Virus record (IMG/VR): IMGVR_UViG_3300025870_000013
Span: 1-64,000 of that record
DNA: 64,000 nucleotides
Source: a virus
Reading direction: 5' to 3' (one strand)
This document shows, piece after piece, positions 1 through 64,000 of this stretch. Numbering within the stretch: position 1 is the first letter of the stretch; each line of letters opens with the position of its first letter. The position numbers and the translations under genes are program-made. The notes under the pieces are model-generated. The model was given only the letters and a program-made list of their open reading frames with translations, ran no database searches and was not told where the DNA came from.

Positions 1-141
1 AGAATTAGAGATGCTTTCAGATCTGAGGACTACACATATAGTGGGTTTTTAGATGTTCTAGAAAAATACGAACAAGAGAAAGAAGCTGCTAGATATTGGG
101 CTAAACACGAAAAAAAGAAAAGAAAAAGAAAAAACAAATAA
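1..141 (+). CDS. C-terminal end of an unidentified protein (5' truncated)
   Basis: An open frame enters from the window edge and ends at TAA 139-141, giving the last 46 residues. They are charged and helical in character, with a strongly basic Lys/Arg tail (KKKRKRKNK). The next gene starts one base after the stop, so this is the upstream member of the same gene string. Too little is present to name a function; the basic tail could bind nucleic acid, but that is only a composition argument. Confidence 0.6.
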   Translation, partial: RIRDAFRSEDYTYSGFLDVLEKYEQEKEAARYWAKHEKKKRKRKNK

Positions 142-142
142 T

Positions 143-505
143 ATGATTAAGGATATACAACCTCAAATTCCCTTAACCAAAGACGAAAAGGGTAATTTAC
201 AAATTGACAACGAATTTGTAGATCTTTTTTATAAAGAAACCGAAAGAAATTGGAAACTAGTAAGAGAGCGAGATGGTATGACTAAGTATTCGAGAGATGT
301 ATTATGGGTGGAGTGGCAAGAAGATGGTACATTTAAGGAGCAGTTTAAGGAGATTGCAATAGGACGAAGTTTGATTATGTCACCATTCAATGAATATTAT
401 ACATGGATGACAACTACTTTAGCAGAAATTTTAGAATCTGACGAAACCTTTGTTAAATTTAGAACTAACAATTCAATATACACATTATACAAAATAAATG
501 AGTAG
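143..505 (+). CDS. hypothetical protein, 120 aa
   Basis: I do not recognise this protein. It is a 120-residue soluble protein, rich in Glu, Lys, Trp and Tyr, without a signal peptide, membrane segment or obvious motif. The ATG follows the previous stop by one base, and its end overlaps the next gene by 8 nt, so translation is probably coupled. It sits in a run of small genes ahead of the UV endonuclease, a typical position for phage accessory genes. Confidence 0.75.
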   Translation: MIKDIQPQIPLTKDEKGNLQIDNEFVDLFYKETERNWKLVRERDGMTKYSRDVLWVEWQEDGTFKEQFKEIAIGRSLIMSPFNEYYTWMTTTLAEILESDETFVKFRTNNSIYTLYKINE

Positions 506-1091
506 ACAATTTACATGGTGGCGCAGATTTCACGGAGTTGTTAAACTGCCTAAAAAATATTTATTTAAAGGTGCAAGTGAGCTTCAACAAAGAATAGAAT
601 TTGGTGAATATGAATTTAATCATTTGGGTAGAGAAGTATATTTAGAAGAAAAGATTTATGAAGCTAAAGTAGAAGCTATTAAAAAGGAAAGTCCTTGGTT
701 AGAAGGTGAAACTCTAATAGAAGCTGTTGATTATGATAGAAAACAATATAATAAGCGTAAAGCTGTTATGATGAAAAATCATTTAGAAACAGAACAAAAA
801 CTTCTTTGGAAATTAGCTGAAGATTTAGCTAAGGAATTTAACATGACAAAAGAAAGAGTGTCAGACATAATGGAAATATTTGATGGCAGCACCAGAGATT
901 TATATTTTAAATGTAAAAGTATGGCGTTAGATAAAAAGTTTGATCCAGAAAAAATGCAAAGATTTGTCAACGAGCAACCTCGACACATTCTAAAACCTAA
1001 AGAAAGAAAATACATTAAGCTTTGGACTAAATTAATTAAAGAACATAATTGGAAAAGGTATTTAAACTGGGAACAATTAAACAATTCATAA
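498..1091 (+). CDS. hypothetical protein, 197 aa, basic and helical
   Basis: Unrecognised protein starting inside the end of the preceding gene (8-nt overlap). It is Lys/Glu-rich and appears mainly alpha-helical, with long charged stretches around residues 50-110 and a basic C-terminal half (residues 150-190 contain many Lys, Arg and Trp). No catalytic motif, zinc site or membrane segment is visible. Composition would fit a nucleic-acid-binding or scaffold role, but nothing specific supports it. An antisense frame over 779-1084 is a shadow of this gene. Confidence 0.75.
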   Translation: MSRQFTWWRRFHGVVKLPKKYLFKGASELQQRIEFGEYEFNHLGREVYLEEKIYEAKVEAIKKESPWLEGETLIEAVDYDRKQYNKRKAVMMKNHLETEQKLLWKLAEDLAKEFNMTKERVSDIMEIFDGSTRDLYFKCKSMALDKKFDPEKMQRFVNEQPRHILKPKERKYIKLWTKLIKEHNWKRYLNWEQLNNS

Positions 1092-1109
1092 AAACCACAT
1101 ATAACTTAA

Positions 1110-1313
1110 GTGACTATTAATACACTTTCATATTATTTTTTATTCGGTGTTATTATAAATGCACTATACGATTTCTTAATTTCTACAATAGATAGAGAAG
1201 ATTTAAGATTTAGTATGTTTGAGAGAATTATTATAGGTCTCTTTTGGCCAGCATATTTGGTATTACTTGCTATTAACTTTATAATAAACTACATAAATGG
1301 AAAAAACAAATAA
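1110..1313 (+). CDS. small membrane protein, two predicted TM segments
   Basis: A 67-residue protein with two hydrophobic segments (about residues 5-25 and 40-63) separated by a short charged loop with ID-R-ED-R residues, and a C-terminal NGKNK tail. This is the form of a small inner-membrane protein with both ends on one side. The only start that keeps both segments is GTG at 1110; the first internal ATG would remove the first helix. The 3' end overlaps the UV-endonuclease gene by 17 nt. Function is unknown; holin-like or superinfection-related roles are possible but unsupported. Confidence 0.6.
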   Translation: MTINTLSYYFLFGVIINALYDFLISTIDREDLRFSMFERIIIGLFWPAYLVLLAINFIINYINGKNK

Positions 1314-2229
1314 TTACGGGTATTGTTGCATTAATACTACTTTACAGAAAGCAGAAAAAATAACTACTAATCGTAGTATGATTAAGCGTACTTTCGCTGC
1401 TAAAGGTATCGAGTATGCATCTGAATTAGCACTGCTTAATGCCAAGGATTTAGTTAAGATTATTAATTGGAATAATCGCAATGATATTAAACTGTTCCGT
1501 ATTAGTTCTGACATGTTTCCATGGATGAGCGAGTACGAATTATCTGATTTACCAGATTATACTAAGATTGCTAATACTCTTAAAGGTGCTGGTAAAATTG
1601 CAATGGATAATGGCCAACGTTTGACATTTCACCCTGGTCCATTTGATGTATTAGCATCGCTTACACAGCGAGTAGTTGATAAATGTATTATTGATCTCAA
1701 CAAACACGGTGAAATTATGGATTTACTTGGTTTACCAAGAGATCACTCTGCACCAATCAATATACATGTCAACACTACACAAGGTGGTAAAGACGAAGCA
1801 ATGCAAAGATTCGTAGATAATTTCAAATTACTTGATGATTCTGTGCGTACTCGATTAGTTGTAGAAAACGATGACAAAGAAAGTCAATACACAACCGAAG
1901 ATCTATATGAAGGCGTGTTTAGTAAAGTTGGTGTTCCTATCACATTTGATTATCATCATCATTGGTGTCATCCAGGTGCATTATCACAAGAAGAAGCACT
2001 TAAACTTGCAGCTAAATCATGGCCAAAGGGTATCAAACAATTAGTACATTATTCTTCATGTCAACAATTACACGAAGATGAGACTCAAACAAATAAACGT
2101 GCACATGCGGATTATATTTATGAGTATATAGAAACTTATGGTTTATATCTGGATATAGAGTTAGAAGTAAAAGCAAAAGAATTGGCTCTGCAAAAATATT
2201 TGAAACAATATCAATTAGAGCTAGTATAA
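1297..2229 (+). CDS. uvdE: UV-damage endonuclease, UvdE/UvsE family
   Basis: This 310-residue protein has the length and motif order of UvdE, the TIM-barrel metal-dependent endonuclease that nicks 5' of UV photoproducts to start alternative excision repair. Visible motifs are GYCCINTTL near the N terminus, RISSDMFPW, LTFHPGPF, the metal-binding VVENDD and FDYHHHWCHPG, then HYSSC, HADY and the C-terminal DIELEVKAKELAL. The His/Glu/Asp metal ligands therefore look intact. T4 itself uses the unrelated DenV glycosylase, so this phage has a different solution for photoproduct repair. The gene overlaps the upstream membrane-protein gene by 17 nt. Confidence 0.93.
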   Translation: MEKTNNYGYCCINTTLQKAEKITTNRSMIKRTFAAKGIEYASELALLNAKDLVKIINWNNRNDIKLFRISSDMFPWMSEYELSDLPDYTKIANTLKGAGKIAMDNGQRLTFHPGPFDVLASLTQRVVDKCIIDLNKHGEIMDLLGLPRDHSAPINIHVNTTQGGKDEAMQRFVDNFKLLDDSVRTRLVVENDDKESQYTTEDLYEGVFSKVGVPITFDYHHHWCHPGALSQEEALKLAAKSWPKGIKQLVHYSSCQQLHEDETQTNKRAHADYIYEYIETYGLYLDIELEVKAKELALQKYLKQYQLELV

Positions 2230-2248
2230 CCATTATAAAAATTAGTAT

Positions 2249-2455
2249 ATGAAAAAAATTAAAAATGTATTGAGCAAATTGTCTAACAGGTCAATCGGTG
2301 TACAAGGAACATTGTTCTTAATATTTGCCATTGTATCATTGTGTATGGGCCAAGAATCTACTAGGTTTTGGATGTTTATGATAGCATCAATTGTATTTAG
2401 TGCATTACAGACAATCATTGATCAATTAAAAGAATTAAATAACAACAAATTATGA
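2249..2455 (+). CDS. small membrane protein, 68 aa
   Basis: The protein has a basic N terminus (MKKIKNVLSKL), a hydrophobic segment at about residues 18-36 and a second at about 41-58, then a polar KELNNNKL tail. This predicts a two-helix inner-membrane protein. It is not similar in sequence to the other small membrane protein at 1110-1313. Its stop overlaps the next start in an ATGA arrangement, so the two are likely translated together. No function is assigned. Confidence 0.7.
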   Translation: MKKIKNVLSKLSNRSIGVQGTLFLIFAIVSLCMGQESTRFWMFMIASIVFSALQTIIDQLKELNNNKL

Positions 2456-2697
2456 GTTTAAAAGTAGACGCTCTTAGAGCTAAGTATGTCGCCATGAGAT
2501 TAGAGGCAATTGCAACATTAGAAGTGTATTCTAAAAATGCAGTGGGAATTGGTGAACACCCACAAGTCATTGAAGAAATGGATAAATTGGTAAGAACAAT
2601 AACCGATGCAAATGGGTATTTAGAAGTTCTAGATCAAATTTTCGTTGATAGCGATGAAGGTACACAAGTAGGCAAAACCGGTCAAGTAAACGGTTAA
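2452..2697 (+). CDS. hypothetical protein, 81 aa, helical
   Basis: A short soluble protein starting in an ATGA overlap with the preceding membrane protein. It is probably helical (residues 1-65, heptad-like Leu/Ile/Val spacing) with a flexible Gly/Thr-rich end. It is the last gene before a strong intrinsic terminator, so it closes the first transcription unit of the window. Function unknown; the translational coupling suggests it may act together with the small membrane protein. Confidence 0.7.
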   Translation: MSLKVDALRAKYVAMRLEAIATLEVYSKNAVGIGEHPQVIEEMDKLVRTITDANGYLEVLDQIFVDSDEGTQVGKTGQVNG

Positions 2698-2722
2698 CAA
2701 AGTCTCAACTAACCATGAAAAT

Positions 2723-2749
2723 GAGGTTCTAACGAACCTCGTTTTTTTT
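2723..2749 (+). terminator. rho-independent terminator
   Basis: A perfect 7-bp stem gaggttc-taac-gaacctc (2723-2740) is followed by G and a run of eight T (2742-2749). It lies 26 nt after the last stop codon and just ahead of the 2788 gene, separating the first gene block from the packaged-protein block. Confidence 0.92.
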
Positions 2750-2775
2750 GCTTTAAAGTGCAGTTAAATTTAAAT

Positions 2776-2786
2776 GATATATAATA
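2776..2786 (+). promoter_or_regulatory. GATATATAATA element
   Basis: Exact copy of an 11-nt element recurring in the window, starting 12 nt before the ATG at 2788 and just after a terminator. It could be a phage promoter core or a start-region element; with this short spacing a conventional promoter start point would fall at or after the ATG. Confidence 0.45.
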
Positions 2787-2787
2787 C

Positions 2788-3486
2788 ATGAAACATATTA
2801 GAACATACGAAAGTTTTATTGGTGAAGGAAGATCTGCATATGACGGATTAGCTTCTAAATTAACTAAAGCTATATTCAATAAATGGGTTAAATCATATAA
2901 AGGTGGGAACGCTACAATAAATTATGGAGACCAAATTGAAGAGAGAGGTTTAGAGTTTGATATTGAAGCTACTATTCATATTGATAAAAAATATGAAGGG
3001 TTTCAAGTATTAGATTCAACAGGTGCCGATGGCAGAGACGATGATGATCACGGTGACTTTCAAACACCTTATATTATTATAGACTTTGCTTTAAATCCTG
3101 AGTGGATTCCAGGAGAATGGTCAACAGTATATTTTCATTTAGCGGATGTTGTTCGCCATGAAATGGAACATATTACACAAGATGGGATTGACACTGGAAA
3201 TTACAGAAACGGCAAACCTAATGAAGACGATAGTGAACTAAGAGCCTATATAAAAATGGGACTTTTACCAAAATCTCAATATCTAATGTTACCTAAAGAG
3301 GTAGATGCTAATTTACAAGGATTAAGATATGAGGCTAAGAAGAGAAAAGAAAACATGAGTGATACTGTTTCCAGATATTTAGATACGCAAGAACAAGGTG
3401 GAGTTATTGATGGCACAGAAAGAGAACAGGTATTAGATCTCTGGAGACGAAGAGCAGCAAAAATAGGAGGTATACCTAAATTTTAA
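2788..3486 (+). CDS. putative packaged HExxH metalloprotease
   Basis: The 232-residue protein begins MKHIRTYESFIGEGRS, a member of the N-terminal signature shared by several genes here and resembling the T4 capsid-targeting peptide. Residues 121-130 read VVRHEMEHIT, an HExxH zinc-protease motif (His124, Glu125, His128). A plausible third ligand is Glu171 in a following helix (KEVDANLQG), the arrangement of gluzincin-like peptidases. The N-terminal half looks like a mixed beta domain with an acidic loop near residues 80-90. I infer a protease carried in the capsid and delivered with the DNA, or acting in the prohead. It is not the recognisable T4 gp21 prohead protease. First gene after a terminator. 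Confidence 0.7.
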   Translation: MKHIRTYESFIGEGRSAYDGLASKLTKAIFNKWVKSYKGGNATINYGDQIEERGLEFDIEATIHIDKKYEGFQVLDSTGADGRDDDDHGDFQTPYIIIDFALNPEWIPGEWSTVYFHLADVVRHEMEHITQDGIDTGNYRNGKPNEDDSELRAYIKMGLLPKSQYLMLPKEVDANLQGLRYEAKKRKENMSDTVSRYLDTQEQGGVIDGTEREQVLDLWRRRAAKIGGIPKF

Positions 3487-3487
3487 T

Positions 3488-3943
3488 ATGAAATATATAA
3501 AACTATTCGAAGAGTTTACAGCAAACAAAGTATCTTGTGATAACTGTGGTTGGTCTTGGGAAATAGAAGACGGTGGAGATGATGTGTTTATTTGTCATAA
3601 ATGTAATCATGATAATACACCTATTTTAGGAGAACAATTTATCCTACAAGAATTAGAAGATCAATTCAATATAGAATTAGATTTATATGATAATGGTAAA
3701 TACTTACAACTTAGTAAAATAAAAATACAAAAAGAGGATCGTAATAAAGGAATCGGTTCTAAGGTCATGTCAAGAATTACTGACTATGCCGACACACAAA
3801 ATTTAAAAATATATCTAACACCTTCTAAAGATTTTGGTGCAACTTCTATTTCTAGATTAAATAAGTTTTATAAAAACTTTGATTTTGTCAAGAATACAGA
3901 TAAAAGCCAAACTAAAGATACTATGGTTAGATTACCAAAATAA
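3488..3943 (+). CDS. putative packaged zinc-ribbon GNAT acetyltransferase
   Basis: The N terminus MKYIKLFEEFTANK carries the shared signature. It is followed by a four-cysteine zinc ribbon (Cys17, Cys20, Cys36, Cys39) around a GWSWEIEDGGDD segment, a small module I recall from marine phage proteins. Residues about 55-150 fit the GNAT N-acetyltransferase fold: beta strands leading to RNKGIG at 85-90 (the acetyl-CoA pyrophosphate-binding R-x-x-G-x-G loop), then a helix and a late FYKNFDF segment. If active it would acetylate a protein or small molecule, possibly early after injection. The substrate cannot be inferred. It begins two bases after the metalloprotease stop. Confidence 0.72.
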   Translation: MKYIKLFEEFTANKVSCDNCGWSWEIEDGGDDVFICHKCNHDNTPILGEQFILQELEDQFNIELDLYDNGKYLQLSKIKIQKEDRNKGIGSKVMSRITDYADTQNLKIYLTPSKDFGATSISRLNKFYKNFDFVKNTDKSQTKDTMVRLPK

Positions 3944-3953
3944 TAAAAACAAC

Positions 3954-6776
3954 ATGAGCAATTTTAACGATTTCCTAGGAATGCAAGCTGCAAAACTAAA
4001 TATGACAAGAGAAGAGTATACTGCATATTATTTGTCAGAATCAAAACCTGGTCCAAAACCATATCACAGAGGATTGGATGACGATGAGATTGAAGATAAA
4101 AAAGATCAGATAAAAAAACAATCAGACATGGATGACAATGATTCTAGTGCATATAAAGAAATGCCAGGTGATAAAGAAGCTAGAGAAAAAGGTGAAGTTA
4201 AAACATCTAAGCATGTAAAGAAATATCATGAATTATATGGTGATAAAAAAGATGAGTCAGTGGATGAAGCAACATTCAGACCAAACTCAGGTACTATGAG
4301 TGGAGGTACATATACTTTAGATAATAGAAAATATAAATTAAAAAAAGATATTGAAGGTGTTCAAATTGGTAATTATACAAATATAGTGTTACCAAAGGGA
4401 ACTATTATACACAACATTCCGGGCGGTGTGTTTGCAGATCACCCTTCATTAAAAAGATACGAGAACGGAAACAACAAATATTTTAACAAACCAACATTCA
4501 AGGGAATTTCTATTATAAGAAAAGAGGAAACTATCTTTTCAATAGATAAAAATTCAAAGATATTAGAATCGGTAGTTACTGAAGCTAAGGCATATAAGTT
4601 AAAAGCTTCTGAATTCGGTGGAGATACACACTCAGCAGCATACAATGTAAAAGGTGAAACTACTTGGAGAGTTCATAGTACTTATGCCATCGATCAAGTA
4701 TCTGGTGAAAACAACCCAGAAGAAAGAGATGTAGTTTTCTTTGAAGCAATGCCTATTAATAATGACATATACATTAAGATTGGTGGAATCAATAACCTTA
4801 AAAGAACTAATGGTTCTACATACGGTAATAACTTTGGTACTACTATTGAAGAATGGAAAAAGGATCCAAAGGGAATTGCAAAAGAAGCTTCTGATTTTCT
4901 TACTGATGCAACACACCTTAAATGGATTAACAAAAAAGCAAGAAGTGAAGGTCAAGTAATTAAATGGGCTTTAAAAGATGATTATTCTAGTGTCATTGAA
5001 GATCTAGTTAATAAATCATTAGGTCTTACTGAATCAATAGTTGCTGAAGGTATGTCTAAATCTGCTATTAAAAAAGCTATTAAAACTATTGACAAACAAA
5101 TTGATACTGAAACTGGAGGTGATGGTGAAGCATTAGATAATGAAACACTTCAAGCACTAGAGCAAGAAAGAGAAAGATTACAAGCAATGAATGAAAGTAA
5201 AGATAGAATGATCAAGCAGATCGAAAGAACTCTTAAAGATGGTGATTCTATATTTAAACTTCCAATGGCTACTCAAAAATACTATAATAAAAATAAGAGT
5301 GACTTTGAATCAGTAGTTACTGAAGGTAAGACTATTACTAAAGCATCAATTGAAGAAGTTGGTGATTCAAGAAACCGCGAAGGATATTCTTCTAATGAAT
5401 ATTATATATTAGCAGACTTTGTTGATGGAGAAATTACCATGAAAGATCTTGCAAAATTAGTAAAGTCCAGAGAAGTTCAAAAAGAATTAAAAGGAGAATC
5501 TGAAATCGATATGGAATATCTTGAAGAATTTTCAGAATCAGTAGTTAACGAAGAAAAGATTAAATACGCTAAAGGAAAAACATATCAATCTTCTGGTCAT
5601 TGGACTGTGATGGTTGATAGTAATTCAAGCATGTGTGATATTAGAGTAAATCAGTCAGCTGGTTGGAGATTAGATCCACATGATGATAGAGAAGAAACTT
5701 GGGAATTATTAGATAATGGAAGACAAAGAGCTACTATATATTTTAAGTCTGGTAATATCGATAAGTTTGCTAAACAAATGTTCGATCTTAATGATAGAAC
5801 AACATGGGGTAATAAAACAAAATTAACTGCTAAGGACTATGCAGATATTATTAGAGTTTGGATCGATATGAAAATGGCTAATGAAGGTAATTATAACTTA
5901 GAAGATATTTACGATTTAATAGCACATCACAGATTTGATAAAGATTATAAAAAACTTTCTTCTAAAGACAGAGAGTGGATAGAGAATGATGCTGAAGAAA
6001 GAGGATTCTTAGAATCTTTATCACCTAGGTTTTTTAATTCTTTATTAGTAACATTAAACGAAGATTTGATTGCAGAAAGTAAAGTGCCTAATTTTAAATT
6101 TGGTAAGAAGCTACAATATAAAGCTGATGATATTAATCAAATGTATGGATTTTGGGGAACTTTAGATGTTCATATGGACACTTATGAAATTGAAGAAATA
6201 TGGAACGATGTATGGGGAATATTAACAAGAGGTTGGAAGTTCTCAGATGCTGGAGCGCTATATTATCTAAACGCAAAAGCTGGTAGATGGTTAGCAGATA
6301 AAGTGTGGAACGATATTAATTCTCAGATTTCTCAACCAGATGCTATCGATATGATTTTATCTGATTATGCTAGACCATCTAAATGGAAGGCATGGTCAAA
6401 AGAATATAATACATTTGCTCAGGAAGAATTGGCAGAATGTGTTATTCTAGAAAAGGCTGAAGGCGATAGAGGTCCAATCAGTGATCCTAAAATTGAAAAA
6501 GCACTTAAGACAAAATCAGAAGAAACTGGTGTGCCAATTGGTATCATTAGAATTATTATGAGAAGAGGAATGGCAGCATGGAAAACTGGTCATAGACCTG
6601 GTGCAACTGAACAACAATGGGGATATGCTCGAGTAAATGCATTTTTAACAAAAGGTAAAGGAACTTGGGGAGATGCTGATAAAGATGTCGCTAAAGAAGT
6701 TAGAGACGAAGGTCATGATGACGGGTTAAAGGAACAGAATTACTTTGATCAATCACACAGAAAACAAAATATATAA
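3954..6776 (+). CDS. putative prohead-processed polyprotein, 940 aa
   Basis: I place the start at ATG 3954 (MSNFNDFLGM); a TTG at 3879 in the same frame lies inside the previous gene. The protein is a string of small unrelated segments separated by a recurring motif: ESVDEA at residues 101-106, ESVVTEA 205-211, ESIVAEG 360-366, ESVVTEG 452-458, ESVVNEE 528-534 and LIAES 705-709, with LSES at 27-30. These match the hydrophobic-x-Glu, then small-residue pattern that T4 gp21 cleaves. The last 110 residues (about 830-940) form a Lys/Trp-rich domain (MAAWKTGHRPG, QQWGYARVNAF) that I recall as a recurring uncharacterised phage domain. I infer a polyprotein cut into about eight pieces of 30-175 residues inside the prohead. 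Confidence 0.65.
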   Translation: MSNFNDFLGMQAAKLNMTREEYTAYYLSESKPGPKPYHRGLDDDEIEDKKDQIKKQSDMDDNDSSAYKEMPGDKEAREKGEVKTSKHVKKYHELYGDKKDESVDEATFRPNSGTMSGGTYTLDNRKYKLKKDIEGVQIGNYTNIVLPKGTIIHNIPGGVFADHPSLKRYENGNNKYFNKPTFKGISIIRKEETIFSIDKNSKILESVVTEAKAYKLKASEFGGDTHSAAYNVKGETTWRVHSTYAIDQVSGENNPEERDVVFFEAMPINNDIYIKIGGINNLKRTNGSTYGNNFGTTIEEWKKDPKGIAKEASDFLTDATHLKWINKKARSEGQVIKWALKDDYSSVIEDLVNKSLGLTESIVAEGMSKSAIKKAIKTIDKQIDTETGGDGEALDNETLQALEQERERLQAMNESKDRMIKQIERTLKDGDSIFKLPMATQKYYNKNKSDFESVVTEGKTITKASIEEVGDSRNREGYSSNEYYILADFVDGEITMKDLAKLVKSREVQKELKGESEIDMEYLEEFSESVVNEEKIKYAKGKTYQSSGHWTVMVDSNSSMCDIRVNQSAGWRLDPHDDREETWELLDNGRQRATIYFKSGNIDKFAKQMFDLNDRTTWGNKTKLTAKDYADIIRVWIDMKMANEGNYNLEDIYDLIAHHRFDKDYKKLSSKDREWIENDAEERGFLESLSPRFFNSLLVTLNEDLIAESKVPNFKFGKKLQYKADDINQMYGFWGTLDVHMDTYEIEEIWNDVWGILTRGWKFSDAGALYYLNAKAGRWLADKVWNDINSQISQPDAIDMILSDYARPSKWKAWSKEYNTFAQEELAECVILEKAEGDRGPISDPKIEKALKTKSEETGVPIGIIRIIMRRGMAAWKTGHRPGATEQQWGYARVNAFLTKGKGTWGDADKDVAKEVRDEGHDDGLKEQNYFDQSHRKQNI

Positions 6777-6778
6777 TA
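6768..6778 (+). promoter_or_regulatory. AATATATAATA element
   Basis: One-base variant of the recurring 11-nt element. It starts 12 nt before ATG 6780, the same spacing as at 2788 and 52675, and overlaps the stop codon of the upstream gene. Confidence 0.4.
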
Positions 6779-6779
6779 C

Positions 6780-7466
6780 ATGAAGTATATTAAATTGTTT
6801 TTAGAATCTAAGGTCAGAGATGATGATACTTACAGCGATTATCCAGAAGCAGCAAAGAAAAATGCTCAAATGGCTATCGACTGGAAAGAAAAGTATGGTC
6901 GTGAAGAAGTGGATGCTGGAACTGCAGTTGGTTGGGCAAGAGCACATCAATTAGCTAAAGGTGAAAACATATCTGGAGATACAGTAAAACGTATGGCTTC
7001 ATTTAATAGACATAGAAAAAATTCATCTATTAAACCAGAATTAAAAGAAACTCCGTGGAAAGATAAAGGTTATGTTTCTTGGTTAATATGGGGTGGAGAT
7101 GAAGGAGTTGATTGGGCAATGGAACTATCTAAAAAGATGAGTAAAGTTGAAGAAATGGTTAGTGTTTTATCTTTAGATCAATTTATTCTAGAGAAAAAGA
7201 AAAGTAAACCAAAAACCGATAAAGAAAAAATAAAAGATCTTTCTAAAAAACAAAAGGGTTTATCTAAGAAAAACAAAGATTTTATTGAGAAAATAAATAA
7301 GATGTCTAAAGATAAATCAAAAGAACCAGCCGATAAAATAGAAACGGCATTGTTAAAATCACAAATGCAACAAACTTCTGTTGATGGCATGAAAATAGCT
7401 GTTCAAAAAAACCAATTAGCTTTGAAAGCAAAGCTAAAGACGATTAAAAAAAGATCAAAGGCATAA
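6780..7466 (+). CDS. signature-bearing putative packaged protein, 228 aa
   Basis: It starts MKYIKLFLESKVRDDD, the shared N-terminal signature. Residues about 17-125 form a compact domain with SDYPEAAKKNAQMAIDW, GTAVGWARAHQLAKGE and VKRMASFNRHRKN, then a Gly/Trp-rich WLIWGGDEGVDWAMEL end. I recall this domain as recurrent and uncharacterised in phage structural or head-associated proteins. After a SLDQFILEKKKS segment, residues 145-228 are a very Lys-rich helical tail that could bind DNA in the capsid. The upstream start region is an AATATATAATA element ending just before the ATG. Confidence 0.7.
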   Translation: MKYIKLFLESKVRDDDTYSDYPEAAKKNAQMAIDWKEKYGREEVDAGTAVGWARAHQLAKGENISGDTVKRMASFNRHRKNSSIKPELKETPWKDKGYVSWLIWGGDEGVDWAMELSKKMSKVEEMVSVLSLDQFILEKKKSKPKTDKEKIKDLSKKQKGLSKKNKDFIEKINKMSKDKSKEPADKIETALLKSQMQQTSVDGMKIAVQKNQLALKAKLKTIKKRSKA

Positions 7467-7470
7467 TAAT

Positions 7471-7953
7471 ATGAAATACATTAAATTATTTGAATCATTT
7501 GTAAATGATAAAGAGATCAAGGACTGGGAAAAAGATAACGGTAAACTACCGATTCCCAAGAAGATCATAGAGATATCTAAGGATATGGCAAAGGAAGGTT
7601 TTATTAGAAAAGATACTAAGGCGGTTCAAGCTAAATTATGGATTGGATTAGAAGGAATTTCATGGATAGAAATGAAGCAAAAGTTTGGAGATATAGTAGG
7701 TAAATTTTATGGTGGAGAATTCTATAATGCTATGACAAACCCTATGGCAGAAAAATCAGCCTATTATGCATATGAAGTTTCGAAGCATGTTAGCGATATG
7801 GTTGCTAATGAAGAATCAGTAGAACCTGCTTACTATCTAATGAAAAATTATTTTAATTCATTTGGATTAAATATTAACAGAAATAAACTTTTCGACAGAG
7901 CAGAAAGAGAACTAGATGCATGGATGAAAAACAACAAAATAGAAACGTTATAA
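7471..7953 (+). CDS. signature-bearing putative packaged protein, 160 aa
   Basis: The first ten residues, MKYIKLFESF, differ from those of the 3488 gene at one position (Ser for Glu), while the bodies are unrelated, which argues for a portable targeting peptide. The rest is a mixed helical protein with NGKLPIPKKIIEISKDMAKEG and LWIGLEGISWIEMKQKFGD segments and no recognised catalytic motif. It starts four bases after the preceding stop. Likely an internal capsid protein by its N terminus; function after delivery is unknown. Confidence 0.68.
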   Translation: MKYIKLFESFVNDKEIKDWEKDNGKLPIPKKIIEISKDMAKEGFIRKDTKAVQAKLWIGLEGISWIEMKQKFGDIVGKFYGGEFYNAMTNPMAEKSAYYAYEVSKHVSDMVANEESVEPAYYLMKNYFNSFGLNINRNKLFDRAERELDAWMKNNKIETL

Positions 7954-7961
7954 TATATTAA

Positions 7962-7972
7962 GATATATAATA
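7962..7972 (+). promoter_or_regulatory. GATATATAATA element
   Basis: Exact copy of the recurring element, in the 36-nt gap before the acidic-repeat gene, starting 28 nt upstream of ATG 7990. With this spacing it would be compatible with a promoter core. Confidence 0.5.
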
Positions 7973-7989
7973 AAAATTAACAACTCAAC

Positions 7990-8508
7990 ATGGACAAAAA
8001 AATATTATCATTCGAAGAGTATGCTGCTAATAAAAATCTAGCAAATACTGACAAATTGGCTGAAGACGAAATCGAAATCAAAGTAGACGGAGAATATGAA
8101 ATCGAAGTAGAAAAAGAAGGCGAAGACGAAAAAGAAGCGGAAACTGAAGAAGTTGAAGAGACTGAAGAAGTTGAAGAGACTGAAGAAGTTGAAGAAACTG
8201 AAGAAGTTGAAGAAACTGAAGAGGTTGCAAAAGCGGTTTCAGAAATGATGACAGAGGCATATGAATCTGCCGTCAAAGAAGCATGTGAATATGACAAAGA
8301 TGACTATCCTGACCACACTGTAGAATCATACCTTAAAGAAAACGCAGCATTAGCTGCAACATTAGTTGCTCAATCAGCAGAAGATGCGAACGCTGAGATA
8401 CATGGAGAAGGACTTACTAAAGAAATGTACGAAGCATGTCTAAACGGTATTAAAGAAGCTTATAATAAAAAGATTGATGAGCTTAAAGAAATGTACGAAG
8501 CAAAATAA
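7990..8508 (+). CDS. acidic repeat protein, possible prohead core component
   Basis: The protein starts MDKKILSFEEYAANKN, a looser version of the shared signature. Residues about 20-80 are extremely acidic and contain four and a half copies of T-E-E-V-E-E. The C-terminal half is helical (EMMTEAYESAVKEACEYD, KEMYEACLNGIKEAYNKK) and ends in a probable coiled coil. Highly acidic small proteins (gp67, gp68) and the scaffold gp22 occupy the prohead core in T4, so a core/scaffold role is my inference from composition and neighbours. A cytoplasmic DNA mimic is the main alternative. It is the last gene before a terminator-like hairpin. Confidence 0.68.
   Translation: MDKKILSFEEYAANKNLANTDKLAEDEIEIKVDGEYEIEVEKEGEDEKEAETEEVEETEEVEETEEVEETEEVEETEEVAKAVSEMMTEAYESAVKEACEYDKDDYPDHTVESYLKENAALAATLVAQSAEDANAEIHGEGLTKEMYEACLNGIKEAYNKKIDELKEMYEAK
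8143..8226 (+). repeat. 18-bp tandem repeat encoding TEEVEE
   Basis: Units at 8143-8160, 8161-8178, 8179-8196 and 8197-8214 plus a 12-nt partial unit. Units differ only by synonymous gag/gaa changes, which fits recent slippage or unequal recombination. Confidence 0.9.
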
Positions 8509-8535
8509 TCCAAGTATCATCGGATTAAACTTTTT

Positions 8536-8568
8536 AAAGGGTTCATGTATAATACATGGACCCTTTTT
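8536..8568 (+). terminator. intrinsic terminator overlapping a start codon
   Basis: The arms 8536-8549 and 8553-8566 pair over 14 bp with one G-T wobble around a 3-nt TAA loop; the 3' arm runs into T 8564-8568. The hairpin is long enough for a terminator, with A's on the 5' side, so it could work in both directions. An ATG at 8556 lies inside the 3' arm. Confidence 0.75.
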
Positions 8569-8582
8569 ATTTAAGAGACAAT

Positions 8583-9089
8583 ATGCCTAGAATTCCAGTA
8601 GAATTAATATACATGCAAATGGCTTACCAAATAGCCAAATTATCTTACGCTAAACGTAGACGCGTTGGATGTATTATTGTAAAAGATACTCAGATTATAT
8701 CAACAGGTTACAATGGTACGCCATATGACTTTGATAATGACTGCGAAGAGGAACAAATCAGATATGTAGACAATCCTGATCATATGCAAATTCTAATAGA
8801 GAAGGGATATGAGTGTGAAGGTGTTTGTTGTTCTAAAGAGGTAACTAAACGAGAAGTATTACATGCAGAATCAAATGCGTTGGCAAAAATCAGTAAATCT
8901 ACACTTTCTTCTGAAGGTGCAGATATGTACGTGACCACGTGTCCATGCTTTGACTGCGCAAAATTAATTATTCAATCAGGTATTAAGCGAGTATTTTATT
9001 CAGAAGACTATAGAGATATGGGCGGAGTAGAATTATTAAGGAAAGCTGGTATCGAAGTAAATGAAGTTATATGTTGGAACGATCTATAG
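8583..9089 (+). CDS. cd: dCMP deaminase
   Basis: Zinc-dependent deoxycytidylate deaminase, converting dCMP to dUMP for dTMP synthesis. The zinc site is clear: HAESNAL (His and catalytic Glu) and CPCFDC (the P-C-x-x-C ligands), with an RRRVGCIIVKD strand and a GYNGTP loop typical of the family. Extra cysteines (DNDCEEE, YECEGVCC) suit the second structural zinc site of the T4 dCMP deaminase group. I prefer the ATG at 8583 (MPRIPVELIYMQM); the frame is open to ATG 8556, but that codon lies in a terminator hairpin and would add nine residues not expected in the family. The 3' end overlaps the helicase gene by 19 nt. Confidence 0.93.
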   Translation: MPRIPVELIYMQMAYQIAKLSYAKRRRVGCIIVKDTQIISTGYNGTPYDFDNDCEEEQIRYVDNPDHMQILIEKGYECEGVCCSKEVTKREVLHAESNALAKISKSTLSSEGADMYVTTCPCFDCAKLIIQSGIKRVFYSEDYRDMGGVELLRKAGIEVNEVICWNDL

Positions 9090-10801
9090 ATCAAATTATT
9101 CAAAAAACATTAGACGAAAATGTATTTGGAGAATCTTTTACATTTAGAAAAGGACAAAGAGAAATTGTTACTAAGATATGTGAAACATATTTAGAGGATC
9201 CAAAATCAACATTAGTCATTGATGCACCCACTGGTGCTGGTAAATCACTTATAGCTATGTGGTCAGCACATGTATTAAAAGAACTTGGTAATAGAGGTTA
9301 TATGGTAACTAGTGACCTGAGTCTCCAGGACCAATATGAGTCTGACTTTTATAAATATGGATTACGATGGCCATCAATTAAGGGAGTTGATAATTATGAA
9401 TGTTCTGTTAATGGTCTGCCATTTTCCCTCGGAGATTGTAAACTAAAAGGAATGGGATATGAACAAGCAGAATCTTTATCATGTTATGGATCATGTGAAT
9501 ATCTTCAAAATAGACGAAGAGCGATAGATCAACCTATCTCTTTATTAAATTATTCTTTTTGGTTAATTCAAAGAAATTATGTTGAGGCCAAAATGGAACA
9601 AGAAGAAAGAACAGTGCCATTTGAACAACGTGATTTTGTTTTCTTTGACGAAGCACATAGAGTTGACGATATAGTTCAAAGTCATTTTAGCCCTAGAATA
9701 GATCAGACTATTGTAGACAAAATGGTAACTTTAAATAGATTTGCAAGTAAGCAAGGATTTCAAGAAGCCACATATACAAAAAATAAAATACAACATCTTG
9801 TAAATGAAATGATGTCAGGTGACAAGCATGACGTGTTTTCGGCTATGAGTGAATTTGAAAGAATATTACACGGTTTTGGTAAAGTCAGAAAGATTGCTAA
9901 TAAATTAGCTAAAAGAAGATACGGAAATACTGGAGTACCAAAAGATTGGCAAACTTCATTTGGACATTTTGATAGACTTAAGGACGTTCATTGTAAAGTT
10001 GAAGATTATTTAAGTTTGATCAAAGAAGTTGGAATTGATAAAATGGTTTTAGATCAAAACGAACATGAAGCAAAATTCATGTGTGTAGAAGAAAGTTTAA
10101 TGATTAATAAATATCTACATGAGAAGGCTGACTTTAAAGTTTTTATGAGTGCAACTATTGGAGATCCTAAGGCATTTGTTAAGATAATGGGAATTAAGAA
10201 CGCTAAGTTTATCAGAATGGACAATGTGTTTAATTATGATAAATCTCCTATTGTATTTGTTAATAGACATAAGCTTTCGTTTAGAGAAAGAGAAAAAAGT
10301 TTACCTAAAGTTGTAAAAATCTTAGATCAGATTATATCTAAACATAAAGGTCAGCGTGGTGTTATACACACTGGATCTTATGCATTTACTAATTTTATAA
10401 AACAAAATTCTAAACATACATTTAGACTTATGGATTATGAAAACTCCAAAGAGAAATCGGTAATGTTAGATTTGTTTAAAAAGAAAGAAGGTGCTGTATT
10501 GATGGGACCTTCGTTATTAGAAGGTTTAGATTTAAAGGATGATATAAGTAGATTTCAAATATTCTTTAAAGTTCCATACCCATCATTAGGTGATCCTTTA
10601 ATTAAAGCTAAAATGCAAACGTCAAATGAGTGGTACGATTGGAAAACTGGAATTAGCATTATGCAAGGTGTTGGAAGATCTGTAAGAAATGAAAATGATT
10701 GGGCAGTGACTTATGTTTTAGATGCATGCTTTAGAAGTTTGATATATAAACCAGGATTCTTCCCTCCAAGTTTCACAGAGAGGGTTAAGACTATAAAATA
10801 A
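9071..10801 (+). CDS. XPD/DinG-type superfamily 2 DNA helicase
   Basis: A 576-residue ATP-dependent helicase. Walker A is DAPTGAGKS at residues 51-59, and DEAH at 193-196 is preceded by FVFF. Four cysteines between these motifs (Cys111, 123, 138, 142) are placed as the 4Fe-4S ligands of the XPD/DinG family. Motif III is MSATIGDPKAF, and motif VI is QGVGRSVRNENDW near the C terminus, after a GPSLLEGLDLKDD segment. The family unwinds 5'-3' and acts in repair or in resolving replication obstacles. It is distinct from the UvsW-like helicase later in the window. It overlaps the dCMP deaminase gene, a coupling that fits an early nucleotide/DNA metabolism unit. Confidence 0.92.
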   Translation: MLERSIDQIIQKTLDENVFGESFTFRKGQREIVTKICETYLEDPKSTLVIDAPTGAGKSLIAMWSAHVLKELGNRGYMVTSDLSLQDQYESDFYKYGLRWPSIKGVDNYECSVNGLPFSLGDCKLKGMGYEQAESLSCYGSCEYLQNRRRAIDQPISLLNYSFWLIQRNYVEAKMEQEERTVPFEQRDFVFFDEAHRVDDIVQSHFSPRIDQTIVDKMVTLNRFASKQGFQEATYTKNKIQHLVNEMMSGDKHDVFSAMSEFERILHGFGKVRKIANKLAKRRYGNTGVPKDWQTSFGHFDRLKDVHCKVEDYLSLIKEVGIDKMVLDQNEHEAKFMCVEESLMINKYLHEKADFKVFMSATIGDPKAFVKIMGIKNAKFIRMDNVFNYDKSPIVFVNRHKLSFREREKSLPKVVKILDQIISKHKGQRGVIHTGSYAFTNFIKQNSKHTFRLMDYENSKEKSVMLDLFKKKEGAVLMGPSLLEGLDLKDDISRFQIFFKVPYPSLGDPLIKAKMQTSNEWYDWKTGISIMQGVGRSVRNENDWAVTYVLDACFRSLIYKPGFFPPSFTERVKTIK

Positions 10802-10812
10802 AATCTATTATT

Positions 10813-11739
10813 ATGAAAAAACTACTTGCAATTATCTCGTTAATTATGTTATCATCATGCGGAGCCAGTTGGCAATTGTCTACGCTTAACCATGATCCAA
10901 TATATGAAGACGAAAATTATATAGTGGTTTCAGATGATGTTAAGATAGACACATTAAGTGAATTTCAGTTTAGAAATAAATTAAGAACAGACATTGGTTT
11001 TAGATTAGATTTTGCACGATATGCTTTAAGTCAACCGAGATCATTTGATTGGAATAACAGATTGTTAGGAAGACAATATGATTCTAGATGGAATTCTTAT
11101 TATTGGAATAGAGATCAAATGTGGAATGATTGGGCTTGGGGTTATACAGGCTGGAATTCTTGGGGTTCTCCTCATAGATGGTCACCATTTGGATATGATA
11201 GATGGGGATATAATATGCACTATGGTTGGAATAATCACGGTTGGGGATATAACAACTGGATGGGCAATGTCCATTATGGAAATGGTTACTATAATAACTG
11301 GGGCTGGAATAACTATTATGGAAATGGCTGGAGACGTGGCAACACCGCATACATTTATGGCAGAAGAGGAACTACAACTACAAGAAATGGTAGAGCACAT
11401 GCTTCTATGATAGAATCTACTAAAAGAACTACAAAACCGAGAAGAGTTATTAGAACTAATACTGCACCAATTAATAACAATACCACAAAACCGAGAAGAG
11501 TTATTAGAGAGAAGCCAGTAGTTCCTGTGATTAGAAACAATAATACAAGGCCCAACAATAATACAAGGCCAGTAATTAGAAACAATAATACAAGGCCAGT
11601 AATTAGAAACAATAATACAAGGCCTACATATAACAATAACACAAGACCTACATATAACAATAACACAAGACCTACGAATACTTCTAGACCAACTACGACA
11701 ACTAGAAAAAGTGGATCTAATACTAGAAAAGGTAACTAA
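10813..11739 (+). CDS. aromatic/Asn-rich lipoprotein
   Basis: The N terminus MKKLLAIISLIMLSSCGAS is a lipoprotein signal peptide with lipobox LSSC and modified Cys18. Residues about 30-75 form a short ordered segment. Residues about 77-180 are exceptionally rich in Trp, Tyr, Asn and Gly (patterns such as GWNNHGWGYNNW), and the C-terminal third is basic low-complexity sequence built from TKPRRVIR and NNNTRP repeats. It would be lipidated and exposed on the host envelope. Such proteins are common in Bacteroidota, so the gene may be host-derived. A role in receptor masking or superinfection exclusion is possible but not shown. Large antisense frames here are composition shadows. Confidence 0.78.
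   Translation: MKKLLAIISLIMLSSCGASWQLSTLNHDPIYEDENYIVVSDDVKIDTLSEFQFRNKLRTDIGFRLDFARYALSQPRSFDWNNRLLGRQYDSRWNSYYWNRDQMWNDWAWGYTGWNSWGSPHRWSPFGYDRWGYNMHYGWNNHGWGYNNWMGNVHYGNGYYNNWGWNNYYGNGWRRGNTAYIYGRRGTTTTRNGRAHASMIESTKRTTKPRRVIRTNTAPINNNTTKPRRVIREKPVVPVIRNNNTRPNNNTRPVIRNNNTRPVIRNNNTRPTYNNNTRPTYNNNTRPTNTSRPTTTTRKSGSNTRKGN
11536..11681 (+). repeat. tandem NNNTRP-coding repeats
   Basis: The unit aacaataatacaagg and close variants recur about six times with spacers coding PVIR or PTY, making the Arg/Asn-rich tail of the lipoprotein. Two related TKPRRVIR-coding units lie just upstream (from about 11430 and 11487). Confidence 0.8.
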
Positions 11740-11749
11740 AATAAAATAA

Positions 11750-11980
11750 ATGGGATTTAACAAATTATGGCTTCCTGAAGTAGAAAGCCTACAAGAACAA
11801 CTAGAAAAATTAGGTGAAATAGAATTTGGTAAACATTGGCTGAGACGATTTCAAAAGTCTGATGCCACTATTGGATCAAACGAATCACATGAATTTATTA
11901 AACCTTTTACAGATTTCGCATATAATGAATACAAACAAATATTTGTAAAAAATGAAATGGATACAGATATTAATAAATAA
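11750..11980 (+). CDS. hypothetical protein, 76 aa
   Basis: A small soluble protein starting ten bases after the lipoprotein stop. It contains an amphipathic helix (VESLQEQLEKLGEIEFG) and an aromatic C-terminal part. No motif or family is recognised. It is followed four bases later by the next start, so it belongs to the run of small genes leading towards the tail block. Confidence 0.65.
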   Translation: MGFNKLWLPEVESLQEQLEKLGEIEFGKHWLRRFQKSDATIGSNESHEFIKPFTDFAYNEYKQIFVKNEMDTDINK

Positions 11981-11984
11981 AATC

Positions 11985-12584
11985 ATGAGTAAAAAAGAGA
12001 CGAATCAATTTTATGTTTGGGTTAAATCAGAAAGATCAGGTGAAGTTGTAGAGATATCTGAAATTCAAACAGATAAACAGTGGTTAGAATTTACAGATGG
12101 TACTAGATGTAACATAAATGTTGTTACAGAATTTCTACTCCCGGCTTCTGATATAGATCAAGCACATCAAATAGCAAAAGATTTTGGTGGAATTGTATCT
12201 GAAAACACAGAATCTGCAAGACCAGTAAGACCAAAAAGAGATGCAGAACCTGAAGCTGCAAGACCAGTAAGACCAAAAAGAGATGCAGAACCAGTAGCTG
12301 AGGTTAATGTAATGCAAGAGATGCTCAAAAAAATGAGTGCAAAAAACAAAGCTTCTATGCCTGTTAAAATTAATATTCCTTCTAAAGAAATATATGCATT
12401 GCTTAAAGATCAGATGGACATCACTAAAAAAGACTTGAATGGCCAAATTGGAGCGCTCGTAGAAGATCAGATAGATAACCTAAGAGAGCAGTTAAAAGAA
12501 CAAATCGAATCATTTATTAATAATTATTATAATGGAAGAACAAACAACACAAGCACAAAAGACAGAGACGCAATCGATTCCTAA
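11985..12584 (+). CDS. hypothetical protein with RPVRPKRDAEP repeat and coiled coil, 199 aa
   Basis: I choose ATG 11985 (MSKKETNQFYVW), five bases after the preceding stop; an upstream ATG at 11952 lies inside that gene. The N-terminal 75 residues look like a small beta domain (FYVWVKSERSGEVVEISEIQ, TDGTRCNINVVTEFLLP). Two direct ARPVRPKRDAEP repeats follow, then an amphipathic, probably coiled-coil segment to the end (LNGQIGALVEDQIDNLREQ). Architecture suggests an oligomeric protein with a flexible basic/acidic linker. Function unknown. Its end overlaps the next gene by 53 nt. Confidence 0.72.
   Translation: MSKKETNQFYVWVKSERSGEVVEISEIQTDKQWLEFTDGTRCNINVVTEFLLPASDIDQAHQIAKDFGGIVSENTESARPVRPKRDAEPEAARPVRPKRDAEPVAEVNVMQEMLKKMSAKNKASMPVKINIPSKEIYALLKDQMDITKKDLNGQIGALVEDQIDNLREQLKEQIESFINNYYNGRTNNTSTKDRDAIDS
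12216..12292 (+). repeat. 35-nt direct repeat, 42-nt period
   Basis: Positions 12216-12250 and 12258-12292 are identical (gcaagaccagtaagacc onward to gcagaacc). They encode the duplicated ARPVRPKRDAEP block and would permit slippage. Confidence 0.85.
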
Positions 12585-12945
12585 TCGTAGAGAGCGTAGA
12601 TACAGATTAAAACAACAAGGTGTATTAAAATATCTTAGTAAAAAGAATTTCTTAGATCCTATTCGTGCAAACTTCAGAGCTGAAAATATGAAAACTGGAG
12701 AAAAGATTCAATCTATAAGAAAGGAAGCTATAGATAAACAATTAGAAGCTGACTTCATGATTAAATTAGAAAGCATGAAAGCGACATGGTATGAAATTGG
12801 ATATAACTCTAAAGAAATTGAATTATTAGAAGAGGCTGCAGCTATTCACTTTGCAAAAGATAAATCTACTTGGAAAGATGATAAAAAAGAAGCAAAAGAA
12901 TTAAGAAAAAAAGCTAAAGATTCTTTAGCATCTAGAAAACAATAA
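12532..12945 (+). CDS. hypothetical protein, 137 aa, basic helical
   Basis: The protein opens with a polar Gln/Thr-rich stretch and a basic NRRERRYRLKQQG segment, then long charged helices rich in Lys, Glu and Ala, ending in KKAKDSLASRKQ. Net basic helices suggest nucleic-acid binding or scaffolding, but no family is recognised. The 53-nt overlap with the previous gene is unusual for this window. The basic segment at residues 19-30 lies within the region after the overlap, so a later start is possible but would lose it. Confidence 0.68.
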   Translation: MEEQTTQAQKTETQSIPNRRERRYRLKQQGVLKYLSKKNFLDPIRANFRAENMKTGEKIQSIRKEAIDKQLEADFMIKLESMKATWYEIGYNSKEIELLEEAAAIHFAKDKSTWKDDKKEAKELRKKAKDSLASRKQ

Positions 12946-12948
12946 TAT

Positions 12949-13272
12949 ATGTTAAGTATTGGTATTGAGCCCGCAGATAATGGTGTAATAAAAACACTAG
13001 TAGATGATAACATCAATGGAGGTGGAGAAGACTTTGAGGCTCGTCAAGTTTATGAATTTGAAGGGCCAATGAAAAGATCAAATCAAGTTAAGTTTTTAAA
13101 AGATTTAATATTTGATTTAGGAATGGACGTAGGAACTGAAATAGACAATGATCTTCTTCAGATATATGTCGGATGGGGTGCACAACACATAAGTACATCT
13201 GACAACGAAATTAAAAATAAAATCCAAATCTTAGAGAAAGAAATCAAAAGACTTGGATCCATGTTAAAATAA
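12949..13272 (+). CDS. hypothetical protein, 107 aa
   Basis: A small acidic protein with no recognisable motif. Residues 45-80 alternate hydrophobic strands and helices (VKFLKDLIFDLGMDVG, LLQIYVGWGAQH), and the last 25 residues form a charged helix with heptad character (IKNKIQILEKEIKRLGSM), so it may oligomerise. The stop overlaps the next gene's ATG by one base. Position ahead of the tail genes gives no firm functional hint. Confidence 0.66.
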   Translation: MLSIGIEPADNGVIKTLVDDNINGGGEDFEARQVYEFEGPMKRSNQVKFLKDLIFDLGMDVGTEIDNDLLQIYVGWGAQHISTSDNEIKNKIQILEKEIKRLGSMLK

Positions 13273-13685
13273 TGAATGTAAAAATAGAAGGAGTTTGGTG
13301 TAAAACAAGGACAGAGTTTGATAAGTTGTCTAAAAAAGGTGACTATGATTTGTCAGTGTCGTATTACGATATATTTAATCGTTTGATTAAAAGTGATCCT
13401 AATAATGCCGAGCCTTCTAATATTATTATTTCTATATACATTAGAAAAAGTATTCAAAAGGTTTTATGGGATTTAGATGAAAAAGAAGAACGCAATGATG
13501 TTAAAATTCTTTACATGTTTAAATCCTTAAGTGCAGATACCGTTAATGGTTTCAGGGACTTTATTAACTCTATGGTTGAAGAAGATTGTGAATTAGATTT
13601 ACTTGTGGTTAATAGATGCGACTTTCCAAAAACAGGCGTCTTAAGTAAATTTGACAATGTTCGATTCATAGATAACAATGATTAA
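13272..13685 (+). CDS. hypothetical protein, 137 aa
   Basis: Unrecognised alpha/beta-looking protein. Strand-like segments (NIIISIYIRK, KILYMFKSL, ELDLLVVNRCD) alternate with helices, which would suit a small Rossmann-like or regulatory fold, but there are no conserved nucleotide-binding motifs. It starts on the last base of the upstream gene and overlaps the next gene by 8 nt, so expression is likely coupled through this set. Confidence 0.66.
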   Translation: MNVKIEGVWCKTRTEFDKLSKKGDYDLSVSYYDIFNRLIKSDPNNAEPSNIIISIYIRKSIQKVLWDLDEKEERNDVKILYMFKSLSADTVNGFRDFINSMVEEDCELDLLVVNRCDFPKTGVLSKFDNVRFIDNND

Positions 13686-14277
13686 ACACAAACTCTTTTC
13701 TAAGGGTGATCAGATTCATGCCCTTATTTCTACTACACAACAACCTAACTTATTAATTCCTGTTAGGGCTACAATTTATGATGTTAAGTTCGATGACGTA
13801 AATCCTCAATATCAGCTTAGAATTAAAAAGTTCTATGATCCAGTATATTTCTTAAAAAAGAATCTTTTTGGTGGACGATTTATTAAAAACTTTGAGGGAA
13901 AGGACACTAAAATAAATTTAAAAAGAGGTTTATATTCTACGGTTGCAGATATTGAGAACAATATATTCAATGGTGCCAAATGGAAACAATATATGATTGT
14001 AGTAGACTCTGTGTTCTGTACGAGAACTCGGGTTGAACAAGAAAATCTTTTTAATAGAATACAAACCTTCCATGTTGAGATGAAACTGAAAGAGTTATAT
14101 GAGCTAGTAAATAGATCTTCATATAGAAACGGTGAATTTTATTGGCACACAAAGGGTGAATACGTAAAATCTTTACAAAAATTTTTAGGAGATAAATATC
14201 CTAAAGATGACAAATGGTCTGATAATCTACTATATAGACCTGATACCGATGAGATGGACAACGTTGAATGGGTATAA
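13678..14277 (+). CDS. hypothetical protein, 199 aa
   Basis: The protein starts MIKHKLFSKGDQIHALIS. Its first half looks beta-rich (LLIPVRATIYDVKFD, YQLRIKKFYDPVYFLKKN), followed by helices and an aromatic YRNGEFYWHTKGEYVKSL segment. No family recognised. It is the last gene before the large tail/baseplate genes and ends in a TATAAATA sequence that may begin the next transcription unit. A tail-assembly role is possible by position only. Confidence 0.66.
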   Translation: MIKHKLFSKGDQIHALISTTQQPNLLIPVRATIYDVKFDDVNPQYQLRIKKFYDPVYFLKKNLFGGRFIKNFEGKDTKINLKRGLYSTVADIENNIFNGAKWKQYMIVVDSVFCTRTRVEQENLFNRIQTFHVEMKLKELYELVNRSSYRNGEFYWHTKGEYVKSLQKFLGDKYPKDDKWSDNLLYRPDTDEMDNVEWV

Positions 14278-14280
14278 ATA
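14273..14280 (+). promoter_or_regulatory. TATAAATA, identical to the T4 late promoter core
   Basis: The octamer TATAAATA overlaps the stop of the preceding gene and lies 59 nt upstream of ATG 14332. T4-type late promoters consist essentially of this -10 octamer. In such AT-rich DNA a chance match is possible, but the position ahead of the tail block is right. Confidence 0.5.
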
Positions 14281-14331
14281 TATTATCCTACTATAATACG
14301 TAGATATATATAAAAAAAGAAATTCATATTT

Positions 14332-16176
14332 ATGTCTGGAATTGGTAATGATGCAAATTTTATTTTTAAGAAGGTTTTAAATGTTGTTGATAAAACCACA
14401 GGTTTAGAAGTATCTGAATATTTTTATGATGATACTGTAAATGGAAGAGAAGTTATAACTAGAACACCAAAATCCGGTGCTCTTGATTCTCCTAAACCAT
14501 CGGCAGCAGACCAGAAAGGAACTGGAAAAACAACTTTAAGTCAAGAAAATGTTTTTGGAGAAGCACAAAGCGGAAGTTCAATGTATCCTGAAAAAGGTGT
14601 AGATTCCAGAGCATATCCTATAAAATCCGTAGTGAGCGGTGAAAAAGGAGACACATATGAAGACAAAGGTGAAACAGTTACTTTTGGAAAAGCTCCTCGA
14701 AGTTTATTTAATAATTGGACATTACATAGATATCAAAACAGGGCAGGTACAGTTTCAGAAGACTCTGGTACAGAATACAATGGTAAAACATATAATAAAC
14801 CAGTAACTGCTGCATTAGCACAAAACTTACAAAAAAATCCAACAGCAAGAAATATTGTAGAGTATTCACAGTCTGTTGGAGGTGCATGCTTCTCTTATAG
14901 TTATAGTGATTTCATTCAAATGGAGCATTATGGCCAAATATCTAATGATTATTTAGTTACACTTAGAAGATTCGCATATCCTGTAGGTGATGACTTATTA
15001 AGTCCTAAAACTGCAGGAACCAAAGGTAAAAAAGTAGATTCTTCTGCGCCTGATTTGGCAAGAGCTATAACGTGGTTATCTCCGGGTTTAGGTAATGATT
15101 TAAAAGAAATATTAAAATTCACAACTGGATATCAATGGAAAGAAGCTAAATCACAAATACAAGATGCAGCATCAAGACAATCTGATAGAGGTCAAGCTGG
15201 AGCCGCAATTGATAATAGTAAATATGGTGCTGCGATCGAATCGGGTTTAAATGGTTTTACATCGGTTCAAGCTGCAAAACTTAGAAACGTAGGTAACGTA
15301 GATCATACTAAAGAAACTTACCCAAACAAAGTATTTGGACCTCTTAATATTATAGATAAAGTTTTTGCTAGAGAAAAAGGACTTAAATTTGAACAAGAAT
15401 TTAAATTAACTTTTCATTATGATCTAAAGGCATATCCAGGTACTAGTCCAAAGGTTGCATTTATGGATACACTAGCCAATGTATTGGCACTTACATATAG
15501 TAACGCACCATTTTGGGGAGGAGCTACTAGATTTTCTGGAACTGGTGCAACTGGAAAACCATTCGGTGATACGTCTTTATTAGAGAAAGGTGATTATGCT
15601 GGTTATTTAGGTTCTATTGCTGACACTCTTGCAGGTATGGGTGGTAATTTTATGGATCAACTTAAGAAAACTGCAAGTAATATTAAAAACGGTGAAGGTA
15701 TTAATAAAATTCTAGGTGATTCTTCTATTCTTGAAAATATCGTAGGTGGAGGTTTAATGAAAATGATGGGAGGACCTAGTGGTAGTGAAACAATTAAAGC
15801 TTTTTTAACAGGTGATCCTACTGGAAACTGGCACGTGACTATAGGTAATCCAATGAATCCTATAATGGTATGCGGAAACTTATGTTTAGAAGATACTAAT
15901 TTTTCATTTGAAGGACCACTCGGTTTTGAAGGATTTCCTACTAAACTGAAAGTTGAAACTACTTTAAAACCTGGAAGACCAAGAGATAAAACAGATATTG
16001 AATCTATGTTTAATGCTGGTCGAGGTAGAATGTATTTACAACCAGAATGGGGTGAAGGTGAAGGAATAGACATAGATGCAATGTTAAATGTGGATGCATA
16101 TGGAGATAAATCTGGAAAAGGAAATCTTGCTAATAAACCATATATGAGTAGATTATCTGATATGTCTGCTGGTTAA
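14332..16176 (+). CDS. putative tail/baseplate structural protein, 614 aa
   Basis: This opens the structural block. The N-terminal 150 residues are polar and probably extended. Residues about 185-215 (GGACFSYSYSDFIQMEHYG) and 355-400 (FKLTFHYDLKAYPG, ALTYSNAPFWGGATRF) look like packed beta structure. The C-terminal third (GNWHVTIGNPMNPIMVCGN, FSFEGPLGFEGFPTKLKVE, GRMYLQPEWGEGEG) is another beta-rich region typical of tube or baseplate proteins. No precise T4 counterpart is recognised. The gene order, directly before gp53-, gp27- and gp5-like genes, supports a baseplate or tube-cap location. Confidence 0.6.
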   Translation: MSGIGNDANFIFKKVLNVVDKTTGLEVSEYFYDDTVNGREVITRTPKSGALDSPKPSAADQKGTGKTTLSQENVFGEAQSGSSMYPEKGVDSRAYPIKSVVSGEKGDTYEDKGETVTFGKAPRSLFNNWTLHRYQNRAGTVSEDSGTEYNGKTYNKPVTAALAQNLQKNPTARNIVEYSQSVGGACFSYSYSDFIQMEHYGQISNDYLVTLRRFAYPVGDDLLSPKTAGTKGKKVDSSAPDLARAITWLSPGLGNDLKEILKFTTGYQWKEAKSQIQDAASRQSDRGQAGAAIDNSKYGAAIESGLNGFTSVQAAKLRNVGNVDHTKETYPNKVFGPLNIIDKVFAREKGLKFEQEFKLTFHYDLKAYPGTSPKVAFMDTLANVLALTYSNAPFWGGATRFSGTGATGKPFGDTSLLEKGDYAGYLGSIADTLAGMGGNFMDQLKKTASNIKNGEGINKILGDSSILENIVGGGLMKMMGGPSGSETIKAFLTGDPTGNWHVTIGNPMNPIMVCGNLCLEDTNFSFEGPLGFEGFPTKLKVETTLKPGRPRDKTDIESMFNAGRGRMYLQPEWGEGEGIDIDAMLNVDAYGDKSGKGNLANKPYMSRLSDMSAG

Positions 16177-16190
16177 AATAAACTAATAGG

Positions 16191-17063
16191 ATGGAATTTA
16201 AAATATTTGTAAATAAAAAAATAGGAGACGGTAAATTATTTTTAGCTCAACCTACCATGCTGTTCGGAAGTTTAAATCCCGAAGATTACGTAATGGTTGC
16301 TAAACATATCGTTAAAGATGATGATTTAGTAAGACCTGATAGAATTGCTACTGAACACTATGGTACTACTTCAGGATTAGACATTATATTAAAATTCAAT
16401 GGTATTTCTGATCCTTTTTCTATTAACGTAGGTGAAGAACTTTGGATTCCTATGGACACTATTCCTTATTTTAGATTAGAATCTCCACAAATGTATGAGG
16501 ATAATCCTATTAAGAATCAGTTTATAAAAACTAAACGATTAAGTAAAACTGATCAAAGAAGATTAAAGGCACTTAAAAAGAAATATAACAAAGAAAACTT
16601 ATTGCCACCTAACGTTATTCCAGTTGGTAGAAAAAATTACGAGTTTGATGGTTCGAACATTAGATTTGGTATGGGACCACAAACGGATGCCGTAGTTGAT
16701 TCTATATTATCTGATATTAGAAATCAAGATAAGTTTGATAATTCTTCAGATGAAGAAGCAACTGTAGCTGAGCTTATAATAGATGCAAGTGACAATTCAC
16801 AATTAACAAACAGTAGTGGAAACGGAGGCGGAAGTGGAAAATTATATGAAGATCTTTTATCTGAAAATAGTGGAGTAGTTCAAACTGAACGTGGTAGTGG
16901 AACGGGTGGTGGAACAGCTAATGGAACGGGTAGTGGAAACGGAGGCGGAAGTGGAAGAACAGACACTGCTGATAATGTAGGTGGAGATGAACCCGATGGA
17001 ACTGCACCTGGAAATGCTGACAATAATCCAACAAATAACCCAGACGCACCTTGCTCTAAATAA
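16191..17063 (+). CDS. LysM/gp53-like baseplate protein
   Basis: Residues about 45-90 contain a LysM-like module: DLVRPDRIATEHYGTT, a helix with LDIILKFNGISDPF, then GEELWIP. T4 gp53, a baseplate wedge subunit, carries such a LysM-like domain, which joins baseplate sectors rather than binding peptidoglycan. A basic helical middle follows (KTDQRRLKALKKKYNKEN), and residues about 205-285 are Gly/Ser/Asn-rich low-complexity sequence (GSGNGGGSG repeats). The 290-residue length is larger than T4 gp53 because of this tail. A general phage LysM protein is the alternative. Confidence 0.6.
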   Translation: MEFKIFVNKKIGDGKLFLAQPTMLFGSLNPEDYVMVAKHIVKDDDLVRPDRIATEHYGTTSGLDIILKFNGISDPFSINVGEELWIPMDTIPYFRLESPQMYEDNPIKNQFIKTKRLSKTDQRRLKALKKKYNKENLLPPNVIPVGRKNYEFDGSNIRFGMGPQTDAVVDSILSDIRNQDKFDNSSDEEATVAELIIDASDNSQLTNSSGNGGGSGKLYEDLLSENSGVVQTERGSGTGGGTANGTGSGNGGGSGRTDTADNVGGDEPDGTAPGNADNNPTNNPDAPCSK

Positions 17064-17071
17064 CATACTAT

Positions 17072-19255
17072 ATGGAATTATCTAACAATATATTAGCAGT
17101 TGTAGAACCAGCGATTAGGCCAACTGAGATCAAGATGGATGCACTTGCTGAAGAAAAGAAAGACGAGGCAGAGTACAAGCAATCTACTATGGTTGCAACT
17201 CTTAAACCATTTATACTTATTAATGGTTATCAATTTGCACCTACTGATGTTATACGCTTTGAGTTAAATTTAATGGGTGATTTACCAGAATGTGAAATTG
17301 AATTGAGCGACGAAGCTGGAAAATTTGCAGTTGGTAGTTATCCAAGAGATGGTGATTTCTTCACAATACTTATAAATTCTAAAAATCAAGAAACATTTAA
17401 ATCTATTCATATGGATTTTGATATTATAAGCTGTGAATCCCCAAAAGATGGAAATGTTGGAACTGCTGTATTTGAAATATTTGGAGTTTGTAAAATTCCT
17501 AGAATGCAGGCCGAAGATTGTAGAAATTTTGAAAGTGCAGATTCTTTAACTCATATGGAAGAAATAGCTCGAGACTTAGAATTGGGTTTAGCAACTAATA
17601 TTGATGCGGCTGACGATACACAATCTAGAATTATGGCATTTGAACCATATCTTAGTTTTATAAAAAAGATAATCAAAGAAAGTTATATAGGTGAAGAATC
17701 TTTTCAAAAGTTTTGGATCGATCCCTACTACTATATGAATTACGTAGATGTAAATGCATTGTTTAATTCACCTAATCCGCCGATAGAAGAATTTGCTGAA
17801 TCATTGGCTTCAGCTGCTGAATCAATGGTGACCACAACTGATGCTGAAAAAAATGCTAAAACAGGAAACGACATTGAGGTACCATTACTATTGACAAATC
17901 ATGTTGCTTTTATGGGAAATAGTTCATTTATAGAGAAATCTAATATATTAAATAATTCTGCAAATGTTAGTGCAAAAAACGGATATGCCAGAGAAGTAAC
18001 TATTTATAATAACAACGGTGATGATGGTGAGAGAAAACAAGAATTTAGAATAGAGCCTTTAGGTGGAAATGATTTAAAAGAATTAGAAGAGCCACTAAAG
18101 GGTAATAGAAATGATACAAGACATGTTGATCAAATCAAATATAAATATATTGGAAGACAAGAAGCCGGTGAAGATGGATTAGGTAACGTACATCCTAATG
18201 CTGCGTTTTCACAATTGCACAATGCGCAAAATGAGGCTGAAACACAGAAAATGAAATTAGAAGTTACTTTAAATTCATTTAATCCATCTTTATATAAATA
18301 TCAAAAGATTCCTGTTTTAATGTATATTACTAACCCTAAAGCCATACAACAAAACGAAAGAATTAAAGGTGATAAAAAAGAATTAGGCATGGATAAAGAT
18401 GAGCCTTTTGGATTGGAAGAAGCTAGTGAAGATTTAGCAGATGCTGGTAAAAATAGTCCAAGTCAAGCTTTAGATTCATTTTTATCAGGTTATTATATAA
18501 TTGAAAGTATTATATATGAAGTAGAAGAAGATGTCACAAAACAAACAATGATACTTCTTAGAAGGGAATGGCCAACAAGAACAGAAAATCTAATTAATCC
18601 ACCTGGACTTGAAGATGCTACCGATGAAGAAAAAGCAGATAATGTGGCTAAAAATAGTCCGGAACCAGCTCCGGAACCAGCACCTGAACCAACCCCAGAA
18701 CCAACCCCAGAACCGACACCTGATGTTGAATTAGAAATAGAAATAGGATTTACTAAAACTACATCTGAACAAGATATTCAAGCTACGTTTGGTAATAGTA
18801 CATATGCTGTATTTGAAGGTACGTGGACTGCAAATAAAGAAGTTACAGAGTTTGATTTTTGGGAAGCAGATATAGATGATACTTTAATTGGACCAAGTTA
18901 CGGAATGTCAGTTAAGAGTAATGGAACATGGGTATTAGATCTCTCAGAAACAGGAGAATTTGATCCTCAAACATATGATCTTACTATTCAAATACAAGCA
19001 GAGGGCAAAACATTTACAGGAACTTCTTCAGTGGAGGTTACAGAAGGATCTGCGCCGCATGTATATGAAATATTAATAACTGGTAATAGGTTGAGAATAG
19101 TTGTATTTGATGCAAGTGGTGCTGAAGTATATAGAGGTGACCCTAGAATTAGAACAAACCCAATATTAGATGAGGGTGGAGTTGTAAATGAAGCTAAAGC
19201 ATTTTTAGATCCATCGAAACAAGACCCTAACGTCCAAAATATGCAAAAAAAATAA
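17072..19255 (+). CDS. gp27/gpD-like baseplate hub protein with Ig-like extension
   Basis: Residues about 45-145 (FILINGYQFAPTDVIRFE, CEIELSDEAGKF, YPRDGDFFTILI) and 400-520 (VTLNSFNPSLYKYQKIPV, LSGYYIIESIIYEVEEDV, ILLRREWPTR) show the split-barrel pattern of the gp27/gpD (late control D) hub family, which forms the ring above the central spike. A Pro-Glu linker at residues 530-551 then leads to an Ig-like domain (about 555-650) and a short C-terminal domain absent from T4 gp27. It lies two genes before the gp5-like spike protein, its expected partner. The extension may sit on the virion surface or line the hub. Confidence 0.72.
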   Translation: MELSNNILAVVEPAIRPTEIKMDALAEEKKDEAEYKQSTMVATLKPFILINGYQFAPTDVIRFELNLMGDLPECEIELSDEAGKFAVGSYPRDGDFFTILINSKNQETFKSIHMDFDIISCESPKDGNVGTAVFEIFGVCKIPRMQAEDCRNFESADSLTHMEEIARDLELGLATNIDAADDTQSRIMAFEPYLSFIKKIIKESYIGEESFQKFWIDPYYYMNYVDVNALFNSPNPPIEEFAESLASAAESMVTTTDAEKNAKTGNDIEVPLLLTNHVAFMGNSSFIEKSNILNNSANVSAKNGYAREVTIYNNNGDDGERKQEFRIEPLGGNDLKELEEPLKGNRNDTRHVDQIKYKYIGRQEAGEDGLGNVHPNAAFSQLHNAQNEAETQKMKLEVTLNSFNPSLYKYQKIPVLMYITNPKAIQQNERIKGDKKELGMDKDEPFGLEEASEDLADAGKNSPSQALDSFLSGYYIIESIIYEVEEDVTKQTMILLRREWPTRTENLINPPGLEDATDEEKADNVAKNSPEPAPEPAPEPTPEPTPEPTPDVELEIEIGFTKTTSEQDIQATFGNSTYAVFEGTWTANKEVTEFDFWEADIDDTLIGPSYGMSVKSNGTWVLDLSETGEFDPQTYDLTIQIQAEGKTFTGTSSVEVTEGSAPHVYEILITGNRLRIVVFDASGAEVYRGDPRIRTNPILDEGGVVNEAKAFLDPSKQDPNVQNMQKK
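18659..18722 (+). repeat. PEPAPEPT-coding repeat linker
   Basis: About seven copies of ccagaacca-like units encode alternating Pro-Glu-Pro-Ala/Thr, forming a stiff linker between hub and Ig-like domains. Confidence 0.8.
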
Positions 19256-19268
19256 AGATAAATAATAT

Positions 19269-20696
19269 ATGTCAGACTTTAAACATATTAATGAGTTTAG
19301 AAAAGGTTCTGTTTTAAGTAAGATCAGTGAAGATCCAACTTATCTCAGTTTTTTCTTTATGTTTGACGGTGTAGATAGGGAACATTCTCCTTTATTGGCA
19401 GGTCCAGCAGAAGAGTATCTAGAAAAAATGGTAGATGCTAGTATGGGTACAACGTATGCCAAAAAATTAGCTAATTTTAGAAAGGTTCTTTTTAAAATCA
19501 ATAAAGAAATGCCATGGTTTTGGCAAAGTGTTACAGGTTTAGAGTTAGTTGAGACTTATGGTAAAATGGATGAGCCATTTAGAGGACAAGAAAAACCTAA
19601 GATAGAAATAGAATGTTTAGAAGAAAACGTAGAGTTAACTGCAGTTGCATTGATGACACTATATAAGAATGCATGTTATGATTTTAGAAGATATGTAGAA
19701 ATCTTACCCAAAAATTTAAGACACTTTAGGGTTTGGACTGTACTTTCAGAAGTTAGAACATTTCAACAAAGTACGGTCGCTAGAGATTTGAACTTATATG
19801 GCACTGAAATGCCAGGTAATGAAGCAGGTACTTCTGTTAATCTTATTCCTAGAGCTAAGGGTTATGAAACTGCAGCTGGTAGAAATGCTGGTAAGTTTGA
19901 TGCTCCATTAGTTAAACAATATACTGCTGATGCCAAACCACATATTATGTTTGAATTAGGTTTTTGCGAATGGCAAATAGACACAATTGCTGGCATATTT
20001 GCAGATCAATCTAAAAATCCTGAAAAGAAAAAACCAAAAGTATCATTTACTTGGAATACTGGTTTTATGTCAGGTTCTAAGTTTGGAGAAAACATAGCAG
20101 AAGAAGAAAAAAGTCCATTATTTCCTGATGCAAAACCAGATGATGGTTTATATCCTAATCAGCCTTTTAATCCATTAGCAATTGCACAAAATGCAATAAG
20201 CGATAAAGTTAATGGACTTGCAGGTGGTTTAGTAAATAGATTTAATAATTTAAAAAATGGTTTACCAGGATTTGGTAATAATCCTTTAGGTAGAGTTTAT
20301 CCAGAAGGTTTAACAGGAGCTGCAGCCTCTTTAGCAAGTAGAGGCATGGATGCTGTAAAAGGATTGTTATTAGATAACGTACATGGAAGTACAGGTTTCT
20401 TAGGAAGTTTAAGTGATATTAATAGTGCGCTAGAAGCAGGAAGTGTAAATGCTATTTTAAATTTAGCTGGACAATTAAATCCAAATAATACTAATGTTCC
20501 AAACAATGGGAATATTACACCGGTTGGTGTATATGATCCAGGAATAGATAGTTCCCCTGATTTTCCAATTAATCAAAAGGTATATGATCCTGTTGCACAA
20601 GAACCAGAAAGTCAAAACATTACACCTGGAAGAATTCATGAACCTGGTGTTGATAGTAGTCCAGATGATAATATTAACGAGAACGTACACTCATAA
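19269..20696 (+). CDS. putative tube-fold baseplate protein (gp48/gp54-like)
   Basis: Residues about 20-190 contain helix-rich and strand segments (FFMFDGVDREHSP, WFWQSVTGLELVE, IEIECLEENVELTAVALM, FRRYVEILPKNLRHFRVWT). I read these as resembling tail-tube-fold proteins that begin the tube on the hub (gp48/gp54 in T4). A second ordered part (PHIMFELGFCEWQIDTIAG, VSFTWNTGFMSG) follows. The last 170 residues are Asn/Pro/Gly-rich, with two similar PGxxDSSPD-type blocks. A GATAAATA sequence starts 12 nt before the ATG. Assignment rests on weak patterns plus position between gp27-like and gp5-like genes. Confidence 0.52.
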   Translation: MSDFKHINEFRKGSVLSKISEDPTYLSFFFMFDGVDREHSPLLAGPAEEYLEKMVDASMGTTYAKKLANFRKVLFKINKEMPWFWQSVTGLELVETYGKMDEPFRGQEKPKIEIECLEENVELTAVALMTLYKNACYDFRRYVEILPKNLRHFRVWTVLSEVRTFQQSTVARDLNLYGTEMPGNEAGTSVNLIPRAKGYETAAGRNAGKFDAPLVKQYTADAKPHIMFELGFCEWQIDTIAGIFADQSKNPEKKKPKVSFTWNTGFMSGSKFGENIAEEEKSPLFPDAKPDDGLYPNQPFNPLAIAQNAISDKVNGLAGGLVNRFNNLKNGLPGFGNNPLGRVYPEGLTGAAASLASRGMDAVKGLLLDNVHGSTGFLGSLSDINSALEAGSVNAILNLAGQLNPNNTNVPNNGNITPVGVYDPGIDSSPDFPINQKVYDPVAQEPESQNITPGRIHEPGVDSSPDDNINENVHS

Positions 20697-20698
20697 GT

Positions 20699-21415
20699 AT
20701 GAATGATAAAGAATTAGTTGAAGATAATCTAAGAGAAACTCATTGGTTAGGAGAAGTTGTAGTAAACGAAGATCCTTTACTTAATGGTAGATGTCGCGTA
20801 AAAGTTTATGGTAAATTTGATAAACTGACAGATGATGCTATTCCATGGGCAACTCCTATGAATAGAGATCAAATTGGATCACATGCTGTTCCAAGAGTTG
20901 GCGATATTGTTGCAGTTAGGTTTGATAACGGAAACATATACCACCCAGAATATTGGTTTCAGATTGATCAAAATCCAGATTTAAAGACAGATATATTGGA
21001 AGCATCTGATGCACCACATGACGTAATTAGTTTAGTATATGATGCAGAAAGAAATGTTAGAATATATCATTCACCTGAAGATGGCTTAGTTATTACTCGA
21101 GGGAGTGGAGCCAAGGAAAGACCGATGATACAGATAGACGAAGAAGGATTCATTAAAATAAGCACAGATGCGAAGATGTTCTTAGACTGCGGTGATATAT
21201 TCGTTTCAAATGAAGGTGAACCAGGCGCTGATGAAACAGAGCCAGCAGTGAGAGGTCAATCTTTACAAGATTGGTTACAAACATGGTTAGATGATTATAA
21301 TGCACATATTCACCCAACTGGAGTTGGACCATCTGGTCCTCCCATGCCACCTACACCAGCAACCGTAGGTAAATTATCAAGTTCTCATATTAAGTATCAA
21401 CAAAAGAATAAGTAG
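20699..21415 (+). CDS. gp5-like central spike protein with OB-fold
   Basis: Residues about 17-95 match the VgrG/gp5 OB-fold: WLGEVVVNEDPLLNGRCRVKV, DAIPWATPMN and VGDIVAVRFDNGN, followed by HPEYWFQ. A beta-strand-rich segment follows (VRIYHSPEDGLVITRG, MIQIDEEGFIKIST), then a short C-terminal end with a HIHPTGVGPSGPPMPP motif. This is the protein that plugs the hub and pierces the outer membrane. No lysozyme domain is present, unlike T4 gp5, and the beta-helix is short at 238 residues in total, so cell-wall degradation must lie elsewhere. It starts two bases after the upstream stop. Confidence 0.82.
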   Translation: MNDKELVEDNLRETHWLGEVVVNEDPLLNGRCRVKVYGKFDKLTDDAIPWATPMNRDQIGSHAVPRVGDIVAVRFDNGNIYHPEYWFQIDQNPDLKTDILEASDAPHDVISLVYDAERNVRIYHSPEDGLVITRGSGAKERPMIQIDEEGFIKISTDAKMFLDCGDIFVSNEGEPGADETEPAVRGQSLQDWLQTWLDDYNAHIHPTGVGPSGPPMPPTPATVGKLSSSHIKYQQKNK

Positions 21416-21417
21416 TT

Positions 21418-23214
21418 ATGCCTGCATTGTGGCCAACATTCATACCAAATTTAGCAGCTGATATTGCTGGGCGAGAATTTACAAAACCAGGTGGTGCTAT
21501 AGTTTCATATGCTCTTCCAAAGGTTGGTGTTAATCAAGTTCCTATTTTTCCTCCATCTTTAGATCTAATAAAATCTATTAAACCTGGAAATCCACTAAAC
21601 GCATCATTAACAACAGATCCTACTGCAATGATAAATGCTATTAATCTTGCACCTCTAAGTGGAAGATATGATTTTGGTGTAAGAGTTGCTGAAAGATATT
21701 TAGAAGCTGTAAAAGGTTTAGCAATGACACCGTTTGGTGCAACGCATACTAATAATCCTGCTGCTGAATTTCTTTTAAAACAAGGTTATGGCTTAGTATT
21801 TGAACGATTATTAAAAGAGGGTGATATTCCATTGCAAGATCAATATGATGAAGATGGTAATTTAACTGAAATGGGTAAAGAGTCACATCCTGATTATGCT
21901 GATTTTTGTCCAGATCCAGTTGAGGAACCAGATCCAATTGAGGAACAAAAGAAATTAGATAAGAAATTTAGTAAGTTTATAGACGAGTATAAGAATGATT
22001 CTGCTATGGATTTAAAAAAGTTTAGATTTTTTGAATTTCCATGTTTAACTGGAGATGAATCACAAGAGGATCTAGAAAAACTTTTTGCTTCTAGATTATT
22101 ACAACAATTTAGTGGCATTACAAACTTAAACACTAAATGGGAATTTTACATTTGGATTGCATGTTTAGGCTCAGAAAATTATAGTAATTCGAGTGGATTT
22201 GGAGGAAACTGGTCGGGTTTACCATATCCTAATATTAGTAACGAAACTAGAAGTGATATTGAAGATGCAGGTTATAGTTGGACACAGCTTGCTAATAATG
22301 TAAGTAGCATATGCGTTGAAGCAATTCATGATGCACATCCAGGTGAAGAATCTGACAGTGCATTTTTTAACACAAACGCACTAAGACAGAGAATTCAAAA
22401 AGATGCCACTAATGAAATTGTTTTGCCTATAGAATTAGAATGTCCACTAAATAGGTATAAAATACAGGTTGCATATGATTACGAAACTGATAGTAAAAGA
22501 CCTAAAATTTTAACATCACACGTTATTGCGACATTTAGTTGGTATCCTGGTGTAAGAAGCGGATCGTTTAGTGCAAATGCAGAAGGTATTGTTACTAATG
22601 CTCCTAAATTTACAAAAAATAATAATTGGGTTAAATCAAAGTATAGAGATCAAGAATTAAAAAATGGTTGGCGCAAAATTCCAAATGCAATGAGCAGTGC
22701 TAGAACGCCTGAACATGTGATTAATATAAACCCAACATCAGGTGGAACTATATTTAAATTTCAAAGACAACAAGTGATCGACGCTAAGGCCGCTGCAGAA
22801 GAATGTGATGCTGCAGAAGAAGATAGTAATATAGATTATACTTGGCCAGGTGGTGATCCTTATGAAGAAATGGCAGAAATAACTATTGCATATTGGTATG
22901 CATGTTTAGTGAAACCATTTACACCATCTCCATCTGCTTTGCCAGCATTGATTCCTCCTCCACTTACTGGAATTTATATTCCAATTTATTATGGTGGTAA
23001 AAAAAGATTGGCTAAAAATTTAAGAAGAGCATGGAATACCGGGAAAACATTTTCAGTTATTCCTGCTCCAATGCCACCTGCATTGGCAGTTTCAACAGCT
23101 GTTGCGGCTGCGTACATGTTACACTTATTAGAATTTAAATTATTATATCTTGGTGGAATTCCTACACCTGTTGGACCAGTGCCAATGATTGGAATTGTTC
23201 CTGTAGTATTCTAA
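21418..23214 (+). CDS. putative baseplate/tail protein, 598 aa
   Basis: A large unrecognised protein starting MPALWPTFIPNLAADI, directly after the spike gene. The N terminus is Pro/Ala-rich; the middle (residues about 150-200) is acidic and helical; residues about 320-450 look beta-rich. The C-terminal 100 residues are hydrophobic, with Pro-rich segments (LPALIPPPLTGIYIPIYYGG) and a long apolar stretch ending IPTPVGPVPMIGIVPVVF. This end may interact with the membrane or pack inside the baseplate. The location suggests a hub or spike-associated component. Confidence 0.6.
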   Translation: MPALWPTFIPNLAADIAGREFTKPGGAIVSYALPKVGVNQVPIFPPSLDLIKSIKPGNPLNASLTTDPTAMINAINLAPLSGRYDFGVRVAERYLEAVKGLAMTPFGATHTNNPAAEFLLKQGYGLVFERLLKEGDIPLQDQYDEDGNLTEMGKESHPDYADFCPDPVEEPDPIEEQKKLDKKFSKFIDEYKNDSAMDLKKFRFFEFPCLTGDESQEDLEKLFASRLLQQFSGITNLNTKWEFYIWIACLGSENYSNSSGFGGNWSGLPYPNISNETRSDIEDAGYSWTQLANNVSSICVEAIHDAHPGEESDSAFFNTNALRQRIQKDATNEIVLPIELECPLNRYKIQVAYDYETDSKRPKILTSHVIATFSWYPGVRSGSFSANAEGIVTNAPKFTKNNNWVKSKYRDQELKNGWRKIPNAMSSARTPEHVININPTSGGTIFKFQRQQVIDAKAAAEECDAAEEDSNIDYTWPGGDPYEEMAEITIAYWYACLVKPFTPSPSALPALIPPPLTGIYIPIYYGGKKRLAKNLRRAWNTGKTFSVIPAPMPPALAVSTAVAAAYMLHLLEFKLLYLGGIPTPVGPVPMIGIVPVVF

Positions 23215-23260
23215 AAAATAATAGGATATATATTATGTTACACCTTTAATATAAAAATAA

Positions 23261-24547
23261 ATGAACAACGAAAAAAACAAAAGGATCAGAATTGGGGAAA
23301 AGACACCAAAAGAGACCGTAGTTGAAGAACTAGATGTAAAAATCGAAAACACAGAAATTGAAGAAGATGCTAATCAAGCATTTTATGATGAGAACGGGGA
23401 ATTCATGTGGGATGCATATGAGTCTACTTGCCCGTCAAAAACAAGAAAACCAAATCCACATATTAAAACCAAAAACGGCGATAAAGTCTACTCTAGGGAA
23501 TCTTATGCCCAAGAAATGTATGACATGCTTACTGCACATGATGCTAGTATTGGACAATTACTGACTGTAATTAATCCTGGTGAAATTCATGAAGGTAAAA
23601 TTTATGCAATTAATTCTGAGTTTATTAGTGTTGATATTGGTTACAGGGAATTGATCTACGTCAAGTATGATAAAGAACCTGCTGAAATTCAATCGCTAAA
23701 ACCAGGTGATGACACTGCTGTACTAATTACACAATTGGGTAAAAACTCACATGTTGTTGGTAGTATTAATGGTGGTGTTAAACACAAAGTGTTTATGGAT
23801 CTTAGAGCTGCAGTTGAAGAAGGAAACACAGCATGGGTCGGTACAGTTACAAATATGATTGAAAACGGAGGTTATATGGTAATGGTACAAGGTATAGAAT
23901 GTTTTATGCCAGGATCTTTAGCTGGAATTAATAAACTACATGACTTTAGTTCTATTATTGGAACGGAAATGTATGTAGTTCCTGTTAGTTTCTCACCGGA
24001 TAGAGGTACGTTAGTAGTTTCTCATAGAAAATATTTACAAGCTTTAATACCTGGAGAAATTGAAAACTTAAAACAAACACAAGGTGAAACAGTGACTGGA
24101 AATGTTACGGGTACTGCAAAATACGGAGTATTTGTAGAATTTAATAAGTGTTTAACTGGTATGATTCATAATAATGATTTAGATGAAGATACATTAGCCA
24201 AGTTTAGAGCCAGAGAAATTAAACCAGGTGATGAAATTTCATTTATGGTTAAAGATATTATAAGTAATACTAAAATAACATTAACTCAAAAGGCAAATAT
24301 AGTTGTTAATCCATGGGCAGATATTGTTTCTAGATATCAAATTCCTTGCGTGGTACAAGCTACTGTTAAAACTAAAAAGGATTACGGATTATTTATCACA
24401 ATAGAAGATGGAGTGACTGGTTTGCTACATGTTAGCGAATTAAGTGAAGAAGTAATGAGCGTATTTAAAGCTGGTGACCCTATCACGGTACAGATTACAA
24501 GAATCGATGTTGATTCGATGAAAGTCTTTTTAAAGATGCCGCAATAA
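23261..24547 (+). CDS. ribosomal protein S1-like, four S1 domains
   Basis: After a charged 100-residue N terminus there are four consecutive S1 (OB-fold RNA-binding) domains, at about residues 105-170, 190-257, 273-344 and 359-427. The last two are the most canonical (TGTAKYGVFVEFNKCLTGMI and DYGLFITIEDGVTGLLHVSE). Domain order and number resemble ribosomal protein bS1, which has six in many bacteria, shortened to four. S1 delivers mRNAs lacking strong Shine-Dalgarno sequences to the ribosome, and Bacteroidota and this phage largely lack them. I infer a phage factor favouring phage mRNAs or sequestering host S1 function. It sits in the middle of the baseplate block. Confidence 0.88.
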   Translation: MNNEKNKRIRIGEKTPKETVVEELDVKIENTEIEEDANQAFYDENGEFMWDAYESTCPSKTRKPNPHIKTKNGDKVYSRESYAQEMYDMLTAHDASIGQLLTVINPGEIHEGKIYAINSEFISVDIGYRELIYVKYDKEPAEIQSLKPGDDTAVLITQLGKNSHVVGSINGGVKHKVFMDLRAAVEEGNTAWVGTVTNMIENGGYMVMVQGIECFMPGSLAGINKLHDFSSIIGTEMYVVPVSFSPDRGTLVVSHRKYLQALIPGEIENLKQTQGETVTGNVTGTAKYGVFVEFNKCLTGMIHNNDLDEDTLAKFRAREIKPGDEISFMVKDIISNTKITLTQKANIVVNPWADIVSRYQIPCVVQATVKTKKDYGLFITIEDGVTGLLHVSELSEEVMSVFKAGDPITVQITRIDVDSMKVFLKMPQ

Positions 24548-24565
24548 CTATTGCAACGAGAGTGT

Positions 24566-24576
24566 GATATATAATC
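24566..24576 (+). promoter_or_regulatory. GATATATAATC element
   Basis: One-base variant of the recurring 11-nt element, in the 53-nt gap after the S1-like gene and 35 nt before ATG 24601. Compatible with a promoter core for the amidoligase gene. Confidence 0.45.
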
Positions 24577-24600
24577 AAACGGTAATATCATAATCTTAGT

Positions 24601-25911
24601 ATGCAAAAATTAACTATAGATTCTCCGAGAGAATCAATCCTAAACGCAGCACTCATGGGTGTTGAGTTTGAGTTCTATTCTAACCTCGATCTAGAAGTAA
24701 CCAGAAAATCTCTGGAAAAACTTCTAGATCGAAAGATTAGGTTAGAAGATAAAGCCCATTCTGATTTTGAACCATCTGCTGAAGAATTTAAAATTGAGCC
24801 AGATATGTCTGGTGGTAAAGGATTAGCAGAGTTGGTTACGGGACCTATCTCGTATAGAAATGCCAGATTAGTGGTTATTAAGATGTTAAAATGGATATCT
24901 GAAAATGGATATACTAATGATAGAGCATCAATTCATATAAATTTATCTTTCGATAAAAAGTATCTCGAAGATAAAGATCTTGTTTCTAAAATGAATGTTC
25001 TTAAGTTTATTTTAGAATTTGATGAAAAACAAATCTATAAGTTTTTCCCTGAACGTGAAAATTCTACTTATGCAAAGAGCGTAAAATGGGTAATGCCAAA
25101 AATTGAAGCATTTCATTTTGATGGTAATCATATAGCATCAAACAATTTTAAATTTGCTGACACAAAATATTATGGAATTAATTTTTCCAAAAAAGAAAAG
25201 AATTACTTAGAATTTAGGTATATTGGTGGAGCTGATTATGAGAAAAAATCAGATGATATTCTTTATTTAACTGAAAGATTTTTAATGCAAATGTGGAATT
25301 CATGTAATGACTCCAGGTTTAATGATGAGAATAAAATAGAATTACAGAGAATTTTAAATAAAAATAAACCTATCTCAGATATACTAAAGGACTACTCTAA
25401 GGTATCTGAACATTATCCCGACATAACTATATTAGTAGATTTAGTAGATAACCCAGTCATTATTAAATTGCAATGGGAGAGGTTTAAGAATAGAGTAGTA
25501 GATCTTATAGTAAATGGATCTATGACTGCCGGCTTAATTAATTATGATTCTAATTATGGAGCCACACAAATAAAAGATGGAAAGTTTCCAACTGTTTATC
25601 AATTAGAAGATTTTGAATTTATAGATTGTGAAATAGCTGGGAATGTAACTAATTCTAGTTTTTATGGGTGTGAAATAACTGGGTCTGCTATCATGTATGG
25701 TAGTTTATACAAAGGCACTAAGGTAAAAGAATCAAAAGTAGAATCTAGTTATACACATGGTAGTTGTGAATTAATAAACTGTTATGTTGCAGGTAGAGAT
25801 ACTATGTTTAAAGGTAAAATGACTGGAGGTATATTCAGAGAGGGTTTCAAAACAAAAGATGCCAGATTTGAAGATACTGAGATTGTTGTAAGTAAAAAAA
25901 TAAGAGAATAA
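24601..25911 (+). CDS. putative amidoligase with C-terminal beta-helix-like domain
   Basis: Residues 1-270 resemble the phage/bacterial amidoligase (COOH-NH2 ligase) family of the glutamine-synthetase-like fold. Visible features are GVEFEFYSN at 20-28 (metal-binding E-x-E), IEPDMSGGKGLAELVTGPI at about 65-83, and the RASIHINLSF strand with His112. These enzymes make amide bonds, for example in peptides or peptidoglycan-like substrates, using ATP. Residues about 340-430 are repetitive short strands with Cys/Gly/Ser turns (FEFIDCEIAGNVTNSSFYGC), suggesting a right-handed beta-helix as in receptor-binding or virion proteins. The substrate is unknown; location among baseplate genes suggests a virion or envelope target. 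Confidence 0.72.
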   Translation: MQKLTIDSPRESILNAALMGVEFEFYSNLDLEVTRKSLEKLLDRKIRLEDKAHSDFEPSAEEFKIEPDMSGGKGLAELVTGPISYRNARLVVIKMLKWISENGYTNDRASIHINLSFDKKYLEDKDLVSKMNVLKFILEFDEKQIYKFFPERENSTYAKSVKWVMPKIEAFHFDGNHIASNNFKFADTKYYGINFSKKEKNYLEFRYIGGADYEKKSDDILYLTERFLMQMWNSCNDSRFNDENKIELQRILNKNKPISDILKDYSKVSEHYPDITILVDLVDNPVIIKLQWERFKNRVVDLIVNGSMTAGLINYDSNYGATQIKDGKFPTVYQLEDFEFIDCEIAGNVTNSSFYGCEITGSAIMYGSLYKGTKVKESKVESSYTHGSCELINCYVAGRDTMFKGKMTGGIFREGFKTKDARFEDTEIVVSKKIRE

Positions 25912-25912
25912 A

Positions 25913-26755
25913 ATGAGTGAAATTAGAAGCGGTTCAAACCAAGATTTAACTTCTGGTAGAAATTTCGATCCAAATTGTCTAAATACTTTTTTAGAAGAAA
26001 TAGGAGATGATATTACTGGGGCATGTATGGTACCTATTAATTTGCCACAAAAAGAGATTGTTAATATAATTAAAAGAGCCAAAAAATGGTTTTATAAAAA
26101 ATATGAATATTCTGTAAAAGAAAATTTATACCATATTCCAAATAGTGTATTTAGTACATCACACTTTAAAAGCCACAGAGCACTTACGTTGCCTGGGCCA
26201 AGTGCAGACGGAGGTGGAGGTGTATATTCAGTATATGGTTTATATGACTTAGCTTCAGGTTGGAATGGAGGCGGAGGCGGAATGGATGTGAGATTCCAAG
26301 GTGGTTCTGACTTTTCAATGGAGCGAATGTTATTTAGAGGAATGTATGAAGGTTCTGGTATGGCTGAAGCCGCAGAAGAACTACAGTATTATGTATTGAA
26401 CGCTTCTATGGCAGATTTGTCTAGACAAATACTTGAAAACCCTATTTCATTTCATTATTCTAGTTTAACTGGAGAATTAAAATTTATGGGTGATACACCA
26501 AAGGGTGATGTTATTTTAGAGATATATGAAACTATCCCTGATTGTGCGTTATATTCAGATGAAATATTCTTTAGATATGTGAGTGCAAAAATAAAACAAT
26601 CTATTGGTTCTAAATTAGCAATTTTTAAATTTGCTCTTCCTGGTAATGTTGATTTTGATTATGATGCTATTAAAAGTATGGGTGATGATGAGTTATCGGA
26701 AATTAACGAAGAGATTCAAGGAGACGAAGGTGTTGATTGGATGATGCATTCATAA
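25913..26755 (+). CDS. putative virion structural protein, possibly neck-type
   Basis: The N-terminal 80 residues contain VPINLPQKEIVNIIKRAKKWFYKK and LYHIPNSVF; a Gly-rich stretch follows (residues about 95-125). The C-terminal half is ordered (LQYYVLNASMADLSRQIL, GDVILEIYETIPDCALY) and ends with FALPGNVDFDYDAIKSMG followed by an acidic helix. The LPG-then-helix ending reminds me of neck proteins of T4-like phages, but this is recall rather than a comparison. It starts one base after the amidoligase and precedes the gp25-like gene, so a tail/baseplate part is equally likely. Confidence 0.55.
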   Translation: MSEIRSGSNQDLTSGRNFDPNCLNTFLEEIGDDITGACMVPINLPQKEIVNIIKRAKKWFYKKYEYSVKENLYHIPNSVFSTSHFKSHRALTLPGPSADGGGGVYSVYGLYDLASGWNGGGGGMDVRFQGGSDFSMERMLFRGMYEGSGMAEAAEELQYYVLNASMADLSRQILENPISFHYSSLTGELKFMGDTPKGDVILEIYETIPDCALYSDEIFFRYVSAKIKQSIGSKLAIFKFALPGNVDFDYDAIKSMGDDELSEINEEIQGDEGVDWMMHS

Positions 26756-26777
26756 ATAAAAGAAGATAAATAAATAA

Positions 26778-27134
26778 ATGGAATTATATATAAAATATCC
26801 TAGCGATCCTAATTACGACGAAGATCAAGTTCAGACTAATGGTGAAATAGAAATGTTGATCACACAAATTCAAACAATTTTATTCACTAATAGTGGTGAA
26901 GTTATGGGGGATCATAAGTTTGGATGTGATTTAGAAACGCTTATATATGATTTCAATTCTAGTGAACATAATATTAAATCGGTGATAGTAGATCAGATTA
27001 ATGCATATTGCCCATTAGCGTCAAAATACAATGTTCAGGTGAACATTGACTTTGTTCGAGGTGAAGTTAGAGATATTGCGTTCATAGATATTACGATAGA
27101 TAGTAGATATGCTATAAAAATAAGCATGCTATAA
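26778..27134 (+). CDS. 25: gp25-like baseplate wedge protein
   Basis: The 118-residue length and pattern match the gpW/gp25 family: an early acidic start, NGEIEMLITQIQTILFTNSGE, then FGCDLETLIYDF, a helix (IKSVIVDQINAYCP) and terminal strands (VQVNIDFVRGEVRDIAFIDI). In T4, gp25 together with gp6 and gp53 forms the conserved wedge core that starts sheath assembly. The gp6-like gene is immediately downstream, as expected. A GATAAATA sequence starts 13 nt before the ATG. Confidence 0.88.
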   Translation: MELYIKYPSDPNYDEDQVQTNGEIEMLITQIQTILFTNSGEVMGDHKFGCDLETLIYDFNSSEHNIKSVIVDQINAYCPLASKYNVQVNIDFVRGEVRDIAFIDITIDSRYAIKISML

Positions 27135-27151
27135 AAAAGTATACATAAATA

Positions 27152-28981
27152 ATGGCAGAATTAAAATTTTTAAGTACAATTAGAACGGGAGCAGAGTCTA
27201 TTAAGGCTGATGCTAGAACTTATATTTCTAGGGTATACAATAGAGCTAACACTTTGTTTACTTTAGCTTCACCGTTTGCACAAATAATAGCTGTACTATC
27301 AGAAATGATGGATCTTATTATGTATTATATCGAGGATTCTGTAGTAGAACAAAACATATATACTGCACAACAACCAGAATCAATATATGGTATGTCAAGA
27401 TTGACAGGTCATGATGCGACAAGAGGATTTGCTTCTACTGGTGAAATTATATTTAGATGGAAACCCGGTGCTGATATGGCAAAAATAGCAGGAAGTTTAT
27501 TAAATATTAATGGTAGATCAGAAATTAAATTTGATGCTAACGGAATGACGTATACTTTATTAAATTCTGTTGAATTATTTAAATTAGAAAAAACAAATTA
27601 TAATGCATTTAAAAGTGCAATAATTCAAGGTAAATTTGAATCACAAACTGTGACTTCTAATGGTGAAAAATTACAATCATTTAACATTAATACTGGTGGA
27701 ATCACTGATCATAGTAAAGTTACTGTGAGTGTTAATGGTGAGCAATGGACAAAGCATGAATCTCTTTATGATCTATTATCTGATGAGAAAGCATATTTAA
27801 TTAAAACTGGTATTAGTGGAGGTTTAGATCTTTATTTTGGAAATGGAAGTTTTGGAATGGTGCCACCAAATGGTGCTAGTATTAAAGTGGAATATGTAAA
27901 ACATTCTGGGATTGCTGGTAATTTAGATGATTCACCTGATCTAACTATTAAGTGGGATGCAACTGGTTATGATTCTAATGGAACAGAACATGATTTAAAT
28001 GAATTCTTAGATGTAACTGTTACTTCATCTCCAAAAATGGGTAGTGATAGAGAGAATACTCAATTTACAAAAATAATGACGCCTCTTGCAAGTAAATCAT
28101 TTGTATTAGCTACACCTGATAACTATGAATACTTTTTGTCAAGATATAATATGTTTTCTTACATAGATGCATATAACACCACTGACGATCAATATTTAGA
28201 TGATGATAATGTTATTTATATTTTTGCAGTACCAGATGTTAATAAAAAATTAGCTAAAAATCAAGATTACTTTACTGTACCACAAGAAGAAATGTTCTTT
28301 GATCAAGGCGAGTATGATGCAATGCATAAGGTTTTAGAAGATAGTGGCCAACAAATGGTAACAACTGAAGTTGTTTTTGTTAAGCCACAGATAAGAAAAT
28401 ATAGTATTGATATTAATATTAGATTCTTTGAAGGTTATACTAAGGATGAAATTTACACAGCGGTAAGAGAGAGAATGTCAACATACTTATTAAATATAAC
28501 AAGAAGAGATAAACTACCTAAGTCTGATATTATTTATATCTTGGAAGAAGTCGCAGGTATTGACGCTGTAAATGTTAGGTTTATTTCAGAAACAGAAGAG
28601 ACAGCAAGAAGACTTGGTTATTATGAATCAATTACTACTACAGTGGTTCCACAAGAACCAGTAACACTGGAAACTGTAGGAAATGGAAAACAAAAATATG
28701 TTTTCTTTAAGAAAATCGAGGATGTAAAAGTGGTTCCAGTTGATGAAAATACTGTTATTCCTCCTAAGGTAAAAGGATTAGATCAGTGGGGTGATATTAT
28801 AATGGAAAAAGAAGAAGTTGCTGTTTTTAGAGGCGGATGGTTAGATAGAGATGGTGACGTTATAGAAGATGATGTGTTAATTAACGCTGAAGCTGCAGTA
28901 AGTATAAACTTTGAAGCAGATCCTGTACCTAGAACAATATACACTAGAGTACAAGCCGGAAATAGAAAAGCACTTAAATAA
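27152..28981 (+). CDS. 6: gp6-like baseplate wedge protein (baseplate J family)
   Basis: A 609-residue protein with the baseplate J/gp6 hallmarks. The helical N terminus is LFTLASPFAQIIAVLSEMMD, a YGMSRLTGH segment follows, and the characteristic LYFGNGSFGMVPPNGASIKV leads to an IKVEYVKHSG strand. The C-terminal half has YSIDINIRFFEGYTKDEIY and an LPKSDIIYILEEVAGIDAV helix, the gp6 dimerisation region. Two gp6 copies per wedge form the ring holding the baseplate together. It directly follows gp25 and precedes the gp7-like gene, the standard wedge order. Confidence 0.88.
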   Translation: MAELKFLSTIRTGAESIKADARTYISRVYNRANTLFTLASPFAQIIAVLSEMMDLIMYYIEDSVVEQNIYTAQQPESIYGMSRLTGHDATRGFASTGEIIFRWKPGADMAKIAGSLLNINGRSEIKFDANGMTYTLLNSVELFKLEKTNYNAFKSAIIQGKFESQTVTSNGEKLQSFNINTGGITDHSKVTVSVNGEQWTKHESLYDLLSDEKAYLIKTGISGGLDLYFGNGSFGMVPPNGASIKVEYVKHSGIAGNLDDSPDLTIKWDATGYDSNGTEHDLNEFLDVTVTSSPKMGSDRENTQFTKIMTPLASKSFVLATPDNYEYFLSRYNMFSYIDAYNTTDDQYLDDDNVIYIFAVPDVNKKLAKNQDYFTVPQEEMFFDQGEYDAMHKVLEDSGQQMVTTEVVFVKPQIRKYSIDINIRFFEGYTKDEIYTAVRERMSTYLLNITRRDKLPKSDIIYILEEVAGIDAVNVRFISETEETARRLGYYESITTTVVPQEPVTLETVGNGKQKYVFFKKIEDVKVVPVDENTVIPPKVKGLDQWGDIIMEKEEVAVFRGGWLDRDGDVIEDDVLINAEAAVSINFEADPVPRTIYTRVQAGNRKALK

Positions 28982-29265
28982 TGGGTTTATTTACAAATTT
29001 ATTTAACTATAGACAACGTAGAAGATATGATTCTGCTAAATCTAGAAAGGATGATAGATTACACACAGGATTTAACTACAATGATGAGTTGGCTCCAGGA
29101 GAATTTATTAGTAAGTCTTTATCCGGTCACATTCAAAGAAATCAAACTATGCAACATTTTTTAATATTCTTAGATGACGCATTAAAGAATTTATTAAAAG
29201 GTGCAAGATATTTAAATAATTTTAAAAATTACACCGTTGACGAAAACACAAAGAAAACTAAATAA
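28981..29265 (+). CDS. small protein between gp6 and gp7 genes, 94 aa
   Basis: A basic N terminus (MGLFTNLFNYRQRRRYDSAKS) is followed by helical sequence (QTMQHFLIFLDDALKNLLKG). The start uses the last base of the gp6-like stop, and its stop overlaps the next ATG, so it is tightly embedded in the wedge genes. The conserved position suggests a small wedge subunit or an assembly chaperone; no family is recognised. Confidence 0.65.
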   Translation: MGLFTNLFNYRQRRRYDSAKSRKDDRLHTGFNYNDELAPGEFISKSLSGHIQRNQTMQHFLIFLDDALKNLLKGARYLNNFKNYTVDENTKKTK

Positions 29266-32009
29266 TGTACGATAATTTAAGATTTTTTAAAGGATTAGAA
29301 TATGATTTAAACTTCGTAAAGAATAACTCTGATGTTTATCAGGGAACTATACATTTATCTGAGGTTTCTGCCGGTTTATATGAAACTGTTAATTTATTTA
29401 TATTAGAAGAGTGTGAATTATTCGGAGACCCTATTATAAATTTCCCAGTATCTGAAACACCAGATAACGATAAATTTATATTTGAATGGAGTGAAGATAC
29501 TAGATTTGGTAGTAAAGATATTACACTATATAATGTAGATCATTCTGGAAATCTTCCAATAATTAAAGAATTAAAATCTCAAACTGTTGATCTAATAGAT
29601 TTTAGTAAAGTTGCGGTATTTAATGATGGTACTAAGGCATTGTGGGAACAAGATAGTACAGCTATTCAAATTAATATAGCGTTAAATTCGTTAAAAGCTG
29701 GACCACATGTTAGAAACTTACATGTTTATCATAGTGCAGCGGGTGTAAAAACACTTATAGCAGATATTGAAGTTTATGGTGAAGTAGTTGCTGAGGATGA
29801 AAGAACTAAAATTCTTCTTCAAAACTTTGGAGCTACACTGGACGAATCTGATTTTATGTTATTCAAAGATCATGACATTAGCGAAATGTCACCTGATTAT
29901 AAATTACTGAATAAGAAAAGAAAGGAATTACTTTTAGAATTACACAACATAAAACCATTTGTTGGTACATATAAAGCAATATTGAATGCAATAGATTTCT
30001 TTGGTTATGATAAAATAACATTGAAGGAATACTGGTTAAATGTTAATAATTCTGTTAAGAACTTTGGTAAATTATTTGCAGTCCCAGTTCCTAACTCTTC
30101 TGTTAGAGGTGAAAACACTAGAAAGAAATTAGCGTTTAAACTTCCTTCTAGTACAATGAAAAAAACTAGTAAGTTTAGTCTTGTATATAGGTTAAACGAA
30201 CCTAATGGAACATTCGATCATTGGGATATTCCTAATGTTGATGAGGTTTTTGATTATACGCCAGAAGAAGTACTTATTAAACTATATGGTTTAAAGGCAA
30301 AGTTACAAAAAGATTATTTACCGCTTCAAGCAAAAATTATAGATATTACTGCCGAAGGAGATTACTTCTCTCAAAGAAATATAAATGTATGGAATATTCA
30401 AAATGGCATTGATTTCTTTAGTGAAGGACATGATATTAAGTTTAATGTATTTCCTAACGATAGACAGTTATTTATAGAAGATATGTCAATGGTTTTAAAA
30501 CCATCGCTTAATCAAGATGATGATTCTAATAACTATAATTTATTCTTAAATACTAAAAGCGGACAAGAACATACATTAACCCCAAATAATAGAACAGAAC
30601 TAAAGAGTATATTTAGAGAGTTTTATGAAACATATCATAATCAAGAATTATATTCTTATAACGCTAACATTCCAATTGGATGTCCTGTATTATTAGACGG
30701 TACAGAATCATTTGATGATATTTGGGATGAAGCTAAATTTACTTGGGAAGATGCTCACAATCCAAACGATACTTTGTTAATTACATGGAATGATTGGTGG
30801 AAAGCATGGGTTTATGAAATAGAATGGATTATTACAAGTAAAAATAAAGGGTATGATCAGACTTATAGGGGTGCGATAGATGATTATTTGATTCTTCCAT
30901 TGATATTACCGCATGATGACATATATACTGTCGAGATGAGAACATATGATCTCTTTGGGCACAGATCTCATTATAGAATGAAAGATCTAATAGATGTAAA
31001 ACTTAAAAATCTAGAATTATACGGTATTTATAAGTGGTTAGAAGATGATTCATGGGATAATAAAAATCTACCGTGGCAAAAATCAGGTGGTTATTGGAAT
31101 CAACCTCAAGATAATGTAACAACTATCGATGATGATATTGCTACTCTTTATTTAACATTAGATAGAGCAAATTACATTCACTTTGAAGAAGATCAAGGAG
31201 TTAGATTTTCAACTGTTAGTAGGTATTTAGATATTTATTCTGAAACTGCATATAGTGAAACTACTGGACCATACACATGGGACGAATCAACGTTTGATTG
31301 GAAAGACACTGAGCATTTAGCGTGGCATTTCATGAGAGTTGGACCTGATTTAACTTCAAGTTTCAAAATAAATGATATACAACAAGGTGATACCTTAGTA
31401 ATAACGCATAAAGATCCAAAAACTGGAGAAATAAGCACAGGATCTCATCAAATAGTTAATGCTACACCAACCACGTTTAATGATGTAAATGGTTGGACTC
31501 AAATAATGAATGAATTACAACAAAGTGAAGACTATGTTATTAGTAAATTTAATTATAACGCAATATTTGAAGATTCTGACGATAATGATGTAAGTGATGT
31601 TTTTAAATTCATATTGGTTGTAGGAAAAGAATACTCAAAAACTTATGATTTTGAAGATGCTTCGATAATAAAAATTAATAATTCATCAAACGCTAATATT
31701 AGCGGTGAAATTCATGTACAACATTATAATCCAACATGGGACGACACCAGAGTATTTAATGATTATGCAGAGGTTGAAAGATCTACACATGTTACATTTT
31801 CAACAGATATTTCTAAATTCCCTGGAAGTAAAAATGCTAAATGGACTATCACAAATATAACTAACCCAAAAATAACAGATATATACTATAATAATATGTG
31901 GCTTACATATATCTTTAAAGAACCTGGGTACTACAATATTCAGCTAGAAACTGAAGATACAAATGGAAATAAAAACCTTGTAAATAGGAACATGTTAAAA
32001 GTAAAATAA
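29265..32009 (+). CDS. gp7-like baseplate wedge protein with Ig/PKD-like domains
   Basis: Residues about 200-270 contain a helical module (LLNKKRKELLLELHNIKPF, TYKAILNAIDFFGYDKITL) like the gpI/gp7 wedge family that follows gp6/gpJ. The N-terminal 200 residues are beta-rich, and the C-terminal half contains several beta modules, including a likely PKD-type domain at about 825-914 (HVTFSTDISKFPGSKNAKW, FKEPGYYNIQLETEDTNG). At 914 residues it is in the size range of T4 gp7, the wedge's elongated outer protein. Gene order gp25-gp6-(small)-this gene supports the call. Trp/Asp-rich middle segments may be fibre-attachment sites. Confidence 0.68.
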   Translation: MYDNLRFFKGLEYDLNFVKNNSDVYQGTIHLSEVSAGLYETVNLFILEECELFGDPIINFPVSETPDNDKFIFEWSEDTRFGSKDITLYNVDHSGNLPIIKELKSQTVDLIDFSKVAVFNDGTKALWEQDSTAIQINIALNSLKAGPHVRNLHVYHSAAGVKTLIADIEVYGEVVAEDERTKILLQNFGATLDESDFMLFKDHDISEMSPDYKLLNKKRKELLLELHNIKPFVGTYKAILNAIDFFGYDKITLKEYWLNVNNSVKNFGKLFAVPVPNSSVRGENTRKKLAFKLPSSTMKKTSKFSLVYRLNEPNGTFDHWDIPNVDEVFDYTPEEVLIKLYGLKAKLQKDYLPLQAKIIDITAEGDYFSQRNINVWNIQNGIDFFSEGHDIKFNVFPNDRQLFIEDMSMVLKPSLNQDDDSNNYNLFLNTKSGQEHTLTPNNRTELKSIFREFYETYHNQELYSYNANIPIGCPVLLDGTESFDDIWDEAKFTWEDAHNPNDTLLITWNDWWKAWVYEIEWIITSKNKGYDQTYRGAIDDYLILPLILPHDDIYTVEMRTYDLFGHRSHYRMKDLIDVKLKNLELYGIYKWLEDDSWDNKNLPWQKSGGYWNQPQDNVTTIDDDIATLYLTLDRANYIHFEEDQGVRFSTVSRYLDIYSETAYSETTGPYTWDESTFDWKDTEHLAWHFMRVGPDLTSSFKINDIQQGDTLVITHKDPKTGEISTGSHQIVNATPTTFNDVNGWTQIMNELQQSEDYVISKFNYNAIFEDSDDNDVSDVFKFILVVGKEYSKTYDFEDASIIKINNSSNANISGEIHVQHYNPTWDDTRVFNDYAEVERSTHVTFSTDISKFPGSKNAKWTITNITNPKITDIYYNNMWLTYIFKEPGYYNIQLETEDTNGNKNLVNRNMLKVK

Positions 32010-32023
32010 TAAAAACAATAAAA

Positions 32024-32590
32024 ATGGCAAACATTACTGAAATTTTAGGAACTGATTCAGTTTCTTCCTCGAGACCGATCATCAATAGCAACTTTGAGTT
32101 GTTAAATGATGAGTTAGCATCTGTTACGGCCTTGTTAAACCCAACTACCTTAATTTTAAGTGGAGTCGCTAGCGTATCTACTTCATCGTTAACTGTTACG
32201 CAGAACGGTGCTAACTTATTATTAGTAAATAATTTAGGTGCCGCGTTTAACACTGCTGCAATTTTTAATTCATCTGTAAAATTAGATGGAGATTTAGTAA
32301 AAAGCGGAGCCTTAGGAACTGCTGCTACACCAACAACACAAGTTACACCAGTTTCAATAACTGCGGTTACTTACTTTATCGATAGTCACTTTACATTGCC
32401 GGAAGCAGTAGATGGACAAGAGGTAACGGTTATTAATGTTGATGGTAATTCTAAGTCTGTGTTATCAGGTACAGGAGCTACTTTAGGTGCTACATCAATT
32501 ACACTCGAAGGATTAAACTCAACAGTTACATTAAGATGTTTTGATAATAAATGGTATATTATCTCATCACACAACACAACAACAGCATAA
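32024..32590 (+). CDS. short fibre-like protein, 188 aa
   Basis: It begins MANITEILGTDSVSSSRPIIN followed by SNFELLNDEL, an N-terminal module also seen in the collagen-like fibre at 46443 (NIQEILHPSDSNS, INYNFDQIL). I read it as a shared virion-attachment or trimer-start module. The rest is beta-rich and Thr/Ser/Ala-rich, ending in strands (SITLEGLNSTVTLRCFDNKW) typical of a trimeric fibre tip. Likely a small tail fibre or whisker. It is separated from the wedge genes by 14 nt. Confidence 0.65.
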   Translation: MANITEILGTDSVSSSRPIINSNFELLNDELASVTALLNPTTLILSGVASVSTSSLTVTQNGANLLLVNNLGAAFNTAAIFNSSVKLDGDLVKSGALGTAATPTTQVTPVSITAVTYFIDSHFTLPEAVDGQEVTVINVDGNSKSVLSGTGATLGATSITLEGLNSTVTLRCFDNKWYIISSHNTTTA

Positions 32591-32608
32591 ACAAAACTTA
32601 AAGAATAG

Positions 32609-34546
32609 ATGGCAACTCCTCTAGTTAGAATACCGCAGCCAATGGGCGGCACAATGTATGCTTTCGCATCTTCTGCGAGAGACATGACTAGGGCTTTTAA
32701 TAGTTCAGATTTAAATTTTGAGTTTAGTAAATACGCTTTATTAGATCTTCCAGATTTTACTGATTCTGTTAATGGCTCTAACACAATAGATTTTGAATTA
32801 AATCTTAAACAACCTTCAGGTGATGAATATGTTGCTGGAATGCCCAATGTAGATTTTGCACAAACATTCCAAAACTATGCACTTAACTTAGAAGAGTTAT
32901 TGTTAAAAGACGATGATTATGATCCAATAATATTACAATCAGATTCTGAAAAGATATTTTTTAAATGGTTAAGTTCTTTAGGTGCAGTAGATTTTATTGC
33001 AGCTGATTCTAACCAGACACTTGTAGGTAATTATACCGAAAAAGTTAATGGTACGTTTGCTAGTGATAACTACGATAGAGTTGTTAAATATTTGGGAACA
33101 ATAGATGCTGAAAACGATGTCGCGTATCAAGGTAACACATATCATGAAGTCTATATTAATGTACCCACTTCAGTAGGTTATACTCCAACTGTTTTATTTA
33201 AACCAACAAATTATAATACAACCGCAACAAAATTATATGCTAGTGATTATATAGAGGGCAGAGAGGGTCAAACACACCCTGATCCAAATATAAACATGAA
33301 TGCTGTTGTTGATGAACACACATCAAGTAGTGGAGCTTATTATAATATTCAAACTAATGCTACTAATAGCGTTGGAATTAATTTCGATGCAACTGCATAT
33401 GAAGAAATTAACAATGATGTTGATGTACAATCATTATTAGATTTTGCTAAAAAAGGACAAAGGTTTACATTTAATGCCATTCTTGTATACTATGATATTT
33501 ATAGCGAATCTATTTCTGCAAATAGAGCAACTAACTTATACGGAATATTAATTTTAGATGATATACAGGATGCTTATGGACCTGGTTCTAAAATTAACGA
33601 ACAAATTAAATTTAAACCAAACGAGGTTACAGGTTTAAATGGTAATGCATTTTCTTTAAAATTAAATCTTAAATTTAATTCTTCATTAGATAATGTTGGT
33701 GTAGAAACAAGTGTAAATGATTTTACAACGTTCTCTATGGATTTATTCATGGACACAACAACTGCTCTTGAAAATGCGACTGAATTATTGATACAGGCTA
33801 ATAATAGATATGCTGCTATTGTAGAAAGATTAGATTCTATAGAAAATATTGTTTCTTCTACTGAAGACACAACTGCTTTATCGCAAAAGGTTCAAGTATT
33901 AGAAGATGATTTTCAAAGTAGTTCTCTTCAATTAGCGGATTCAAATTCTCTTTTAGAATTAATAACAAAGGCACATGCTAAAATTAATTCTTTAATTGAT
34001 GGAACTATTCCAGTAGAATTACAATATAATACAGATGTTATATTTGCTGGAAAGGGTACAGAAGTTGATAAAACTATTCCTAATAAAATTAAAATTGACA
34101 GTACAGTTGACGGTTATACATTAAATAGCCCATACTTGTGGAATATAGCAGCAAGAACAATCGCTACTAAATTATCTACAACCGTACAATTTGATGCAGG
34201 TGTAGCAGGGAATGGATCTTCTAAGTTTGCAATTTGGTCTAGACTTGAAGAATTTTCAAACAGATTAAGTTTAAAAGGATTATTCTCATCTGAGCCCGAA
34301 AGTGACCTTAATATATACATTGACGATAGTTTAGTTTCGTGGAAAAACGGACAAACTTTCAAAATTACATTTGATGAAATAAATATGTCAGGAAATAATA
34401 TTAAATTTTGGACAAACTCAGTTGGAGGTTTTGATCAATTAATATTTAATGTTGACTCAACTCAATTAATAACAAATAAACCATATATTGAATTAGTGTG
34501 TATTGATTACACTAACTATCAATTTGAAGCCGATATTTTAAGATAA
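32609..34546 (+). CDS. putative baseplate/fibre structural protein, 645 aa
   Basis: A large Asn/Asp/Thr-rich, beta-predicted protein with no recognised family. Residues about 400-455 contain a coiled coil (IVERLDSIENIVSSTED, LSQKVQVLEDDF) that would trimerise the C-terminal domain (KIKIDSTVDGYTLNSPYLWN to the end). The combination of globular N-terminal domain, coiled coil and beta tip is typical of fibre or fibre-connector proteins. The next gene starts two bases after its stop. Confidence 0.62.
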   Translation: MATPLVRIPQPMGGTMYAFASSARDMTRAFNSSDLNFEFSKYALLDLPDFTDSVNGSNTIDFELNLKQPSGDEYVAGMPNVDFAQTFQNYALNLEELLLKDDDYDPIILQSDSEKIFFKWLSSLGAVDFIAADSNQTLVGNYTEKVNGTFASDNYDRVVKYLGTIDAENDVAYQGNTYHEVYINVPTSVGYTPTVLFKPTNYNTTATKLYASDYIEGREGQTHPDPNINMNAVVDEHTSSSGAYYNIQTNATNSVGINFDATAYEEINNDVDVQSLLDFAKKGQRFTFNAILVYYDIYSESISANRATNLYGILILDDIQDAYGPGSKINEQIKFKPNEVTGLNGNAFSLKLNLKFNSSLDNVGVETSVNDFTTFSMDLFMDTTTALENATELLIQANNRYAAIVERLDSIENIVSSTEDTTALSQKVQVLEDDFQSSSLQLADSNSLLELITKAHAKINSLIDGTIPVELQYNTDVIFAGKGTEVDKTIPNKIKIDSTVDGYTLNSPYLWNIAARTIATKLSTTVQFDAGVAGNGSSKFAIWSRLEEFSNRLSLKGLFSSEPESDLNIYIDDSLVSWKNGQTFKITFDEINMSGNNIKFWTNSVGGFDQLIFNVDSTQLITNKPYIELVCIDYTNYQFEADILR

Positions 34547-34547
34547 T

Positions 34548-37500
34548 ATGAATACTAATAACTCTATTTCTAATTCGCTCAAGAAACTACTTGAAATTAA
34601 TTCAAATTCTTTAAAGACATTTGAAAGAATCAATGAGGCGATAACTACAGATCAAAAGGATGTACCTCTTGAATTACTAACCGAAGATGGAACTAAAACT
34701 GTTTATGTGCCGTCGTTTGGTTACATGAAGAGAGAATTAGAAAGATTAGATGTTAATTTAAAATCTTTAGCAGGTTTAGGAAAAGGAAATACTAGGATTA
34801 AATTACCGGACGGTACTTACCAAAGTATTATTACAACACGATTAAAAACTCCTGCAAATGACATAACTAGTTTTGTTAGACCAGTTAATTTTGGTACAAA
34901 ACCTAACTATTTCTTTGAAGACTTTTTAAATCCTTTACTTACAACTAGTATTAATGTTAGTGGACAAATTCCAAATGAAACTGAAAGAGTTTTAGTAAAA
35001 CGAATTTTATTTGATTCTACAAGTGCAGTCACTGTTGAATATTTTAACACTAATTTTAAAAACAAAGAAAACCTAGATTATAATACTGTAATTAGAGATA
35101 TTGCAAATAATAGTTTAACATACATACTAGATGAAGATACTCGTGATCTTCCATATAGAACTACACAATTTACTGGTAAATTTGATGTATTAAAAATTAG
35201 TAATTCTAAAAGAGAAGTTTTAGTCGATGGTGTTACTAAAAAGAAAGCTATAAAATTATACACTATAGATTCTTTAACATATTCTGATTCTAATAAAGAT
35301 CTAAAAGATACTGAAGCACTTAAGGTTGGAGATGAATTAATGGTTCAAAGCGGTGCTAGAAATACTAGATATAAAATAACTAGAATCGATGGTTCGGCTA
35401 ATCAGGTTGAATTATTAATAGTAGAAGGATATGAATCTATTAAGATCGGAGCCAATCAACTGGGCATATATAAAAACGATGAGGCCAACTTAAGCATAGA
35501 TATTAATGTAGGATTTAATGAAAGAGCATTAGTTTTTGTTAAAGCTATAGATTCAGATTCTAAAATATTGGCAGAAAATTGGTCACCTGGTATTGGATTT
35601 TATTCAAACGAATTAACATTAATCCAAGCTGATGGGTCATCAATTAGATTAGATGATTATTACAAAGCAGAAGTTGCTGATTTTGGGAAATATATTACAG
35701 CACTTAAAGAAGATGCTATCCCTCCGGCAGCACAAGGTATTACACCTGATGCTCCTTCTTTAAACAATAACAACTTTAAAGTAGTTCAAATTAATTCTCA
35801 TTTGACGGCTAACGATACTGCTGATAAAATTAAGAAGCTATCTGCTGATAAAATTAATGTAGAAGAGAAGATTAAGAAATTAGATGAAACTATAGTTAAA
35901 AAACGTTCTGAAATTTCTACTAAAAAATATGAATCTTCGATACAACAAGATAAAGACAAAAATGAATTAAACTCACTTATTACAGAGAGAACAAGTGAAA
36001 CTAGTTTATATAATAGTATTGTAAATCAAATTCAATCATTAGCTTCTGGAAGCAATGCACCAAAAATTGCCCCTAAATATAGGGTTAGAGGATTCTGGGA
36101 AATTCCAGTGGCAAAGAAAGTTGCTGATACATTGGATCAAAACATTGTTAGATTTGTTGTACAATATAGATACTTGTCAACTAGCGGAAAAGCAAGTGAA
36201 GTTACTCAACTACCGTTTACTGATGGAACAAGAGAAAAAACAGCAGTCTTTTCTAACTGGAATGAAATGGAAACTAAAGTTAGATCTAGATATAGAAACT
36301 CGATCACTAGAAAATTTGAGTGGAAAGATAGTTTAGTAGAGGATGCACAAGAGGTAAACTTTAACCAACTAGATCTTGCAATTAACGAAGGTGAATTAGT
36401 TGAAATTAGAGTTAAATCAGTATCTGAAGCTGGATATCCTGCAAACCCAATATATTCTGATTGGTCAGAATCAATTACAATTGATTTTCCTATTACAGAA
36501 ATCGATACTACTAATGTTGACGCATTGTTAATGTCAAATGCGGCTGAAACAGCATCCGTTAAAATATCACAAGAGCTTACCTCTAAAGGTGTGTTTACAC
36601 ATATTGATGATTCATTTAGTGCTAACGAAAAATATTATGCACATAACGCAACATCAATTGCATCAGGATTCTTATCAGCTGAACAAAAACCAATCTCAGT
36701 ATATGATAAAATTGCTGAGTTAGAATTACAAATTTCAGAGCTTAAGGGTACGGTAGAAGTTGAAATAGGTGAATTAGTTGTTAAAATAATGGATGAGGAT
36801 GGTACAATTACCGTTATTAACAATGACACCAAAAACCAAATATTTGCTGGTTATTATACAGATGAGGTTGCAAGTCTTACTGTTAAAAAAGGTCACATTG
36901 TTACAAAGACGTTTAAACTTCTATTAGAAAACACAAAAGCTACTAAACTTGAATTAGTTTCAAGATTAGTTGGAGATAGAAACTTACCAGCATACAGATC
37001 TAGTGCATCAGGTACTAGTATTGCTGATAATGGGTTTGGTGTAAAATTAAATGATTTAGGAGTTGCTGACACTGATAATAAAATTTCGTCAGACAATTAT
37101 TATACATCTGAAGGTAAATACGATTTAGTTCCTATTCAGTTTCAAAATATAAGTACGTCTTCTATTAATTCTTATGATTTATTAGCTGAAGCGCCGTATC
37201 AATCAGCACAAAGACGTGGTCAATTTGTTTATTCTAGATTTATGGATGTTTCAAATCAAAATCCGCTATATGTTACTGAATCATTACTTGGTAGTGGGTC
37301 GGTAGATTTTAATAGTTATGAATATGGTTTAGGGTATGCTATTTTTGAAGGTGATTCAAGTGCAATTAACATTAAAGCATCAACAGGTAACGGTGATTCG
37401 GTAGATTTCATATGGACTGGAACGTTCGGTACACATGGTAATTCTACAAATGCAGACTTAAGTGGAGGTTTTCAATCTGACAAAATAGATGTATGTAGTG

Positions 37501-38264
37501 TTGGAACTATAGGTGCTGCGAATTATAATAATGGTTTATATCTTCACAAGGATCATCCTGATTTAGAGAACATATATTCATCATATGTTGAAGCTGTGCC
37601 TAATTCAGGTAGTGTTTCAGACGCGGATCAAAAAGATAATTTACAAGATGTTGTAGATAATGCACTTTATACAATGCCAATTCCTTCTACATATGCAACT
37701 GGAACAACGTTTGTTTATAACAGTCCATTAATAGGAAATAGCTTTTCATCTCCACTGGTGGATGCAGTTAAAGCTACAAAACAATTAGCGTTTCAAAAAA
37801 CTGATAGTAATTTCATCAAATCGGGCGACAGAACATTTAAAATGTCATTTGATGCAAATGACCAATTTCTTTTAGGTGGACGCTCATGTGGTGCATTCTT
37901 ATTTTTATCGCCTATTAATTTAGATACTTTAAAAGTTGAAGGTGATGCTAAACAAAGTAGAAAAAGTATTAAAAAGAAAGTCGGTACTTTAGACAGTTCT
38001 AGTGCTCTTTCAGTTGATATTATATTCCAATATAGAATGACTGATTATTTTGGTAACGATCCTGATTCTGATATCGGTAGAGTAGGCGGTCAAGCTAAAT
38101 TAAGATTCCCAAATCTTACTTACACTAAGAAAATAGGATTAGATATTTTTGACAAATATGATCAACAATTCTCATTTGATTTAGAAGTGTTTGCTAAATA
38201 TAGAGCTAAAGGTAAAAACTTAAATTCTATTAGAGCTGCGAAGCTAACTAGATTCGCTAGATAA
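34548..38264 (+). CDS. large fibre/baseplate protein with coiled coil and FN3-like domains, 1238 aa
   Basis: The helical N terminus (SISNSLKKLLEINSNSLKTF) is followed by a beta-rich region. A long charged coiled coil spans about residues 424-500 (KIKKLSADKINVEEKIKKLD). Fibronectin-III-like domains lie at about 510-650, showing VRFVVQYRYLSTSGKASEV and VEIRVKSVSEAGYPANP followed by YSDWSESITI. A second heptad segment (YDKIAELELQISELKGTVEV) leads to a C-terminal beta domain. FN3 and coiled coils are standard in phage tail fibres. Its 38-kb neighbourhood of wedge and adhesin genes makes it a probable fibre shaft or central tail-tip protein. Confidence 0.65.
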   Translation: MNTNNSISNSLKKLLEINSNSLKTFERINEAITTDQKDVPLELLTEDGTKTVYVPSFGYMKRELERLDVNLKSLAGLGKGNTRIKLPDGTYQSIITTRLKTPANDITSFVRPVNFGTKPNYFFEDFLNPLLTTSINVSGQIPNETERVLVKRILFDSTSAVTVEYFNTNFKNKENLDYNTVIRDIANNSLTYILDEDTRDLPYRTTQFTGKFDVLKISNSKREVLVDGVTKKKAIKLYTIDSLTYSDSNKDLKDTEALKVGDELMVQSGARNTRYKITRIDGSANQVELLIVEGYESIKIGANQLGIYKNDEANLSIDINVGFNERALVFVKAIDSDSKILAENWSPGIGFYSNELTLIQADGSSIRLDDYYKAEVADFGKYITALKEDAIPPAAQGITPDAPSLNNNNFKVVQINSHLTANDTADKIKKLSADKINVEEKIKKLDETIVKKRSEISTKKYESSIQQDKDKNELNSLITERTSETSLYNSIVNQIQSLASGSNAPKIAPKYRVRGFWEIPVAKKVADTLDQNIVRFVVQYRYLSTSGKASEVTQLPFTDGTREKTAVFSNWNEMETKVRSRYRNSITRKFEWKDSLVEDAQEVNFNQLDLAINEGELVEIRVKSVSEAGYPANPIYSDWSESITIDFPITEIDTTNVDALLMSNAAETASVKISQELTSKGVFTHIDDSFSANEKYYAHNATSIASGFLSAEQKPISVYDKIAELELQISELKGTVEVEIGELVVKIMDEDGTITVINNDTKNQIFAGYYTDEVASLTVKKGHIVTKTFKLLLENTKATKLELVSRLVGDRNLPAYRSSASGTSIADNGFGVKLNDLGVADTDNKISSDNYYTSEGKYDLVPIQFQNISTSSINSYDLLAEAPYQSAQRRGQFVYSRFMDVSNQNPLYVTESLLGSGSVDFNSYEYGLGYAIFEGDSSAINIKASTGNGDSVDFIWTGTFGTHGNSTNADLSGGFQSDKIDVCSVGTIGAANYNNGLYLHKDHPDLENIYSSYVEAVPNSGSVSDADQKDNLQDVVDNALYTMPIPSTYATGTTFVYNSPLIGNSFSSPLVDAVKATKQLAFQKTDSNFIKSGDRTFKMSFDANDQFLLGGRSCGAFLFLSPINLDTLKVEGDAKQSRKSIKKKVGTLDSSSALSVDIIFQYRMTDYFGNDPDSDIGRVGGQAKLRFPNLTYTKKIGLDIFDKYDQQFSFDLEVFAKYRAKGKNLNSIRAAKLTRFAR

Positions 38265-38296
38265 ACCACAACATACGATAGTCTATAATAAATCTG

Positions 38297-38307
38297 GATA
38301 TATAATA
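38297..38307 (+). promoter_or_regulatory. GATATATAATA element before the giant adhesin
   Basis: Exact copy of the recurring element in an 80-nt gap, 48 nt before ATG 38345. It is followed at 38311-38321 by acaaaagtatt, an 11-mer also found after the copy at 53804. Good candidate for a promoter core. Confidence 0.55.
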
Positions 38308-38344
38308 CAGACAAAAGTATTGTATGCAAAAAAGATTTTAATAG

Positions 38345-41300
38345 ATGGCTCAAATTACATTAAGAAATTCTAATACGCCAGCAGATCAAAGCGGTGATTT
38401 ATGTTTTAGTGCCCAAGATGGGTTGTTGGATTTATTTTATACAGCTCCATTAGCACCAAATAGTGGGACTGCAAACTCAGGAACAATATTATACGAAGAC
38501 GACACTACTTTCAACACCACATGGGATGGACAGGATAAATGGTACATTGATGAGTTAGGTTGTAACATATTAAGAATATCTGCAACAGGTGAAGTAATGG
38601 AGTTACTTTCAAATGATGTAGGCTCGAGCATAAGTACTACGCCACATTGTGCTCCTATAATTACTTTGATTGGTCCTAATCTTATTGATGATCACTTAGA
38701 AGGTACAACATATACTGACCAAGGTGCTAATTTAGAAGAAGAGTGTGGAAGCGGTGGAACTATTATTACAACTAGCACTGTGCCTAATCCCACAACTCCT
38801 GGTAATTATACAGTAACATATGAATATCCTAATGCAACTACGGTAACCAGAAATGTAAATGTAGTTCCGGCACCAACTGCAACGCCAGTTCCAACTTCGG
38901 TTCCAACTGCAACGCCTTTACCTGACACGGTTGCTCCAGTAATATCACTTACTGGAAATGCTATAATAAATATCGAGGTAAATCCATTTTTTACAGGTAC
39001 ATATATTGAAGATGGCGCTACGGCATTGGATGATGTAGACGGTGACATTTCTGCAAACATTTCTATTTTCAATGATGTAGATCCAACTCAAGTTGGTGTT
39101 TACACAATTACATATAATGTTAATGATGCCGCAGGAAATCCAGCACCTGAAGTTACCAGAGAAATTCGTGTTGTAGATACTACAATACCTGAAATTGTAC
39201 TTCAAGGGAATAATCCTGTAAACATTAATATTGGTGCTCCATATAGTGAACCTGGTTTCGCCGCAACTGATAATTATGACGACAATGCAACTCTTACTAG
39301 TGCTGTAGTTGTAGGAGGTGATACTGTGGATAACTCAACGGTTGGTCAATATAATATAACATATAATGTAACTGATTCAAGTAATAATAATGCAGTAGAG
39401 GTAATTCGTGTTGTTAATGTAAACGACGAGACTGCTCCAATTCCAGAAAACGAGACATATGATGTGGCTTGGAACGCAGCGCTCGCTATTATATTAGAAG
39501 CTACAGATAACGTAGACTCTTCTGGTAGTTTAACATATACTATAGTAGATCAGCCAACTAAAGGACAACTAACTGCAGATGGTGGTGATCAATTTACTTA
39601 TACGCACACTGCGACAATATATGGCCAAGATTCTTTTACTTTTACAGCAACTGATTCAGAAGGGAACGTTTCCCTTCCTGGTACAATAACAATAAATCCA
39701 ATAAACAGCGCACCGGTTTTAACAGATCCTGGATCAATACAATTGCAACAAAATTCAAGCGTTGTATTTAATGTTGGTATACAGGATGCTGATGGCGACG
39801 CAATAACAATTATTGAAGATACTGCTGTTTCAAATGGTACAATTCAATTAATACAAACGTCTAGCAACTTAGAGGTAACATATACACCTAATCTTGGTCA
39901 TTTTGGTGGAGACACATGGGTCATCATAGGTGAGGATAGTAAATCAGAGCAATCTGCTCCACTAAATATTAACTTTGCTATTGAGGCCGTTCCGTATTTT
40001 GAAATGGATGCTTCATCATTTGGTAGTGATCCAGATGCCATGTGTATTGCACCTAAAACTACAAATGTTTATGGTGGAACAACATACGCAAATAATGTTA
40101 GTGAATTATCAATAGGTGATACGGTTTATTATGATCAAAATTTAACTAATAAAGTTACAAGGCCTAGTAATACTGCAATATACATAAAGGTTTCTGATTC
40201 TAGTAAAACCAGAGTATTGGGTATTAATGCCAATGGAGCAATTACAAGTATTAAAGAATGTGAAAGTAATGCTAATTCTGTATTTACACCAGTTAGATAT
40301 GCAAGTAGTGAAAACGCATTCTGTGATAATGATGTACAAATCACAAATCTTTGGTATAATGATGATGGAAGTGGTTCAAAAACTTTACTTGAATTAGTAA
40401 CCGGATTTGTAAATGTATTTTCTAACGAATATGACTCAGATTTATTTACTGTTACTAATACAGTACAGAGTTCTATAGAAAGCGGAGTTTATGGAGATGT
40501 AGATATTACTTTGAATAAATTTTATAAAAGATCATCTATTAATACATGGGGAGAAAACAATGAGGCAAACTCAGGTGGGTTTGATTTTGAGTGTGAGGAA
40601 GTGGTGCCACAGGAAACGTTTCCAATAACTGTTCAGTATTTACCAAACTTTGAGGATCCAAATTTAAATGAATTTTGTGCGGGCCAAATTGATAATGAAC
40701 TCACAAATGTTACTCTATGGTTTAGTAGAGATTTAGGTGCGTCAGCAATTAGTAACTTGTTAGAATTAGCACAGTCAAATATTGCCATATACAAATCTCA
40801 ATTAGGTGCACAATCACAAGATCCTTTAGATTTATTTGAATCTAACATATTTGCACAAGGCGGTGACGGACATTTAGCGTGGGATAATCTTGGTGATGGT
40901 AAAAATTTAAATTGGTATGGATATGATATTAATAATAGGCTAGTTGTTGGAACTGATATCGTAAGTTGGGGCTCGTGTTCAACATATAATGATAGACCTG
41001 AGTTTAATGGTCTAAATAATATAACAAGTGGTAATAATGATGTAAATATGTTTTACGCATTCTACTCTTATATGCCTGAAATAGAAGGACCCGAAGGTAT
41101 TGATTGGAATGATTCAGAAGATATATTTTGGCCAATATATGTAATAGATGGTCTACATACGATTAGTTCAGGAGACACTGGCAGTTATATAAAAGATTTC
41201 ATAGATAATTTAACGATAGGAAATGTAGTTGCATCTAATAACACTGGAGAATGTTTGGCATATGTTTCCAATATTGTAGCCGAAGACATAGATGATGCTG

Positions 41301-44300
41301 TATTATTACTAAAAAATAATTTATTAGATTCTAGGCAAAGGCCAGTTGTTTCTAGTGGAATTCAACTAGGTTTTGCTAGTGAAGAGGTTATTAAGGTTTA
41401 TGAAGATTCCCAAGCTACTAAATGTGTTCTCGGTAATGAAGCTGAAATTATTAGTACATACACGTTCCCGTTTGTTAGTGATTATGATTCTGTTAAAGCA
41501 GGTCCAAATTTTAACACAGAAACTAATTACAAGTTAGATGATGTCGCCAAGCCTTTATTAAGAACTAATCCTAAATTATCTGGAAATATAAAAATAGTTA
41601 CAGATTCTAGTGGTACAGTATATTTAGAGAGTATAAATGCAAGTGAAAAACTAGCAGGAATAAAGTACAAAAAACATCCTATTAATCCAAATGGAAATTA
41701 CGCTAAAGATGTGGCTTCTTTTTTTAGAGCCACTGGAACTCCATCTGATTTAATTTATTTAACTAAAAGGGCTAATTCTGATTTAACGGTCCATGATTCT
41801 TATAATAAACAAGTAGAAGAGGAATATCAATATGGAACAACTTATAATTATTCTAAAAATTATGATGAAGGCTATAAAATGTTTGCACCTATATGGGCAG
41901 ATAATAATATGCCAAATAATTTTGTAATATTTAAAGTAAAAGACCCTAGTCTATTGGATTCTACTCATACGAATAGTAGTAATGCTGAAAGAATTTCTAG
42001 TATGTTGAAAAATGCTGAGATAATTAAATCGTTTGATTTATCAAAAGAATCAGATTTAGGAAAATATATCAGAACTCATGTACAACAGGAAACTTTCCCT
42101 AAAGCACCTTTAACTGTTTCGTTTAATAAAAATGAAAATACTAATTACAACGGTATAGATTTAAAATCGGGTGAATTAACAAGTAAGGGCGAATATATTT
42201 ACAAGGATTTTGTAGAAACTGACAAACCTCTTATTGAGGCTAATGATTTTATAACTGATGGTTTTAAAAGAAACGACATGTTATGTGCCAATTTATTGAA
42301 TTTAGAATTCTTATTCGATGATGATAGTGGAGCAGATTATAGTGTTAGTAGATATTTTGGATTATATGTTGACACAATAGATTCTGGTGTAGGTGAGATT
42401 AGTTCTATTAATAATAACAATGTAATTACTTTTGGTAAAATTGATTCATTAGTTGATAGTACAAATCCAGTTACGGCAATCCCTAGTTATAAGCAAATGT
42501 CTACATCTCCAACTTTAGGTTACGTGAAGATAAATGATATTTTCTATAAGATATCAAACACTGGTCTTTATGATCCATTTAAGTTAGAGGTTAAAGTAGA
42601 CGGTGATAATGAAATTATATCGAATACTATAGGTATTTCACATGTTGGTAGATCTGTCAATTTAACCAGAAATGAAGATCAAGGTTTTGATTTTGTTAAA
42701 ATGACAATAATAGGAACACCTGACGGTGCTGATAAAATAGCGGTATTAGAATCAAGAGAAGAATCATACAAGTTTACATTTGTTAAACACACGCCTGGAG
42801 AATTAATTAATATTCAAATAGAAGACAATGGTGTGATATCTAATTTGTTTAATAATGATGTACAATTAGGTGTTGATTTTGAGACTACTGCAGCTAACAT
42901 TATAGCTACACCAAAAGATGCAAACTTAAATATTACTTTTGATTATAATACTAAATCTGTAATTATAACCGAAATCAAAACAAATTTGGGTGATCTTAAC
43001 ATGAGAATTATGGGTGCTATTAGTTCTATTGTTAGGGTTGATCAACTTCAGTCTAATGTTAATTTACAAGATAGGACATATGTTTCTAATTACACATTAC
43101 CAAAGGGTACTTATAAAGGACAGCAGTTTTCTAATCAAGGGACTACGGGGGATATAGCATCCGCGTTGGCGTCTGCAATACATGATGATGATAGTGAATT
43201 AGATTCGTATAACGTAGGTTCAGACATTTTTGTAAAAACAAAGATACCTGGTTATAGATTAAATCAACATGTTGTATTGGTTAACAAAGAGAACGTTACT
43301 GATTTTATCAAAGTAGAAAATGAAGATTTAAATAATATACTAAATCTTAAAGAAAGTAGTAATTCTATAAAAGAAAATTGGAGATCTCATTATTTAAGTG
43401 GTGGTAACACGCGTAACAGATCGGTGTTTGTTGATAATACTACTTTAAGTGAAATATCTACTGGAGATTATTTAGAAACCAAGTATGATGGTATTTACAA
43501 TAAGGTATTAGATATTGTTGAAGATATTGATTCTATTGATTCTACTAAATCTAAAATAATATTATCTTTAGATTCAGATATTAATGATGGAGAAACAAGA
43601 GTTTTTAATAATAATATAGTACATGTTGGTTTATTCTCAGCATATAATATGTATGATATGGATTTTGATTTTTATGACACTTCAAATTCTGATCTAAAAG
43701 AGTTATCTTTAGAAACTAGAGAGAATATAAATTACGAACCATATGAAAATGCTATATTAAACATAGATCCAATTACTTCTGAGTTTAATTCAGTATTAGC
43801 TGCGAGTGACATATTTGATGATAATTATGCATTAGAGCCGATTGATTATTTTTCTAATTTATCCGGAATATTATCTGAAGAAACTATAGATGAAGAGTTA
43901 TCTGAAAATATTACAAGTGAATTTGATAGACTAAAAGAAAACGAGTTAAAAGAATTTGCTACTAAATCTAGGGTAGTTCCTAATATTAACAAATGGGTTT
44001 TAAAAGATTCATTAAATATTAAAGAACAGCCATATTATTTGAATATTAATGAAGCTTTTGGTAGAACTAATTTCTCCCCTGATTTAAGTGCGGTTGGTCG
44101 TAGTAAAAACGATATGACACATGAATGGTTTTATATGGATAAAAATCCAAAGTATTTAAGATATGATGAATTAAACCAAGGATTTTCATATGTAAACTTT
44201 ATTGAAGATTTTGAATTAACATCTGATTTATTTAAAAGTACTAAAAACAATTACTTTGATAAATTTATGATTTCTGAAGGATTTGAAAAAAATCTAAATA

Positions 44301-46441
44301 ATGAAGATCTCGATTCTATATTTCAAAAATTCGGAGAGTACACAGAAGGTTACTTAAATCCTGATGATATTAATAATACATTCTTTAAAACAGAATTAAA
44401 GAAGAAATATACATTGATAGATGGTGGTGATACAAGTGCGTTTGCTAACACTATATTTAAGGGTTTAAAGGTTGTATTAAAAAATAGAAAGGAATTTGCC
44501 AATAAAACTGCACTTGATTTTGTTAAAAGCAGTGAGTTTAATGGTTATAAATTTAGTGTTTTATTAAAGACAAATACAAATACTGAAACCAATGATATAG
44601 AGTTTGAGGTTATTCAAAATAAGAAGTTTAAATTTGTAATATTTTTTATCACAATGAATCTTAGTGATTATTGGGTAAAAGGAAATATGAATAGAAAATT
44701 GTTATATGAACTAAATCATAAAATAGTATATGATCATGCTAATGAAGATTATATTTATGCTAATACGTCATTTGATGGCGCTATAAATTGGAATGGTAAT
44801 GGGGTTGATCAGTTCCATTACTTTAGTGGCAGTGGACCATTTGATATGGAAGGTATTACTCATTTTGACGGAAGTACACCTAAGTTTGATGATCAAATTT
44901 TATTGGGAGAGAATGGATTATATGGTGAGGTTTTAATGGATTTATATCCTGAAACACCTGGAAATACAATTTATAAGTTTTCAATTTATACGGTAGAAGA
45001 TGATAATTCAATTAAAGTACAAGGGAAACCAGTAAACGTAAATGATCCATATGATGTTTTAGATGTTGAGTTTTTACCTAACTATTTACAAAGTAAAATA
45101 AAGTATTACTATAAGGACGGAGGTACAAACATACACAAGGCTCTTCTAGAAAAGTTATCTATTAACAGCGTTGCTGAAATGATAAACTTAAATGATGATA
45201 GCGTTAAGTATACCACAGTAGAAGAAAATGGAGAAATAAATGCAAATAGATTTACTATTAATTTTGAAGATGGAAATGAAATTGTAAAATATGCAACACT
45301 TTCTGTAGAAGAAGATAATGATAAACCGAAAAGTTTTAAATTATTTAAAGGTATTATTGGTTATAATTTAATTAAATCAAGCGAGGCTGAATATTATCCA
45401 TTCTTAATAAGACACAGTGGATCATATACTGTAGGATTTAAACCAGTTGTTACATTTACTGACATGTATACTCATTTTAAATCTAATAGAGTACAAGCCA
45501 CTGTAGATAACAGAGAGTCTGTATTTGAGTCATTTTTATACAAACATGACATGAATAACTCATATGAATTAAAAACTGCCAAATCATATTATAATAGATA
45601 TAATAGATGTGGTACTACGTTCAATGTGGGTCTTATTATAGATAATGATGTACATGATTCTAATTGGGGCATTATAAAAAATCATTTTTATCATAAAGTA
45701 AATGAAATAAATCCAAATGGTATTACCAAACTCTCAGAATCTTCTGATAAATTACCATTGTACCCTCGTATTAATGAAATCGCTATTTCTAAAAAAGATG
45801 TAAACGTATTTAGATCTTCATGGGATGCAAATTATTATACTAGAGCATTATCAGGTGGAAAATCTGAAGATATACCAGGTACGTTAGATAATACAGAGGA
45901 AAAATCTTATCTTGGATCTACTGCGATGAAGATTAAAAACGAGTATGATGTTACTTCTTTTACATATGAAAATGTAGATAGTCAAGAAGATTTAGATTTT
46001 ATTTTAAAGAATGGTATAAATAAGGCTGAAGTAACTGTATTTGAGGATAAAAAACAAATAGTTGCAGATTTTTATATTACTGATGCTGCTACTAGATTAC
46101 TAAGAAATGACGGAGTGTTTGATGTAATAAATAAGTATGTGAATGCTGAAGATTCAGCTGGGGATAAAACAACTTTGATCGATGACGCAAATTTCTATAT
46201 TAATAATAATATTATTGAAAAATTTGTAGTAGATTCTATATCGTTATATACTAGAGACTTTAAAGGAAGACCTTCATCAATAATAAATATAGGTGAAGAT
46301 ATTCGCGCTGGTGGGTTTACACCAGACAACAATTTTAGATTTAAATCTCATAAACAAAAGCCTATGAATTTTAGATTGATATATAATAAAAGATTAGGAT
46401 ATTCTTACGACATTAAACCTATGATAAAAATAAAGTCATAA
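38345..46441 (+). CDS. giant tail fibre/adhesin, 2698 aa, Ig-like domains
   Basis: By far the largest gene. Residues 1-100 form an N-terminal module (CFSAQDGLLDLFYTAP), followed by DUF5011-type Ig domains at about 104-174, 197-278 and 281-360, with a [16 protein letters not shown] linker between the first two. Cadherin/Big_9-like domains follow at about 365-450 and 455-545. Cys-containing modules of about 110 residues recur at about 560-1000 (DAMCIAPKT, NAFCDNDVQITNLWYND, NEFCAGQIDNELTNVTLWFS). The remaining 1600 residues are a large beta-rich structural region. DUF5011 domains are common on Bacteroidota surfaces, so host recognition through such modules is my inference. Its stop is one base before the collagen-like fibre. 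Confidence 0.78.
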   Translation: MAQITLRNSNTPADQSGDLCFSAQDGLLDLFYTAPLAPNSGTANSGTILYEDDTTFNTTWDGQDKWYIDELGCNILRISATGEVMELLSNDVGSSISTTPHCAPIITLIGPNLIDDHLEGTTYTDQGANLEEECGSGGTIITTSTVPNPTTPGNYTVTYEYPNATTVTRNVNVVPAPTATPVPTSVPTATPLPDTVAPVISLTGNAIINIEVNPFFTGTYIEDGATALDDVDGDISANISIFNDVDPTQVGVYTITYNVNDAAGNPAPEVTREIRVVDTTIPEIVLQGNNPVNINIGAPYSEPGFAATDNYDDNATLTSAVVVGGDTVDNSTVGQYNITYNVTDSSNNNAVEVIRVVNVNDETAPIPENETYDVAWNAALAIILEATDNVDSSGSLTYTIVDQPTKGQLTADGGDQFTYTHTATIYGQDSFTFTATDSEGNVSLPGTITINPINSAPVLTDPGSIQLQQNSSVVFNVGIQDADGDAITIIEDTAVSNGTIQLIQTSSNLEVTYTPNLGHFGGDTWVIIGEDSKSEQSAPLNINFAIEAVPYFEMDASSFGSDPDAMCIAPKTTNVYGGTTYANNVSELSIGDTVYYDQNLTNKVTRPSNTAIYIKVSDSSKTRVLGINANGAITSIKECESNANSVFTPVRYASSENAFCDNDVQITNLWYNDDGSGSKTLLELVTGFVNVFSNEYDSDLFTVTNTVQSSIESGVYGDVDITLNKFYKRSSINTWGENNEANSGGFDFECEEVVPQETFPITVQYLPNFEDPNLNEFCAGQIDNELTNVTLWFSRDLGASAISNLLELAQSNIAIYKSQLGAQSQDPLDLFESNIFAQGGDGHLAWDNLGDGKNLNWYGYDINNRLVVGTDIVSWGSCSTYNDRPEFNGLNNITSGNNDVNMFYAFYSYMPEIEGPEGIDWNDSEDIFWPIYVIDGLHTISSGDTGSYIKDFIDNLTIGNVVASNNTGECLAYVSNIVAEDIDDAVLLLKNNLLDSRQRPVVSSGIQLGFASEEVIKVYEDSQATKCVLGNEAEIISTYTFPFVSDYDSVKAGPNFNTETNYKLDDVAKPLLRTNPKLSGNIKIVTDSSGTVYLESINASEKLAGIKYKKHPINPNGNYAKDVASFFRATGTPSDLIYLTKRANSDLTVHDSYNKQVEEEYQYGTTYNYSKNYDEGYKMFAPIWADNNMPNNFVIFKVKDPSLLDSTHTNSSNAERISSMLKNAEIIKSFDLSKESDLGKYIRTHVQQETFPKAPLTVSFNKNENTNYNGIDLKSGELTSKGEYIYKDFVETDKPLIEANDFITDGFKRNDMLCANLLNLEFLFDDDSGADYSVSRYFGLYVDTIDSGVGEISSINNNNVITFGKIDSLVDSTNPVTAIPSYKQMSTSPTLGYVKINDIFYKISNTGLYDPFKLEVKVDGDNEIISNTIGISHVGRSVNLTRNEDQGFDFVKMTIIGTPDGADKIAVLESREESYKFTFVKHTPGELINIQIEDNGVISNLFNNDVQLGVDFETTAANIIATPKDANLNITFDYNTKSVIITEIKTNLGDLNMRIMGAISSIVRVDQLQSNVNLQDRTYVSNYTLPKGTYKGQQFSNQGTTGDIASALASAIHDDDSELDSYNVGSDIFVKTKIPGYRLNQHVVLVNKENVTDFIKVENEDLNNILNLKESSNSIKENWRSHYLSGGNTRNRSVFVDNTTLSEISTGDYLETKYDGIYNKVLDIVEDIDSIDSTKSKIILSLDSDINDGETRVFNNNIVHVGLFSAYNMYDMDFDFYDTSNSDLKELSLETRENINYEPYENAILNIDPITSEFNSVLAASDIFDDNYALEPIDYFSNLSGILSEETIDEELSENITSEFDRLKENELKEFATKSRVVPNINKWVLKDSLNIKEQPYYLNINEAFGRTNFSPDLSAVGRSKNDMTHEWFYMDKNPKYLRYDELNQGFSYVNFIEDFELTSDLFKSTKNNYFDKFMISEGFEKNLNNEDLDSIFQKFGEYTEGYLNPDDINNTFFKTELKKKYTLIDGGDTSAFANTIFKGLKVVLKNRKEFANKTALDFVKSSEFNGYKFSVLLKTNTNTETNDIEFEVIQNKKFKFVIFFITMNLSDYWVKGNMNRKLLYELNHKIVYDHANEDYIYANTSFDGAINWNGNGVDQFHYFSGSGPFDMEGITHFDGSTPKFDDQILLGENGLYGEVLMDLYPETPGNTIYKFSIYTVEDDNSIKVQGKPVNVNDPYDVLDVEFLPNYLQSKIKYYYKDGGTNIHKALLEKLSINSVAEMINLNDDSVKYTTVEENGEINANRFTINFEDGNEIVKYATLSVEEDNDKPKSFKLFKGIIGYNLIKSSEAEYYPFLIRHSGSYTVGFKPVVTFTDMYTHFKSNRVQATVDNRESVFESFLYKHDMNNSYELKTAKSYYNRYNRCGTTFNVGLIIDNDVHDSNWGIIKNHFYHKVNEINPNGITKLSESSDKLPLYPRINEIAISKKDVNVFRSSWDANYYTRALSGGKSEDIPGTLDNTEEKSYLGSTAMKIKNEYDVTSFTYENVDSQEDLDFILKNGINKAEVTVFEDKKQIVADFYITDAATRLLRNDGVFDVINKYVNAEDSAGDKTTLIDDANFYINNNIIEKFVVDSISLYTRDFKGRPSSIINIGEDIRAGGFTPDNNFRFKSHKQKPMNFRLIYNKRLGYSYDIKPMIKIKS
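38873..38916 (+). repeat. Pro/Thr linker repeat shared with 48081-48124
   Basis: This 44-nt stretch encoding [15 protein letters not shown] differs by a single base from 48081-48124 in the BACON/Hint gene, 9.2 kb away. Confidence 0.88.
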
Positions 46442-46442
46442 A

Positions 46443-47795
46443 ATGGCAATTAACATTCAAGAGATACTACACCCGAGTGATTCAAACTCTATTAAGTTTG
46501 AAAAAATTAATTATAATTTTGACCAAATATTGGCAAATGGAGGTGGACCTGTTGGTCCTAAGGGACAAAAAGGAGATCAAGGTCAAGTTGGCTCTACTGG
46601 ACAAAAAGGTGAAAAAGGTGAAATTGGTAATACTGGTCTGAAAGGGGATTCAGGAGCCACTGATAGCCCATGGTATAAAGTTCAATTAGATGCTAATACA
46701 GATAATCAAAATGAAGTTACTATTTTAAAACCTAAAAGAGGAACTGATTTAAATCTTCCTATAATTTGGTTAGGGGATTCAACATTTACAGAAGATTCTA
46801 ATGATGGTGATGTTTCAACAAATGCTAGGTTAACAATAGCAACTGATAGCGTTTTTGCAAATTATCTAAAATTGTTTCATGATAATACTCATGGTTTAAT
46901 ATTAACAAGTGAAGAAAGCGGAGCTTTTAAAAGATTTGCTTTTAAAAATAATTTTGGTAGTAGTAACATTGAATTCGGTGCAACTACAAATAAAATATCT
47001 TTAGTTGCTACTAGCTCAACCGCATATGTACAAGGTGAAGGTATAACAATTAAAACAACTGGATCAAATAACCTTAGTTTAGAAACTTCTGGTAATGGTA
47101 TATTGGATGTAGATATAAATGCTGAATTTAAAGGTTACGTAAGGTTGCCTTATGGTGGAACTGGACAAAGACCAGTAAATCCACAAGTAGGTATGATAAG
47201 ATTTAATAGTGATTTAGATATCGCTGAAGCTTATTATTACAATGGTGGTTCACCAGAGTGGAGAGAATTGTGTACAGATTGTGGTAGCGGAGTAGCAGAT
47301 AGTATTGGAATTATAGGTGGAAACATTGATGCATATGCTGATGGAAGTCCAGTAGTAACTGACACTATTTCTATTGGAGGTGGAAACATTGATGCAAATA
47401 GTGATGGGTCACCAAGTTCAAGTGTGCCTAATCCGACTGCAACACCAAATCCAACGGCACAACCAACCCCAGCCCCAACTAGTGGATCAGGAGGAGGTTC
47501 AGGACCAGCTCCAACACCGAGCCCAACTAGTGGATCAGGAGGAGGTTCAGGACCAATTGCAACGCCAAGCCCAACTGATAGTTCAGGTGGAGGTTCAGGA
47601 AGCGGATCAGGAAGCGGATCAGGACCAATTGCAACGCCAAGCCCAACTGATAGTTCAGGTGGAGGTTCAGGAAGCGGATCAGGACCAATTACAACGCCAA
47701 GCCCAACTGATAGTTCAGGTGGAGGTTCAGGTGGAGGAGGAACTAGCTCTGGAACAGGTTCGGGAACAGGTTCGGGAACTAATACTTATGCATAA
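46443..47795 (+). CDS. collagen-like tail fibre, 450 aa
   Basis: The N terminus (NIQEILHPSDSNSIKFEKIN) is shared in pattern with the fibre at 32024. Residues about 36-70 are collagen-like Gly-x-y triplets (GPKGQKGDQGQVGSTGQKGE), which form a trimeric shaft in phage fibres. A beta-rich body follows, including a LPYGGTGQRPVNPQVGMIRFN segment. Residues about 285-325 repeat ISIGGGNIDANSDGSP-like units, and the C terminus (about 326-448) is Gly/Ser/Pro/Thr low complexity. The protein is probably trimeric, with a flexible tip region. Strongly repetitive DNA at the 3' end makes the exact length prone to change. Confidence 0.8.
   Translation: MAINIQEILHPSDSNSIKFEKINYNFDQILANGGGPVGPKGQKGDQGQVGSTGQKGEKGEIGNTGLKGDSGATDSPWYKVQLDANTDNQNEVTILKPKRGTDLNLPIIWLGDSTFTEDSNDGDVSTNARLTIATDSVFANYLKLFHDNTHGLILTSEESGAFKRFAFKNNFGSSNIEFGATTNKISLVATSSTAYVQGEGITIKTTGSNNLSLETSGNGILDVDINAEFKGYVRLPYGGTGQRPVNPQVGMIRFNSDLDIAEAYYYNGGSPEWRELCTDCGSGVADSIGIIGGNIDAYADGSPVVTDTISIGGGNIDANSDGSPSSSVPNPTATPNPTAQPTPAPTSGSGGGSGPAPTPSPTSGSGGGSGPIATPSPTDSSGGGSGSGSGSGSGPIATPSPTDSSGGGSGSGSGPITTPSPTDSSGGGSGGGGTSSGTGSGTGSGTNTYA
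47461..47790 (+). repeat. Gly/Ser-Pro/Thr low-complexity repeat region
   Basis: Repeats of ccaactagtggatcagg (from 47475 and 47523) and of aactgatagttcaggtgg (three copies between 47576 and 47725) encode SGSGGGSGP and SPTDSSGGGSG. The first unit recurs at 48582 in the next gene with a few changes. Confidence 0.85.
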
Positions 47796-47840
47796 TAGTT
47801 AAAATAAAAACAAGATAAATATAAAAACATAAATAATAAA

Positions 47841-49208
47841 ATGAGCTACGATTATACAAGAACTGTCTCAATTACACCGGTAAGTACATCCTATTCATGG
47901 GATGCTACTCCTAATTGGATTACTATATCAAGAGTTTCTGTTAACTCCGATGACTGGACAATTACACTTCAAGAAAACACAGGTAATGCACGTAGTGCGA
48001 CACTTACTGTTAGACATGCTAATTCAACAACGGTTGACACTATAACTGTGAATCAAGCTGAGGGTGTAGGTGTGCCTGATCCAACTGCAACGCCAGTTCC
48101 GACTTCGGTTCCAACTGCAACGCCAGTTCCGACGAACGCACCAAATCCAACGCCAGTTCCAACTGCTCAACCAACGCCAGTCCCAACTGCTCAACCAACG
48201 CCAGTCCCAACTGCTCAACCAACACCTGGTCCAACGCCAGCGTTTACATTTGCAACTAATACAACGTCTGGTAATAGATTTATATTTGCACCTAGTAGTC
48301 TTATTACTGATGTATCATATACAATCGTAGCAGATGGTAACACTAGTCCAGTTGCGCCAAGTAATTTTAGTACCAGTGGTGTTAGTGGTTCAAATCAAAC
48401 TGGACCAACTGTAACAAACAATTCGAACGTATTTACTGGAACTTATAGGTTTACAAAAACTTTTTCACCAGTTTCTAATCTGAATGTTAACTGTACAGTA
48501 AGTGCACCATATGGCACATCAGATACTTGGTATTGTACACTTGAAGCAGATTCAGGTCCTAAAAATACAGCTACACCAATGCCAACTAGTGGATCAGGTG
48601 GAGGTTCAGGACCAACTGCAACACCAGTTCCTAATCCAACTGCAACACCATTTCAATTTCCAACTGCAACTCCATCGTGGAGTGGCGGAGGCGGAGGCGG
48701 CGGAGGCGGCGGATGTCACGTAGCTGGAGAATTACTTACGTTAGCTAATGGTGAAACTAAATTAGTAGAAGATGTAGTTGTAGGAGATAACTTATTATCT
48801 GTTAATTTTGACGGATTTAGTTTAGATGGAGAGTGGAAATCATGGAAAAGAAGAGAAGAAACTCTTGGATCTGTGTATACAAATACGACTGTTACCAATG
48901 TTACTGTTTTAGACTTCGATAAATATTATGACTTCAATAATGGATTATTAAAAATCACAGAAGAACATCCTGTCCTAGTAAAAGATACTGTAGGAGATAT
49001 TTACTTCAAACAAGTAAAAGATATTGTTAATTCTGATTGGCTCTTAAATGAAGATAATGAATGGGTAGATATTACATCTATAGAATTGATAGCGGTACCT
49101 GAGAGGTTTACAACATATTCTTTTAACGTAGAAGAATCTGATGTTTATTTTGCAAATGGTATAATAGTACACAACGTTGAGAATCTTAAGATAGAGGATC
49201 AGAAATAA
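47841..49208 (+). CDS. BACON-domain adhesin with C-terminal Hint domain
   Basis: Residues 2-75 fit the BACON domain ([42 protein letters not shown]), a Bacteroidota carbohydrate-binding-type module. A PTPVPTAQ linker and a beta domain (about 130-240) follow, then a poly-Gly run. The Hint domain occupies residues 292-445: Cys292 starts [20 protein letters not shown], block B is TEEHPVL (His376), and it closes [21 protein letters not shown] with His444-Asn445. Ten residues remain ([10 protein letters not shown]). Hint domains of inteins and hedgehog proteins cleave their own backbone. The +1 residue is Val rather than Cys/Ser/Thr, so cleavage or transfer is expected rather than splicing. Confidence 0.85.
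48081..48235 (+). repeat. Pro/Thr/Val linker repeats
   Basis: 48081-48124 matches 38873-38916 with one difference. It continues into at least three copies of a ccaactgctcaaccaacgcc-like unit that encode PVPTAQPT. Confidence 0.85.
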
Positions 49209-49222
49209 TCAATAATAAAATA

Positions 49223-50026
49223 ATGAGCATTATAAATAAAATTATTAGTAATAAGAACACCCTCACTTTTGTGTTGGGTGCTCTTTTTGTTTTAATGTTT
49301 TTAAAACAATGTGACAGTATATCTTCTTTGAAACAAGACGTTAAATTAGCACAAGAAGATGCTGGTAGACAGCTTAATAATTTTAAAGCGGCTCAAGATT
49401 CTGTTACTATATTAAGAAATGATAATGGTGATCAGCTTGCTCAGATTAGATCTTATGAATTTGATTTATCAAATATGGAATCTAGTCAAACTAAGTTGAC
49501 TAAAAAATATAAGAAAGCGTTAGCGCTTAATGATGACTTAAAAGAAGTTAACTCATTAATTTCGGCTAACCTAGAAATTACAGATAGTTTAGATGTAACC
49601 ACTACAACTGAGACCATTGACACGACAACTACTAAAGTTACGTTTGCATCATCAGAAGATTTTGGTGATGGTAACTCTAGAAAACTAACAGGGTTTTCTA
49701 CCTTTAAATATGAATTTGAAAAATTTAAAGTATTGGAAACTAAGTTTGAATTGACACAAACTTTAAGTTTAATGGCTGCAATTGAGAACGTAAATGGAGC
49801 CGATAGATTAAAGTTATCGACAAGCTATCCTGGATTAGAGATTAAAGATATTGAAAATATAAACTTAGTTAATAGCAGATTAAATAGAAAAGACCAAAAG
49901 AAATCTAGATGGCTAGTTGGTTTTGGTGTTGGATATGGAATTAATTTAAACAATAACCAAGTGATTAGTACTGGACCATCTATTGGTGTAGGACTTTATT
50001 GGTCACCTAAATTTTTACAATTTTAA
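49223..50026 (+). CDS. envelope-spanning protein, possible spanin
   Basis: An N-terminal membrane anchor at residues 13-30 (TLTFVLGALFVLMFLKQC) is followed by a long coiled coil (about 33-110), a Thr-rich linker and a C-terminal domain. The last 40 residues (RWLVGFGVGYGINLNNNQVI to GLYWSPKFLQF) resemble a membrane-associated beta-hairpin ending in an aromatic residue. This inner-membrane anchor, coiled coil and envelope-facing end would suit a spanin-type lysis protein bridging both membranes. I recall similar small proteins in Bacteroidota phages. A virion protein is the alternative, given the fibre genes on both sides; no holin or endolysin is recognised nearby. Confidence 0.55.
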   Translation: MSIINKIISNKNTLTFVLGALFVLMFLKQCDSISSLKQDVKLAQEDAGRQLNNFKAAQDSVTILRNDNGDQLAQIRSYEFDLSNMESSQTKLTKKYKKALALNDDLKEVNSLISANLEITDSLDVTTTTETIDTTTTKVTFASSEDFGDGNSRKLTGFSTFKYEFEKFKVLETKFELTQTLSLMAAIENVNGADRLKLSTSYPGLEIKDIENINLVNSRLNRKDQKKSRWLVGFGVGYGINLNNNQVISTGPSIGVGLYWSPKFLQF

Positions 50027-50029
50027 AAC

Positions 50030-52093
50030 ATGGCTCAATCAAGCAGATATTTTTACTTAGATTCTGATATTTTATTAGAATTTATTTATCATGACCAAGG
50101 AAATCCTTCTAAATATCAAATAGAAGTTGACGATAATGGTAGTGAGGTAAAATTCTTAGACACAGTAAAAGGAATTACTTCAGAAAAAAGACACTTAATT
50201 AATGAATTAGGTAGTGCTGTTGTAAACTTTGATGTAACAGAAACTTCAGGATATTTATCAGTTGAAAACTTTGCATCAAGAACTTTACTTTTACAAAACG
50301 GAAAAACTTATAAATTTAATTTAAGTTTATTAACAGATCCTAGTTTATTTCAAATCAGTGGAGCTTTAGGGATATACTCTTATTCTGATGTAACTAAGAT
50401 TGCTCAATTTACACCTAATCAAAATGGGATAATTGAATATTCTTACGAAGGTTTAATTGGAGGTAAAATAATAGTAGACACAAGAGCAAATCCATTATTT
50501 GCAAATCCAGATGAAAATACAGGAAACGATATTAATCAAACTATTGGAAGATATCACGCTATAAAGTCTGGTAATACTGGTACTAAATATGCATTACTAG
50601 GCTATGATTCGACAGGAGATTATGAAATGTTTAATTACATTAATAATAACGTTGAGTGGGCCGGTGGAAATGAAACTGATCTTTTAAACAACCAAACTAA
50701 TGCAACTGCAAATATTAATTATATCAAATACGATAGTATTAGGTTACATCTTAGAAGTGGGTATAGTTTTGCTGCCAGAGGATATGAAGGGTTTTTATTC
50801 GAAATAGCAACTAAAAGAAATTCAGGTGTCAGGAACAATTTAACACAATTAGTATACTTAAACACTAGTAACTATGAATACGCTAATCCTAAACCTTTTA
50901 TTTTAGGTGAGACGTTATATAGTAAATTTATTGATATTAAAATTCCTACTCTTATAGAACAGAATGAAGAGTTTAATGATTTATTTTATGGAGATGGAAG
51001 TGTAGGTTCTAGTGATTTAGATCCAACTTCTAATTATGAAATGACATTTAAATTAATAGATACATTACAAACTATTAATGGATTTGATTATTTCCTTACA
51101 GGTGAAGAGAATAGTTTTACTATTTCTAGAGAAGATGAATTTCAAGATTTTACTGTGGTAGTAGAAGATGCTATTGATGGTGATTACTTTAAGATATACG
51201 GAGAAAAAGATAATTCTATAGGTGCCTTTGAAGCATACATATTAAATCAAATAACTAAGACTTCAGATGATATAGTTGTAATGTTTGATGTTGATGTTTT
51301 CGAAACTATAGGAAGCGTTGATGTTAAAACATTCCAAACATCATATACACAATATGAAGATTTCAATACACCTATTGTTTTTAGACCAGTGATTATTAAT
51401 AGTAATACTGCTTCTAGTTTTTCAGTAGATGTAACTATGAGAATTTGGAATCAAACTGATAATACACAAATAGTAAAAAGAGCTAGTTTAACTTTAACAC
51501 AGGCTGCAAAGTATGGTAAACGATTAAATAAGTTAAAAATTAATTCCCCAAATCAGTTAACTGAAGTTTATAATGTTTTACCTGAATTATCTTCTAATAA
51601 AATTATAGAAGGAATATTTACAGACAACTTGCCTAAAAGTATAAAATATGTTCCTACATTTATAGAAAGACACAATGTTATTGCATCAAAATCAAAAATA
51701 GTGTTTGATTCTTCTAATGAAAATATAATGACACAGAGTATTACTGAGGTAGATACTTCTGAGTTTGTGAATGAAACTAAACTAAATATTGATATACCTC
51801 CATTTACTTCATATTATAAATTTGTGATTGCTAAAAGAAAAGGTGATGATGTAGAATTTATTTCTTTTACAAATGCAGAAAACGTAATATTAACATTCGG
51901 TGATGGAAAACAAAAATTAAAATTTAATCATATATCAAACAAGGATATTGATATGGGTGAAGGTGAAGTTTTGTTTAAAATAAGTGAAGCTAATGCTAAT
52001 ACTATTAGAGGTATGAAAAACAATAAGTTTTATATTAGCGTTAATAATGGCATTGACGAGAATATGATCATGTCTGGTAAATTTAAGAAATAA
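50030..52093 (+). CDS. putative baseplate/fibre structural protein, 687 aa
   Basis: Beta-rich protein starting MAQSSRYFYLDSDILLEFIYHD, without a recognised family. It contains several Ig-like-looking stretches (YEMTFKLIDTLQTINGFDYF, FSVDVTMRIWNQTDN) and a C-terminal domain (FTSYYKFVIAKRKGDDVEF, VLFKISEANANTIRGM). It is located between fibre genes and a tube-fold protein, so it is probably part of the baseplate periphery or a fibre. It starts three bases after the preceding stop. Confidence 0.6.
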   Translation: MAQSSRYFYLDSDILLEFIYHDQGNPSKYQIEVDDNGSEVKFLDTVKGITSEKRHLINELGSAVVNFDVTETSGYLSVENFASRTLLLQNGKTYKFNLSLLTDPSLFQISGALGIYSYSDVTKIAQFTPNQNGIIEYSYEGLIGGKIIVDTRANPLFANPDENTGNDINQTIGRYHAIKSGNTGTKYALLGYDSTGDYEMFNYINNNVEWAGGNETDLLNNQTNATANINYIKYDSIRLHLRSGYSFAARGYEGFLFEIATKRNSGVRNNLTQLVYLNTSNYEYANPKPFILGETLYSKFIDIKIPTLIEQNEEFNDLFYGDGSVGSSDLDPTSNYEMTFKLIDTLQTINGFDYFLTGEENSFTISREDEFQDFTVVVEDAIDGDYFKIYGEKDNSIGAFEAYILNQITKTSDDIVVMFDVDVFETIGSVDVKTFQTSYTQYEDFNTPIVFRPVIINSNTASSFSVDVTMRIWNQTDNTQIVKRASLTLTQAAKYGKRLNKLKINSPNQLTEVYNVLPELSSNKIIEGIFTDNLPKSIKYVPTFIERHNVIASKSKIVFDSSNENIMTQSITEVDTSEFVNETKLNIDIPPFTSYYKFVIAKRKGDDVEFISFTNAENVILTFGDGKQKLKFNHISNKDIDMGEGEVLFKISEANANTIRGMKNNKFYISVNNGIDENMIMSGKFKK

Positions 52094-52102
52094 TAAAAAA
52101 CA

Positions 52103-52657
52103 ATGATCTTAAATAGTAGAAATAATTCATTCGACTTTAGGTTTCCTAGAGGATTTGTACCCAAAGAAGTTGCTGATAAATATAAAAAATATATTAATAA
52201 TGTGCCAGGTGGTTTATTATCTGAGCCTGTAGATTTTATAAATTATAGCATTCAGGGTATTAATATACCCGGTGTTTCTTTTAATCCGTTAACACAAGAA
52301 GATAATGACGGTTCTATAAGATATCACAGAGGTGCTATTCCAATACAAAACACAATTAATAGAGAATTTACTGTTAGTATGCAATTACTAGATGGGTTTA
52401 TTAATTATTGGATTATGATGGATACACTTTTATGGTATTACGCTAGATCTACTAAGCAATCTCATATAGAATCTCCATTAACTTTAAGAATATTAGATGC
52501 AGAAGGAGCATCAGTAGCATATATGGAATTCACAGATTGTATCATGAACTCTATTAATGAATTAAATTTAAATTTTGCAGAAAACGTTGCATCTTTTCAA
52601 ACATTTGAAGTTACGTTCTTTTATAATAGATTAAACCTTAGATTAGAATTAGAATAA
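52103..52657 (+). CDS. tail-tube-fold protein, 184 aa
   Basis: The protein shows the tail-tube beta-barrel pattern: an N-terminal helix/loop (FDFRFPRGFVPKEVADKY), a strand plus helix (INREFTVSMQLLDGFINYWI, MMDTLLWYYARS), then SPLTLRILDAEGASVAYMEF and the final FQTFEVTFFYNRLNLRLE strand. Length and pattern suit gp19-, gp48- or gp54-type tube or tube-cap proteins of T4-like phages. Which of these it is cannot be decided from the sequence alone. The true major tube gene usually sits beside the sheath gene, which I do not see here, so a baseplate cap is likelier. Confidence 0.65.
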   Translation: MILNSRNNSFDFRFPRGFVPKEVADKYKKYINNVPGGLLSEPVDFINYSIQGINIPGVSFNPLTQEDNDGSIRYHRGAIPIQNTINREFTVSMQLLDGFINYWIMMDTLLWYYARSTKQSHIESPLTLRILDAEGASVAYMEFTDCIMNSINELNLNFAENVASFQTFEVTFFYNRLNLRLELE

Positions 52658-52662
52658 AATAA

Positions 52663-52673
52663 GATATATAATA
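52663..52673 (+). promoter_or_regulatory. GATATATAATA element
   Basis: Exact copy of the recurring element, starting 12 nt before ATG 52675. The 14 nt from GATATATAATAC into the ATG match the arrangement at 2776. Confidence 0.45.
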
Positions 52674-52674
52674 C

Positions 52675-53043
52675 ATGAAAACATTTAATACATATTTAAT
52701 TGAAAACGCTGTTAACGAACAGGATTTGGAACTTATTAATGAAGGTCTTCAAGAAACTTGGACTCCAGAGTTAGAAGATAAAATAGATGCAGCATTAGAA
52801 TCTTTTGCTTCAGAATATCAAAATGAAGATGGATCTTATGATATTGAGAGACTTAATGAAGAGATGACTAATGAAGGTTTCTTTGGATCAATTATTGGTG
52901 GACTTACCGGTTTTGCTTTAGGGAAATCTATTGGTAAAATGCTAGCAAAAGTTCTTGGTATTCAAAAAGGTGTGTTTTACGATTTATTAACTTCTAGACT
53001 TGTAGGTGCCGCATTAGGTGCAGCTCTAGGTAAAAAACTGTAA
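52675..53043 (+). CDS. signature-bearing precursor with glycine-zipper C-terminal peptide
   Basis: The N terminus MKTFNTYLIENAVNEQ resembles T4 internal-protein targeting peptides (MKTYQEFIAEA). Residues 15-68 are acidic. Cleavage-like sites LINE-G (about residue 23) and MTNE-G (about residue 67) occur, the second directly before a hydrophobic, Gly-spaced segment running to the end (GFFGSIIGGLTGFALGKSIG, LVGAALGAALGKKL). I infer an acidic propeptide removed in the prohead to release a membrane-active peptide of about 55 residues, perhaps acting during DNA entry. The gene lies between the tube-fold and resolvase genes. Confidence 0.65.
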   Translation: MKTFNTYLIENAVNEQDLELINEGLQETWTPELEDKIDAALESFASEYQNEDGSYDIERLNEEMTNEGFFGSIIGGLTGFALGKSIGKMLAKVLGIQKGVFYDLLTSRLVGAALGAALGKKL

Positions 53044-53694
53044 ATGAATTACTTAGCAGTAGATTTTTCTTTAAATTCTCCAGGTTTATCCATATATAAT
53101 GATAAAAAAAAGAGTTATCATTTTATTAGTTACATAAAACCAAAAACAGGAACTAAAGCAGAACAAAAACTTCAAGAAGAGATTTCTTTATTAGAAGATG
53201 TTACTTTAGTTAATCAACCTGATTTTACAAACAATGAATCTTTCTCAAGCGCCGAACTCTTAAAGGTAAAGAGATATGATAAAATGGCTGATGACTTAAT
53301 CAACCTAATATTACAAAATTCTTTTGAAGGTGATGGTTTCACTATAGCATTTGAAGGTACTTCTTATGGTTCTAAGATGGGAACTAATAATATGATTGAC
53401 ATGGCAGCAGGAGCCGCAATCTTAAAGCTTAAACTTTTAAAGACCTTAAATCCAGAAGATTTACTTACTGTTGCTCCTACCACAATTAAGAAGTTTGCAG
53501 GTAAAGGTAACATGAATAAACTACAATTATTTGAAGCTTACCAAAAAAATGTGAACGAAGACCAAATCTTGGCTAAAAGCCCTTTGTGGAAAATAGTTAA
53601 AGACCTAGAAATTGGGAAGAAGATCCCGAAGCCTTTGGATGACTTAGTTGACGCTTATTTTCTCGCAGCATACGTTTCAAACCTCCAAGCCTAA
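53044..53694 (+). CDS. RuvC-like Holliday junction resolvase
   Basis: A 216-residue RNase-H-fold nuclease with the RuvC acidic residues in place. Asp7 lies in YLAVDFSLNSPGLSI, Glu104 in IAFEGTSYGS, and Asp199/Asp200/Asp203 in KPLDDLVDAYFLAAY. RuvC enzymes cut four-way junctions symmetrically. T4 uses the unrelated endonuclease VII (gp49) to resolve branched DNA before packaging, so this phage may use a RuvC-type enzyme instead. It begins directly at the end of the preceding gene and precedes the gp32/primase/UvsY/UvsW recombination cluster, consistent with recombination-dependent replication. Confidence 0.82.
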   Translation: MNYLAVDFSLNSPGLSIYNDKKKSYHFISYIKPKTGTKAEQKLQEEISLLEDVTLVNQPDFTNNESFSSAELLKVKRYDKMADDLINLILQNSFEGDGFTIAFEGTSYGSKMGTNNMIDMAAGAAILKLKLLKTLNPEDLLTVAPTTIKKFAGKGNMNKLQLFEAYQKNVNEDQILAKSPLWKIVKDLEIGKKIPKPLDDLVDAYFLAAYVSNLQA

Positions 53695-53840
53695 TCTAAC
53701 TTCTGGCTTAACTAACATTTGTTATATGCACTTGCCGAAAAACTGTTTCATTTTATTTTAAAAAAAATTAAAATTAATCCCAGGTGAAACAAATTAAAGG
53801 TTAGATATATAATAAGTATAATAACAAAAGTATTAATTAC
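53695..53840 (+). other. intergenic region with candidate promoter
   Basis: This gap holds a GATATATAATA copy near its 3' end, an A-rich run (53758-53770) and no long hairpin that I can find. No tRNA-like or other RNA fold was recognised. Together with 54012-54109 it is the least coding part of the window. Confidence 0.6.
53804..53814 (+). promoter_or_regulatory. GATATATAATA element before replication cluster
   Basis: Exact copy of the recurring element, 37 nt before ATG 53841, followed at 53824-53834 by acaaaagtatt, as at 38311-38321. It is the best-placed promoter candidate for the gp32/primase/uvsY/uvsW unit. Confidence 0.58.
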
Positions 53841-54011
53841 ATGTTAGTTACAACAGATTACCTTCGTTTATTAAGCATCCTACAAAAAATGGTGATAGCG
53901 AACCAGCTTACTGAAAAGCAAGCGTCAGAGTTACTTCACAAATCAGGACTGATTAAGTTAAAGGAGAATAAATGGAAGGAACCTTCTGGAGCAATCTTAA
54001 CAATTAATTGA
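53841..54011 (+). CDS. small protein, 56 aa
   Basis: A short open frame ATG 53841 to TGA 54009-54011 encodes a 56-residue helical protein: MLVTTDYLRLLSILQKMVIA, then NQLTEKQASELLHKSGLIKL and a Lys/Trp-containing end. Leu/Ile spacing gives good amphipathic helices, and the QLTEKQASELLHKSG part resembles a small helical DNA- or protein-binding motif. It follows the candidate promoter at a normal leader distance and precedes gp32 by 98 nt, which supports a real gene. Function unknown; it could be a regulator of the replication cluster. Confidence 0.6.
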   Translation: MLVTTDYLRLLSILQKMVIANQLTEKQASELLHKSGLIKLKENKWKEPSGAILTIN

Positions 54012-54109
54012 AACTATTTATTATTATACAATATAAGGAAACGAAAGAACATTAAAGTAATTTCAAGGTAAACAATTAACAATTTTAACAAACTAAACAA
54101 TTTAAAGGT
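54012..54109 (+). other. leader region of the gp32-like gene
   Basis: A 98-nt A/T-rich stretch without a clear hairpin. It contains repeated aacaa/aacaattt words just before ATG 54110, giving an unstructured leader. T4 gp32 binds its own leader to repress translation, and an unstructured A/T-rich leader would permit the same here. Confidence 0.4.
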
Positions 54110-55030
54110 ATGAGTGATTCATTTGACATTTTTAACTTGGGCGTGGAAGACGTAGAAACGCACCAAGTACAAGCAAGTAGTTCTACTAACGAGATCTACA
54201 AACCAACAGCAGACGATGGTAAAGACGGAACTTACAAAGCATTAATACGTTTTGTGCCAAATCCAGAAAACCCTCGTAATTCCCTAATCCAAAAATATGT
54301 ACACTGGTTAACAAACTCTAGTGGCGATGGTAAATTAGTTGATTCTCCAGCAACAATCGGAGAAAAATGCCCTATCGCAGATGTATTTTGGAAGTTGCGT
54401 AAATCAGATTCAGCTGTAGATAGAAAATCTTCAGATAAACTAAAAAGACGCCAACAATACTATTCTTTAATCAAGATCGTAAAAGATCCACAAAATCCAG
54501 AATTAGAAGGTACTTACAAAGTATTTAAATTTGGATATAAAATTAAAGAAAAGATAGATGCAGAATTAAAACCAAACTTTGGTGAGCCAACACAAGTATT
54601 CGATTTATTCGAAGGTAAAAACTTTGAGTTAGTTATCACTAGACAAGGTGAATATAATAACTACGATACATCTAAATTTTCTTCTAGTAAGTCAGCTATT
54701 ATTATGGGCGATGCCCCGGCAGAACGTAGTAAAGAAACTATGACTACTATCAAAGAAGAATTAGAAGCAGCTCCTTCATTAAAAGGATATGATTATCAAG
54801 CATGGGACGAAGATACAAGATCATTTGTAAATGATGTATTAAGAATGTATCTTAATCCGGGTGATTCAATTGCATCGATGACATCAAGTGCTCCAAAGGC
54901 AGCAACTAAAACTGCAACAGCAGTAAAAGAAAAACCAGCGGCAGCACCAGTGGCTTCAACATCGGAATCAACTTCAAGTGTATCAACAGATGATGATCTA
55001 GATTCTTTCTTGAATGACCTCGACATCTAA
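54110..55030 (+). CDS. 32: gp32-like single-stranded DNA-binding protein
   Basis: The 306-residue protein matches T4 gp32 in length and layout: a short N-terminal cooperativity region, an OB-type core (LIRFVPNPENPRNSLIQKYV, SLIKIVKDPQNPELEGTYKV, FKFGYKIKEKIDAELKPNFG, FELVITRQGEYNNYD), an Ala/Thr/Ser-rich linker and an acidic tail ending DDDLDSFLNDLDI, the protein-interaction tip. T4 gp32 binds zinc through one His and three Cys; here Cys87 (EKCPIADVFWK) is the only cysteine in the protein, so that zinc site is lost. It coats ssDNA in replication and recombination with the primase, UvsY and UvsW encoded downstream. Confidence 0.88.
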   Translation: MSDSFDIFNLGVEDVETHQVQASSSTNEIYKPTADDGKDGTYKALIRFVPNPENPRNSLIQKYVHWLTNSSGDGKLVDSPATIGEKCPIADVFWKLRKSDSAVDRKSSDKLKRRQQYYSLIKIVKDPQNPELEGTYKVFKFGYKIKEKIDAELKPNFGEPTQVFDLFEGKNFELVITRQGEYNNYDTSKFSSSKSAIIMGDAPAERSKETMTTIKEELEAAPSLKGYDYQAWDEDTRSFVNDVLRMYLNPGDSIASMTSSAPKAATKTATAVKEKPAAAPVASTSESTSSVSTDDDLDSFLNDLDI

Positions 55031-56096
55031 TAACAATATAGAACTTACTGAAGAGTTAAAGGATAAAATAAGATATGCACTTAAGCAAGTAGTATCTCAA
55101 ATACATTCTACTCCTAATAAGAAGCTACTAAAGGACATGCATGGGCGAATAACCTGTGCATGTCCCTATTGTGGCGATTCTCACTCTGACGATACCAAGA
55201 AAAGAGGTAATATATTTTGGGATACACTACAGTATCACTGTTATAATTGTAGTTATCATACTAATCTATATTCTTTTTTAAAGGATCATGATGTTAAGAT
55301 GGATACATCTAATGACTCTTTTATGGTTATCGATTACATCAAACAAAACAAAATACAGGTAAACCCAGAGTCTGTATTGAAACACCAGGCGCTAGAAAAG
55401 ATACATAATCTAGCAATTGATGTTGAAGAATTCAAGAAACATTTTAAAGCTAAAGTAATAGAACCGGGTGATTGGATTTGGTTTCAATTAAAAGATAGGT
55501 TATTACATAATCGATCTGAAGAATTTCTATATTCAGATAAAGAGTTTCGTTTGTGGATTCTTAATTATAGTACAGATGGCAAAATTATAGGTGCACAGAC
55601 ACGTAGAATGAAAGGGTATGGACAGAGATATTTAACTTATGATTTGCCAAAATTATATGAAGAAATGGGTAAGCCATTAGAAATGAGCAATGAGGAACTA
55701 AACACACTTACAAAGATATCAACACTTTTTGGAATTATGCAATTAAATTTCCAAAGACCAATAACAATGTTCGAAGGTCCTTTAGATGCTAAATTCATGA
55801 ATAACTCGTTGGCCTTAGCAACTGCAGGTAGATCAACTGATGATTTTGATGAGATACCAACTGTTAGATATATGTTTGATAATGACACAACGGGTAAAAA
55901 GAAAATGGCAGAAAAGTTAAAGAAAGGACGTCCCGTTTTTATGTGGACTAAATTTCTTAGCGAAAATAAACTAGATACATATAATATTAAGGATCTAAAT
56001 GATTTAATATTGAAGTGTTTTGAGCTTAAAATCGATGCTCACAAAAAGATCGATAATTATTTCACTTCTAATCAATTAGATTTATGGTATGTATAG
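55014..56096 (+). CDS. 61: gp61-like DNA primase
   Basis: A 360-residue primase. The zinc-binding domain has Cys50, Cys53, Cys76 and Cys79 (ACPYCGDS and HCYNCSYH) for template recognition. The TOPRIM catalytic part shows MFEGPLDAKFMNNSLALATA (acidic Glu and Asp-x-Ala) and YMFDNDTTGKKK (D-x-D). These domains and the length match T4 gp61, which makes RNA primers with the gp41 helicase. The ATG lies 17 nt inside the end of the gp32-like gene, and the next gene starts within its end, so the replication genes form one operon. Confidence 0.88.
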   Translation: MTSTSNNNIELTEELKDKIRYALKQVVSQIHSTPNKKLLKDMHGRITCACPYCGDSHSDDTKKRGNIFWDTLQYHCYNCSYHTNLYSFLKDHDVKMDTSNDSFMVIDYIKQNKIQVNPESVLKHQALEKIHNLAIDVEEFKKHFKAKVIEPGDWIWFQLKDRLLHNRSEEFLYSDKEFRLWILNYSTDGKIIGAQTRRMKGYGQRYLTYDLPKLYEEMGKPLEMSNEELNTLTKISTLFGIMQLNFQRPITMFEGPLDAKFMNNSLALATAGRSTDDFDEIPTVRYMFDNDTTGKKKMAEKLKKGRPVFMWTKFLSENKLDTYNIKDLNDLILKCFELKIDAHKKIDNYFTSNQLDLWYV

Positions 56097-56305
56097 AAAC
56101 GATTAACAACATGGTTGAGGATAACTTTGATGAGTTCCAAAAAGACAGTGATAGATTTAAGGGTATGAAACTTTTGATAGATTTCAAGCCATTAGATCTT
56201 AGCGTCAATTCTCCAGAAATGGAAATGCCAAAACCTAAATTTAAGAAGAGGCAAATAACATCAAAATTTATTAAACCAAATCCTAACAAGAAATCATTAT
56301 TTTAA
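56084..56305 (+). CDS. hypothetical protein, 73 aa
   Basis: A small protein overlapping the primase by 13 nt. The N terminus is acidic (MVEDNFDEFQKDSDRFKG), and the C-terminal half is Lys/Pro-rich and basic (KPKFKKRQITSKFIKPNPNK). An in-frame ATG at 56111 is an alternative start. The conserved setting between primase and uvsY suggests an accessory replication factor; no family recognised. Confidence 0.6.
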   Translation: MVCIETINNMVEDNFDEFQKDSDRFKGMKLLIDFKPLDLSVNSPEMEMPKPKFKKRQITSKFIKPNPNKKSLF

Positions 56306-56306
56306 T

Positions 56307-56729
56307 ATGACTAAAGAAAACATACTAGCATTAGACGGAAAATTAAGTAGACAAAGAACTGAGTGGACAAACAATATAAAAAAGTTGGCACAGAGTTTAA
56401 GAAACTTAAATTTAATGGAAGAAACAATTGCTGAAGTTTTATCTTCACGTCAATCTCTAGTAGAACAAATGTCGTATTTAAATATGAAGGTAAAAGAACA
56501 AAAAGCAAAAGTAGCTATTAGATATAGAGAAGCCTATATTAGATACTATGAATATGATTATAAACTCGGAGAAAAACAAAAAGAAAGATTTATAGAGACA
56601 GACTTAGCAGATGAAAACATGATATTGGCTCATCTAGAAAATCAAGTTGAGTTTTTCAAAGATTCGGTAAAAACCCTAGATAATATGGGATTTGCCATTC
56701 GTAATAGACTAGCATTAAAAGATCTATAA
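56307..56729 (+). CDS. uvsY: UvsY-like recombination mediator
   Basis: At 140 residues it is nearly the length of T4 UvsY (137), is helical, and ends with the same type of sequence: LENQVEFFKDSVKTLDNMGF, then AIRNRLALKDL. The GFAIRN segment corresponds to GFAIKH of T4 UvsY as I remember it. A basic middle (KVKEQKAKVAIRYREAYIRY) would bind DNA. UvsY loads the UvsX recombinase on gp32-coated ssDNA. It lies directly upstream of the UvsW-like gene; the two genes are neighbours in T4 too, which strengthens the call. Confidence 0.75.
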   Translation: MTKENILALDGKLSRQRTEWTNNIKKLAQSLRNLNLMEETIAEVLSSRQSLVEQMSYLNMKVKEQKAKVAIRYREAYIRYYEYDYKLGEKQKERFIETDLADENMILAHLENQVEFFKDSVKTLDNMGFAIRNRLALKDL

Positions 56730-56754
56730 CGAAAAATAAAAATGCTCTAACAAT

Positions 56755-58263
56755 GTGGAGCTTAGTTTAACTGAAAACAAACAGTTGCTACGTATTGATG
56801 AAGCAACTGAATTAGAACTGGAACAACTCAATATTTCTTTAAATAGAAGAATTGATTCATGGCGATTTAATCCTTTGGTTAAAAAGGGTTTATGGGATGG
56901 ATATGTTTCATATATAAAAGATGATAAATGGATTCCTTCAGGATTATGGAGAGAAGTCATGCAGATATGTAAAGAATATAAATTTGAGTTTAAACTCAAT
57001 GGTATTACTGACATGTTTGATACCAATATTAATCAAGAAAAATTTACAAAATGGGCTTTAGACTTTTTCGAAAAGTCAGAGATAACTCCAAGAGATTATC
57101 AAATAGAGGCAGCATTTAATATACTAAAATTTAGAAGATGCTTAAGTGAGCTTGCAACTTCTGCGGGTAAAACACTGATATCATTCTTAACAGTATCATA
57201 TTTACTAGAACAACAAAAAGCAAAAAAGATTTTATTTATTGTACCCAATGTATCATTAGTTGTACAAGCGAGTGAAGATTTTCTAGACTATAATTATAGA
57301 AATGCAATAGATATTAAGGTACAGCAAATATACAGTGGTCAAAAATTAAGGCCAGGTAGGAATGTTATTATTGGAACATATCAATCACTTGTTAAAAAAG
57401 ATAAAGCATATTTTGCAGAATTTGATGCAGTAATCGTTGATGAAACACACAAAGCAAAATCAGCCTCTATTAAAACTATTTTACAAAAGTGTATTAATGC
57501 AGATTATAAATATGGTTTATCTGGAACTATTCCAAAAGAAGGCACATTAGATAGATTAACTTTAATGGCATATACTGGTCCATTAATTACAGAAATAAGT
57601 GCACATTATTTACAAAACGAAGGGCACATTGCTGGCTGTAAAGTAAAGGTAATTAAAATGGACTATGCACCTCAATCTACAAAAGACGCATTTAGAGAAA
57701 TGTCCCAGAATAGATATGAAAGTAAAGACGTTTTTAAATTTGAGCAAAACTATGTGATCAATTCACCTGGAAGACTTAATTTTATAACAAGCATTATCTC
57801 CAGGGTTAAGGGTAATAGTTTAGTTCTTTTTCATAGAATTGAACATGGTAAAAAAATATATGAAAAACTCAGACAAGAGAGTGATAAATCTGTTTATTAT
57901 GTTGATGGTGGAATTGATAAAGATATTAGAGAAGAACACAAAAAGAAAATGGAAGCTGGAGACCAAGTCGTCATTGTCGCTTCATATGGTACATTCTCAA
58001 CTGGTATATCCATCAAGAAAATCCACAACATATTCTTCACAGAATCATTTAAATCGGAAGTAATTATTAGACAATCTATCGGTAGAGGTTTAAGGCAACA
58101 TAGCTCTAAAGACTCGGTCAATATTATAGATTTTGTAGATGATTTAAGTTCTCCTGATTGGGACAACTATTTAATAAGACACTCCAAAGAAAGACAAAGG
58201 ATCTACAAGGAACAGAAGTTTAAGTATGATATAAAAAATGTAGATTTTGAAGGAGATATATAA
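56755..58263 (+). CDS. uvsW: UvsW-like SF2 helicase
   Basis: A 502-residue helicase with a UvsW-type N-terminal domain (FNPLVKKGLWDGYVSYI), ITPRDYQIEAAF as the Q-like motif, Walker A ATSAGKTL at 134-141, DETH at 229-232, YGLSGTIPKEGTLDRLTL and motif VI RQSIGRGLRQH. In T4, UvsW remodels branched DNA and R-loops, switching replication from origin to recombination mode. I use the GTG at 56755, since the frame has no nearby ATG upstream and the nearby ATG at 56753 is in another frame. Its stop overlaps a GATATATAATA element for the next unit. Confidence 0.9.
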   Translation: MELSLTENKQLLRIDEATELELEQLNISLNRRIDSWRFNPLVKKGLWDGYVSYIKDDKWIPSGLWREVMQICKEYKFEFKLNGITDMFDTNINQEKFTKWALDFFEKSEITPRDYQIEAAFNILKFRRCLSELATSAGKTLISFLTVSYLLEQQKAKKILFIVPNVSLVVQASEDFLDYNYRNAIDIKVQQIYSGQKLRPGRNVIIGTYQSLVKKDKAYFAEFDAVIVDETHKAKSASIKTILQKCINADYKYGLSGTIPKEGTLDRLTLMAYTGPLITEISAHYLQNEGHIAGCKVKVIKMDYAPQSTKDAFREMSQNRYESKDVFKFEQNYVINSPGRLNFITSIISRVKGNSLVLFHRIEHGKKIYEKLRQESDKSVYYVDGGIDKDIREEHKKKMEAGDQVVIVASYGTFSTGISIKKIHNIFFTESFKSEVIIRQSIGRGLRQHSSKDSVNIIDFVDDLSSPDWDNYLIRHSKERQRIYKEQKFKYDIKNVDFEGDI

Positions 58264-58265
58264 TA
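58255..58265 (+). promoter_or_regulatory. GATATATAATA element
   Basis: Exact copy spanning the end of the uvsW-like gene, 42 nt before ATG 58297. Compatible with a promoter core for the packaged-protein genes that follow. Confidence 0.5.
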
Positions 58266-58296
58266 AAATAATAACATACAAAAAAATAACAACACT

Positions 58297-60351
58297 ATGT
58301 ATAAATTAAAATCTTTTGATCAGTTTTCTACTGAATCACAAATCAATAGATCTAGACAAGTAGAAGAAGAAAACTCTACTAAAAGAACTACCGAAGCAGA
58401 AACATATAAAAATTTACTTGGTGAATTTAAAGTTACTTCTATCAAAGAATTAACTGAAGAGCAAAGAATTGAATTTTTTACTAAGTTAAGAGGCGCTGAG
58501 ATTAACGAAGCAACTGTTTTAATTGAAGAAGGAACTAGAGGACAAATTGGTAAAATCGATAAAAAAGGAAATATCACTTCTGTATATATGCATTATGATT
58601 CATATCCTGAAAACATATTACCTATTATAACTTCAACTTTTAAAGATGGTAAAAATGTAGATTTTATTCTTAAGAATGGAGACAGTTCGGGTTTAGATAA
58701 AGATGTTAAGAAGATTAATTTCTACGGGAACTTTACAGCATCTAAGGGTAAAATTGCTAATATATCTAAATATCTAAGAGATGTTGCTGATGGCGGCGGT
58801 GCTGAATTCGTATACTTATGGGATGAAGCCAACAAAGAATGGTTAATGGCAGACATTTACGGTAAAGGATATGATGATGTTTACCCAGCGTTTGAATCTT
58901 TAACTACTTCAGTAAATGAAGCTATTTCAGTTCAATATAAAAGAGACGCAAAAAAAGTTTTAACAGTTTATAAAAATTTATTTACTAAGAAACTAACAGA
59001 TTTTGGTGCAATGGACAAAGTAGGTACATTAGGTTGTATTAAGTATCTTTTTGAAGAAGCAATGACAGACGCTAATTTCCACAGAGAGAAAGTTATATCT
59101 AAGAATATTAAAGGTACAATAGGTTCATTTGAATTAAAAGTAGCAGGTTTAGGTAATCACTTTTTAACAATAGGTCCTACTACTACAAAAAGAATTTTAG
59201 ATAAACATTATAGTGACCTTGCAAATGCAGCTGGTTGGTCAGGAATCGGAATTGTTGAAGGTACTGCTCTTTATTTAGAGAGTATTAAAGAAGAAGCTTC
59301 AGGTCAAGCTCTATTAAATGCGTTTAACATGTTTGAGTCATTTGCGTATGACGAAGGAGATGCTATCAATGAGAAATCATATGATAAAAAGTCTTTAATG
59401 AAAGCTATGAAAGCAGATGATGGCATGATTCAATTAGGAAATGGACAAGAGTATGTTATTTATGCATATGGTAATGGCAACGATAACAATGATGATATGT
59501 GGGGAGATAAAACAATCTTTGGATTAGATCAAGACGGAGAAGAACATGAGATTAAATATTCTGACATTGTAAGTTATAATGAAGCTACTGTAGTTATGGA
59601 TGCAATGGATCCTAAATCAAAGATACTTAAAAAACTTTTAAAGAAACATAACGTTAAAATGAAAGTTTTAGATCCTAGTGGACCAAGTGGTTGGCCAGAG
59701 GTTGAAATGACAGGTTCAAGAGAAGATCTGCAAGCAGTTTTAGCATCTGAAGATGGTTGGGACGACGCTGGTTTAGAAGAATATATCGAAGAATCAGTAG
59801 TTACTGAATCACACCCAAAATGTTCAAATAAAAAAGGACATGCATACAAAGAAATTGACAAAGACGGAACTGTAGAATGTGAATATTGTGGTTTAAGAAA
59901 TTCATTAAGCGAATCAGAGGTTACTGAAGCTAAATTTGTTAAAGAGTTTGACGAGGCTGTTTTAAAAGCAACTACACAAGAAGAGGTTCTTGAAATTTAT
60001 CCAAACGCAGAATTCTTTATTGGCAAATCAGATCATTTCTTTGGAGAGTTTGATGAAAATTTATTCTTTAAAGCATATTATACCAAAGGACAAAAAGAAT
60101 TTGAAATCAAGTCAATTTATTCTGAAAAAAACAGTAACTATGTTCACTTATATAATGAATCAGTAGTTACTGAAGCTGAAGTTAATTCAGATGAAGAATT
60201 TGAAGAATATGCAGTAACTGTTTTACAAAAAGCATTTGGAGAAGATTTTGACGAATCTAAATCTAAAAAAGTTATAGACGGTATTTTATCTAAAGCAGAT
60301 GGAGATTATGGTACTGCAGTTGGTATGTTAACTAGCTCGTTAGGACAATAA
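58297..60351 (+). CDS. second putative prohead-processed polyprotein, 684 aa
   Basis: It starts MYKLKSFDQFSTESQI, a version of the shared signature. Cleavage-like sites are EINEA (68-72), SVNEA (near 207), ESVVTES (499-505), ESEVTEA (539-545) and ESVVTEA (621-627). The segments between them look like separate small domains. One has RGQIGKIDKKGNITSVYMHY DSYPEN character near residues 80-105. One is a helical domain at about 207-340. A 35-residue zinc-finger-like piece (CSNKKGHAYKEIDKDG then CEYCG) is flanked by two sites, and the last piece is acidic and helical. I infer processing by the prohead protease into several internal proteins, as for the 3954 gene. Confidence 0.65.
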   Translation: MYKLKSFDQFSTESQINRSRQVEEENSTKRTTEAETYKNLLGEFKVTSIKELTEEQRIEFFTKLRGAEINEATVLIEEGTRGQIGKIDKKGNITSVYMHYDSYPENILPIITSTFKDGKNVDFILKNGDSSGLDKDVKKINFYGNFTASKGKIANISKYLRDVADGGGAEFVYLWDEANKEWLMADIYGKGYDDVYPAFESLTTSVNEAISVQYKRDAKKVLTVYKNLFTKKLTDFGAMDKVGTLGCIKYLFEEAMTDANFHREKVISKNIKGTIGSFELKVAGLGNHFLTIGPTTTKRILDKHYSDLANAAGWSGIGIVEGTALYLESIKEEASGQALLNAFNMFESFAYDEGDAINEKSYDKKSLMKAMKADDGMIQLGNGQEYVIYAYGNGNDNNDDMWGDKTIFGLDQDGEEHEIKYSDIVSYNEATVVMDAMDPKSKILKKLLKKHNVKMKVLDPSGPSGWPEVEMTGSREDLQAVLASEDGWDDAGLEEYIEESVVTESHPKCSNKKGHAYKEIDKDGTVECEYCGLRNSLSESEVTEAKFVKEFDEAVLKATTQEEVLEIYPNAEFFIGKSDHFFGEFDENLFFKAYYTKGQKEFEIKSIYSEKNSNYVHLYNESVVTEAEVNSDEEFEEYAVTVLQKAFGEDFDESKSKKVIDGILSKADGDYGTAVGMLTSSLGQ

Positions 60352-60359
60352 TAAAATAA

Positions 60360-60367
60360 GATAAATA
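60360..60367 (+). promoter_or_regulatory. GATAAATA element
   Basis: One base from the T4 late core TATAAATA, starting 12 nt before ATG 60372. The same octamer precedes ATG 19269 by 12 nt and ATG 26778 by 13 nt. Confidence 0.35.
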
Positions 60368-60371
60368 CCTT

Positions 60372-61646
60372 ATGAAGATCTTTACTAATTTCAATGAATT
60401 TATAACTGAGAGTGTATACAATAATACAACTGAATCCCTTATTTTAGAAGGTGGAGCAGCGGGCCATATGTCACATCCATTTGATGAAAAAGATTTAACA
60501 TTCGGTGACTTTAAAAAAATTGTTGAAGCTGGTCTTCAAGGAGAATTAAACTTTGAAGAAGTTGCAACTGAAAAAACAGATGGCCAAAATCTTCTTGCAA
60601 CTGTAAAGGATGGAGTGGCAATGTTTTCAAGAAACAAGGGTCAATTAATTAGCCCAGTAGATTTACAAGGAATTATTAAAATGTTCACAGACCACGCTTC
60701 TAAATTAGTAGAAGAAACATATATTTTTGCTGCAACTGATTTAGCAGATGCTCTACCAAAAATTAAAGATCAGTCTGTGTTTAATAATGGTAAGGATTTC
60801 GTAAATATAGAATTAATCTATTCTAAAAATCCAAATGTAATTTATTACGAAAGAGATGTTCTTCAATTCCATGACATTCAAGAAACTGATGGTAACGGTA
60901 ATATAACAGGCAGTAGAAAAATTGCAGGAGAATTAGTTAAAGCTTTAAAAGAAGTAGATGCTGATGTTCAAAAAACATTTACAATAATCCCGCCTCAGGT
61001 TTTAAAACTGGGTAAAGATCTTAATTTTGAAGAAAATAAAAATAAATTCATCAAAAAGATCGAAGCACTGAGAGATCGTTATGGTTTATTAGATGCTGAT
61101 TCGGTTTCAAGATATCACGAAATGTGGTGGAGAGAAACTATAGATAGAAACTTTCCAGATACAGAACAAGATTATAAAGAAGGTTTATTATTAAGATGGG
61201 CTTATGGTGATAAGAAGACTTTAAACATGAGATCTTTAGATAAATCGTTAGGTAAAGATAAAGCATCTCTTATTAAGAAATTTGATAAAGAAGATGTTAA
61301 AAAGAAATATAAAGAAAACATTAGACCGTTTGAAGATTTATTCTTAGAACTAGGATCTATAATTCTTAAAAATGCTTCTAATTTTGTAGCAGCAAATCCA
61401 GACAAGGAAATGCAAAGATTACATAATCAAATAAGAACAGAAGCTGAAGCTATTATAAAAACAGGAGGTGAAGCTCAAATTGCAAAAGTAGAAGCTGAAC
61501 TTGCCAGATTAGATAGAATTGGAGGAATAGAATCTATTATACCAACTGAAGGAATAGTTTTTGTGTACAAAGGAAAAACAATGAAATTAACAGGTACATT
61601 TGCAGCCATTAATCAATTAATGGGTATCATAAAATACGGAAGATAA
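60372..61646 (+). CDS. signature-bearing nucleotidyltransferase/ligase-like protein
   Basis: The N terminus MKIFTNFNEFITESVY resembles the T4 targeting peptide and has likely cleavage after FITE or LILE. Residues 65-71 read ATEKTDG, the KxDG motif I of the DNA/RNA ligase and capping nucleotidyltransferase superfamily (candidate AMP-accepting Lys68), followed by Arg87 (FSRNKG). A motif III-like FVNIELIY contains Glu147, and the C terminus has EGIVFVYKGKTMKLTG (motif IV-like Glu393, motif V-like Lys405). I recall related signature-bearing proteins (GGHMSHPF start) in marine T4-like phages, uncharacterised. I infer an adenylating enzyme packaged in the capsid. It could have lost activity. Confidence 0.68.
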   Translation: MKIFTNFNEFITESVYNNTTESLILEGGAAGHMSHPFDEKDLTFGDFKKIVEAGLQGELNFEEVATEKTDGQNLLATVKDGVAMFSRNKGQLISPVDLQGIIKMFTDHASKLVEETYIFAATDLADALPKIKDQSVFNNGKDFVNIELIYSKNPNVIYYERDVLQFHDIQETDGNGNITGSRKIAGELVKALKEVDADVQKTFTIIPPQVLKLGKDLNFEENKNKFIKKIEALRDRYGLLDADSVSRYHEMWWRETIDRNFPDTEQDYKEGLLLRWAYGDKKTLNMRSLDKSLGKDKASLIKKFDKEDVKKKYKENIRPFEDLFLELGSIILKNASNFVAANPDKEMQRLHNQIRTEAEAIIKTGGEAQIAKVEAELARLDRIGGIESIIPTEGIVFVYKGKTMKLTGTFAAINQLMGIIKYGR

Positions 61647-63493
61647 TGGCATTACAAAATTTAAGAACATATTTTCAATCAACTAACATTAATGACTTTA
61701 ATTCAATGTTGAAATTAACATGTGTTGTATCGGAAAAAATACAAGCATCTTCGTTTCATGTTAAAAGTACTAGTACCGGTTATGAATATTTTAAAAGCGG
61801 TTCTAAACATAAAATGGATAAAGTAGATAGAACTATGGTAAGATACTATGAAAATGGTATTAATTACTTTAAGGCTATTCCTAAAGATGTAAAAGAAGAT
61901 ATGCCACATGATTGGAAATTCGGATTTGACTACATGATAGACAACAAAACAGTAGATATCGAATACGAAAGTCTTCCTAAAAACCATCTAATACTAACAC
62001 ACATACAAATATTAAATCCTAAAAACCCTACACAAATTAAAAAAGTTATTAGAGATCCACAGATCTTAAATAAGTGGGCAGAATTATTAGGGGTACAAAA
62101 ACCACCTGTTATATTTCAAGGAGTTTTACAATCAAATCAAAAAGATGACTTAATTAGATTACTAGAACTTTCTGATTCTGATTTTAAAATCAAATTCAAA
62201 GATCAATCTTTTACAAGAGCCATATTTAATATATTCAACATAGGTCTTAATAATCCAACTTTAAATTCTAATTTAGATAATGACATAGACGGTTTAATAG
62301 TAAACTTCTATGAAGGTAAAAATCCAAAAAGTTTTAAACTTGAAAGATTTGACAGAAAGGATATTCAAAAAAGAGAGCCATCTGACATGTATCAGATCGC
62401 TATATTAGATTTAGTAGAGTATATTACAGGGTTTAATCTTGAAGAAATTTCTTTAGAATCAGAAGATTCAGCAGAAAGATATATTGAATTAATTTCACAC
62501 ATCTTCAATGCATACATTGAAAAGAATGCTTCTAAATATGTAGGAGCTAGCTTTAATTCTGCAGATTTTTCAGAAAACAAAGGTTTTAAATTAAATCCAG
62601 CATTTATCACAAATGAAAAAACACTATCATTAATACAAAATGAAGTTTTATCAGAATTGTATAAAATAGCTTTAGGTAGTTTTAGAAAAAAGAGAAACAA
62701 AGAAACAGATATTATTAATAAAGATTTAATGTCACAGATCAATGAAATAGTTGATAGTATAGATGCAATAGTAATGGCAAAAACAAATGAAAATGATGTT
62801 CTTAATTTTAAATCATATTTGTTAAATCAAAAATTGCAATATAATGAATCTCCTGTTTTAGAAGCGTTAAAGGTAGATTATCCAGAACATGGTAAGAAAT
62901 TAGTAAATATGTTTGTTGGTAGATTCCAGCCCTTTACATTGGGTCATGCTAAAGTAGTTGAAACTATTCATAAGCAAAATGGTCATCCGGTTGTAATCTT
63001 ATTAGTAAAAGCCAAGAACAAGAAAAAAGAAGATGCATTTAAGAGACCTTATGATGAGGAAACTCAAGTTGAAATGATCAATAGATTAAAATCTAAATAT
63101 CCAATTGAAGAAGTTTTCATAATTCCAACAGGTGGTATTGACACTATGTTTAATGCAATGAGGCCAAAATACGAACCAGTATTATGGGGAACCGGAAGCG
63201 ATAGAATGAAAACTTATGGATTTCAAGTAGATAAACCAGAATATAGAGAAGATCTTGGTGTTAGAACTGATTTTGGACTTTATGAAATACCAAGAACTGG
63301 TAAGGACATTTCAGCAACAGAGGTAAGAAACGCCATGTTAGATGGCGATGAGAAGCTATTTAAGAAGCTAACACCTAAGCCAGTACATGATATGTATAAT
63401 GAATTAAAATCTAAACTGGAAGATTCTATGGGGGTTTTAGAAGAGGCTGAAACAGCAACATTAACATTCGATCAATTTATCAAGAATATATAA
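61646..63493 (+). CDS. ligase-like / NMNAT-like fusion protein, 615 aa
   Basis: The C-terminal part (about 425-590) is an HxGH nucleotidyltransferase of the NMNAT/cytidylyltransferase type: MFVGRFQPFTLGHAKVVETI, IIPTGGIDTM and KDISATEVRNAM (the ISxTxxR motif). The GRFQPF start is typical of NadM/NadR-like NMN adenylyltransferases, which make NAD from NMN and ATP. The N-terminal part shows nucleotidyltransferase-superfamily features: VSEKIQASSFHV (possible motif I) and DIDGLIVNFYEGKNPKSFKLE (motif IV/V-like). The last residues, EEAETATLTFDQFIKNI, resemble the targeting signature, but at the C terminus. It starts on the last base of the preceding ligase-like gene. Confidence 0.75.
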   Translation: MALQNLRTYFQSTNINDFNSMLKLTCVVSEKIQASSFHVKSTSTGYEYFKSGSKHKMDKVDRTMVRYYENGINYFKAIPKDVKEDMPHDWKFGFDYMIDNKTVDIEYESLPKNHLILTHIQILNPKNPTQIKKVIRDPQILNKWAELLGVQKPPVIFQGVLQSNQKDDLIRLLELSDSDFKIKFKDQSFTRAIFNIFNIGLNNPTLNSNLDNDIDGLIVNFYEGKNPKSFKLERFDRKDIQKREPSDMYQIAILDLVEYITGFNLEEISLESEDSAERYIELISHIFNAYIEKNASKYVGASFNSADFSENKGFKLNPAFITNEKTLSLIQNEVLSELYKIALGSFRKKRNKETDIINKDLMSQINEIVDSIDAIVMAKTNENDVLNFKSYLLNQKLQYNESPVLEALKVDYPEHGKKLVNMFVGRFQPFTLGHAKVVETIHKQNGHPVVILLVKAKNKKKEDAFKRPYDEETQVEMINRLKSKYPIEEVFIIPTGGIDTMFNAMRPKYEPVLWGTGSDRMKTYGFQVDKPEYREDLGVRTDFGLYEIPRTGKDISATEVRNAMLDGDEKLFKKLTPKPVHDMYNELKSKLEDSMGVLEEAETATLTFDQFIKNI

Positions 63494-63495
63494 TA
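63485..63495 (+). promoter_or_regulatory. AATATATAATA element
   Basis: One-base variant of the recurring element overlapping the end of the fusion gene, 31 nt before ATG 63516. Confidence 0.4.
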
Positions 63496-63515
63496 AAAAA
63501 CAATAATATTATCAC

Positions 63516-64000
63516 ATGGATATTAACGAAGAACCATTAGAAGAAAGAAACATCACAGTTAAGAGAAAATATACTGAAAACCATCCTGCAAGAACTGTTG
63601 GTAAAGCAGCTAAAATTAGAAATAAAGTATTAGAAGCTATTAAAGATGGTAAAATTTCCCAAGAAGAATTTAAAAGTATTGTTAAGGAAATGACAACTGA
63701 TTCTACAAGATGGTTAAGAAGAAACACACCATATTTTAATGTAAGCGAAGATGGTATCTCTCTTACTAAAACAGGTATGAGAATCTTAAAATCAATTACT
63801 CCATCAACAGAAGTTACACTTAATGAAAAGGCAACTCCTTTTAAAATTGCAAATGCAATGGCAGAAGAAATGTTTGGAGAATTTGGAGTAGCAACTTTAG
63901 ATTACGATGATTTAGCTAGAGTGATAGATATTAAAAAAGCAGATAAATTATCTAAAAAGTATGGAGAAAATAGTTTTATGTCATTAACTGAAATAGACAT
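63516..64000 (+). CDS. partial gene, N-terminal 161 residues, unknown
   Basis: The frame starts at ATG 63516 (MDINEEPLEERNITVKRKYT) and is cut by the window end. It is helical and charged, with KIRNKVLEAIKDGKISQEEF, a WLRRNTPYFNVSEDGISLTK segment and a VTLNEKATPFKIANAMAEEM stretch. VTLNE-K looks like the hydrophobic-x-Glu cleavage pattern of the neighbouring proteins, so it may belong to the same packaged set, although the start lacks the MKxI signature. No function assigned. Confidence 0.7.
   Translation, partial: MDINEEPLEERNITVKRKYTENHPARTVGKAAKIRNKVLEAIKDGKISQEEFKSIVKEMTTDSTRWLRRNTPYFNVSEDGISLTKTGMRILKSITPSTEVTLNEKATPFKIANAMAEEMFGEFGVATLDYDDLARVIDIKKADKLSKKYGENSFMSLTEID

Follow-up and report, generated by a model that had tools for sequence, protein, structure and literature searches.

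How should a single phage chain be read when it repeats one short Glu-containing motif? The window, a stretch of 64,000 nucleotides from a 65-kb fragment record of an uncultured, T4-related phage, encodes such a chain of 940 aa. The first-pass annotation had taken it for a putative virion polyprotein divided by prohead-protease sites and delivering many small effectors under a single targeting signal. The evidence below makes it quite probable that the product of this ORF is a cargo polyprotein targeted to the head of a T4-like phage. Its features and those of associated genes are listed in Table 1.

Table 1. Features of the polyprotein locus and of associated genes in the window (a slash marks a Glu junction)
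Feature	Coordinates	Strand	Basis or remark
GATATATAA, just upstream of gene 2788, first in the polyprotein's cluster	2776..2784	+	
Neighbour, T4-type leader TYESFIGE/G, HEMEH motif	2788..3486	+	motif by eye
Neighbour, leader MKYIKLFEEFTANK	3488..3943	+	acetyltransferase matches below threshold
Polyprotein ORF, 940 aa	3954..6776	+	translated from window
Leader, aa 1-29, end LSE29/S	3954..4040	+	boundary from homology
Module 1, aa 30-105, end ESVDE/A	4041..4268	+	homology
Module 2, aa 106-210, end ESVVTE/A	4269..4583	+	homology
Module 3, aa 211-365, end ESIVAE/G	4584..5048	+	homology
Module 4, aa 366-414, end MNE/S	5049..5195	+	homology
Module 5, aa 415-457, end ESVVTE/G	5196..5324	+	homology
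Module 6, aa 458-533, end ESVVNE/E	5325..5552	+	homology
Module 7, aa 534-644, end MANE/G	5553..5885	+	homology
Module 8, aa 645-708, end LIAE/S	5886..6077	+	match 647-703 in L085
Module 9, aa 709-833, end VILE/K	6078..6452	+	homology
Module 10, aa 834-940, DUF5824	6453..6773	+	Pfam, homology
Solo gene, module fused into polyproteins in L005, L013, L014	6780..7466	+	
Solo gene, MKYIKLFE start; module at polyprotein C-end in L005, L013, L014	7471..7953	+	
GATATATAA, possible promoter element upstream of second polyprotein	58255..58263	+	
Second polyprotein, 684 aa, leader MYKLKSFDQFSTES	58297..60351	+	
Protein with T4-type leader NFNEFITE/S, then ESLILE/GG	60372..61646	+	

The reiteration of ES[VI]-type motifs in the 940-aa ORF is real. 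Five motifs start at aa 101 (ESVDEA), 205 (ESVVTEA), 360 (ESIVAEG), 452 (ESVVTEG) and 528 (ESVVNEE), with P1 Glu at 105, 210, 365, 457 and 533; shuffling the protein 2000 times gave a mean of 0.098 motifs and never more than 2. LIAE/S adds a P1 residue at Glu708. Homology revealed boundaries that had been missed at Glu29 (LSE/S), Glu414 (MNE/S), Glu644 (ANE/G) and Glu833 (ILE/K). Because of them the pieces measure 29-155 aa, not the 30-175 residues given by the first-pass annotation. The piece boundaries show the hydrophobic-x-Glu/small form of T4-type prohead protease substrates, and among the ten proposed cuts ANE/G, ILE/K and VNE/E deviate from it at P3 or P1'. T4 has sequences of this form in gp23 (FLTEA), gp22 (FVTEA, ITES), ipI (TITEA) and ipIII (FIAEA). 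T4 gp21 cleaves at L/I-X-E (PMC9026906); V is frequent at P3 of the sites described here, whereas T4 prefers L or I.

The motif extends beyond this chain. In the window and 11 relatives (12 records with 822 proteins, G002 being a near copy of G001), ES[VIL][VIT]xE occurred 83 times, as against 3.6±1.9 and at most 9 in shuffles, and 17 of these proteins carried at least two copies. Frames of at least 60 aa lacked it, both in a 24-kb portion of T4 and in three isolate stretches (L134-L136). Leaders and motifs of this kind were missing from LR756500 and Lak-B2, two gp23 relatives of which 40 kb each was covered.

Segments of the 940-aa ORF are permuted, deleted or inserted in IMG/VR relatives, and 13 of 16 related loci share with it segments only, several of them permuted. 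Module 3 recurs in five more records (G004, G006, G007, G008 and G009) at 88-96% identity with different sequence downstream. Modules 4 and 5 travel independently in relatives, module 6 also sits in G006 and G012, within polyproteins that belong to another family, and module 7 ends in an ES motif in L005, L011 and L013. A match to module 1 in G011 starts at most 2 residues from Glu29. This modular homology indicates several distinct domains in one phage protein. Module 10, the "recurring C-terminal phage domain" of the first-pass annotation, is Pfam DUF5824 (56.4 bits; gathering cut-off 25), the sole Pfam domain above cut-off both in the 940-aa ORF and in a scan of nine polyproteins. Among PHROGs, the ORF matched phrog_3041 (cytidyltransferase, C-terminal end matched) and phrog_8020. 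Searches of PDB by sequence and of genome contigs gave no usable relative.

Homology breakpoints were concentrated at the motifs. Since breakpoints from masked BLAST may be an artefact of the mask, they were also derived from unmasked sequence, under decoy masks and after joining collinear pieces. Within 6 aa of an ES motif lay 59 of 207 breakpoints, versus 15.1±3.7 at random and 8, 11 and 12 with decoy masks; in a set of 48 non-redundant polyproteins the count was 145 of 677 (45.2±6.4 expected). Away from ES motifs, 118 of 468 breakpoints carried [LIVMF]xE[ASG] (51.5±6.7 expected), an enrichment ratio of 2.33 for Glu, compared with 0.37-1.18 for 12 other residues in its place. Breakpoints were collapsed per protein, and related proteins are still in the set, so these numbers are not strict probabilities. 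Splitting the 48 polyproteins gave 211 pieces that fall into 120 clusters, of which 84 occur a single time; this module graph is cut at motifs by construction, and its context counts are thus descriptive. Independent of it are the unmasked breakpoints, those of the 48 polyproteins and the Glu-specific enrichment. Shuffling at the motifs and Glu-specific breakpoints together support the proposed division into small pieces by T4-type prohead-protease sites.

The leader of the 940-aa ORF, whose first Glu site is residue 29, follows the T4 ipIII pattern in its aromatic residue 4, Phe7 and hydrophobic residue 8 (Leu), but not in Glu10, which is Met here and is also missing from T4 ipI. In T4 leaders, residues 4 and 7 serve targeting, and 8 and 10 permit processing (PMC9026906). 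The full pattern [YF]xxF[ILVTAM]xE, with the spacing of the ipIII leader, was present at 31 of 822 N-termini (1.6±1.2 when shuffled) and in 30 of 7690 internal windows. The leaders of genes 2788 and 60372 match it fully. MTREEY-type leaders related to that of the 940-aa ORF stand on a different protein in G006 and G012. Leader types in this phage group include MKHIKLFEQFINE.

Modules also occur as solo genes. Of the solo sequences, 40 are distinct; in 17 the match covers the module from its first residues, and in 12 of these 17 Glu stands directly ahead of the module start. Some solo copies have a T4-like capsid-targeting leader and share their module start residue with the polyprotein copies: a module that follows ESVVTE/GIFDSIA in L012 reads MKKVKLFEQFIQEVKLELNE/GIFDSIA as a solo gene in L068, at 96.6% identity. 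The idea of a single targeting signal holds only in part: adjoining solo genes have leaders of their own, and that of the 940-aa ORF departs from the ipIII pattern at position 10.

The second polyprotein allowed a view of the structural context. Phe7 and Phe10 of its leader are invariant in 23 aligned rows (22 of the 30 listed relatives were used), and it carries ESVVTE at Glu504 and Glu626 and ESEVTE at Glu544. In the model, several blocks are predicted as folded domains and 9 of 13 hydrophobic-x-Glu-small sites fall within low-confidence linkers, and 45 of 58 breakpoints lie near them, versus 34% expected. Four of the 13 sites and one ESIKE match lie inside confident structure, so the short motif by itself is no proof of cleavage. 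A fold search with the model found no PDB match at E <= 0.001. The VIA matches (Z <=6.5) were too weak to use; those listed all lie at residues ~424-508 (acylphosphatase, KH and PII-like folds). A BFVD search gave one match, an uncharacterised phage protein (E 7e-4). The AF2 model of the 940-aa ORF itself was set aside (mean pLDDT 38.6, 16 rows), with moderate confidence in the helical part of DUF5824. Its alignment A2 was A1 (25 rows) minus nine, short fragments having been misplaced in A1. The structural check proposed by the first-pass annotation, whether motifs fall in linkers, was thus informative for the 684-aa protein, the 940-aa model being too poor for its sites to be located.

Relatives link the system to head genes. 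A gp21-type protease (PF03420) was found in 10 of 24 records, that is, in 10 of 23 relatives and in 6 of the 7 longer than 100 kb; no match was obtained in the window's 65-kb record or in 13 of the 23 other records tested, including the 175-kb G014. The T4-type portal (PF07230), the protease and the Gp23 head protein were confirmed in G007. Between portal and protease a putative core protein is encoded; it had no Pfam or PHROG match, so its name derives from position. The leader pattern described above is present at its start in six records, in a looser form in one of them. In G008, the putative core protein forms the final module of a polyprotein, to which it is joined through a Glu junction, and the fused gene lies between those for the T4-type portal and the prohead protease. 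Together with the leaders held in common, this linkage strengthens the reading of the chain as a protease-site polyprotein with a leader.

The same fusion could mean that the chain is a sacrificial part of the prohead core, a scaffold filler whose fragments leave the head, like T4 gp22, gp67 and gp68. One polyprotein is indeed joined to the putative core protein, whose operon position it occupies. In T4, cleavage turns core proteins into several fragments, most of which exit (PMC9026906), and SPN3US propeptides are cleaved at several sites (PMC10052503). However, the modules are varied, pass from phage to phage and have solo-gene copies too, some of which carry leaders; a filler has no need of such variety, and several blocks of the 684-aa protein are predicted to fold. 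We therefore regard this explanation as unlikely, though it is the strongest of the alternatives.

The linker was also conserved as DNA. Its 18 bp are conserved at synonymous sites beyond codon usage, with a pairwise identity of 0.927 versus 0.789±0.009 expected. Third-position identity was 0.882 for copies flanked by unrelated modules on both sides and 0.738 within homologous modules; in the 20 most diverged module pairs it was 0.777 for the motif versus 0.678 for the modules. The motif copies share ancestry as well, which makes this test weaker. The synonymous-site conservation points to an additional role, and the linker is probably also a recombination joint. Recombination at conserved flanking linkers has reportedly been described in a study of T-even internal-protein genes.

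These identities would likewise suit a fixed multidomain protein that stays uncut and uses the ES linker just as a recombination joint or flexible hinge. Such a protein would not account for the breakpoints lacking ES, which are enriched for hydrophobic-x-Glu-small and for none of 12 other residues at the Glu position, nor for some solo genes having Glu at the identical junction. Moreover, 93 of 118 linker copies have A, S or G at P1', and in 76 of the 118 a hydrophobic residue stands two positions ahead of the motif (25% background), which gives a second Glu/Ser site. A fixed, uncut protein of this kind is thus very unlikely. Slightly less probable still is a polyvalent protein in the sense of Iyer et al. 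(2017) that is injected intact or processed by a peptidase of its own, a reading not strictly exclusive of a cargo polyprotein: such proteins join many domains in one phage chain that is probably packaged (PMC5512222) and the neighbouring gene 2788..3486 has a HEMEH motif, but in the 940-aa ORF Pfam and PHROGs revealed neither an embedded peptidase nor a recognised conflict domain, and its junctions obey the prohead-protease rule.

That neighbouring gene had no Pfam match. The word GATATATAA was over-represented and strand-biased in G000 and G007; its excess at leader or polyprotein genes (9/52 versus 66/736) was not convincing. The T4 late-promoter word TATAAATA was not enriched (14 found, 16.9 expected).

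A cargo polyprotein would work as follows. The N-terminal T4-type capsid-targeting leader would bring the whole chain into the prohead core, where the phage S77 (gp21-type) prohead protease would cut at hydrophobic-x-Glu/small sites, often doubled as hxE/SVVTE/A. Cleavage would free ~10 small domains of 43-155 residues, which would remain with the DNA and then, like T4 internal proteins, reach the host, where they may act as effectors. Through the DNA-conserved linker, modules could be exchanged, gained or lost in frame by crossovers inside GAATCAGTAGTTACTGAA. We slightly favor the broader view that this is a system of virion-cargo cassettes, in which one short sequence is both a DNA joint and a double prohead-protease site, and any module that enters the chain by recombination is carried into the head and set free with no leader of its own. 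By the same narrow preference, some phages would have the cassette built directly into the prohead core gene.

If so, any module joining the chain would gain packaging and release, making the polyprotein an unusually compact way of loading a phage head and a natural design for bringing many proteins into it from a single gene. A short DNA linker would then serve both recombination and proteolysis, and a large pool of small virion-delivered proteins, plausibly directed against host defence or used for takeover, could result. In the literature searched, which excluded most subscription papers and the bioRxiv collection, we found no description of such a polyprotein system.

Comparison with known systems shows what is shared and what differs. 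Kyanoviridae cytidyltransferase-DUF5824 proteins (HTVC008M, Melnitz) combine in one chain DUF5824 and a stretch that by eye resembles module 1, which in HTVC008M lies ahead of DUF5824; in contrast to the present chain, the domains come after a cytidyltransferase. No ES[VIL][VIT]xE was found in the 12-kb stretches covered. In SPN3US and phiKZ, a gp21-like protease cleaves head proteins at multiple xxE sites, but the region with several cuts is an N-terminal propeptide that is removed, whereas here a series of exchangeable domains would be cut. Polyvalent proteins such as P1 DarA, DarB and DdrB, for which Iyer et al. draw a polyprotein analogy (PMC5512222), also combine several domains in a single phage protein presumed to travel in the virion; theirs are known conflict domains, often with an own peptidase, whereas here unknown domains are separated by prohead-protease-type sites. 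T4 ipI, ipII and ipIII are cut by gp21 and share the [YF]xxF-type N-terminal leader, the hydrophobic-x-Glu site and the accessory, variable nature of the cargo. T4 has one cargo per gene, whereas here many cargoes lie in one chain with internal sites that double as conserved DNA joints. This phage group thus seems to have turned the T4 one-gene-per-protein cargo system modular.

The 940-residue open reading frame (ORF) had been read in the first-pass annotation as a putative virion polyprotein divided by five ES motifs (ES[VI] type, e.g., ESVVTE) and a LIAES sequence. All were found where it had placed them, and five ES motifs are far beyond chance (mean of 0.098 in shuffled sequences). A second protein encoded in the window also has these motifs, and several small neighbor genes start with MKxIxxF/Y-type leaders. 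DUF5824, at the C-terminal end of the ORF, was the sole Pfam family over the cut-off. A search of 50,697 phage records matched only the C-terminal part (aa 786-924), in seven records: HTVC008M (n=2), Melnitz phages (n=4), and phage C48C1 (n=1).

Features and their coordinates
Feature	Record	Position	Strand
Main ORF, 940 aa	window (part of an uncultured virus record of 65.4 kb)	3954-6776	+
Second polyprotein	window	58297-60351	+
Leader-bearing HEMEH protein	window	2788-3486	
Glycine-zipper-like protein	window	52675-53043	
TEEVEE-repeat protein	window	7990-8508	
GATATATAA	window	2776-2784, 58255-58263, others	
Extended prohead protease	G007	24337-26184	
Extended prohead protease	G006	32705-34753	
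Extended prohead protease	G008	10545-11774	
GGMGxVxLP...GSGD leader	G012	4340-6475	-
GGMGxVxLP...GSGD leader	L068	10183-11439	
GGMGxVxLP...GSGD leader	L072	4770-5510	
GGMGxVxLP...GSGD leader	G007	4676-5215	
Major head protein with this peptide	G007	26879	
Major head protein with this peptide	G006	31122	

An IMG/VR scan with the ORF yielded 16 related loci. Three were collinear (L002, L003, and L004, the last diverging at aa 213-528), and 13 of the 16 shared separate segments only. The order of segments was changed in L005 (aa 83-362, then 531-648, then 363-484) and in L016 (aa 427-457 ahead of 366-416). The aa 211-365 module had Glu directly ahead in all seven distinct copies listed, including that of the main ORF, and was followed by varying sequences. 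Homology also split the ORF at Glu residues without an ES motif: Glu29 (LSE/S; the match in record G011 starts two residues upstream), Glu414 (MNE/S), Glu644 (ANE/G), and Glu833 (ILE/K).

In 19 motif-bearing proteins from 11 records, 59 of 207 collapsed breakpoints lay within 6 aa of a motif, versus 15.1±3.7 (maximum 27) at random places and 12, 11, and 8 with equal-sized decoy masks. A larger set (48 non-redundant polyproteins drawn from 103 sequences) gave 145 of 677, versus 45.2±6.4. Of 468 breakpoints separated from any motif by more than 12 aa, 118 had [LIVMF]xE[ASG] within 5 aa (51.5±6.7 expected). This enrichment was lost when Glu was swapped for each of 12 other residues (ratios of 0.37-1.18 versus 2.33 with Glu). 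The residue directly after the motif Glu was A, S, or G in 93 of 118 cases. Two positions ahead of the motif it was hydrophobic in 76 of 118 (background 25%), indicating that most linkers are double sites, hxE/SVVTE/A.

The linker is also conserved as DNA. Thirty-four of 76 ESVV[TN]E linkers are encoded by GAATCAGTAGTTACTGAA; GTA encodes the first Val in 70 of 76 (37% usage) and GTT the second in 74 of 76 (57% usage). Mean pairwise identity was 0.927, versus 0.789±0.009 in a codon-usage simulation. Third-position identity was 0.882 for linkers flanked on both sides by unrelated modules (2517 pairs), and lower, 0.738, within homologous modules (66 pairs). These values fit a joint reused by homologous recombination, and part of the likeness could stem from the recent spread of one linker.

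The model of the main ORF was too poor for use (mean pLDDT 38.6), and that of the second polyprotein reached 67.4 (alignment of 23 rows). The latter has low-confidence inner stretches between folded blocks (70-78, 201-212, 347-377, 390-405, 423-428, 499-550, and 611-627), comprising 21% of its residues. The expectation that motifs fall in linkers held for 9 of its 13 [LIVMF]xE[ASG] sites, among them Glu504, Glu544, and Glu626, and 45 of 58 breakpoints lay within 5 aa of such stretches (34% expected). It failed for the four other sites, which, like an ESIKE match at 332, are in confident structure; accessibility must therefore count alongside the motif.

PF03420, the family of the T4 prohead protease gp21, exceeded the cut-off in 4 of 13 and 6 of 10 hand-picked related records, and was not matched in the 65.4-kb fragment containing the window. 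Among records above 100 kb it was present in six of seven, the exception being G014 (175 kb). G005/G006, G016/G019, and G020/G021 appear to be close pairs, so that the number of independent cases is smaller. G007 encodes, in order, a portal (PF07230), a small acidic protein, a protease (PF03420/phrog_207), a leader-bearing protein, a Gp23-type major head protein (PF07068), a glycosyltransferase (PF00535), and a polyprotein that contains three ESVV[TN]E linkers. The small acidic protein matched no family and is called a putative core protein because its position matches T4 genes 67 and 68. In G006, G007, G017, G019, G020, and G021, homologues of this protein sit between portal and protease and begin with a leader (strict in five, in G007 from an internal Met; loose in G006); G015 gave no match. 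In G008, the putative core is the final part of a polyprotein between portal and protease (838 aa, or 800 when counted from an internal Met of leader type). Its junction, MFNE/AVKVTPESDVKIDD, coincides with the leader Glu of the G017 form, FIAE/DAKTVTPDSDIKIDD. In G009, the portal is followed by a polyprotein with 12 sites that is cut off by the contig end and is at least 1315 aa long.

Some stand-alone gene copies behaved alike. The GIFDSIA... module lies behind ESVVTE in L012 and behind MKKVKLFEQFIQEVKLELNE in L068 (96.6% identity), and in L080 and L081 GTRxQFG is preceded by a leader and INE. Seventeen of 40 distinct stand-alone sequences match from the module's first residues, 12 of them with Glu directly ahead; the other 23 match differently. 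Judged by sequence, such copies and the G008/G017 junctions display the same equivalence of leader Glu and linker Glu.

Several side observations were made. The HEMEH protein, without a Pfam match, may be a small metallopeptidase packaged in the head; the glycine-zipper-like protein (sub-threshold; leader-like start MKTFNTYLIENAVNE) is possibly a membrane-active head protein. The TEEVEE acidic run resembles acidic stretches found in relatives, in both the protease and the putative core protein. In G006, G007, and G008, the prohead protease is extended at its C-terminus by a long stretch, scaffold-like by eye (in T4, genes 21 and 22 are separate), with best matches in huge uncultured phages; phrog_207 spans nearly its whole length, so this arrangement is already known. 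GATATATAA, a candidate promoter element of the phage group, is over-represented and strand-biased (window, 9 on + and 0 on -, 2.6 per strand expected; G007, 23 and 0, 3.8 expected). Copies lie upstream of the protease gene in G007, of several large genes without an assignment, and of some genes with leaders. A second leader type, GGMGxVxLP...GSGD, reproduces a peptide located close to the N-terminal end of the group's major head protein and may be an alternative capsid entry route. It occurred in six distinct cases among 1758 proteins (two head proteins, four leaders; none in 20 shuffles), and a Lys-rich run follows three of the four leaders. The prediction in PMC7198788 of marine Bacteroidetes as hosts for T4-like viruses of 32-33% GC is only a hint to the host.

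As read from the sequences, modules are exchanged at Glu sites, leaders are shared, and in relatives there is linkage, in one case fusion, to head assembly genes. By analogy to T4, the leader would direct the chain to the prohead core, the prohead protease would cut it ahead of DNA packaging, and the freed pieces would stay in the head and then be injected. The leading alternative explanation is a sacrificial core, cut up and then lost. For injected modules, anti-defence would be the likeliest role, since T4 ipI is described as blocking a restriction enzyme (PMC3012670) and ipIII as required on one E. coli strain (PMC9391042).

In the phage group, 31 of 822 N-termini had the spacing [YF]xxF[ILVTAM]xE, versus 1.6±1.2 (maximum 6) in shuffled sequences; among internal windows the count was 30 of 7690. 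Sequences of the hydrophobic-x-Glu form, including ones that undergo cleavage, are present in T4 gp23 (FLTEA), gp22 (FVTEA and ITES), ipI (TITEA), and ipIII (YQEFIAEA). T4 gp21 is reported to cleave after L/I-X-E, and residues 4 and 7 of the ipIII leader contribute to targeting, residues 8 and 10 to processing (PMC9026906). The reduction of ipI from 95 to 76 residues (PMC3012670) fits cleavage after Glu19. Unlike ipIII, the main ORF has Met at the position of the processing Glu, and the leaders of the window genes at 3488, 6780, and 7471 likewise differ there (FTANK, FLESK, and FVNDK). ES[VIL][VIT]xE was absent from L134-L136, which are the cultured phages most closely related in the DUF5824 part, and from 24 kb of T4; leaders and motifs were both absent from 40-kb pieces of two other huge phages bearing gp23 (LR756500 and Lak-B2). 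Our literature search found no description of a shuffled module string that is joined by prohead-protease sites, has a DNA-conserved linker, and in one case is fused to a putative core protein. Its separate ingredients are already known, namely capsid-targeted cargo, prohead proteases, and polyvalent proteins.
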